Shown one piece after another: positions 1 through 34,462 of a stretch of DNA of 34,462 bases. A program made the translations under genes and the position numbers. Source of the stretch: an uncultured Clostridia bacterium (lineage in GTDB: Bacteria; Bacillota; Clostridia; Christensenellales; UBA1242). The notes beneath the pieces are model-generated. The model did not search any database. It worked only from the letters and a program-made list of their open reading frames with translations, and had not been told where the DNA came from. Each line of letters starts with the position of its first letter. Within the stretch, counting starts at the first letter, position 1. The DNA lies in contig CALWPI010000006.1 in assembly GCA_944383385.1 (NCBI GenBank), positions 1-34,462 on the forward strand, given 5' to 3'.

Positions 1-1238
1 CTGCCACTATTTGGGTCTGAATAATCATAAATAAAGTCATTAAATGCATCTGCCTTATTATATAATGTACTTTGCGTCATTACAGCCGTTTGAATTGTAT
101 TATACAAGTCATCTACACTCTTGCCGTCTTCTGTTATTATTGTAGATACTAATGAATCAAGATATGCTTGCAATTCACTTTTTTGTTTATCAGTTGGCGT
201 TGTAGTATCATCTGTTGGATATCCATGGTTTGTCTTCCATTGGTCAATCAAACCACCATCACCTGTGATACCTTCATCAAATGATAATAAAATATGTTGC
301 ACTTGCACAAAAGTATCGTCAATGTGATAATACACACTCTCTGGACTTTCTGCCATTGCTGCTATATAAGCTTGTCTATGAGCCTCATTGAGCGCAGAAT
401 TTGTTGTATCTATATTATATTTCTTATAGTCGTCTAGATAGTTGTCTCTATATGATGTTGTAGCACCTTCCAAATTGACAACTGCCTCACTCATATATTT
501 TGCAGTAAATATCTCAATGATTTTTTGTTGTCTCATTATTTGATACCACATATCTTTTCTTGCGTTAAATAGACCAAGTTCGGTCAAATCTTTTTTGCCT
601 TCACGACTAGCCTTTGTTTCAAGGTCTTTTATATACTTTGTCCAAACAGCACGATTGAATTCTTCATCGTCACCAATTTGATAAAATTCACCAGCTGGTG
701 TCAAATCTGGTTCGACTTTTTCGTGTACAAATTTAAGTGTAAAAGTGTCTGCACTGTAATCTCTTTCATATTCGCTTTCAAAGACTGTCTCTGCGTTTGT
801 GTCTTCCTCTTCGCCTTCTTCTTCGTCTTCTTCAATGCCCCACTCTTTTCTAACCTCTTCTTCGTAGGTAGACAATTCTTGACGAATTTGGTCGTACACA
901 TCACGCGTTATGTCTTCTTTGTATGCTTGGTCAAACGTCATACCATCATAGTTTAGATATCCACTAGCAACGATATAATCAGTCATTATCCTTCTATCAA
1001 TCATATCGTTTAACATTTGTTTATACAATTCCTCTGTTGAAAGATTGTAATTAGTATAATTATTTCTAAATACCATATCATAATTCAACAAATCTTCCAT
1101 TGTAAAAGTGACATCGCCATATGTTGCTACAACTTGACTATAATATTTTGCATCATTGCGCACAAAAAGATTACACCCCGAAAGCGTAAACAAACATAAC
1201 ACAAGCATTATAATAACGGAAAGTATTTTCTTTTTCAA
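1..1238 (-). CDS. prsA: PrsA/SurA-like peptidylprolyl isomerase lipoprotein (3' end cut by window)
   Basis: The gene opens with TTG at 1238. An AGGAG lies six bases upstream and an in-frame TAG closes the frame just before it, so no ATG start is available. The product begins with three lysines, a hydrophobic stretch and the lipobox L-S-G-C (Cys22), so it should be a lipoprotein on the outer face of the membrane. A long SurA-like N-terminal helical region follows, with an acidic stretch near residues 127-147. Around residue 310 the motif VQVQHILLSF matches the start of a parvulin-type rotamase domain; the rest lies outside the window. Such proteins catalyse prolyl isomerisation and fold exported proteins. 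In many Clostridia a foldase of this type follows mfd, which supports the call. A separate promoter lies in the gap after mfd. The foldase family is well supported; the exact orthology to PrsA is less certain. Confidence 0.75.
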   Translation of the reverse strand, partial: MKKKILSVIIMLVLCLFTLSGCNLFVRNDAKYYSQVVATYGDVTFTMEDLLNYDMVFRNNYTNYNLSTEELYKQMLNDMIDRRIMTDYIVASGYLNYDGMTFDQAYKEDITRDVYDQIRQELSTYEEEVRKEWGIEEDEEEGEEEDTNAETVFESEYERDYSADTFTLKFVHEKVEPDLTPAGEFYQIGDDEEFNRAVWTKYIKDLETKASREGKKDLTELGLFNARKDMWYQIMRQQKIIEIFTAKYMSEAVVNLEGATTSYRDNYLDDYKKYNIDTTNSALNEAHRQAYIAAMAESPESVYYHIDDTFVQVQHILLSFDEGITGDGGLIDQWKTNHGYPTDDTTTPTDKQKSELQAYLDSLVSTIITEDGKSVDDLYNTIQTAVMTQSTLYNKADAFNDFIYDYSDPNSG

Positions 1239-1271
1239 AGTAAACTCCTAGTATATTCAAAATTCTAATTT

Positions 1272-1301
1272 CTGTAATTTATCCAAATAACTGTAATTTA
1301 T
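1272..1301. repeat. 11-bp direct repeat pair in the foldase leader
   Basis: CTGTAATTTAT occurs twice, at 1272-1282 and 1291-1301, with a 19-bp period. On the minus strand the copies read ATAAATTACAG. They begin inside the predicted -10 box of the foldase promoter and run into its 5' leader, where a repressor could bind. The region is very AT-rich, so chance is possible. Confidence 0.4.
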
Positions 1302-1328
1302 TATATAAGAAAAATAATAAATAATCAA
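1300..1328 (-). promoter_or_regulatory. Sigma-A-type promoter for the foldase gene
   Basis: On the minus strand TTGATT (1323-1328) and TATAAT (1300-1305) are separated by exactly 17 bases, about 60 bases upstream of the TTG start. The foldase can therefore be transcribed independently of mfd. Confidence 0.6.
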
Positions 1329-1337
1329 ATGATAAAA

Positions 1338-4300
1338 TTACTTTTTTATACCTTTGTAAACATTAATCACATTTTTTAGTACATTATTTATCTTTGACAA
1401 ATTGTCTGTCTGCAATACAAAAACAATACTTGGATTTGCAGAAACATCGACGCTCACATTGTTTTTATCCACAAGATTTTGATAAAAATTTGACATTGAT
1501 TCGTTATCGGTAAATTCCATTTTTGTTTCAGTTGCATTTATAACAACTCGTTTTATGTTCAGTTTGCCACACAAATTTTTCAGTAATGCAACTTTGACTA
1601 GATTTTCAGCCTCTTGACATACTGGTCCAATCTTTTCGTTCATTTTATCTATCATGCTATCATAATCTTGCTCGTTAGACACTTTTGCAATTTGTGAATA
1701 CCAGTATATTCTCTCGCTCTTGCCGGACACATAATATGTAGGCAAATAAGCATTGATGTTTGTAACAATCTCACAATCTGTATGTGGTGTATAATGTCCG
1801 CTCATCTCATCTATGCATTCTTTTAGTAGTGTTACATACATGTTGTATCCAACCTTTTCCATGTGTCCCGATTGTTCTGCACCAAAAATATTCCCAGCAC
1901 CTCGTATTTCTAGGTCACGCATTGCAATTTTGTAGCCTGAACCCAAATCACTGTATTCAAGTATGGCTTCTAGTCTTTTATAAGCAGTCTCATTGAGTTG
2001 GACTTGGTCATCATACGTAAAATACGAGTACGCCTGTATACCACTACGACCCACTCTGCCTTTTAGTTGATATAATTGAGCAAGTCCCAATTTGTCGCTA
2101 TCAACAATAAATAGTGTATTTGCATTTGGCAAATCTACACCATTTTCAATAAGTGTGGTTGCTACCAAAATTTGTGTTTGACCATCATACAATTTGGATA
2201 TTTCACTAGACAATTCTTTTTCTTCCATTTGACCATGAGCCACTCCTATTCGTATCGAATTGTCATTAACAAGCATTTTGACTTTTTGTGCAAAAGCATA
2301 TATGCGTTCTACACTATTATTTATAATCAGCACTTGTCCACCTCGTGATAGTTCACGACTAATTGCATTTTTTAGCAATTCATCACTATATCCAACCACA
2401 TTAGTTATGACATTCAACCTATTTGCTGGTGGCGTATTGATAACAGAAATATCTCTTATTCCCACCAAAGACATATGCAATGTCCTTGGTATTGGAGTCG
2501 CAGACAATGTAAGAACATGGATATTCTTTTTCATATTTTTTATTTTTTCTTTATCGCCAACGCCAAATTTTTGTTCTTCATCTAATATGAGTAGTCCCAG
2601 TTTTGGTACAACCAATTCTTTTGATAACAAACTGTGCGTTCCACACACGATATCAATTTTGCCAGATTTTAGTCCACTAATGATTTTTTGTCTATCTTTT
2701 TGAGAAACAAAACGATTGAGAACTGCGACATTTATCCCATATTCTTTTAGTCGACTTAAACAAGTATTGTAGTGTTGAATTGATAGTATAGTCGTAGGAC
2801 ACAAAAACATCACTTGATATCCTGCCATTATCATTTTGTATATAGCACGGATTGCAATCTCCGTTTTGCCATATCCAACGTCACCACACACAAGTCTATC
2901 CATTATTTTACCACTTGCCAAATCATTGTAAACATCTTCTATTGCGCTTTCTTGGTCAGGGGTTGTTGTGTATTCAAATGATTTTGCAATCTCATTTTCA
3001 ACATCACTATTCCTTTTTACTAATATGCCTTTACTGTCCAGTCTTTTCGCATACAATTCTTTTAGGTCAAATGCCAGTTCTTTTAGCGAGCCTTTGACAC
3101 TCTCTTTAATTTTTAGAAAGTCACCAGAACCCAGTTTGCTCTCTTTTGGTTTTTCTCCAACATACTTGGATATCTTGTCCATGTACTCACATGGCAAATA
3201 TAGTTTGTCCCCACCCTTATACTCAATAACAAAATATTCTCTACTTGCGTTGTTGTATTCAAGCACGACACTCTCAACATATCGTCCAATACCATAACTC
3301 TCGTGGACAACATAATCGCCAATCTTTGGTAATTCAACAATATAATCATTATTTATGTTTGACTTTTTGTCATTAAGCAACATATTGGTGCCAATAACCA
3401 AAATCTTTTCGACATCAAACACTGCACTTAATGGAAGATATTTTGTTAGTATATTTATCTTATTCAAATCAATTTTTGTTGTACTAGCAACCAGTTGGCT
3501 TTCCATTCTTTCTTTGTGTAGGCTGTCTACAAGTCTTTGTCCAAACTCTTTACTACCAGCAAAAAGTATTATTGTGTAGCCACTGCTAAAATATTTTTTT
3601 ATGTCATAATTTAGTGCCGTTAGATTGTTTGTGTAGTTTATTATTTTGCTTGTTTTTATATTAAACACTTTGGTAGTGTCGTACAGATGATTGACGCTTG
3701 TGATAATACCAAAAGACAATAACAAAAAGTCGTCCCACATTTTTTTTAGTTCGTCCAACTTCCATATTGCTTTTAGATGAGCTTCACTAGATAAGGCCCA
3801 TTTTATATTTTGTTTTGTTTCAGTTACAAATTCTTTTTCGTTTCTTACAAATTCTTCATAACATTGTTTGTAATCATCAAAACATATCATTGTATCTTTA
3901 TCTATAAGGTCAAAAATGCTATAAATTATTTTGTCATTGTATGGGAAAAGATAAGAGATATCTTTTGTCTTTGACACTTCTAATAAATTGATGTTGGTTA
4001 CTAATTTTTCATACTCATCAATTTGTGAACGTTCTTTTAGTCCTTTTGATTTTGTTTGCAAGTCTTTCAAGAGTTGTTTTATATTACAATCATCTATACT
4101 AGAAAAACAATTTGAAGACAACACAATGCTATCTGCATTATTGAGTGTTGCAAAAGTATCTTTGTCATAATAATAAATTTTTTCAATTTCATCGTCAAAA
4201 AATGATATTCTTGCACATTTGTTTTGTTCAACACAAATATCAAGGATGTCTCCTTTTAGTGTATAATCGCCAACATCACTTATACTATCTTGTCTCAAAT

Positions 4301-4739
4301 AACCAAGCGCATTAAGACACTGTATCAATTCTTCTCTATTATATTGTTTGTTTGTTTCTAATTGTTTTGTATTACTAGACAAATTTGGATATTTATTTTT
4401 TAATGCGTCTATTGGCAAAACAATACAATCAAGTTGATTACTATTAAAAGACAAAAGAGTAGACAAATTGCTCACACACACTTTATTTTGAAAAGTAGAA
4501 AAATTGTAGTCAAAAGGAAAAAGTGTGCCGACATTGTACCCTATTTTTTTGAGTTTGTCTGCCACCTTGTTGGCCGACAACAAATTGTTTGTGATATACA
4601 AAAATTGTTTATCTGTTTCTTTGAGCAACAAAAATCTTGCGTCTTGGTCCAATCCAAACGCAGTAATGTGTTGACCTTTATTAAGACTTGTCAACAACTT
4701 TGATATCAAACTGTCACTTACTAATAATCTTTGTAACAT
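1338..4739 (-). CDS. mfd: Transcription-repair coupling factor Mfd
   Basis: This 1133-residue protein is slightly shorter than the usual 1150-1180. Mfd is a DNA translocase that removes RNA polymerase stalled at lesions and recruits UvrA. The N-terminal UvrB-like region is weakly conserved. The polymerase-interacting domain starts near residue 480 (IGDYVVHESYGIGRY). Walker A is GDVGYGKTE with Lys625, the DEEQ box lies in LLILDEEQKFG, motif III is LSATPIPRT, and the translocation/helicase end is GRVGRSG. The C-terminal TRCF domain follows. The start lies six bases after pth, with only a weak AGG upstream, so it is probably cotranscribed with pth and translationally linked to it. The pth-mfd order is the classic Bacillota arrangement. 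Confidence 0.97.
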   Translation of the reverse strand: MLQRLLVSDSLISKLLTSLNKGQHITAFGLDQDARFLLLKETDKQFLYITNNLLSANKVADKLKKIGYNVGTLFPFDYNFSTFQNKVCVSNLSTLLSFNSNQLDCIVLPIDALKNKYPNLSSNTKQLETNKQYNREELIQCLNALGYLRQDSISDVGDYTLKGDILDICVEQNKCARISFFDDEIEKIYYYDKDTFATLNNADSIVLSSNCFSSIDDCNIKQLLKDLQTKSKGLKERSQIDEYEKLVTNINLLEVSKTKDISYLFPYNDKIIYSIFDLIDKDTMICFDDYKQCYEEFVRNEKEFVTETKQNIKWALSSEAHLKAIWKLDELKKMWDDFLLLSFGIITSVNHLYDTTKVFNIKTSKIINYTNNLTALNYDIKKYFSSGYTIILFAGSKEFGQRLVDSLHKERMESQLVASTTKIDLNKINILTKYLPLSAVFDVEKILVIGTNMLLNDKKSNINNDYIVELPKIGDYVVHESYGIGRYVESVVLEYNNASREYFVIEYKGGDKLYLPCEYMDKISKYVGEKPKESKLGSGDFLKIKESVKGSLKELAFDLKELYAKRLDSKGILVKRNSDVENEIAKSFEYTTTPDQESAIEDVYNDLASGKIMDRLVCGDVGYGKTEIAIRAIYKMIMAGYQVMFLCPTTILSIQHYNTCLSRLKEYGINVAVLNRFVSQKDRQKIISGLKSGKIDIVCGTHSLLSKELVVPKLGLLILDEEQKFGVGDKEKIKNMKKNIHVLTLSATPIPRTLHMSLVGIRDISVINTPPANRLNVITNVVGYSDELLKNAISRELSRGGQVLIINNSVERIYAFAQKVKMLVNDNSIRIGVAHGQMEEKELSSEISKLYDGQTQILVATTLIENGVDLPNANTLFIVDSDKLGLAQLYQLKGRVGRSGIQAYSYFTYDDQVQLNETAYKRLEAILEYSDLGSGYKIAMRDLEIRGAGNIFGAEQSGHMEKVGYNMYVTLLKECIDEMSGHYTPHTDCEIVTNINAYLPTYYVSGKSERIYWYSQIAKVSNEQDYDSMIDKMNEKIGPVCQEAENLVKVALLKNLCGKLNIKRVVINATETKMEFTDNESMSNFYQNLVDKNNVSVDVSANPSIVFVLQTDNLSKINNVLKNVINVYKGIKK

Positions 4740-4745
4740 AATAAC

Positions 4746-5306
4746 CTATATTTGTATTTTTTCTACATCTCCACCATTTTTTATAAACTTGTCCAACGCC
4801 ACATTTATTCTTGGCAGTTGAGCCACAATCTTTTCTTTGTCATCATCGCTTACTTTGGACAAGACAAAATCGACAATCGTGCCATGAGTACATTTGCCAA
4901 TACCAATTCTAATACGTGCAAAATTCTCTGTTCCCAATAGTTCAGTAACATTTTTTATACCATTATGTGACCCTGGTTTACCTGCTTTTCTCATACGAAG
5001 CACGCCTACATCAAGGTCCATATCGTCATAAATTATACAAATGTGATTTAGTGGTATTTTATATTTTTGCACAAGTGGTACTACACACTCGCCCGATTTA
5101 TTCATATATGTAGTTGGTTTGACCAAAAGAACTTTACTATCCTTTGTCGTGTATTCTGCAATCATTCCATTACATTTTGTTTTATTGAAATCAACCCCCA
5201 AATGATTAGCATATTCGTCAATTGCCCAAAAGCCCATATTGTGATGAGTATTTGCATATTCATTACCAATATTGCCAAGCCCTACAAACATAAAAATATC
5301 TTTCAT
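4746..5306 (-). CDS. pth: Peptidyl-tRNA hydrolase
   Basis: At 186 residues this is normal length. The enzyme cleaves peptidyl-tRNA released from stalled ribosomes and recycles the tRNA in the cytoplasm. Family signatures are all present: FVGLGNIG at the N-terminus, THHNMGF carrying the catalytic His22, KPTTYMNKSG with the substrate-binding Asn69, YDDMDL with Asp94/Asp95, and GSHNGIKN. An AAGGAG five bases before the ATG supports the start. It lies 29 bases after the GlmU-like gene and 6 bases before mfd. In many Clostridia the order is glmU, prs, pth, mfd; here prs is absent and the glmU position holds a degraded relative. Confidence 0.97.
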   Translation of the reverse strand: MKDIFMFVGLGNIGNEYANTHHNMGFWAIDEYANHLGVDFNKTKCNGMIAEYTTKDSKVLLVKPTTYMNKSGECVVPLVQKYKIPLNHICIIYDDMDLDVGVLRMRKAGKPGSHNGIKNVTELLGTENFARIRIGIGKCTHGTIVDFVLSKVSDDDKEKIVAQLPRINVALDKFIKNGGDVEKIQI

Positions 5307-5335
5307 AAGCTCTCCTTATCTTTTTGTAATTTTAT

Positions 5336-6154
5336 TTATCTAACTATCGAACCATAAGACAAAGTTTTATTGCTTTCGACTGTGCTGTTCTCAATCGCAC
5401 AAAATGGTTGAACCACAACATTGTCTCCAACATTAGATACACTAATATAACTATTTTTTATATCACATTTTGAACCTATCACACTATCTATGACTGTACT
5501 GTTTTCAATATGCGTTGCGTGTAGCACTCTGGTTTTGCCACACAATTTTACATTGGGTCCAATGGTCACTCCACTGTCTATTTCGCACTCACCTTCAATA
5601 TATGCAGTGTTTGGTTGCAAAAAATTGACTCCTTGTGCCATATGATATTTTTTGATTTTGTCATCAATAATATGTCTAATATAACCCAGGCTCTCAAAAT
5701 CTTTTGCCACAAAAAATTCTTCACTATGTAGTGGAACAATTTGCATATCATATATTTTCTCACTCATTTTCAAAAAATCAGTCCTAGCAATGTATCCACG
5801 GGCAAGTCGAATAATATTGAGATTTTTGTATGTAATATAATCAAGCAATTCTGCTATTGCATCACTAGACAACAGTGGCGTGTCTGCAAAAAGCAATGCT
5901 GTATATTTGGTATCTATAAGATGTGCTTTTATATCATCCAAAAAGTCTTTATCACTGCCCACTACAACACATTTTGTTCTATATCCTTTGGTTGCATCTA
6001 CTACCCAGTCGCTCATTTTTTTGCCATATATATCAAAAGTATAACTTGGGATGAGCACACCAAACGCTGGGTTGTTATACAGCATAACAATCACAGACAT
6101 AGAATTATCAATACTTTTTGTCTTTTGCCTTTGAGCCGTCATCGTTTCTATCAT
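5336..6154 (-). CDS. Degenerate GlmU-like protein (nucleotidyltransferase fold plus short left-handed beta-helix)
   Basis: The 272-residue product can be read along GlmU, the bifunctional UDP-GlcNAc pyrophosphorylase/acetyltransferase, which is about 450 residues. VIVMLYNNPAFGV stands where GlmU has the LAAGxGTRM nucleotide loop, and IPSYTFDIYGKKM where it has LPKVLHPLAGKPM, so the glycine-rich loop, its Arg and the PK lysine are lost. LLFADTPLLSS matches the G-D-x-P-L segment. GVNFLQPNTAYIEGECEI onward (about residue 175) matches the linker and first beta-helix coils, but the protein stops about where GlmU would begin its later coils and acetyl-CoA site. Uridylyltransferase activity is unlikely. 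AAGGAGA about nine bases upstream supports the ATG at 6154, which overlaps the end of tadA; an internal Met at 6100 aligns better with GlmU but has no ribosome site. It could be a scaffold, a regulator or a decaying paralogue. Confidence 0.75.
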   Translation of the reverse strand: MIETMTAQRQKTKSIDNSMSVIVMLYNNPAFGVLIPSYTFDIYGKKMSDWVVDATKGYRTKCVVVGSDKDFLDDIKAHLIDTKYTALLFADTPLLSSDAIAELLDYITYKNLNIIRLARGYIARTDFLKMSEKIYDMQIVPLHSEEFFVAKDFESLGYIRHIIDDKIKKYHMAQGVNFLQPNTAYIEGECEIDSGVTIGPNVKLCGKTRVLHATHIENSTVIDSVIGSKCDIKNSYISVSNVGDNVVVQPFCAIENSTVESNKTLSYGSIVR

Positions 6155-6590
6155 TTGCTCTTATCTCCTTAAAAAATCTTGTTAGTAGATTGCTACACTC
6201 ATCTTTTAAGTATCCACCATAAAAATTTGTATGATGATTTGTAGTAAATTGTGATAATTCTTTTACTGTGGAAAATCTATTGTCATACGTACCAAAATAA
6301 ACGTCTTTTATTCTCGCTCCTATTATCGCACCTGCACACATTAGACATGGTTCAAATGTAACATACATTTCACATCCTGTAAGATTTTCGTTTTTTAGTT
6401 TTCTATTTGCTTTTTTGATTGCCAAAATTTCTGCATGAGCAAGGCTTGACTTCTTTGCTTCTTTTTTATTGTGTGCCACACTTATTATCTGTTTATCACG
6501 CACAATAACACAACCTACTGGCACGTCTTTGCTCTTTTTACATTTTTCACTTTGCAAAATTGCAAGTCTCATAAATTTTTCATCATACAT
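6108..6590 (-). CDS. tadA: tRNA-specific adenosine deaminase TadA
   Basis: This 160-residue cytidine/deoxycytidylate-deaminase-fold enzyme converts adenosine to inosine at the wobble position of tRNA-Arg(ACG). Zinc and catalytic residues are intact: H52-A-E54 (LAHAEILA) and P81-C82-x-x-C85 (EPCLMCAGAI). DVPVGCVIV near residue 25 is the usual substrate-side strand. AGGTG six bases before the ATG supports the start, eight bases after rlmH ends. The gene overlaps the next one by 47 bases. It is part of a tightly packed operon of RNA-handling genes. A guanine or cytosine deaminase is less likely because the tRNA-deaminase features, including GARIKDVYFGTYD, are present. Confidence 0.95.
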   Translation of the reverse strand: MYDEKFMRLAILQSEKCKKSKDVPVGCVIVRDKQIISVAHNKKEAKKSSLAHAEILAIKKANRKLKNENLTGCEMYVTFEPCLMCAGAIIGARIKDVYFGTYDNRFSTVKELSQFTTNHHTNFYGGYLKDECSNLLTRFFKEIRANDRNDDGSKAKDKKY

Positions 6591-6598
6591 AAATTCAC

Positions 6599-7069
6599 CT
6601 ATTTGTGATAAGTAATGTTATTGGATATGGTAAAAGCACGATAAATTTGTTCGAGTAGCATTACTCTTGCCAACTGGTGTGGAAATGTCATTGGAGAAAA
6701 AGATAGTCTCAAATCACTATTTTGTTTTAGATTTTCACTGACACCATAACTGCCACCAATAACAAAACTGATTGTACTATTGGTCTGCTTGATTTGTTCA
6801 ATCTTTTTACTGAATTTTACGCTATCTAGCATAGTGCCGTTTATGTCCAACAATACAAAATATCCTTCTATTTTATCTTTTAGTCTAACACTTTCTTTTT
6901 CTTTTACTAATTCTATATCACTATTTGAATAGTTCTGTGGTAATCTTTCTTCTTTCACTTCGATTATTTCGCAATTTGCAAAACGTGAAATACGTTTTTG
7001 ATATTCTATTACTGCATCATGCAAATACTTTTCTTTTAGCGTGCCTACACACACAATATTTATTTTCAT
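6599..7069 (-). CDS. rlmH: 23S rRNA (pseudouridine1915-N3)-methyltransferase RlmH
   Basis: RlmH is a SPOUT-class methyltransferase that modifies pseudouridine 1915 in helix 69 of 23S rRNA on assembled ribosomes, using S-adenosylmethionine. The 156-residue product starts with MKINIVCVGTLKEKYL and has the knot motifs FVIGGSYGVSE and MTFPHQLARVMLLEQIYRAF, ending in the family's terminal TYHK. The ATG at 7069 shares one base with the TAA of the upstream CPBP gene (TAATG), which suggests translational coupling; an in-frame ATG 15 bases upstream lies inside the neighbouring gene and would add five residues unlike the family. In Bacillota rlmH typically follows yycJ and htrA, and here two membrane-protease genes stand between. 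Confidence 0.96.
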   Translation of the reverse strand: MKINIVCVGTLKEKYLHDAVIEYQKRISRFANCEIIEVKEERLPQNYSNSDIELVKEKESVRLKDKIEGYFVLLDINGTMLDSVKFSKKIEQIKQTNSTISFVIGGSYGVSENLKQNSDLRLSFSPMTFPHQLARVMLLEQIYRAFTISNNITYHK

Positions 7070-8208
7070 TAGAAGAACCCCCAAATATATGTAGATAACG
7101 TCACAAGCACACCAAGAGTAATGCTTGCATACAAAAACACACTATATATCCAAGTGATTTTCCCACGTTTTTTATCTATTGGCAACACCATATCTATTGG
7201 ATTTTGTACATAATCAAAGTCAGTGTTTAGGGTACAATTTGTCACGAGCATTTCTTCAATGACTTTACTGCTCTCTACTCGTATTGGACTATTGTCGTCC
7301 GGCACTTGATTGTTTTTATAAACTTGTTCAATAGCCTTATCCACACTATTGAGTGTGGTATATTTGAATAGTTTTGCAATTAAATATATAAGCAGTACAA
7401 CAACAATTATTAAGAATATAAAGCAAGCAAGGAATGTAAGCATAGTATTAGTTGATGTCAAAAAGTTGTTGAGCCAATCGTAGAATTTGCCGCCAACCCA
7501 ATTTTTGACTGCTGCAAATTCAAGATAAACATTCAAAAAGTTATTTACAAAGTGAATAATGATTGCAGGCACTATACTTCGTGTTGTCACTGCAACAAAG
7601 GCGATGAGCATACCAAGAATCATTGTGTAAAACACCTTGTCTATACTAAAATGCAATAGTCCAAATAATAATGATGAAATAATAATTGCTTTTTTGATGC
7701 CGATTCCACGCACTTCATAAAGTAGCAAACCCCTGTGCATATATTCTTCACATATTGCAGGCAATATAGCAGTCATAACTACTTCAAACCAAAATGCTCC
7801 CATCGAATAATCATGCGCAAGCCCATCACCCAGTCCTACTGCTGGTTCATATCCGGTAAATGATATAATCCCACCAAAAAGTGACGCTACTGCAATATTT
7901 AAGAAAAATGCAATAACACCAATGACTAAACAGATGAGAATTGACTTAAAATTAATTGCTCGCACTTTTGCTTTTTGCATAAGTTTCTTTGGTCCTTGTC
8001 CCAAAATGAGCCAAATAAGTACAGAAGGCAAAACAATCATTATACATATTTGTATCAAAAATGTGTAAAATGTCTCTTTTTCATAATAATTGTCAAAAGC
8101 AATCAAATTTCTATCAGACACAATACGGACAACACAAAAAGCAAGCATACATAAAAAGTATACAAAATAAGTCCAAAATATTTGACGTCCTGTTTTTTTA
8201 TCTACCAT
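7069..8208 (-). CDS. CPBP-family intramembrane protease, copy A
   Basis: This 379-residue polytopic membrane protein carries the three CPBP (Abi/Rce1-like) motifs: CEEYMHRG (the EExxxR box, about residue 153), FGLLHF (about 187) and HFVNNF (about 219). These residues form the glutamate-centred active site of Rce1-type proteases. The early part has about four hydrophobic segments, then a further helix near residue 255, a hydrophilic tail of about 80 residues, and a last hydrophobic segment at the C-terminus. AAAGGA five bases before the ATG supports the start, 12 bases after copy B. Bacterial relatives include bacteriocin-immunity and envelope-processing proteins; the substrate here is unknown. 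It shares its layout with the next gene, so the pair probably arose by an old duplication. Confidence 0.88.
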   Translation of the reverse strand: MVDKKTGRQIFWTYFVYFLCMLAFCVVRIVSDRNLIAFDNYYEKETFYTFLIQICIMIVLPSVLIWLILGQGPKKLMQKAKVRAINFKSILICLVIGVIAFFLNIAVASLFGGIISFTGYEPAVGLGDGLAHDYSMGAFWFEVVMTAILPAICEEYMHRGLLLYEVRGIGIKKAIIISSLLFGLLHFSIDKVFYTMILGMLIAFVAVTTRSIVPAIIIHFVNNFLNVYLEFAAVKNWVGGKFYDWLNNFLTSTNTMLTFLACFIFLIIVVVLLIYLIAKLFKYTTLNSVDKAIEQVYKNNQVPDDNSPIRVESSKVIEEMLVTNCTLNTDFDYVQNPIDMVLPIDKKRGKITWIYSVFLYASITLGVLVTLSTYIWGFF

Positions 8209-8220
8209 ATGAATCCTTTT

Positions 8221-9213
8221 TTATAAAAAATCAACAACAGTCATATATATCCACATAAATAGTGCAAGCGCTAGACCAAAAATAAGATAAAATATCTCTT
8301 CTTTACTTAACTTACGTGTTTTATTATCTACCACTTCATCATTTCTTGCATAAATTTTTTTAAGCCACATTGTAAAACCAAATAATATTGCAAGCCCTAA
8401 TATAAATAGCCCCACAGCGAGTACTACTTGCCACCATACGCCAAAATCAAAAACCATGGGATTGCCTGTTGCAGTCAAAATATATTCAAGAGTGACTACA
8501 ATAAAGTTATTTACAAAGTGAAATACCATACAATAAACAATGTTGTCAGTATAGAACATTATAAAACATAGGATTATACCAATCAAAAATTGATACACTG
8601 ATTGATTAAGACTGCCATGCATTATCATAAACAAGAACCCACTAAACAAAACAGCAGGTATTAGAGTGTATCTTGATTTTATACCATTAAAGACAACACC
8701 ACGATAAATTAGTTCTTCAATAAACGCAGGCAACACTGCAAGCACGAACAATAAAACTAAATAGTTCCCAAAATTATCAAGTGGTAGCATTGTGCTATTG
8801 TCTGGATGATATCCAAGTTTTGCAAATGCTTCTGCCAAAAGATTGATAAACATAACACAACAGGCAAAAGAAACAATTGACATGACAAGTACAATAAAAA
8901 ATGTTTTATAACTAAACTCTTTTTTTATTTTACTTGCCTTGAAAACTTGTATGTTTGATTTTTTGTTGTAAAGTATGTAAAACAAAAACAAAGCAACATT
9001 CGACATGATATTGATAAAAATCAAAAACCATGCACTCTTGCTCGTTGCGTCCATATTGCCCCCAGCCAGTCCAATAATGACTAGTGTGACAATCATAAGC
9101 GCAATCATTGCCACTTCTGGTATTAGCAAAGCATAAAAAAACGTCCTTACACTGTCCAAAAAAGTGTAGCGTTCTTTGAATACATTATTTTCATTGTTAA
9201 AGTCTTGTTGCAT
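8221..9213 (-). CDS. CPBP-family intramembrane protease, copy B
   Basis: This 330-residue membrane protein shows the same CPBP core: IEELIYRG (about residue 166), FMIMHG (about 197) and HFVNNF (about 232). Hydrophobic segments flank a loop with KKSNIQVFKASKIKKEF, and a final hydrophobic segment ends the protein, as in copy A but with a shorter tail. It is the first gene after the htrA terminator and has its own promoter, with AAAGGA six bases upstream of the ATG. It probably heads an operon running through copy A, rlmH, tadA, the GlmU-like gene, pth and mfd. Function beyond likely membrane proteolysis cannot be read from the sequence. Confidence 0.88.
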   Translation of the reverse strand: MQQDFNNENNVFKERYTFLDSVRTFFYALLIPEVAMIALMIVTLVIIGLAGGNMDATSKSAWFLIFINIMSNVALFLFYILYNKKSNIQVFKASKIKKEFSYKTFFIVLVMSIVSFACCVMFINLLAEAFAKLGYHPDNSTMLPLDNFGNYLVLLFVLAVLPAFIEELIYRGVVFNGIKSRYTLIPAVLFSGFLFMIMHGSLNQSVYQFLIGIILCFIMFYTDNIVYCMVFHFVNNFIVVTLEYILTATGNPMVFDFGVWWQVVLAVGLFILGLAILFGFTMWLKKIYARNDEVVDNKTRKLSKEEIFYLIFGLALALFMWIYMTVVDFL

Positions 9214-9235
9214 ATTCTATCCTTTTTACTTTTTT

Positions 9236-9265
9236 AGTATACTCTATTTTTATGTTTTGTGTCTA
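9236..9265 (-). promoter_or_regulatory. Predicted promoter of the CPBP-rlmH-tadA-pth-mfd operon
   Basis: On the minus strand TAGACA (9260-9265) and TATACT (9236-9241) stand 18 bases apart, just after the htrA terminator and about 25 bases before the CPBP copy B start. The -35 box is imperfect. Confidence 0.45.
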
Positions 9266-9282
9266 CACAATTTGGTTAATAT

Positions 9283-9306
9283 AAAAAACACTACATAGTA
9301 GTGTTT
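9283..9306 (-). terminator. Rho-independent terminator after htrA
   Basis: AAACACTAC pairs perfectly with GTAGTGTTT around a three-base loop. A run of six T follows on the minus strand. It lies 28 bases past the htrA stop and separates the yycJ-htrA unit from the CPBP operon. Confidence 0.8.
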
Positions 9307-9333
9307 CAAATTTTTCTATATTTTGACTTGTTT

Positions 9334-10344
9334 TTATCTATTTACAACATTCAAAATGACATTTTTTTGAGTGTTATTGCGAGTGTATTGTATGTTTAAT
9401 ACTTGACCTGCTTTGTATTTTGCAAGAATATCAATCAAATCACTTTCCTTGCAAATTTTTTGTCCGTTTATTTGTGTTATGACATCACCCACTTCAATCC
9501 CTACTCGACTTGCTGGACTATCGCTATCAACACATGCAACATAATATCCTACACCATTTATCGCGACACCATTTTGTTTTGCAATCTTACTGTCAAATCC
9601 CATTATACCAATGTATGGCAATTCATAATTGTCACTTTGTATAAGATTTTGGATAATTCCCTTTACATTACTTGCAGGTATTGCAAAACCCAAGCCTTCA
9701 TAACTAGACACTTTTAGCGTATTTATTCCAATTAGTTCTCCCTTTCTATTTATTAGAGCTCCACCACTGTTGCCTGGGTTGATGCTGGCGTCATGTTGAA
9801 TAAGTCCTTGCATATAACTGACGCCACCGTCTCCCGTCACTTCTAGACATCTATCAAGAGCACTGATGATACCTTTTGTAAATGTGTTTTGAAAAGTCAT
9901 TGTAAGTGGTGTCCCACAGGCAATAATCTCATCTCCGACACACACCTCGTCAATATCACCAATAGATAAATATGGAGAGTTGACATTTATCTTTAATATC
10001 GCAATATCTCGAACACTATCTCGATATACCAAATTAGATTGTGTACTTGTACCGTCACTAAAATATACTGTGTTGTCTGCACCATTTAGCACAACGTGAC
10101 TATTGGTCAAAATATGACCATACTGCGACACACACACTCCACTACCCAAACTTTCTTCTTGATTTGTCGCAGAATACACTGTAACAATCGCACTGTTTAC
10201 ATCATTTGCAATATCACTAAAATCATATTGTGTGACAATACCTTCTCTTGGCTCAACTAAATATGTAGACGCAGAATTTTTGCCACATCCTACAAACATA
10301 AATCCTGATAAAAAAATCGCTAACAAAACAGATGCTTTTTTCAT
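9334..10344 (-). CDS. htrA: HtrA/DegP-type serine protease, lipoprotein form
   Basis: The 336-residue product has a signal peptide with lipobox F-V-G-C (Cys20), then a trypsin-like domain and a single C-terminal PDZ domain. The catalytic triad is complete: His83 in TNSHVV, Asp113 in RDIAIL and Ser193 in NPGNSGGAL. The PDZ begins near residue 250 with VGIEVGDVITQING around residue 280-293. Such proteases degrade or refold damaged exported proteins. HtrA proteins of Bacillota are more often anchored by an N-terminal membrane helix; the lipid anchor here is a variation. AAGGAG four to five bases before the ATG supports the start. It lies 29 bases after yycJ, matching the conserved yycJ-htrA arrangement of the walRK region, although walR and walK are not in the window. 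Confidence 0.94.
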   Translation of the reverse strand: MKKASVLLAIFLSGFMFVGCGKNSASTYLVEPREGIVTQYDFSDIANDVNSAIVTVYSATNQEESLGSGVCVSQYGHILTNSHVVLNGADNTVYFSDGTSTQSNLVYRDSVRDIAILKINVNSPYLSIGDIDEVCVGDEIIACGTPLTMTFQNTFTKGIISALDRCLEVTGDGGVSYMQGLIQHDASINPGNSGGALINRKGELIGINTLKVSSYEGLGFAIPASNVKGIIQNLIQSDNYELPYIGIMGFDSKIAKQNGVAINGVGYYVACVDSDSPASRVGIEVGDVITQINGQKICKESDLIDILAKYKAGQVLNIQYTRNNTQKNVILNVVNR

Positions 10345-10373
10345 AAATCTCCTTTTGATAGCGATTGTTCTAT

Positions 10374-11162
10374 TTATTTCAAAGTAAAGAGTGTGCTTAT
10401 GTCATGTGCTTTTGCAATGTCAATCATAATATTGACACCAGGTGTTACACCTTGACTTGCCACTCTGTCACAAACACTCTTATAACACAAATCAGGTGTA
10501 TTGTTCTCTTCGCTCAAATGTGCAAGTAATATTTGCTTGACCCCAGCGCATGCTAGTTTGCAAATAACATCAGCACTATCTTTGTTGGATAGATGACCAA
10601 ATCTACCACCAATTCTATTTTTGAGTGCAAAGGAATACTTTGTAGACTCTCTCAACATTTTTTCGTCATAATTTGCTTCGAGTATGACCAATCTGCTACC
10701 AAAGACATTTTTTATAATGTCATCATTAGTATATCCCAAATCAGTCATAATACTTATTTGTTTGTCATTTTCTTTTATGGTATAGCCAACACAACAAATA
10801 GAGTCGTGTGGCAACTTAAAAGCATGGATATGATAGTTGTCAATCGCAAAGTCAGAAAAGTACTCAACAACGAGATTTGTATTCACTTTGCCAATCTTTT
10901 CAAGAATAGCATCAACTCCGTCAGCATGAGCATATATTTTTGTCCCATACTTTCTGGCAAACATTCCCACTCCTTTTGTGTGGTCGCTATGTTCATGGGT
11001 GACAAGTATTGCAGATACACTGTGTGGGTCGACCCCAAGAATCTCCATCCTGTTTTCTGTCTCTTTTAATGAAATACCACAATCAATCATAATGGCAGAT
11101 TTGTCGTCCCAAATTAGAGTACAATTTCCTTTGGACGAACTTGCAAGCATACAAACTTTCAT
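10374..11162 (-). CDS. yycJ: YycJ/WalJ-type metallo-beta-lactamase-fold hydrolase
   Basis: With the start at 11162 the protein has 262 residues and opens MKVCMLASSSKGNCTL, typical of YycJ. AAGGAGAG three to five bases before this ATG decides it over an upstream in-frame ATG at 11177, which lacks a ribosome site. The metal-binding motif H56-x-H58-x-D60-H61 (THEHSDH) is intact, and later metal ligands are seen in FKLPHDS, SIMTDLGY, EANYD and LAHLSEENN. YycJ is a 5'-exonuclease-like MBL enzyme of the walRK neighbourhood; roles in coordinating wall metabolism and in mismatch repair have been proposed. It precedes htrA. An M1-type peptidase gene ends 70 bases upstream and may be read into it. Confidence 0.92.
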   Translation of the reverse strand: MKVCMLASSSKGNCTLIWDDKSAIMIDCGISLKETENRMEILGVDPHSVSAILVTHEHSDHTKGVGMFARKYGTKIYAHADGVDAILEKIGKVNTNLVVEYFSDFAIDNYHIHAFKLPHDSICCVGYTIKENDKQISIMTDLGYTNDDIIKNVFGSRLVILEANYDEKMLRESTKYSFALKNRIGGRFGHLSNKDSADVICKLACAGVKQILLAHLSEENNTPDLCYKSVCDRVASQGVTPGVNIMIDIAKAHDISTLFTLK

Positions 11163-11232
11163 ACTCTCTCCTTGCATTCATTTTAGCACATTTATACTAT
11201 TTTGTAAAAAGGTATTTTTTGCCTATTTGCAA

Positions 11233-12717
11233 TTATGATATTTTGCCAATAATGACTTTGCCCTCTATCCAACTATCAAAGAAAGACCCCAGTTTTGTAT
11301 GACTTGCATGTTCCATACTTGAAAGCAAATTTGCAGGCGTTGCAATCTTATAAGCATTTTCTATATAATAATCTTGCAACCCTTTATAAAATTTGTTTTT
11401 GCCAATAACATCACGTAAATTGTCAAAAAATAACATTCCTTTGACGTAAGTCATGTATACATATTCGTATTCTGTATCATATTTGTTGATTGGTCTAGAC
11501 ATTGATGTATCGATTGTCCCAATCACTTCTTTGTACAAGTCCACAAAGGTCACGTAGTTGTTTGTGGCATTTTTTATAATTTCGTTGTAGTCTATGTTGT
11601 AATCTGGATTTTCTTCATAAAATAGCAATGTACTGTATTCAGTGAGTCCTTCGTCTAACCAAGCGTAGTCATATTCGTTATTGCCCACAACACCATACCA
11701 CCACTGATGTGCAATCTCGTGAATTATTACATTATTATAGTTTTCTACCCCTTCAACTTCGTCACTAATATATACAAGATTTGGATATTCCATACCACCA
11801 TGAACGAAGTTGCTTCTTACTACATTGAGCGAATCATATGGATATTCTCCAAACAATTTTTCAAATGTAGACAACGCATCTGTTGATGTTTTGAGATAAG
11901 CTTCTGCATTGTCTTGGTCGTAGTAAAAATAGTTGACTCTTGTGTCTCCCACGTCTTTACTCACAACAGAAAATTTGTCGCTCATAACAATGGCAAAATC
12001 TCTAACTGCTTTTGCACTCATATCCAGAATGGTTCTATCTCCCAAATTTTCTTTATTTGTTTCATATCCCGTATGAGCGACGGTATAATTACTATTATAT
12101 TCAAGTGTTACATTATAATTTGCGACATCACTATAAAATGGGTCACCATTGGCATCATATGGGCTTGTATTGTATTCCCCATTTTCATATACGCAAAGTA
12201 TAGGATAAAAATTGGCAATATTTATAGTATTATCTCCATATCCAAAACGGTGATTGACTCGTGGCATATCTATTTCAAACTCAATACTTATTTCTACTTT
12301 GTCATATGGTTCCATTTCGTATTCTATTGTCAAAATATCATTGTCTTGTCCTTCATATTGTGGAGTTACAACGTTATCATTTAGTGTAATATTCTCAATT
12401 TCGATATCTCCATAGTCAACTCCTTGTGGATAAGCATTCGCTTCATTTAGTTTACTTACTGGCCTATTGACAGCTGTTTCACTAAAAGCTCTTGGATACA
12501 AATGCATCTTTATATTTGGCAAAACAGCATCATATCTATTTGTAAACTCAATTGTCTCTGTACCCGAAATCGCATTTTCTTGATGATTGTAGTCTAGTAA
12601 GATAGAATATTCGTTCAAATCTTGTGACACTTTTTCTATTGTGCTCAATTTTTTACAACCAACAATGGTAAACGCTAGTCCAATACATAATAATATAGCA
12701 AAAATTTTCTTTTTCAC
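11233..12717 (-). CDS. M1-family metallopeptidase, lipoprotein
   Basis: The start is taken as GTG at 12717, where AAAGGAG lies six bases upstream; the longer ATG frame would put 15 hydrophilic residues before the signal peptide. The 494-residue product has a lipobox T-I-V-G-C (Cys21). The N-terminal beta-sandwich resembles M1 domain I. Then come HGGMEYPN, the equivalent of the family's GxMEN motif, and the zinc site H333-E334-x-x-H337 followed by E356 in DEGLTE, which fits HExxH-x18-E exactly. Extracellular, membrane-tethered aminopeptidase activity on peptides is the likely function. The C-terminal helical domain is short compared with full-length M1 enzymes of 800 or more residues, as in many bacterial M1 lipoproteins. 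Confidence 0.92.
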   Translation of the reverse strand: MKKKIFAILLCIGLAFTIVGCKKLSTIEKVSQDLNEYSILLDYNHQENAISGTETIEFTNRYDAVLPNIKMHLYPRAFSETAVNRPVSKLNEANAYPQGVDYGDIEIENITLNDNVVTPQYEGQDNDILTIEYEMEPYDKVEISIEFEIDMPRVNHRFGYGDNTINIANFYPILCVYENGEYNTSPYDANGDPFYSDVANYNVTLEYNSNYTVAHTGYETNKENLGDRTILDMSAKAVRDFAIVMSDKFSVVSKDVGDTRVNYFYYDQDNAEAYLKTSTDALSTFEKLFGEYPYDSLNVVRSNFVHGGMEYPNLVYISDEVEGVENYNNVIIHEIAHQWWYGVVGNNEYDYAWLDEGLTEYSTLLFYEENPDYNIDYNEIIKNATNNYVTFVDLYKEVIGTIDTSMSRPINKYDTEYEYVYMTYVKGMLFFDNLRDVIGKNKFYKGLQDYYIENAYKIATPANLLSSMEHASHTKLGSFFDSWIEGKVIIGKIS

Positions 12718-12723
12718 AATAAA

Positions 12724-12730
12724 CTCCTTT
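12724..12730 (-). promoter_or_regulatory. Ribosome binding site that fixes the GTG start of the M1 peptidase
   Basis: AAAGGAG on the minus strand stands six bases before GTG at 12717. No such site precedes the in-frame ATG at 12762, so the GTG start, which also gives a clean lipoprotein signal, is preferred. Confidence 0.75.
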
Positions 12731-12794
12731 TTTATAGTGTAATATATGTTGCAAAATGGCAATTTAGAAGTATGTGTTATAAAAAGAAAACTTA

Positions 12795-12824
12795 TTGATT
12801 TTTTGTATTAATCTAATGTATAAT
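12795..12824 (+). promoter_or_regulatory. Predicted promoter of the dnaB-dnaI-like operon
   Basis: TTGATT (12795-12800) and TATAAT (12819-12824) are 18 bases apart, about 47 bases before the ATG at 12871. Confidence 0.6.
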
Positions 12825-12840
12825 GAAATGAAGTAGTATA

Positions 12841-12855
12841 GGCAATAGAATTGCC
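12841..12855 (+). repeat. Inverted repeat in the 5' leader of the dnaB-like gene
   Basis: GGCAAT-aga-ATTGCC is a perfect 6-bp inverted repeat. It sits between the expected transcription start (about 12831) and the AGGAG at 12861. It could be a repressor operator or a small leader hairpin near the ribosome site. Confidence 0.45.
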
Positions 12856-12870
12856 AAACAAGGAGTTTGT

Positions 12871-14298
12871 ATGTCCTTTTGTAAATTTTCTAGTGAATTT
12901 ATAAGAAGCAGTCATGTCGAATTGAGTAATGATTTTATAAAAGAATTTTTGCCAAGCGCTCCGGATTGCTGTGTCAAAGTCTATTTGTATGGGCTCTATC
13001 TTTGCAGTGAAAATTTGGATTATTCTATTGAAGATATGGCAGCAAATTTGCACGAGAGTGTAGAAGATATCGAAAGCGCATTTTTGTACTGGCAAGAACT
13101 AGGTCTTGTACAAGTGCTATCTACAACACCTATCGAAGTGAGATATCTACCAACTAAATTTGGTAGCCATTCCTATAAAAAATATAACAAAGAAAAGTAC
13201 TCATCTTTCAATATTGAATTGCAAGAAATATTAAATGGCAGACAAATTACCCCAAATGAATATAATGAATACTATTATTTTATGGAAACATATGGTTTTA
13301 CTCAAACAGCACTACTGATGATTGCAAGATATTGTGTTTCTCTTAAAAATAATAAAATAAATTATCCTTATATAAGCAAAGTCATTCGTGATTTTATTAA
13401 TGATAATATTTTTGACGAAAAAGGTGTAGAAGAGCGCCTTGCTGAACAAGAACGTGCAACAAGTGATTTGAAACTAGTACTAAAAGCGCTCAAAATATCT
13501 CATAAGCCAACTTTGGAAGAATATAATATGTATCTGGATTGGACCAAAGATATGGAAATGGAATTATCCACTATACTTGCAGTTGCAAAACATATAAAAT
13601 CTGGTGGTATGAGCAAATTAAACTCACTCCTTGAAAAATGTTATAATGCTAGATGTAATACTGCAAACGAAGTGGAAACATTCTTTGATAACCAAGAAAA
13701 ATATATAGATATTGCAAAAACTATTTGTAAAAATTTGGGTGTTAGATATGAAAGTCTAGATAATATTATTGAAAAATATATTGTCACTTGGTCTAATATG
13801 GGATATGACAAAGACACATTAGTCGAACTTGCCGACTATTGTTTTCTAAAAAGCATAAGAACACTTGAAGGTCTCAATATGTTGGTACAAAAGTTTTATA
13901 ATTTAGGACTTGTAAGCCTTGATTCCATTCATAAATATATTGATGAACAAAATGCTATTGATAGCAAAATCAAAAGCATTCTTGAAAGTCTTGGCATTTC
14001 TAGATTTGTCACAAGCGATGATAGGACAAAATACAATTTGTGGCAAGAATGGGCAATAAGCGATGAACTTCTCGATTACGCTATTCAAAAAGCAAGTGGC
14101 AAGGTGTCTGCAATGATATATTTGCACAAAATATTATCATCATTTCACTCGAACAACATAACGACAGTTGAACAGGCAAAGAAACAAAATATTTCTTTTG
14201 ATACCCCAGAGACAAATAAATCAACCATGCCAATGCGCGCGTACAAAAAAGAAGAACTCGCAAGTTTGTTTGATGATATAAAGAAGGTAGAACTATGA
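12871..14298 (+). CDS. DnaD/DnaB-type replication initiation protein with repeated modules
   Basis: The 475-residue protein has a DnaD-type winged-helix N-terminus (about residues 1-100; LPSAPDCCVKVYLYGLYL) and then several helical DnaB_2/DnaD-C modules. The clearest are at about 115-190 (METYGFTQTALLMIARYCV), 198-265 (LKLVLKALKIS), 280-350 (IAKTICKNLGV) and 366-436 (KIKSILESLGIS, then SGKVSAMIYLHKIL). Bacillus DnaB has a similar total length but only two such modules. The C-terminal RAYKKEELASLFDDI resembles the tail of clostridial DnaD proteins. AGGAG five bases upstream supports the ATG. It overlaps the next gene by four bases (ATGA), like the dnaB-dnaI pair. The likely role is helping load the replicative helicase at the origin. 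Confidence 0.85.
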   Translation: MSFCKFSSEFIRSSHVELSNDFIKEFLPSAPDCCVKVYLYGLYLCSENLDYSIEDMAANLHESVEDIESAFLYWQELGLVQVLSTTPIEVRYLPTKFGSHSYKKYNKEKYSSFNIELQEILNGRQITPNEYNEYYYFMETYGFTQTALLMIARYCVSLKNNKINYPYISKVIRDFINDNIFDEKGVEERLAEQERATSDLKLVLKALKISHKPTLEEYNMYLDWTKDMEMELSTILAVAKHIKSGGMSKLNSLLEKCYNARCNTANEVETFFDNQEKYIDIAKTICKNLGVRYESLDNIIEKYIVTWSNMGYDKDTLVELADYCFLKSIRTLEGLNMLVQKFYNLGLVSLDSIHKYIDEQNAIDSKIKSILESLGISRFVTSDDRTKYNLWQEWAISDELLDYAIQKASGKVSAMIYLHKILSSFHSNNITTVEQAKKQNISFDTPETNKSTMPMRAYKKEELASLFDDIKKVEL

Positions 14299-15248
14299 CA
14301 ATAGCCGATTTTCGAAAACAAGTCCAAAACATCATTGTCGAAAGAAAACAATATGCCGATTTTGTCGCCAAACGAAATATGGACAAGATGTTATCAAATC
14401 AAGAATGTAACAAATTGTACTACATAATACGTTCACAAGAAATACAACTAGCAAAAGACAAATATGCCAATAATGACACTGCCAAATTAGAAAAAGAAAT
14501 CGAAACAAATAAAAAAATATTAAAACAAAAAATCATTCAAATGGGACTTAAAATAAAAGATTTAGTCCCACAATATACATGCAAACTTTGTGGAGATACA
14601 GGACATTATCAAGGTAAAAAATGTAATTGCTACAACAAATTACTCTCAACCATACTAACAAATAACGCAGGCATAAAAGAAGAAATATTACTTGCGTATC
14701 CTACTTTTGATGATGTCAAATTTGACAGTTACAAAAAGGAAGAAAAAGAAAATATTGTCGCTCTTTATGACTTAATGAGAAAATATATTAACGAACTAGA
14801 TACAACAAAAAAGTTTGTCATTACAATTAGTGGTCATACTGGTGTTGGCAAAACGTCATTGTGTGGCACAATAACCAAATACGCTATCGAAAAAGGAATT
14901 TATACACTATTTACTACATCGGTTGATTTGAACAAAAGTATGCTCAACTATCACTGTGCACTAAACGAAGACAAGGCAACTATACTAGAACCATATTTGT
15001 CTTGTGATTTACTAATAATAGACGATTTGGGCACAGAACCAATGCTAAAAAATGTCACAAAAGAATATCTATATATGATTTTGACTTCGCGTATTTCAAA
15101 AGGCTTACACACAATTATCAACACAAATCTCGACCCCGATTATTTACTTTCTCACTATGAAGAAAGAATATTTTCAAGATTGTGTGCAAAAAACAATGCT
15201 GTCATTCTAAATATGCAAGCTCATGATTTGAGATTAAACAAAAAATAA
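14295..15248 (+). CDS. dnaI: DnaI/DnaC-like replicative helicase loader ATPase
   Basis: At 317 residues this matches DnaI length (about 311). The helical N-terminus is followed by a zinc site C96-x-x-C99 with C110-x-C112 (CKLCGDTGHYQGKKCNC), as in the DnaI N-terminal domain. The AAA+ part has Walker A G180-HTGVGKTS with Lys186, Walker B LLIIDDLGTE with Asp243/Asp244, a sensor segment ending TIINTNLDP, and an arginine in SHYEERIFSRL. Such loaders place the ring helicase on single-stranded origin DNA. The start overlaps the TGA of the upstream gene, so translation is probably coupled. It ends in a bidirectional terminator. Confidence 0.92.
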   Translation: MTIADFRKQVQNIIVERKQYADFVAKRNMDKMLSNQECNKLYYIIRSQEIQLAKDKYANNDTAKLEKEIETNKKILKQKIIQMGLKIKDLVPQYTCKLCGDTGHYQGKKCNCYNKLLSTILTNNAGIKEEILLAYPTFDDVKFDSYKKEEKENIVALYDLMRKYINELDTTKKFVITISGHTGVGKTSLCGTITKYAIEKGIYTLFTTSVDLNKSMLNYHCALNEDKATILEPYLSCDLLIIDDLGTEPMLKNVTKEYLYMILTSRISKGLHTIINTNLDPDYLLSHYEERIFSRLCAKNNAVILNMQAHDLRLNKK

Positions 15249-15272
15249 AGGCATGACGCCTTTATTTTTTTT
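15244..15272. terminator. Bidirectional terminator between convergent genes
   Basis: AATAAAGGC pairs with GCCTTTATT around a five-base loop. A T-run follows on the plus strand and an A-run precedes it, so it can end both the helicase-loader transcript and the convergent 488-aa gene. It starts within the loader stop codon region. Confidence 0.85.
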
Positions 15273-15273
15273 A

Positions 15274-16740
15274 CTATTCTTTTTCGTTTTCATCTTTCTC
15301 GTTTTCGCTAAGATACTTTCTCATATATTCCATCAACGCTTTTTTATCGCCTTTGGCATTGATTAGATTTTCTATAAGTTTATCTTCATCTTTGCTTGTG
15401 AGTGACTTTGCAGAATAAATACTGTTTTGTTTTGTCAAAATTGGAGTTGTATATCTGGTAATTTTATGTTCCGTCACTCTATTAACAATTCTAGTTGCTT
15501 TGAATGTATTTTTGACCATTCCCATGTATTTTTTTATGTCATCCAAAACATCGTCAAAATTGTTTTCAATGCTTTGAGCAATTTCGTCTACTCTATAACC
15601 ACAATTATCAGTCAATATTCTTACCATTCTTTCAAATCTTTTATTTGTAGGTATTTTGATTGCGTTGTTGCAGTTGTACACGACATCCAAAGCGTCATTT
15701 CTAGAAATATCAAGTGTTTGCAAAGCATTGAGTTGTCTTTCTAGTTTCATAAAATTAGACTCGTACAAATATTTTGGGTTTCTTGCCAAGAAATCTAACG
15801 TCTTTTGCTTGTTGTATCTACTATTCAATGTTTCAAAAGAATTAGCAAGACTCCAAGAACTGCCTTTGCTAATGAGTAATGGGTCAATACCTAAAAATGT
15901 TCTCACATTGCTTTCGCTAGTCAATTCTTCTAAACGATTATAAAAATCTATAAAATCTTCAAAACTTGACACTCTCAAATTTGCCTTGTTTGCACAGAAC
16001 AAAACTGCATTGTCATAACCTTTGGATTGCAAATCATCACTGACTTTGGCAAGAGCATTTGCGTTGCCGTTTACTAAACAAGAAGAATAAATAGCCATCA
16101 AATTGACAACATCCACAATCTTTTTGCCATCAATCCCCTTAATATTTGACACCGTCTTTATCATCTCGTTGAGTTGTGATAGTGATGCAAGACCCAATGT
16201 GCTACACCTTTCAATCAATTGTTTTGGGTTGACTGATATGCTGGACTTTTTCGCATATTTACCGACCACGTTGTTTACAAATTTGTCAAAATTATCAATT
16301 GTTTCCAATTGTGGTTCGATGACCAACCCTTGACAGTTTTCGATTAAAACACGTACGTTATAACCATGTTTGTCACAGATTTCTATCAATTGTTCAAGTG
16401 CTTTTGGATTGCCTTTTGTAAGAGCTCTATGTCTTCTTATAAAATATACATTTGGGTCAAGTCCAATGCTATGAAATATTTCGATAAATCTTTTGAATCC
16501 GTCGACATCATTACTCCAATTGTAAATAAGACCACCCATACAACTGTTAACTATTGATTTGTTGAAATTGATTTCTTTCAAATAATCTAACAATGCTTTT
16601 ATATTTTTCAAATCATATTCTTTACCGTCTTTCAATATAAGTCTACGACTACCCAAATGTGCAACTCTTCCAACATATCCATAAGAAGCAATCAATTCTT
16701 TTATCTCATCTTTTTGTAAATCTTGCAAACTTTTCATCAT
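15274..16740 (-). CDS. Unrecognised 488-residue helical-repeat protein
   Basis: I do not recognise a named family. There is no signal peptide or membrane segment; the sequence is almost wholly helix-like and appears to contain loosely repeated units of about 35-40 residues. Examples are LEQLIEICDKHGYNVRVLIE, the stretch from LQSKGYDNAVLFCANKANL, and TLDFLARNPKYLYESNF followed by DALDVVYNCNNAIKI and NCGYRVDEIAQSIENN. The pattern, a helix ending at N-P or N-x and then two helices and a turn before the next, recalls mTERF-type repeats, but this is inference only. The C-terminal 30 residues are highly charged. GGGGGA precedes two adjacent ATG codons (16740 and 16737), and either may be used. It has its own promoter, partly inside the terminator of the next gene upstream. 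It is convergent with the helicase-loader operon. Confidence 0.7.
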   Translation of the reverse strand: MMKSLQDLQKDEIKELIASYGYVGRVAHLGSRRLILKDGKEYDLKNIKALLDYLKEINFNKSIVNSCMGGLIYNWSNDVDGFKRFIEIFHSIGLDPNVYFIRRHRALTKGNPKALEQLIEICDKHGYNVRVLIENCQGLVIEPQLETIDNFDKFVNNVVGKYAKKSSISVNPKQLIERCSTLGLASLSQLNEMIKTVSNIKGIDGKKIVDVVNLMAIYSSCLVNGNANALAKVSDDLQSKGYDNAVLFCANKANLRVSSFEDFIDFYNRLEELTSESNVRTFLGIDPLLISKGSSWSLANSFETLNSRYNKQKTLDFLARNPKYLYESNFMKLERQLNALQTLDISRNDALDVVYNCNNAIKIPTNKRFERMVRILTDNCGYRVDEIAQSIENNFDDVLDDIKKYMGMVKNTFKATRIVNRVTEHKITRYTTPILTKQNSIYSAKSLTSKDEDKLIENLINAKGDKKALMEYMRKYLSENEKDENEKE

Positions 16741-16764
16741 TTTTCCCCCATTACTTTTCGATTG

Positions 16765-16793
16765 ATTATAACATAAAAAAATAGGTATTTCAA
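16765..16793 (-). promoter_or_regulatory. Promoter of the 488-aa gene, overlapping a terminator
   Basis: On the minus strand TTGAAA (16788-16793) and TATAAT (16765-16770) are separated by exactly 17 bases. The -35 box lies in the loop and right arm of the preceding terminator hairpin. Confidence 0.55.
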
Positions 16794-16799
16794 TACCTA
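16775..16799 (-). terminator. Rho-independent terminator of the zinc-ribbon gene
   Basis: AGGTAT-TGAA-ATACCT, then A and seven T on the minus strand. The hairpin begins in the TAG stop codon of the zinc-ribbon gene. Confidence 0.75.
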
Positions 16800-17102
16800 A
16801 TTTTTATTTCTTTTTACCCTAGCTCCACAACTTGGACATTTGCTCATATTGTCTTCCAATTCTTCCCCACAATATTCACAAATATTTGCCTTTTTTTGCT
16901 CTTCTTTTTGTTCTTTCAAATTCTCAATAATAGTGTCGTCTACCTTTTTGTCTTTTTTGACACCTTTGACAATAGCATATATTATCATAACAATGACAGC
17001 GACAGTAATAATAGTAGAGACGACCCAAACAATTATACTAAAAACGTTCATGTCGTCTATCATGTCTTCAAAATGTTCAAATCTATCTAAAAGTAATCTC
17101 AT
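16797..17102 (-). CDS. Small membrane protein with C-terminal zinc ribbon
   Basis: The start at 17102 is chosen because GAGGA lies four to five bases upstream; an upstream in-frame ATG at 17150 lies at the edge of a terminator and has no ribosome site. The product has 101 residues: a short acidic N-terminus, one membrane segment (about residues 22-46, IIVWVVSTIITVAVIVMIIY), a charged linker and a zinc ribbon CEYCGEELEDNMSKCPSCG. The two CxxC pairs should bind one zinc ion on the cytoplasmic side if the N-terminus is outside. Proteins of this layout are common in Bacillota and mostly uncharacterised. It has its own promoter and terminator, so it appears to be a single-gene unit. Confidence 0.8.
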   Translation of the reverse strand: MRLLLDRFEHFEDMIDDMNVFSIIVWVVSTIITVAVIVMIIYAIVKGVKKDKKVDDTIIENLKEQKEEQKKANICEYCGEELEDNMSKCPSCGARVKRNKN

Positions 17103-17118
17103 GTTTTCCTCTAAATTT

Positions 17119-17147
17119 ATTTTACTATAAAGAAATAATATTGGCAA
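17119..17147 (-). promoter_or_regulatory. Predicted promoter of the zinc-ribbon gene
   Basis: TTGCCA (17142-17147) and TAAAAT (17119-17124) on the minus strand, 17 bases apart, directly after the terminator of the YjzC-like gene. Confidence 0.5.
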
Positions 17148-17148
17148 C

Positions 17149-17180
17149 AAAAAAAAGTTAGGATATATCCTAACCTTTTT
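17149..17180. terminator. Terminator of the YjzC-like gene (bidirectional form)
   Basis: GTTAGGATATATCCTAAC (17157-17174) is a perfect palindrome. It has eight A before it and a T-rich run after it, so it can act on both strands. On the minus strand it lies 12 bases past the YjzC-like stop codon. Confidence 0.8.
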
Positions 17181-17185
17181 TATGA

Positions 17186-17341
17186 TTATTCATTATACTC
17201 ATAATGGTAACGAGAACTTTGTGTTGGAGGCATTTTTTCGCCTTTTTGCATGTCGACAGTATATTGTCTTGTGCCGTGCTCGTCTACCACGTCATATGTT
17301 CCAGTTTTTGGAGCATATTCTCCTGATTCTAATCTAATCAT
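17186..17341 (-). CDS. YjzC-like small protein, 51 residues
   Basis: A short frame from ATG at 17341 to TAA is preceded by a full AAGGAGGTG five bases upstream and followed by a terminator, so it is very probably translated. The product has no membrane segment. The stretch ESGEYAPKTGTYDVVDEHG, then QKGEKMPPTQ, follows the pattern of the YjzC-like family: an x-G-x-x-A-P-x-x-G-x-Y start, a short strand, and a G-E-x-x-P-P end. The function of that family is unknown to me. It was too short for routine ORF calling. Its promoter is not clear in the 207-base gap to the divergent ABC operon. Confidence 0.72.
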   Translation of the reverse strand: MIRLESGEYAPKTGTYDVVDEHGTRQYTVDMQKGEKMPPTQSSRYHYEYNE

Positions 17342-17435
17342 ATAACACCTCCTTCGTGTTTAATTTAATTTGTGTAATATTGAACAAAATATACATTTTT
17401 GATTAAAATTTTTTATCCCAAAAGTACTCAATTTA

Positions 17436-17464
17436 TTGACACCTTTTTTGCTTATTATTATACT
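17436..17464 (+). promoter_or_regulatory. Promoter of the ABC exporter operon
   Basis: TTGACA (17436-17441) and TATACT (17459-17464) are separated by 17 bases. Just after it, at the expected start, ATTGT and ACAAT flank nine bases (17469-17487), a possible operator. The ATG follows at 17549, so the leader is about 78 bases. Confidence 0.7.
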
Positions 17465-17548
17465 TTTAATTGTACTCTATACACAATATATTAATTATTT
17501 ACATATATAAGCAATGTTGATAACAAATCAAAAACATTAGGAGATAAT

Positions 17549-19282
17549 ATGCTAAAATTACTAAAATACTTTAAGCCAATAGAATGGCTAATGATTGTTT
17601 TGACTGTTGGACTTGTTGTATTACAAGTCGAACTTACACTGACTATTCCAGAATATTTGGAAGATATCATTGCATTAATTGGTCAAAGTGCAACGTCAGG
17701 AGAAATTTGGAAAGTGGGTGGCATAATGATTGGACTTGCAGCATGTGAGGTTGTAGTCATTATTGCAATCAACTATCTTACAAGTCACGTCGGCGCTGGA
17801 CTAGCACGAACTATAAGACGTAAAGTGTTTGGTCAAGTTGAAGATTTTTCTATGCAAGAAATTTCAAAATTTTCCACATCTAGTCTTATAACTCGTTGCA
17901 CAAATGATATAAGCCAGATTCAAATGATAATAACAATGTGTCTGCGTATGTTAATCACTGCCCCAATAATGGGTATAGGCGCAATATTTAAGATTTTTAA
18001 TAAGAGTAAAGAACTGTCTCTTGCTACTATGGTTGCGATTTTTGTTCTTATTATTTTGATTATCACAGTCAACATTATTGTTGTTCCAAAATTCAAATTA
18101 TTACAAAAATCAACTGATGACCTAAATATGATTACAAGAGAAAATTTGTCTGGACTCAAAGTCATTCGTGCATTTAATACCGAAGATATACAAGAAGAAA
18201 AATTTGATAAAATAAACAAAAGAAATGCAAATCTCAATATTTTTGTCAATCGCGTCATGTCTCTACTATTCCCTGGTATGAATATGATAATGAACCTTCT
18301 AACACTATGTATTGTGTGGATTGGTTCCATTCTAGTAAACAAAGGGACGTTAGAAATTGGAATACTGCTCAGTTTCTCACAATATGCAATGCATGTATTA
18401 TTCTCATTTTTGATGCTTTCGATGATGTTTATCATGATACCACGTGCAATGGTTTCTGCTGGAAGAATAAACGAAGTCATTGCAACCCCAATTATAATCA
18501 AATCTTCGACAACAACAAGCACAAAAACAAACAACGGCACAATCAAATTTGACAACGTATCATTTGCATATCCAAAAAGCCAAGAAAATGTGCTTGATAA
18601 AATAGATTTTGAAGCAAAACCAGGAGAAATAGTTGCATTTATAGGCTCAACTGGGTCAGGCAAAAGCACTCTTATAAATCTAATCCCTAGATTCTTTGAT
18701 GCGACCGAAGGAAATGTATTAGTCGACGGAGTCAATGTCAAAGATTACAAATTATCATCACTACGAAACAAAATTGGATATGTCCCACAAAAAACATTAT
18801 TGTTTAGTGGAACAATAAGAGACAATTTGCTAGATAGTAATCCAAACGCAACAGAAGAAGAAATGTGGAAAGCGCTAGAAATTGCACAAGCAAAAGAATT
18901 TGTACAAAACCTTGAAGGTGGTCTTGACTTTGTCTTATCACAAGGAGCGACAAACGTCTCGGGTGGCCAAAAACAAAGACTGTCTATTGCAAGAGCAATT
19001 ATTCGTCATCCTGAAATACTAATCTTTGATGATTCATTTTCAGCACTGGACTACAAAACTGACCAATTACTTCGTACAACTCTTGCCAAAGAACTGAACC
19101 ATATAACGACTCTCATTGTCGGTCAAAGAATAGGAACTATTATGAACGCAGATAAAATAATAGTGCTTGACGAGGGCAAAATAGTCGGTATGGGCACTCA
19201 CAAGGAATTGATGAAAAATTGTCCAATTTATCAAGAAATAGCATATTCACAATTAAGTAAGGAGGAATTAGAAAATGCCTAG
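17549..19282 (+). CDS. ABC exporter half-transporter with degenerate ATPase site
   Basis: The 577-residue protein has six membrane segments (about residues 1-300) fused to an ATPase domain. Walker A is GSTGSGKSTL (about 366-375) and the signature is S471-G-G-Q, intact. At the catalytic glutamate it has Asp495 (ILIFDDSF), and the switch histidine is Gln526 (VGQRIGTI). Such changes mark the non-hydrolysing partner of heterodimeric exporters like BmrCD, LmrCD and TM287/288. AGGAGA precedes the ATG. It overlaps the second half-transporter by eight bases. The family exports drugs, peptides or lipids; the substrate cannot be predicted. Confidence 0.93.
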   Translation: MLKLLKYFKPIEWLMIVLTVGLVVLQVELTLTIPEYLEDIIALIGQSATSGEIWKVGGIMIGLAACEVVVIIAINYLTSHVGAGLARTIRRKVFGQVEDFSMQEISKFSTSSLITRCTNDISQIQMIITMCLRMLITAPIMGIGAIFKIFNKSKELSLATMVAIFVLIILIITVNIIVVPKFKLLQKSTDDLNMITRENLSGLKVIRAFNTEDIQEEKFDKINKRNANLNIFVNRVMSLLFPGMNMIMNLLTLCIVWIGSILVNKGTLEIGILLSFSQYAMHVLFSFLMLSMMFIMIPRAMVSAGRINEVIATPIIIKSSTTTSTKTNNGTIKFDNVSFAYPKSQENVLDKIDFEAKPGEIVAFIGSTGSGKSTLINLIPRFFDATEGNVLVDGVNVKDYKLSSLRNKIGYVPQKTLLFSGTIRDNLLDSNPNATEEEMWKALEIAQAKEFVQNLEGGLDFVLSQGATNVSGGQKQRLSIARAIIRHPEILIFDDSFSALDYKTDQLLRTTLAKELNHITTLIVGQRIGTIMNADKIIVLDEGKIVGMGTHKELMKNCPIYQEIAYSQLSKEELENA

Positions 19283-21065
19283 ACAACCTAGAATGATGGG
19301 ACCTGGCGGGGTTGAAAAAGCAAAAGACTTCAAAAAAAGTTTTAAGCATTTATTTTCATATATCAAACCTTACCTATTATCAATCATACTCGCTCTTACG
19401 ATGACGACTATTGCCACAGTGCTTGTACTAGTTGCTACAAGAATGCTTGGTAATATCACAAGCGAAATCCAACTAGCGCTCAAAAATAACCGTGATATTG
19501 ATTTGAAAAAAATCAGCAGCATTGGTATTATAATTGGGTGTTTCTATGTCATCAATTTTGTATTCCATTATATACAAAACTTTATAATGACTGGCGTCAG
19601 CCAAAAAGTTGCATACAAAATGCGTCAAGAAATATCAATAAAAATCAATAAATTACCACTCAAATATTATGACGGCGATTCTATTGGTAACATCCTTTCA
19701 AGAATAACAAACGATGCTGACACAATTTCTAGTAACCTATCAAATGTCATCAACCAGATTTTTCACTCACTTGCAATGTTACTCGGCACTATTGTTATGA
19801 TGTTCACAATCAACGTGCCTATGACATTTATAGTGTTTGCAAGCATACCTCTTAGTGCCTTAATTATGGTAAGCATTGTCAAAGGCTCACAAAAATATTT
19901 TAGACTACAACAAAACGCTCTTGGCGCTGTTAACGGACAAATAGAAGAGATGTTTACCAATCATACTGTCGTCAAAGCATATAGCCTAGAAAAGAAATCT
20001 CTAAAACAATTTGACGGACTCAATCAAACATTGTATGTTTCTGCTTGGAAGAGTCAATTCTTCTCTGGTATCATACACCCTATGATGAACTTTGTTGGAA
20101 ATCTATGCTATGTGTTTGTTGCTATCATTGGTGGAATATTTGCTATCAAAGGCAGTTTGCTCATTGGTGATATACAGAGTTTCATTACCTACACCAAACA
20201 ATTTAATCAACCAATATCACAGTTGTCTAGTATATCCAGCAGTTTACAAAATATGGTGGCTGCTAACGAAAGAATAATGGAGTTTTTGCAAGAAGAGGAA
20301 GAGCCTGTTGACACTGATACTGTTGAATTGCCAAATAAAATAAAAGGTGACGTCGAATTCACAAATGTTTGTTTTGGTTACGACCCAGACAAAGAAATTA
20401 TTCATAATTTTAGCGCATCAATCAAAGCTGGTCAAAAAGTCGCTATTGTTGGACCAACTGGTTCAGGAAAAACGACACTCGTCAGTTTGCTTATGAGATT
20501 TTATCAAATAAACAGTGGAGATATCACAATTGACGGCACTTCAATATACAAAATGAAAAAGAGTGATGTTCATAGCCTATTTGGAATGGTTTTGCAAGAC
20601 ACATGGTTATTCAATGGTACAGTTAGAGAAAACTTGACTTATGGCGCAGATATCTCAAACGAAAAACTAGAAGAAATTTGTAAAAAGGCAAAAGTCGACC
20701 ACTTTATAAAAAGTTTTCCAGGTGGATATGACATGGTAATCACAGAAGAAAACGCCATTTCACAGGGTCAAAAACAATTACTAACAATTGCTCGTGCAAT
20801 GATACAAAACAATCCAATGCTCATACTAGACGAAGCTACAAGCAATGTTGATACTCGTACAGAAGAGATTATTCAACAAGCAATGGATAAACTAACCGAA
20901 GGCAGAACAAGTTTTGTCATCGCTCATAGACTGTCTACTATAAAAAATGCCGATTTGATTCTCGTTCTTAAAGACGGCAATATAATTGAGCAAGGTAACC
21001 ACGAAGAGTTATTAAAAGCAAATGGCTTCTATGCAACGCTCTATAATAGTCAGTTTACAAAATAA
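19275..21065 (+). CDS. ABC exporter half-transporter with the active ATPase site
   Basis: This 596-residue partner has a short basic N-terminus, six membrane segments and an ATPase domain with Walker A GPTGSGKTTL, catalytic Glu520 (LILDEATS) and switch His551 (VIAHRLSTI). Its signature motif is altered: S496-Q-G-Q (ISQGQKQ) in place of SGGQ. It is thus the exact complement of the preceding protein. Its own intact Walker and His residues pair with that protein's intact SGGQ to form the active site, while the altered signature faces the altered Walker site. AAGGAGG about nine bases upstream supports the start. It is followed by a terminator shared with the tRNA gene. Confidence 0.94.
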   Translation: MPRQPRMMGPGGVEKAKDFKKSFKHLFSYIKPYLLSIILALTMTTIATVLVLVATRMLGNITSEIQLALKNNRDIDLKKISSIGIIIGCFYVINFVFHYIQNFIMTGVSQKVAYKMRQEISIKINKLPLKYYDGDSIGNILSRITNDADTISSNLSNVINQIFHSLAMLLGTIVMMFTINVPMTFIVFASIPLSALIMVSIVKGSQKYFRLQQNALGAVNGQIEEMFTNHTVVKAYSLEKKSLKQFDGLNQTLYVSAWKSQFFSGIIHPMMNFVGNLCYVFVAIIGGIFAIKGSLLIGDIQSFITYTKQFNQPISQLSSISSSLQNMVAANERIMEFLQEEEEPVDTDTVELPNKIKGDVEFTNVCFGYDPDKEIIHNFSASIKAGQKVAIVGPTGSGKTTLVSLLMRFYQINSGDITIDGTSIYKMKKSDVHSLFGMVLQDTWLFNGTVRENLTYGADISNEKLEEICKKAKVDHFIKSFPGGYDMVITEENAISQGQKQLLTIARAMIQNNPMLILDEATSNVDTRTEEIIQQAMDKLTEGRTSFVIAHRLSTIKNADLILVLKDGNIIEQGNHEELLKANGFYATLYNSQFTK

Positions 21066-21145
21066 TATTTTTGATTGGATTGGTTGAAATTTTAATCAAT
21101 ATTTGAGTCAAATATATTCGCATAAATAATGCTATTTTTAGCAAA

Positions 21146-21175
21146 AGAAAAAGACTACCCTGGTAGTCTTTTTTT
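21146..21175. terminator. Bidirectional terminator between the ABC operon and tRNA-Thr
   Basis: AAAGACTAC-CCTG-GTAGTCTTT is a nine-base stem with T-run on the plus strand and A-rich bases upstream. The plus-strand T-run abuts the CCA end of the tRNA gene; on the minus strand the hairpin follows the tRNA immediately. Confidence 0.85.
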
Positions 21176-21250
21176 GGAGCTTGTGGGCGGGCTCGAACCG
21201 CCGACCTGCTGATTACGAATCAGCTGCTCTACCGACTGAGCCACACAAGC
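21175..21250 (-). tRNA. tRNA-Thr (anticodon CGU), CCA encoded
   Basis: The minus strand folds as a standard cloverleaf. The acceptor stem is GCTTGTG/CACAAGC, the D arm GCTC-AGTCGGTA-GAGC, and the anticodon arm GCTGA-TTCGTAA-TCAGC. A five-base variable loop and the T arm GGCGG-TTCGAGC-CCGCC follow. Discriminator U and the encoded CCA complete it. The anticodon CGU reads ACG threonine codons. Confidence 0.96.
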
Positions 21251-21295
21251 ACAAATAATATTCAAGTGCCCAAAACTTTGCTTTACTAATATACT

Positions 21296-21325
21296 ATGTT
21301 ATGATAACGCAATAGAAATTGTCAA
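21296..21325 (-). promoter_or_regulatory. Possible tRNA-Thr promoter
   Basis: A perfect TTGACA (21320-21325) with TAACAT 18 bases downstream (21296-21301) on the minus strand, about 46 bases before the tRNA. The -10 box is weak. Confidence 0.3.
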
Positions 21326-21371
21326 ACAAGTTATGCAATTACATAATACCATGTTTTAGACAATATGACAA

Positions 21372-21397
21372 TAAAAAAGGCATATTTCTATGCCTTA
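21372..21397 (-). terminator. Terminator of the signal-peptidase/bPH2 operon
   Basis: AAGGCATA-GAAA-TATGCCTT on the minus strand, followed by a T-run. It starts in the TAA stop codon of the bPH2-type gene. Confidence 0.8.
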
Positions 21398-21967
21398 TTT
21401 TTGTTCATTTTGAGTTTTCTTTTCGTCAATATATGATTTTATTTTTTTATATTCATCATATGGATTTTTGATATTACTAAACATATACATTGTATTTCTC
21501 ATTGTATTGCCAACAGGTGACGACGTTGAGCCAAACAATATTGTTCCTGTATTTGTACGGCAGATTTTGTCTAATAGTGTTACGTTGACGTTCACTGCTC
21601 CTATCATTTTCATATCAAGCGACTTAAAGTCAGTACCAAACACTCCACGTCTAATTAAAACTCTTTGGTCAGTTACTGCATAAAACACATTTCTGTAATA
21701 AAAGATTGAATAAATAATGTCAATAATATACACTAACGCAGAACTTCCAGCAAATATCGACCATATAACAACAGCAATATCTGTCGTCATCGTTTGTTCC
21801 TCTATCATACCAAAAGATGCAACTAAAAATATTAACAAATAAAATAATATAAATAATGTAACATAGACAATGTTAGACACCCAAAATTTCAATTTATTTG
21901 GTTTTAATACACTTTTGATTGTTTCACCTTTATCTAAAATTGGTTCAAACTGTTTTTCAAGTTCCAT
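21395..21967 (-). CDS. bPH2 (DUF304)-type membrane protein
   Basis: The start at 21967 is fixed by GGAGGT five bases upstream; longer frames from ATG codons upstream would overlap the signal peptidase gene. The 190-residue product has two hydrophobic segments (about residues 33-55 and 65-90), followed by a bacterial pleckstrin-homology-like domain, seen in FYAVTDQRVLIRRGVFG and SLDMKMIGAVNVNVTLLDKI, then GTILFGS. In other families the first motif is the start of the bPH2 fold and the domain is cytoplasmic. It follows the signal peptidase gene with only a short overlap of start and stop (TAATG then GGAGGT). Function is unknown. Confidence 0.82.
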   Translation of the reverse strand: MELEKQFEPILDKGETIKSVLKPNKLKFWVSNIVYVTLFILFYLLIFLVASFGMIEEQTMTTDIAVVIWSIFAGSSALVYIIDIIYSIFYYRNVFYAVTDQRVLIRRGVFGTDFKSLDMKMIGAVNVNVTLLDKICRTNTGTILFGSTSSPVGNTMRNTMYMFSNIKNPYDEYKKIKSYIDEKKTQNEQK

Positions 21968-21978
21968 AAATACCTCCA

Positions 21979-22473
21979 TTAAATATAATGCACTACAAAG
22001 AATGATAAAAATATTGCTATACATATAAATATGATGTTTACTGGTTGTTTAATGAAATTTATTACATTGCCAAGTTCTGGAAACCAATAAACGACTTTGC
22101 CTGCAACTTGTTCGACTGACCTATATCCGTCTCCATCTGGGTCAATCTCTGCACTTGTAGCGTCTCCTCTCGTATTGATTGTGCCATTTTCTCTATTTAC
22201 ATCAATTATTCTATGTGTAAGATATGTGCCCGAGCCTAATTTCATAGTAACAATATCTCCTACTTCTAGGTCGTCAATATCAACATTTTTGTATATACAA
22301 ACTATTGTCCCCACTTTGAGTGTTGGTTCCATAGAATATGACACAATATTGAGGTATTGGAAACCACTCAAAAGAGATATAACAAACGTCACAACAACGC
22401 CAACAAAAAGATTGCGAAGTATGGCAACTATCCAATATTTTAGTGGGTCTTTTTGCTTAAAAATATTTTTCAT
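21979..22473 (-). CDS. SipW/ER-type signal peptidase I
   Basis: The 164-residue membrane protease has the nucleophile Ser47 in VSYSMEPTLKVG. In place of the usual lysine it has His87 in TYLTHRII, which marks the S26B type (SipW, archaeal and ER signal peptidases) and its Ser-His dyad. NTRGDAT and downstream acidic residues match the third conserved box. Membrane segments lie near residues 16-38 and at the C-terminus. SipW in Bacillus subtilis matures TasA and TapA, and relatives often process pili-like or surface fibre proteins. No TasA-like gene is in the window. AAAGGA six bases before the ATG supports the start. Confidence 0.92.
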   Translation of the reverse strand: MKNIFKQKDPLKYWIVAILRNLFVGVVVTFVISLLSGFQYLNIVSYSMEPTLKVGTIVCIYKNVDIDDLEVGDIVTMKLGSGTYLTHRIIDVNRENGTINTRGDATSAEIDPDGDGYRSVEQVAGKVVYWFPELGNVINFIKQPVNIIFICIAIFLSFFVVHYI

Positions 22474-22498
22474 TTCTTATCCTTTTCTATCTTTTTTA

Positions 22499-22527
22499 AG
22501 TATACCAAAAGCCAAAATTTTTTCCAA
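22499..22527 (-). promoter_or_regulatory. Promoter of the signal-peptidase operon
   Basis: TTGGAA (22522-22527) and TATACT (22499-22504) on the minus strand with a 17-base spacer, about 25 bases before the ATG. Confidence 0.6.
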
Positions 22528-22544
22528 ATACTTATATTATATTT

Positions 22545-22585
22545 TTTGTACAAATAATAATTATATCCAATAAAAATTGTACAAT
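22545..22585. repeat. Two TTGTACAA palindromes 31 bp apart
   Basis: TTTGTACAAA (22545-22554) and ATTGTACAAT (22576-22585) share a perfect 8-bp palindromic core. Their starts are 31 bp apart, close to three helical turns. They lie roughly 50-90 bases upstream of the predicted signal-peptidase transcription start, where an activator could bind. Confidence 0.45.
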
Positions 22586-22638
22586 ATTCAAATTGATTAA
22601 TGTACCATTTTAATTATTTTGTATTGTCCATATCTCAA

Positions 22639-22668
22639 CAAAAAAAGGAAGAAAACTCTTCCTTTTTT
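22639..22668 (-). terminator. Terminator of the giant lipoprotein gene
   Basis: AAAAAAGGAAGA and TCTTCCTTTTTT form a 12-base stem with a four-base loop, a few bases past the TAG stop. The minus strand ends in a T-run. Confidence 0.85.
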
Positions 22669-22670
22669 AT

Positions 22671-25600
22671 CTATTCGATTTCCCAACTCAAAATGTAAAT
22701 ATAATAAGTCGTGTCATTTACTTGTATCATTGATTTGGTCTTTTCGAATACGCCACTTGACTCAATCATTCCTTTGATCTGTCCGTCTTCACTTTGTTGA
22801 GTAAAGTTTGTAGTATTAGTTATACCATTGCTACTACCACCCACACCTGTTCCAGTGTGTGAATATGTCTCTAATTCTTGATAATATACTTGGCTAAATC
22901 CACCACCATTATTTTGAGCGACAACTAGTCCAATATTGTATTGTCCTGTTGTGTTCTTTGTAATATTATCAACAATGACATAACAATTTGTAATTGATGA
23001 GAGTGCACTTGTTCTATTTGAACCAATGAGTCCACCAAAATAGATTGTTGCATTTGAACTATTATTTGTCAAACTAACATTTTGTAGTACAGTATAACTA
23101 TTTTTGAGTGTTGGAGTGTATGACTGACTGCCGTCAGATACATACATTATACCGACCAATCCTGCAACTGTAATATTTGCATTATTTCCAGTTACAACAA
23201 TAGAGCCCGTATTATAACATGAGTCAACAATACTATAATTGTTATACACTAATCCAGCAATATTTGCATATTTTGCAGTAATCGTGCCACTCGTGCCACT
23301 ATCCACCACACTACCATAGTTGTAGTTGACAAGCCCAGCAATAGTAATCGTTCCATTTTGAGAAGTGTCCGAAGTAATATTTGCTTGTGATACAACACGA
23401 CTGACAAATCCACTTGTACCATTTCTATAACTGACAAGAGCAATATTGACATTTCTTTGTGAAGTCACTTTGATATTTCCAGTAATATTAATATTGGAAA
23501 TCGTTCCGTCATTTCTATTAGTCAATACACCAATTATCAAAGACTCTGTACTACTACAATTTATTTCAAAATTGTTGAGTGTGAGATTGATATTATTGAT
23601 TTCGCCTGTATTGTTACCAAATAGAGAGAAGTTGGAAGTGAGTGATGATACTTTGCCTTTGACTTCGACATGCAAGTCACGAATGTTACCTGCATTGTTT
23701 ACAATAAACTTGCTTGCATAGTTTGCATCATAGATAATATTACCACCATATATTTCACCCGTACTATTTAGTGTTATAAATGTACTAGATGCCATATACG
23801 TTATAGTATTGCTGTTTAGATTCAAATATCCGTCAAAGTCATCTATTGTAGTCCAACTACTCAATGATATGTCTTGTGTCAACATAAAGTAATATTTGCC
23901 TGTTGCAAATTGTCTCATATTTTGAAGTTGTGTTGCATTGCTAATTTGATAAGGATTGTTTTCCGTACCATTACCAGCAGCAAATACACTGAGTTGTGCA
24001 CTTTGTGTTGCTGACAATTGAGATTTCTCATACGTATCAGATTCACTGTACATAGCAATCTCACTATAACTACCAATATTTGTTAGCCTATACTGCGTGT
24101 CACCTTTTTCGAGTCTCATTGTGATTTTGACTGAAATTGTATCTCCGCTATTTGGATTGGTCCATTCGTCATCAGTATAACTTACTTCGACTTCGCCAAT
24201 TTTTCTCACAATGTCAAATTGTGTGTAACCAGCAGATTCGACTCTACTTACGATATTTTCAAACGAATTGTAACTATCGTTTACATTAATATTCATTGTG
24301 TAATTAATATATGGTCGATAATCATCACGAACGTTTGTCCATGACACATAACCCGTAGTCGAATCAAATTGGATATTGATTGGTGTTTGTGGTACAGCTG
24401 TATCAACGACATTACTAAATGCCCCAGACACATATTTCGTTCCCGATTCAGTTGCAGTTGCTGTGCTTCCTAGCACTCTTACTTGACTACGATAATTTAT
24501 ATTGCCTTGTGGCAATCCTTGATTGATATTTGCAGTAAAGAAACTGAATGTAGATGTTTCGCTATTGTATGTCACAACACTTGCAATATTGGCTATTGCT
24601 TGATTTTCTTTGTTTGCAATCCAAGCATTTGATGCAGAGTCAAATGTATACTCTGAATATACTACACTATTTATCACAGCACTTCCAATATCTCCTGCTG
24701 TATAAATGTTGTAAACATATTTTTTGACAAACTGTTCTGTTTGTGTGCCACCTTCGTCAGTCACAAGGTTGAATGTGGTTGATACCAATTGATAACCCAC
24801 TGCATTATTTGCTTGTGCAAAGTTGAGTGTCGCATCACTACCATTTTGTCCGTAATCAAGTGTAGTCGTTCCCAAATATTGTACAGTCATTGTTGCTGTT
24901 GTACTACTTATATTGAGAGTGTCTGGTTTTGCCACTTGATACACTTCGATTTGGTATGTGTTCCCTTCTACAAACAATGGATTGCCTTCTTGGTCAACTT
25001 GGTCAGCAAATACAAATGCACTGTGTGGATATGACATATCTTGTTCAAACAATACATTATCATTTTCTCTTATAACAACATGGACATTTTGTCCTTCAAC
25101 ATCGCTTGTGTTTGCCAAATCCCACAACACATCACCGTTATTGAGTCTCAGTGTTGGAGATGCCAATTTGTGAACTGTTGCAGTAGATGCAATACCAATA
25201 ATATGACTTTCGCCAATTGTCCTTTGTGCTCTCACACTTATGACATAGTCGCCTGCTGGATACAATTCGTCATCTTCAAGACTGTATTCTGTACCACCAT
25301 TGACTTCAATAGTTGTTTTGTTGTTGATTGTGATTTCGTATCCGTTGACGAGTTCGACACTATCCCAAACAATATTAAATCCGTCAACTCTAATATTTTC
25401 CACACTGTCAAATCTTGTATATGCTTGGTCATCAAGTGTCATTTCTCCAACAATTGCCATTGGAGAATCTTCTGTTGGTGCGTCTTGTACACCTATCTTA
25501 TAATAAATTGCTTTGCCACTATCGTCAAATGCAGCATAAGTTTGTGGCAATTCAAATACAAACTGTGTTTCGCCTTGCGATTCTTTTTCAATATAGTGCA

Positions 25601-28600
25601 CACCAGCTTGTTCAAATGGACCGTTTATACTGCTTGACTTATAAACTGTAATTCTAGCAGCATTGATACAACTGAATACGTATCTGCCTGTTTGGTCAAG
25701 AGTGATATCACTAACAGAATTGCCAAGTGTCACAAATGTTCTCTTTGCAGATTCTTGTGCCGTTATTGTATTTATTCCATTGCCGTATTCTTGAATAGTC
25801 AAATCATAGTATTCATTCTTTGCAAGCACTTGACTAGAAAATTCACTTGTTTTATTTGAAGGCAGTTTGATGCCACCACCATACAAAACAGTGTCAACAT
25901 TTTCGTTAGTCAAATTTGGATACATTTCTTTTGCCACATCACGAAGCAAAGCTGTGTCAATGAGTTCGCCGTCGCCGTTTCTATAAATTCTTAATACTTG
26001 GAAATATGCAATACTACTTGGTGCCCATGCTACTTGTCCGTCTTTGATTGAAAGTGTTGGACGAATAAGCACTTGCACACTGGTGTTGTCGACATAATTG
26101 CTACGCAAAGCAAATACATTGTCTACAACGCTTTGTCCAGCACTATCTACTGTACCCAACACTCGCACTCTTACACTAAAAGATGTTTGTGTAGGCAAAT
26201 TGAGTGCTGTAATAATATCTCCAAATGGTACACAACCATAATGTGCTGATTCGTTGTCTGTACCGTCTTTTAGGTAACCACTATCCGTTTCGACAACAAA
26301 TTCTTTTGATTGTTCGACATTATTTTGAATATATTTGAGTTCGATAACATAATTTGACTCTTTTTCAACGCCTTGTGGGTCGGTGTAGAATACTCTATTA
26401 AAGTATACGTTGTTGTTGAAAGTATATCCTGTGATTTGTTCGCCTTCAAGTGTAACACAAGAAGGTGCAACTGCTTTGTAAACAGTATATTCTTGCAACA
26501 TATTACCAGCAATACGGAGTGTATATTCACTCTCTGCATTACCAGAGTTGCCCACATTGCCAAATGCAATCTTGTAGTATCCCTCGCTTGACTCAAAATC
26601 ATATATCAAACGTATTGCTAAACTGTCACTTGCTGTATCTTCCGTATTATAATCAAAGCTTGTTACAGTTTGATTGTTTATTTTGTTGTAATAACTTGCA
26701 CTATCTCCTGCTGTTGAAAGTGCAGAATATTGTACATTGATTGTTATCAAATGTCTAATAGCATTAAAGAACTCCTGTTCTGAACACACAGTCACAGTCT
26801 CATCGTCTGGACCTGTTGCTGTAATATTTTGTTCAGTCGACAATTCGTCGCCTTTTATCACCTTTCTTGTAACATCTCTAAATAATGACAAGACTCTGCT
26901 ATCTTCAAGATACTCACTATTTGTCATTTGAGCCAAACAATCTTTAATGTCTTTTAATGTAATTGTCCATTCAAACACACCGTTTTTGATGCTGACCTTT
27001 TCATTTGTGATAACGTCATCTTTAATTAGTCCAGCAAGTATAGTTGGATTTGAATTTGAAATATATCCTTGATTACCATTGATATATCCCCAAGCATAGA
27101 CGTAGACATCAAATTCGCCATTGGAGACTACGTTATCAAATGAATATTCAGTGCCCGTTACATATTGTGTATCAACAGTACTATCATCATTTGCATTTTT
27201 GACAACAACTTTATATTGTGATGCGTTTTGTAGAGCATCCCATTTGAGTTTGCCGTCTTCTAATCTAACATTTTCGACTTGACCTAATGTATTGATAGTG
27301 ACTTCGTCACTGTATTTGCTATTGATATATCCGTCTATTACTGCATCATTTGTGTTTGGTATTACAGTGTTTCCAATTGCTATAATTGCAATATCAACGC
27401 TGCCAGACAAAGAGTCAATATTTTCTATATCATAACTGTGCAAATCTTTGCCAATTACATCAATCACTATGTTTGTAGGTTCGCCATTTTCAAATACTAC
27501 AATTTTATATCCAGTAGCATTTTCCACAGCGTCCCATGACAATCTTGTTATAAGACCAGCGACTTCCTCATTTTCAGTAATTGATTCAATTTTAATATTT
27601 TTAACTGTATCCAATCTTTTTACTGTGAGTGGTAAAGAAATGTTACTATCAACAAATCCGTCTTTTGATACGTACAACGTGTAAGTGTATGTTCCTAGAC
27701 TTTGCATAGAATCATCAATATAAATTGTGCTCAAATTGTCTTGCAAAGTGACCTCGACGTCGCCATTAAACAAATGATATGCGTAGCCCGTTGTGTTGTC
27801 TGGTCCTACAAAATTGATAACACCATTATTGAGTGTTACAGCTGGTGTCAACAATTTTTCTACTCTAAAATATCCTGTTACACTAGAATCAAGTATGTCT
27901 GCATTGTTGCCAATGACTTGGAGTGTAACATAATAGACCCCACCTTCATACTGGCTAAAATCATAACTTGTCAAGTGTCCCATGTTGTATTCGCCCAACT
28001 TGCTATACATTGTGCCATTGCCTTCACAATCAATCGTTCCGTCTGTGTCTCTGCCATAGACCGTCAACAGATAATGATCAAAATTGATATCTGTTTCAAT
28101 ATCTTCCCAAGATAATTTTCCACCACTTACAACAAGTGACCCTGTATTAACAGTTGGCAAAACATCAATTGTCAGTCCACTGCCTGCATTACTTGTCACA
28201 TATCCCGAACTGGTTGCGCTTGTGCTACCCACAGCAATTACAACATAACGATAAGTGTTAGGTTCTGTTTTATAGATTTCAAAGCTATAACTACCTGCAC
28301 CAGTATTTTCTATTGTTTGAATAAGATTATTGCCTTGTTCTGTAATCTCATATACTTCATATTTTGAAGCATATTCAACATCTCCAATCTTTGGTGCGAC
28401 AAATGTTATTGTATTGTTTGCAATAGACATTTCTGTAATAGTAGGCAATTTTTGTAGAGACAATGTTGTGCTCTTATTTGATGAAATATTGTTTGGACGT
28501 GTTACAACAACGCTCAAATTATACACTTTGCCGGCAACTAGTTCGACAGATAAATAATTATTATTTGTTGTTTCAAGTATCACATCTCCGTCATACACTT

Positions 28601-31481
28601 GATAAGTCATTCCGTCCGTCTTTGTCCAAGTAAACTGACCATTTACAACAGCAAGTCCTGTGGCATCATATAGTTTGTTGAATGACAAATCGGTAGACAT
28701 ATTGCTATCTATACAATTATTGTTTTCGCTCAATGCAACTATTGTTATCTTGTGGCTACCTGCTGATACGCTTGCAGGCAGTGTATAGTTCGTTCCAATA
28801 ATTGTTTCTGTATTAGATTTTATTTCATCAACATAGACATCATATCCAGTTGCTTTTATATTGCCAACACTGGACTCTTGCCATACAATTTTTGAACCAG
28901 ATGCTTGTGGTACAACAGTTGGTAGTTTGACAAAAGTAAATGTTGTAGACAATTTGCTATCAACATATTTGCCTGTGCCCAATGCTTTGAGAAGCACAGA
29001 ATATGTTCCAGCCTCTAATGTACTGCCGTCAATTTCTCCACCAAGGATAGCATCTTCAAGAGAGACGACTTTGTTTTCACCATCCAAGTCTGTGTGACGC
29101 ACTTCACAATAATAGCCATTTGAATTTTCGTCTCTATCAAATGATATGGTATATTTGTCTATTGATTTTTCAACCGTCAGTTCTTGTACTGTATCAAGCA
29201 TTGTAAACGTACAAATGTTAGACAACTCACTTTCGATATATCCATTTTGATACAAATATATTTGAACCGTATGCTCGCCTGCAACAGTTAGATAATTTGC
29301 AATATCAATGACTCCTGCTTCTTGTGAAACTTCAATAGGATTATTTTGATTATTGTCAATTATTGCATAAATTGTTGCATTGCTAATATCATCTGTTGAC
29401 GTAAAATACAATTTACCATTTTGTGTTTGCAAATTACTAATTTTATCAAATGTGTCGTAACTATAAGGTTGAGAAGACAAACTATTTATTGAACTGCCGT
29501 CCACACTGCTTACGCTATCTTTACCAAGAGCAACTACGGTAATTGACGTACCTACTCTTTGCACTTTATACGTAGGACTTGTTGTAAATGTTGTGACATC
29601 TCCTTCGGTTACAGCATATCCAACAGCCCCTGAGACAGCACTCCAACTAATACTTTGAGTAGTTGAATTGATTGCAAAAGTGGTATGGTCAACTTGTGCC
29701 AATTTTGTGAATGTATAACCATTTTGATTTTCGCCAAACACATCAATACTTGAAATAGTGGTGACACCATCGCCAACTGCTCTCACAAATATTTGATAAC
29801 TGCCTGCATCTAAATCGCTTGGCAGAGTATATGAATAACTAGACCCCGACAATTGATACTCGCCATTGTCACTTTCAAGTAATGTGATTTTCTTGTCTGT
29901 CCCTTGTAAATATACAAAATACGTGACTTCTTGTTCGAGTTTTGTCCAAATGATTGTAGAGTTACCTAACACAATATTTGACACATCACTTATGATATTA
30001 TTATTTTTGAGTGCTGTAATTTCTACTTTTGGCAAAACATCAAAACTAATATCACAATTTAGTGTATTACTTGTTGCATATTCGCCATTGTCTTGACCTA
30101 ATGTTATGATATTTACGCTATAATTACCAGTCTTACCTTTTAGAGTGTCATACAAAGATATTGTAGAGCTAGAAGCCCCTGTCAACTTGTATTGATACAC
30201 TTGACCATCAGTGTTATTCATAAACTGAACAGTATATCCCGAAGCATTTGCATTTGCATCAAACATAAGTTTGCTGTCCTGCACTTTGACACCTGTAACA
30301 GTAGCAAGTTTTTCAAAGACAAAAGTTGCTACATCACCTTTTATTTTGTCGTCACTCAAAGGATAAACCTGTGCAGTATATTGACCTGCATCAAGGCTCG
30401 TCAAATCAAATTGTGACTGACTCAAAGTAAATTGTTGTTCTCCAATTTTTAGTGCATAAGTGCTTGCCCCACTAATGTCTGCCCAATCAAGCAATGTGCC
30501 ATCATTTGTAATGTGCAAGTCGTTAATAGTACTCAATTTGCTCACAACATAATCGTAGGTCGAGAATGTGTTGTTTTGATAGACATTATCAAGTGTGGAT
30601 TGTGGAATGACTGTTACTTCAAATTTCGTAGCGTCACTTGCTCCTTCAATGCTACTCAAATCAAATTGCAAAGGTTCAGTAGCATCAACACTTGTTTGAT
30701 AAGTCTCTGTGCTGTCTCCCCTCAATGTGTATCTCACATAAATATTATAGCTAGTAGCATTCTCCACTCCTTGCCAAGACAAGATATATTCATCATTGCT
30801 ATACTGTGTCACTTTTGGCAAATAATAGAAGGACACTTCACTTGAATATTCACTATCCACATATGCTTTGCCCACACCTTTTGCCATAACACTTACAGTA
30901 TATTCTTTGCCCTCTTCATAATCGTCAAAGGTATAACTATTGGTGTCTTTTGCAATGTCTATAAGAGTATCTTCTTGTCCATTATTTATTTTTAATGTAT
31001 ATCCATTGTTTCCTACGACATTATCCCAAGAAATATTTTCATCATCATAAACAACATTAGTTGGTGCAGGTAATTGCACTTGTTGTACTACTTTTAGAGT
31101 CAAAGTTGCTTTGTGCTCACGGTGTACCGTTGAGACAGTAATTGTGACTTCTCCAACACCAACTGCTTCGACATAAAAAGTGTCATATCCTTCTGTGCGT
31201 TCTGGCGCTCCTTCTAGTTCAACAACGCCAGTTTTATCAAAAGAAATAACCACATCATCATAATCTGCTGATGTGTTTATAGGGTCAACTTTATATGTTA
31301 TGCCTAGTCGTTCACCGATTAATAATTCGTTATTGTCTTCCAAATAATCTTGTTGTGGAAGAATGATATAATTTGGCAAAACTATTGGTGTTTGCGATTT
31401 TTTGTCATCACAACCACAGCCAGACAACCCGAGCGTTCCCAACAACGCCGTTGATACAACTATTGCTTTCCATTTTTTCAT
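22671..31481 (-). CDS. Giant lipoprotein with fibronectin-III-like repeats and GLUG-like C-terminus
   Basis: This single uninterrupted frame of 2936 residues fills a quarter of the window. It has a signal peptide with lipobox G-L-S-G-C (Cys22), then C-G-C-D-D. A bacterial-Ig-like domain follows (about 35-130, YVEAVGVGEVTITV). About 22 fibronectin-III-like modules of roughly 80-120 residues come next, many starting with L-P/D/G/A-x-V, then an N/D-G-x-L-x-W/F strand and a G-Y-x-V strand. The last 440 residues (from about 2500) open with GTENNPYQISNATQLQNM and continue as a GLUG-like beta-helix region, with recurring IAGLV, NYGSVVDSGTSG and VAGLVG. No LPXTG or other sorting signal is seen, so the lipid should anchor it at the cell surface. 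A binding or adhesion role is plausible but is inference. The start has no clear SD apart from a weak AGGTAG. Confidence 0.92.
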   Translation of the reverse strand: MKKWKAIVVSTALLGTLGLSGCGCDDKKSQTPIVLPNYIILPQQDYLEDNNELLIGERLGITYKVDPINTSADYDDVVISFDKTGVVELEGAPERTEGYDTFYVEAVGVGEVTITVSTVHREHKATLTLKVVQQVQLPAPTNVVYDDENISWDNVVGNNGYTLKINNGQEDTLIDIAKDTNSYTFDDYEEGKEYTVSVMAKGVGKAYVDSEYSSEVSFYYLPKVTQYSNDEYILSWQGVENATSYNIYVRYTLRGDSTETYQTSVDATEPLQFDLSSIEGASDATKFEVTVIPQSTLDNVYQNNTFSTYDYVVSKLSTINDLHITNDGTLLDWADISGASTYALKIGEQQFTLSQSQFDLTSLDAGQYTAQVYPLSDDKIKGDVATFVFEKLATVTGVKVQDSKLMFDANANASGYTVQFMNNTDGQVYQYKLTGASSSTISLYDTLKGKTGNYSVNIITLGQDNGEYATSNTLNCDISFDVLPKVEITALKNNNIISDVSNIVLGNSTIIWTKLEQEVTYFVYLQGTDKKITLLESDNGEYQLSGSSYSYTLPSDLDAGSYQIFVRAVGDGVTTISSIDVFGENQNGYTFTKLAQVDHTTFAINSTTQSISWSAVSGAVGYAVTEGDVTTFTTSPTYKVQRVGTSITVVALGKDSVSSVDGSSINSLSSQPYSYDTFDKISNLQTQNGKLYFTSTDDISNATIYAIIDNNQNNPIEVSQEAGVIDIANYLTVAGEHTVQIYLYQNGYIESELSNICTFTMLDTVQELTVEKSIDKYTISFDRDENSNGYYCEVRHTDLDGENKVVSLEDAILGGEIDGSTLEAGTYSVLLKALGTGKYVDSKLSTTFTFVKLPTVVPQASGSKIVWQESSVGNIKATGYDVYVDEIKSNTETIIGTNYTLPASVSAGSHKITIVALSENNNCIDSNMSTDLSFNKLYDATGLAVVNGQFTWTKTDGMTYQVYDGDVILETTNNNYLSVELVAGKVYNLSVVVTRPNNISSNKSTTLSLQKLPTITEMSIANNTITFVAPKIGDVEYASKYEVYEITEQGNNLIQTIENTGAGSYSFEIYKTEPNTYRYVVIAVGSTSATSSGYVTSNAGSGLTIDVLPTVNTGSLVVSGGKLSWEDIETDINFDHYLLTVYGRDTDGTIDCEGNGTMYSKLGEYNMGHLTSYDFSQYEGGVYYVTLQVIGNNADILDSSVTGYFRVEKLLTPAVTLNNGVINFVGPDNTTGYAYHLFNGDVEVTLQDNLSTIYIDDSMQSLGTYTYTLYVSKDGFVDSNISLPLTVKRLDTVKNIKIESITENEEVAGLITRLSWDAVENATGYKIVVFENGEPTNIVIDVIGKDLHSYDIENIDSLSGSVDIAIIAIGNTVIPNTNDAVIDGYINSKYSDEVTINTLGQVENVRLEDGKLKWDALQNASQYKVVVKNANDDSTVDTQYVTGTEYSFDNVVSNGEFDVYVYAWGYINGNQGYISNSNPTILAGLIKDDVITNEKVSIKNGVFEWTITLKDIKDCLAQMTNSEYLEDSRVLSLFRDVTRKVIKGDELSTEQNITATGPDDETVTVCSEQEFFNAIRHLITINVQYSALSTAGDSASYYNKINNQTVTSFDYNTEDTASDSLAIRLIYDFESSEGYYKIAFGNVGNSGNAESEYTLRIAGNMLQEYTVYKAVAPSCVTLEGEQITGYTFNNNVYFNRVFYTDPQGVEKESNYVIELKYIQNNVEQSKEFVVETDSGYLKDGTDNESAHYGCVPFGDIITALNLPTQTSFSVRVRVLGTVDSAGQSVVDNVFALRSNYVDNTSVQVLIRPTLSIKDGQVAWAPSSIAYFQVLRIYRNGDGELIDTALLRDVAKEMYPNLTNENVDTVLYGGGIKLPSNKTSEFSSQVLAKNEYYDLTIQEYGNGINTITAQESAKRTFVTLGNSVSDITLDQTGRYVFSCINAARITVYKSSSINGPFEQAGVHYIEKESQGETQFVFELPQTYAAFDDSGKAIYYKIGVQDAPTEDSPMAIVGEMTLDDQAYTRFDSVENIRVDGFNIVWDSVELVNGYEITINNKTTIEVNGGTEYSLEDDELYPAGDYVISVRAQRTIGESHIIGIASTATVHKLASPTLRLNNGDVLWDLANTSDVEGQNVHVVIRENDNVLFEQDMSYPHSAFVFADQVDQEGNPLFVEGNTYQIEVYQVAKPDTLNISSTTATMTVQYLGTTTLDYGQNGSDATLNFAQANNAVGYQLVSTTFNLVTDEGGTQTEQFVKKYVYNIYTAGDIGSAVINSVVYSEYTFDSASNAWIANKENQAIANIASVVTYNSETSTFSFFTANINQGLPQGNINYRSQVRVLGSTATATESGTKYVSGAFSNVVDTAVPQTPINIQFDSTTGYVSWTNVRDDYRPYINYTMNINVNDSYNSFENIVSRVESAGYTQFDIVRKIGEVEVSYTDDEWTNPNSGDTISVKITMRLEKGDTQYRLTNIGSYSEIAMYSESDTYEKSQLSATQSAQLSVFAAGNGTENNPYQISNATQLQNMRQFATGKYYFMLTQDISLSSWTTIDDFDGYLNLNSNTITYMASSTFITLNSTGEIYGGNIIYDANYASKFIVNNAGNIRDLHVEVKGKVSSLTSNFSLFGNNTGEINNINLTLNNFEINCSSTESLIIGVLTNRNDGTISNINITGNIKVTSQRNVNIALVSYRNGTSGFVSRVVSQANITSDTSQNGTITIAGLVNYNYGSVVDSGTSGTITAKYANIAGLVYNNYSIVDSCYNTGSIVVTGNNANITVAGLVGIMYVSDGSQSYTPTLKNSYTVLQNVSLTNNSSNATIYFGGLIGSNRTSALSSITNCYVIVDNITKNTTGQYNIGLVVAQNNGGGFSQVYYQELETYSHTGTGVGGSSNGITNTTNFTQQSEDGQIKGMIESSGVFEKTKSMIQVNDTTYYIYILSWEIE
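24010..31080 (-). repeat. Array of about 22 degenerate FN3-like protein modules
   Basis: The modules, counted by reading the protein, begin at residue about 134 and run to about 2490. They have diverged enough that I see no obvious near-identical DNA copies. One module in the middle, around residue 1490-1660, is longer and includes a helical insert (KDIKDCLAQMTNSEYLEDSR). Limits are approximate. Confidence 0.6.
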
Positions 31482-31505
31482 AAACTACCTACAATCTCCA
31501 TTATA

Positions 31506-31527
31506 CTAGTTATAATGATTATACTAG
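31506..31527. repeat. Imperfect palindrome over the giant-gene promoter
   Basis: CTAGT-t-ATAAT-g-ATTATACTAG has 10-base arms with one bulged T. It covers the predicted -10 box of the giant lipoprotein gene, so it could be an operator. Confidence 0.4.
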
Positions 31528-31545
31528 AATTTATAATAACGACAA
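31518..31545 (-). promoter_or_regulatory. Possible promoter of the giant lipoprotein gene
   Basis: TATAAT at 31518-31523 on the minus strand, with TTGTCG 16 bases upstream (31540-31545). A second TATAAT lies at 31500-31505 within a repeated CTAGTATAAT, so the exact start is uncertain. Confidence 0.4.
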
Positions 31546-31698
31546 ACTAATTTGACGATATTTGTCAAACAATATAGTTATTTTGAGCAATCGCATTTAT
31601 ATTTATATAAATGAAATTTTTTCCTATAAACTTATTATGAGTAAAATTGTAGACAAAATACAAACAACACATTTTATGTTTTTTTGACTTTTATACAC

Positions 31699-31731
31699 AA
31701 AAAAAGTGATAAGATTGTCTTACCACTTTTT
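31699..31731 (-). terminator. Terminator of the flavin oxidoreductase gene
   Basis: On the minus strand AAAAAGTGGTAAG pairs with CTTATCACTTTTT, with one G-T pair and a five-base loop, ending in a run of T. It lies just after the stop codon. Confidence 0.85.
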
Positions 31732-31735
31732 GTCT

Positions 31736-33790
31736 TTATAGTTTGTTTGCAACTTCCCACGCTCTCCAAATAACTGTTCTCAAATTGCCAACCGTTTTGG
31801 CGTCTCCCACAATATGGACATGTCTGCCTTTCTTTACAAGTGGCGCTGGTGTATATCCAATAGCAAGGATAACATTGTCCACATTAACTTTTGTAGTTTT
31901 GCCCACTTTATCTTGAATAATTACATAGTCATCTCCAACTTCTGTTACAAAACTTTCTAGATAAATAGGAGTGTGTTTATACTTGAAATAATCTCGCAAG
32001 TAAGATGAATTTGCAAGACTCAATCCCCTAACTGCCATAAGGTCATTTTTTGTTTCAACAATTATTGGATTTTTGCCCTGCAAAATCAGGTCATATGCAA
32101 TTTCGCATCCGGACAATCCACCACCAATTATTGCGACATTGTTGCCAACTTCCTTTGTTTTATTTAGATAATCAATTGCTGAAACAGTTTTTTCTACACC
32201 CTTAATGTTCAATTTCTTTGCTACAGCACCCGTAGCAACAATAATTTCATCAGCATCAAGAGTTGAAATATCATTGATTTCAGTATTCAATTTGACTGTT
32301 ATTGGCATGCTTGCAATTTGCCTTCTATACCACTCAATCAGTTCTCTGTCCTTTTCCTTGAAACTTGGTGCAGCAGCTGGAATAAACACTCCACCAAGCC
32401 TGTCAGTTTTTTCATAAATAGTAACATCATGACCACGTATACAAGCAATTCTTGCTGTTTCCATTCCACCTATTCCACCACCAATTATAGCCACTTTTTT
32501 GTGTTTTTTAGCAGGTTTGATATCAAATCTATGACCATTCATCGTTTGTGGATTTAGTGCACATCGTGACATATGTTTTGCTTCACTAAACGACTCATCA
32601 TTTGCGACCCCTTTATAGTGCGCAAGAGCAAAACATCCATTGTGACAACATATACAAGGCTGGATATCTTCAAGTTTGTTTTCCATAAGTTTTGTGACCC
32701 AACGTCTGTCTACCAAAAACTGTCTTGCCACTCCCATTGCATCAATCTTGCCCGACTTGATTGCCTTTGCACTCGTAATAGGTTCCATTCGACCAGCACA
32801 AACAACAGGGATATCTACAAATTTTTTTATATGAGCCACGTCATCTAGATTGCAATTTTCTGGCATATATGTAGGAGGATGTGCCCAATACCAAGCATCA
32901 TAAGTACCATTGTCAGCATTTAGCATGTCATATCCTGCATCTTGCAAGTATTTTGCAGCTTTCTCGCTTTCTTCCATATCTCTGCCGACTTCTGTGTACT
33001 CTTCGCCAGGCACTGCACCACTGTCAAATCCTTTTGTTTTGCTAACAACAGAATAACGTAGTGAAACAGGATAATCTTGTCCACATTCTTTTTTTATCGT
33101 TTTTACAATTTCGCAAGCAAATCTATATCTGTTTTCAAAACTGCCACCATAATTGTCTTGTCTACTATTTGTATATTTGGTTGCAAATTGGTCTAGCAAA
33201 TACCCTTCGTGTACAGCGTGCACTTCGACCCCGTCAACACCTGCCTCTTTACATAGTTTAGCCGTTTGACCAAACGCATAAATTATTTTATCAATTTCCT
33301 TTTTTGTCAGTGGCCTACACATAACATCTTCTGCCCACCTTGAAGGCAGTGCGCTTGGAGATGCACAAATGTAGTCAATATCCACAATAGGCTTGACTAA
33401 GGTTTTCAAAAATTTGTTTTTCTTTAATTTTACAAGAGTGTCTGTTATGGCAAAAGAACGTCCAAAGCCTGCTGTTAGTTGTACAAAAAGTTTTGCTCCT
33501 GTTTTGTGAAATTCTTCCATATATTTTTTTAGTTTTTTGAACATCCCTTTGTTTTGATACATCCACCTATTCAGTATCAAGTCTTTTACCGGCGCAATAC
33601 CAGGAATAATAAGTCCAACATTGTTTTTTGCAATATCCAAAAACATATCTGCACTTTCTTTGTTGAAACTACTAGGTTTCATCCAACCAAAAAGCGAAGT
33701 CCCACCCATAGGACACATCACAATTCTGTTTTTTATTTCAAGATTGCCAATCTTCCAAGGGGTAAATAGTGGTTCAAATTGTTTATCCAT
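31736..33790 (-). CDS. Old Yellow Enzyme / 2,4-dienoyl-CoA reductase-type flavoprotein
   Basis: The 684-residue protein has the three-domain layout of FadH and BaiCD/BaiH-type ene-reductases. The N-terminal FMN barrel (about 1-365) includes KIGNLEIKNRIVMCPM, VEVHAVHEGYLLDQF and YGGSFENRYRF. A 4Fe-4S ligand set follows: C379, C382, C386 and probably C410. Then a FAD/NAD(P)H domain pair has GGGIGGMETA (about 435) and GGGLSGCEIA (about 548). Such enzymes use NAD(P)H to reduce activated C=C bonds of fatty-acyl-CoA, bile-acid or aromatic-acid intermediates; the substrate here is not predictable. AAGGAGA six bases before the ATG and a strong promoter make this a single-gene unit. The last iron-sulfur cysteine is unusually far away. 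Confidence 0.93.
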   Translation of the reverse strand: MDKQFEPLFTPWKIGNLEIKNRIVMCPMGGTSLFGWMKPSSFNKESADMFLDIAKNNVGLIIPGIAPVKDLILNRWMYQNKGMFKKLKKYMEEFHKTGAKLFVQLTAGFGRSFAITDTLVKLKKNKFLKTLVKPIVDIDYICASPSALPSRWAEDVMCRPLTKKEIDKIIYAFGQTAKLCKEAGVDGVEVHAVHEGYLLDQFATKYTNSRQDNYGGSFENRYRFACEIVKTIKKECGQDYPVSLRYSVVSKTKGFDSGAVPGEEYTEVGRDMEESEKAAKYLQDAGYDMLNADNGTYDAWYWAHPPTYMPENCNLDDVAHIKKFVDIPVVCAGRMEPITSAKAIKSGKIDAMGVARQFLVDRRWVTKLMENKLEDIQPCICCHNGCFALAHYKGVANDESFSEAKHMSRCALNPQTMNGHRFDIKPAKKHKKVAIIGGGIGGMETARIACIRGHDVTIYEKTDRLGGVFIPAAAPSFKEKDRELIEWYRRQIASMPITVKLNTEINDISTLDADEIIVATGAVAKKLNIKGVEKTVSAIDYLNKTKEVGNNVAIIGGGLSGCEIAYDLILQGKNPIIVETKNDLMAVRGLSLANSSYLRDYFKYKHTPIYLESFVTEVGDDYVIIQDKVGKTTKVNVDNVILAIGYTPAPLVKKGRHVHIVGDAKTVGNLRTVIWRAWEVANKL

Positions 33791-33808
33791 TTTCTTCTCC
33801 TTATAAAC

Positions 33809-33837
33809 AATGTATCTAAAAATAATTCAAATGTCAA
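33809..33837 (-). promoter_or_regulatory. Promoter of the flavin oxidoreductase gene
   Basis: A perfect TTGACA (33832-33837) and TACATT (33809-33814), 17 bases apart on the minus strand, about 20 bases before the ATG. Confidence 0.6.
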
Positions 33838-33901
33838 ATATCTATCAAAATCAATTAAAACAAAAAGTCATATCTAGCATTTAAGTTGCATAAAATAAAT
33901 T

Positions 33902-34369
33902 ATGAAAAATTTTATAAAAAACAATTCAATTATTATTTCAATTTTGTGTGTCCTATTTGTCGCTATATTAGGTAGTATTTTTGTCAATCTTGGCATGGAC
34001 TGGTTTGACACACTCACCCGTCCTACACAATGGATTCCTAATATTGTGATACCAATTTGCTGGACAATAATATATGTATTATTTGCAATTATTTTGTCCC
34101 TCTTATTCAAAACAAAACGCATTACTACAAAAATAATTATTTTGAGTATTGTAAATGGTATTTTGAATATACTTTGGTGTTTAGTTTTTTTCACATTACA
34201 CCAAACGTTACTGGGCAATATCATCATCATACTAAACACATTCTTTGGAGTGCTACTGCAAGTACAATTAGATAAAACTAATATATGGTATACAAAACTA
34301 ATGTGGATATATCCAATTTGGCTATTTATAGCGACATCTTTGAATAATTGTTTGTGGATACTAAACTAA
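33902..34369 (+). CDS. TspO/MBR-family membrane protein
   Basis: The 155-residue protein has five hydrophobic segments, as expected for TspO (translocator protein/benzodiazepine receptor homologues). Family features are WFDTLTRPTQWIPN in loop 1, ICWTIIYVL in the second helix, and NGILNILWCLVFFTLHQ in the third. The family binds porphyrins and cholesterol-like molecules and is linked to tetrapyrrole and oxidative-stress responses in bacteria. No clear SD precedes the ATG, so the start or the translation mode is uncertain, but the full family length is recovered. It is divergent from the flavin oxidoreductase over a gap of 111 bases, and a terminator follows directly. Confidence 0.88.
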   Translation: MKNFIKNNSIIISILCVLFVAILGSIFVNLGMDWFDTLTRPTQWIPNIVIPICWTIIYVLFAIILSLLFKTKRITTKIIILSIVNGILNILWCLVFFTLHQTLLGNIIIILNTFFGVLLQVQLDKTNIWYTKLMWIYPIWLFIATSLNNCLWILN

Positions 34370-34395
34370 AAAAGAGAGCCTCTGCTCTCCTTTTT
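34366..34395. terminator. Bidirectional terminator between tspO and the next gene
   Basis: GAGAGC-CTCT-GCTCTC, with flanking A-run and T-run that can extend the stem past one mismatch. It serves the TspO transcript and the convergent partial gene. Confidence 0.75.
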
Positions 34396-34462
34396 ATAAT
34401 GTGACAGTTTTTGTATAAGTCATATCACCCATGGTATATTTGTACTCAACTGCACTATCTTT
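34394..34462 (-). CDS. C-terminal fragment of an unidentified protein
   Basis: The last 69 bases encode 22 residues and a TAA stop on the minus strand, in frame through the window edge: alternating Tyr/Lys/Thr, ending MTYTKTVTL. This beta-strand-like end might come from an extracellular or lipocalin-like protein, but there is too little to identify. The terminator just past the stop supports a real gene. Confidence 0.45.
   Translation of the reverse strand, partial: KDSAVEYKYTMGDMTYTKTVTL

Follow-up and report, generated by a model that had tools for sequence, protein, structure and literature searches.

How could a gut-dwelling member of the Clostridia whose genome is tiny display a protein of almost three thousand residues, and what would such a protein be for? 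The question is raised by one gene in the window, the whole stretch of 34,462 nucleotides analysed here, which comes from a draft genome (G000 hereafter) of 0.92 Mb in 60 contigs, estimated as 95% complete. The gene (22671..31481, minus strand) takes up almost 1% of the host DNA. It runs from an ATG at 31481 to a stop at 22671 and encodes 2936 residues with zero internal stops, in agreement with the single unbroken 8.8-kb frame described in the first-pass annotation; its strand is minus, as is that of all features of the locus given below. Sequence and prediction give its product a signal peptide with a lipobox, a Big_2-like domain, a long FN3-like array and a C-terminal GLUG solenoid, an anatomy that is well supported.

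The giant gene and its SipW-type neighbour

Two genes on the same strand follow the giant gene downstream. One encodes a SipW-type (ER-type) signal peptidase I of 164 residues with Ser47 and His87 (21979..22473), and the other, third of the unit, a membrane protein with a bPH_2 domain (21395..22024; PF03703, 31 bits for a cut-off of 22). A consensus scan alone places a promoter-like site, TTGTCG-16-TATAAT, 5′ of the giant gene (31518..31545). Scanning also located a terminator-like hairpin of 14 pairs closing the upstream gene (31701..31731) and another one 3′ of the PH-domain gene (21377..21396), while no terminator-like hairpin was found between the giant gene and sipW. The giant, SipW-type and PH-domain genes are thereby predicted to form one operon. 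The sister species of the same genus (G001) displays the same gene order, and the bPH_2 membrane gene is co-directional with the other two in both genomes of the genus.

The neighbouring peptidase scores 64.2 bits with TIGR02228 (cut-off 51.85) and is the sole SipW-type gene above this cut-off in the host genome. Its Ser47 and His87 are invariant in an alignment of seven homologues; for the SipW pattern scan only three alignment rows were used, the seven-row alignment being too diverse. With NF046067, the equivalog model of Bacillus SipW, it reaches 56.1 bits, below the 190 of that model.

This association extends over the family. The giant adjoins a SipW-type gene in ten family genomes, representing nine genera: the two genes are co-directional neighbours in G000, G001, G005, G006, G012, G014, G021, G028 and G031 (the last from another genus than the host) and convergent in G008. 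The same arrangement is found on contig SIG384 (L130). Gaps between the two genes go from an 8-bp overlap (G012) up to about 200 bp, and the SipW-type genes of G005, G006 and G028, with 38-49 bits, stay under the TIGR02228 cut-off. Since the upstream neighbours vary between genomes, the pairing has been kept while its surroundings were shuffled. For eleven other FN3-array giants of the family, of which two are truncated where their contigs stop, a SipW neighbour was not seen, so that the giant can probably work without this link. The G006 giant seems split into two frames (L204, 8016-12946 minus), through assembly error, frameshift or pseudogene formation. The SipW and TasA-like context and its family-wide spread are new beyond the first-pass annotation.

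TasA-like proteins as candidate SipW substrates

Genes that we call TasA-like follow the giant-SipW pair in G005, G006, G008, G014, G021, G031 and L130. Their products are short and secreted, with signal sequences ending in AWFTD-, AYF- or SWF-like motifs. The host genome carries a cluster of them (types A, B and C) on contig C11 and more copies on C27, C36 and C60, none adjacent to the giant gene. Pfam and NCBIfam searches of these proteins gave no match, and a PDB sequence search returned nothing useful. A profile built on SipW-locus proteins of other Firmicutes matches most of them, largely via the signal-peptide motif, and the mature part alone receives weak to moderate support; the structure prediction of one of them was poor (pLDDT 61) and Foldseek gave no placement. 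In view of this weak match of the mature part and of the poor fold model, they are named TasA-like and not TasA.

Several other genes of these loci deserve mention. Type A TasA-like proteins of the genus and of G031 (L094 9927-10694, L098 7445-8155 and L037 1420-2202, all minus) possess a lipobox-like cysteine (FAGC, LSGC or LTGC) a few residues before AWF(T/S), and could possibly be lipid-anchored fibre bases. Two lipoproteins of 700-850 residues are encoded beside the TasA-like cluster (L094 3957-8464 minus; L098 3-2108 and 3465-6017 minus), of which the one with 748 residues had no Pfam match. At the end of the SipW locus, G014 (L042 1029-3575 minus) and SIG384 (L130 13672-16122 plus) encode a lipoprotein with one or two FN3-like modules; that of G014 has some likeness to a family of lipoproteins related to transglutaminases (NF045980), although its 52 bits are far under the cut-off. 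A membrane-anchored protein of 1642-1996 residues with a YA.W-type repeat end, linked to two smaller genes, is present in both G000 and G031 (L052 2-4927 minus and 4948-6611; L037 12158-19900 minus).

A proposed cell-bound partner of fibres, or an independent stalk

SipW is an enzyme that in other bacteria releases proteins of biofilm fibres. In Bacillus subtilis, tapA precedes sipW, and TapA acts as nucleator of TasA fibres and possibly as their anchor (PMC9674648, PMC10151520). The giant locus resembles tapA-sipW-tasA (PMC10151520, PMC9674648) in that a surface accessory gene is followed by sipW, that the peptidase is of the SipW-type ER class and that secreted proteins whose signals end in hydrophobic-A(W/Y)F are encoded in the same genome or locus. 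The differences are also clear: TapA is a small substrate of SipW cleavage with a single Ig-like domain, whereas the giant is a 2936-residue lipoprotein with FN3 and GLUG regions, and tasA belongs to the operon in B. subtilis whereas the host TasA-like genes are elsewhere in the genome. A PDB sequence search with the giant gave no TapA match; with no sequence relation detected between the two proteins, the likeness is one of position, perhaps of role, only. In Clostridium perfringens the sipW-bsaABC locus (PMC7395162), and in B. cereus sipW-tasA-calY (PMC4292775), likewise combine a Firmicutes SipW with secreted fibre subunits. According to the accessible parts of these two reports, accessory proteins vary, B. 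cereus being devoid of TapA, and a giant lipoprotein is not mentioned.

The giant gene being in the place of tapA, the most likely role of its product is that of a cell-bound partner of SipW-dependent fibres. In the mechanism that we propose, Lgt and Lsp would fix the protein in the membrane through the cysteine at its mature N-terminus. The FN3 rod would cross the peptidoglycan wall, and the GLUG solenoid would be exposed outside, where it could adhere to the matrix, to a glycan or to a neighbour. SipW, as a product of the shared transcript, would release the TasA-like secreted proteins, encoded elsewhere here and next door in several relatives, and the giant would serve as anchor, organiser or co-adhesin of the resulting extracellular fibres. 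The fibre link is drawn from gene linkage only; the combined reading, in which a membrane-tethered FN3 stalk carries a GLUG tip and serves fibres processed by SipW as partner or anchor, is on balance somewhat more probable than not.

The same stalk might instead act on its own as an adhesin, the proximity of sipW reflecting co-regulation of surface genes only and not any contact with fibres. This would fit with the fact that, among the giants of the family, about half were seen without a SipW neighbour, with the location of the host TasA-like cluster on a separate contig and with the frequent occurrence of GLUG and FN3 arrays in adhesins. It accounts less easily for a pair retained in nine genera, with gaps of at most about 200 bp, despite changing other neighbours. 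We regard an independent stalk as quite possible, though short of probable, and continue with the fibre partner as the preferred reading.

Probable lipid anchoring in a nearly sortase-free family

Whichever its partners, how is the giant held? Residues 1-22 (31416..31481) form a lipoprotein signal peptide ending in the lipobox LSGC with Cys22, which fits the pattern [LVI][ASTVI][GAS]C and bears out the canonical lipobox noticed in the first-pass annotation. A lipobox-like motif is retained in nearly all family giants, across genera, amid rapidly diverging surrounding sequence, and Lgt is encoded in the host genome (197 bits). We infer from these sequences that the N-terminus would be held in the membrane by lipid after Lgt and Lsp processing.

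The protein could instead be secreted to form a matrix free of any lipid anchor, with a lipobox arisen by chance and cleavage by SipW or signal peptidase I, and its predicted co-transcription with SipW could be read in that sense. Chance is hard to reconcile with a motif kept in nearly all relatives while the sequence around it diverges rapidly, and Lgt is at hand in the genome; such a free matrix protein is very unlikely.

Sortase anchoring was rejected: the host genome has no match to the sortase family PF04203, and a scan of the giant revealed neither LPxTG nor a C-terminal membrane segment. Sortase is present in one of 35 family genomes and absent from the other 34; of 24 genomes from the rest of the order, 11 possess it. 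In a family nearly free of sortase, where the usual Gram-positive route is missing, lipid anchoring is therefore the obvious route for the giant. A wall-less cell was also considered and rejected, given that penicillin-binding proteins (transpeptidases) are encoded in the host genome. Sortase-anchored giant FN3, Big or GLUG adhesins of Gram-positive bacteria combine a long modular rod, a terminal adhesive domain and surface display across the wall. The giant would share these features but with the opposite polarity, lipid fixing its N-terminus in the membrane and the C-terminus forming the free tip, and it has no LPxTG and its genome no sortase.

Inspection by eye of other proteins in the window suggests lipobox signals in an HtrA-like protease (9334-10344), an M1-like peptidase (11233-12762) and a foldase-like protein (3-1238), all on the minus strand, and lipid anchoring looks common among the surface proteins of this genome. 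Two tandem membrane proteins (7069-9213 minus) resemble, by eye, CPBP-type intramembrane proteases.

A predicted FN3 rod ending in a GLUG solenoid

The first domain of the mature protein lies at about residues 35-135 (31077..31379). It has no Pfam match to Big_2 (PF02368, cut-off 22.8) itself, while N-terminal domains of relatives do match (65 bits in G003, 61 bits in G029), and we call it Big_2-like only since these matches come from relatives and not from its own copy. It is followed by the array: an HMM iterated over the giants of the family detects 20 FN3-like modules in residues 136-2206 (24864..31076), and 17-32 modules in ten other long giants of the family. Three stretches have no HMM module (1484-1578, 1922-2022 and 2207-2490) and leave space for about four more, so that the earlier count of about 22 modules is a fair one (20 to about 24). 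The last of these stretches (24012..24863) is predicted to consist of beta domains, with pLDDT of about 75-88 up to residue 2396 or so.

Several approaches converge on the FN3 fold. Against the Pfam fn3 (PF00041) cut-off of 25 bits, the raw giant protein falls short at 16.4 bits, and the consensus of the family modules is just over at 25.4 bits (E 1.6e-5). A profile of 50 modules finds FN3 domains of titin (E 2.7e-8), fibronectin (4.8e-7) and also tenascin in the PDB. The AlphaFold model of residues 1737-2936 has beta modules at 2031-2396 (pLDDT 75-88), residues 1737-2020 being of low confidence, and Foldseek relates this model to FN3 tandems of fibronectin and gp130, to GhpA, to 3n6z and to pneumococcal IgA1 protease. 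Thus the HMM searches and structure prediction proposed as checks in the first-pass annotation did find FN3 folds, by PDB profile, AlphaFold and Foldseek alike.

An FN3 module is about 3.5 nm long and walls are typically 20-40 nm thick. With 20-24 modules the stalk would measure 70-84 nm, and with its end domains some 80-95 nm, more than the wall.

The GLUG region makes up the C-terminal 440 residues or so (about 2501-2936; 22674..23981). As noted at first sight, it opens with the characteristic start of such domains, GNGTENNPYQIS at residue 2503. Pfam Glug (PF07581, cut-off 20.5) is marginal in this protein, with 21.1 bits in a six-frame search (22959-23045) and 16.2 bits on the C-terminal piece of 497 residues; it is clear in giants of several relatives (22-39 bits). 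AlphaFold predicts with good confidence a regular beta-solenoid at residues 2496-2766 (pLDDT 80-95). The region retrieves 3n6z from Bacteroides in a phmmer search of the PDB (E 0.011), and its model matches the same entry with Foldseek (prob 1.00, E 1e-4). This protein, BACOVA_03286 of Bacteroides ovatus, shares the GNGT..PY.I opening and the beta-solenoid fold, but it is short and stands alone, whereas in the giant the solenoid ends an FN3 rod. One of the best Foldseek matches is GhpA, the grappling hook protein of Aureispira (9fly, 9flv), likewise a giant of the cell surface; it comes from a different organism and is larger, and the likeness is generic to Ig-like tandems. The solenoid could be a free tip with a role in binding.

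As 3n6z is named a putative IgA1 protease, Foldseek also retrieves the pneumococcal IgA1 protease 6xja and G012 shows a weak Peptidase_M26_N match, the giant might be thought of as a platform for an enzyme or inhibitor, such as a giant protease, or a protease decoy, with kinship to the IgA1 proteases, in which GLUG-like solenoids also occur. HExxH is found in no giant, for which reason a protease identity was rejected, and catalytic Pfam domains were not found; we give such a platform hardly any credence. What had been pictured at first, a long lipid-anchored stalk with GLUG at its tip, is supported by lipobox conservation, Lgt, the missing sortase, the FN3 folds and the solenoid.

Integrity and age of the giant gene

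Orthologues of full length exist in G001 (2910 residues, 31-32% identity) and G031 (2897 residues, 27% identity), co-linear with the giant throughout, which excludes a chimera of several genes. The assembly error that the first-pass annotation had kept in mind is ruled out in the same way: for all that the genome is a draft in 60 contigs, these orthologues in two other genomes, the even base composition along the gene and its lack of DNA repeats leave a negligible chance that assembly joined several genes. A phage origin was rejected, there being no match in phage records.

The modules of the giant have a mean pairwise identity of 19% (best pair 35%), and comparison of the gene with itself at the DNA level detects no self-similarity; a recent repeat expansion was rejected on these grounds. 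Modules are more similar to their orthologues in G001 (32% mean identity) than to each other, and the array is therefore older than the genus, so that the strong divergence and old age ascribed to it earlier both hold. Searching the genome contigs with the giant sequence itself as query gave no match, probably because this sequence diverges too fast.

The same genome encodes a second giant lipoprotein with GLUG motifs, of at least 4365 residues, which continues past the contig end (L050, G000:C7:1-20000, 3-13097 minus). Contig C32 (L051) begins with an open frame of 1312 residues, also with GLUG, that could continue it.

Implications for sortase-free Clostridia

Taken singly, FN3 rods, GLUG domains, lipoproteins and SipW operons are familiar. 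In the open-access literature we found no description of a giant lipid-anchored FN3-GLUG rod paired with SipW in a walled family nearly free of sortase. A more specific scenario can be put forward tentatively, and we consider it rather unlikely as it stands: lipid-anchored FN3-GLUG giants would have taken the tapA position in this family, anchoring or nucleating donor-strand fibres processed by SipW. If true, the membrane-rooted FN3-GLUG rod would be a solution to fibre anchoring unlike both TapA and sortase pili. More broadly, these observations point to how walled gut Clostridia with reduced genomes and no sortase may carry very long surface proteins, by means of an N-terminal lipid and a rod of sufficient length to span the wall. 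That the giant has stayed paired with SipW provides a connection to the formation of fibres or biofilms that can be put to the test in this little-known uncultured group.
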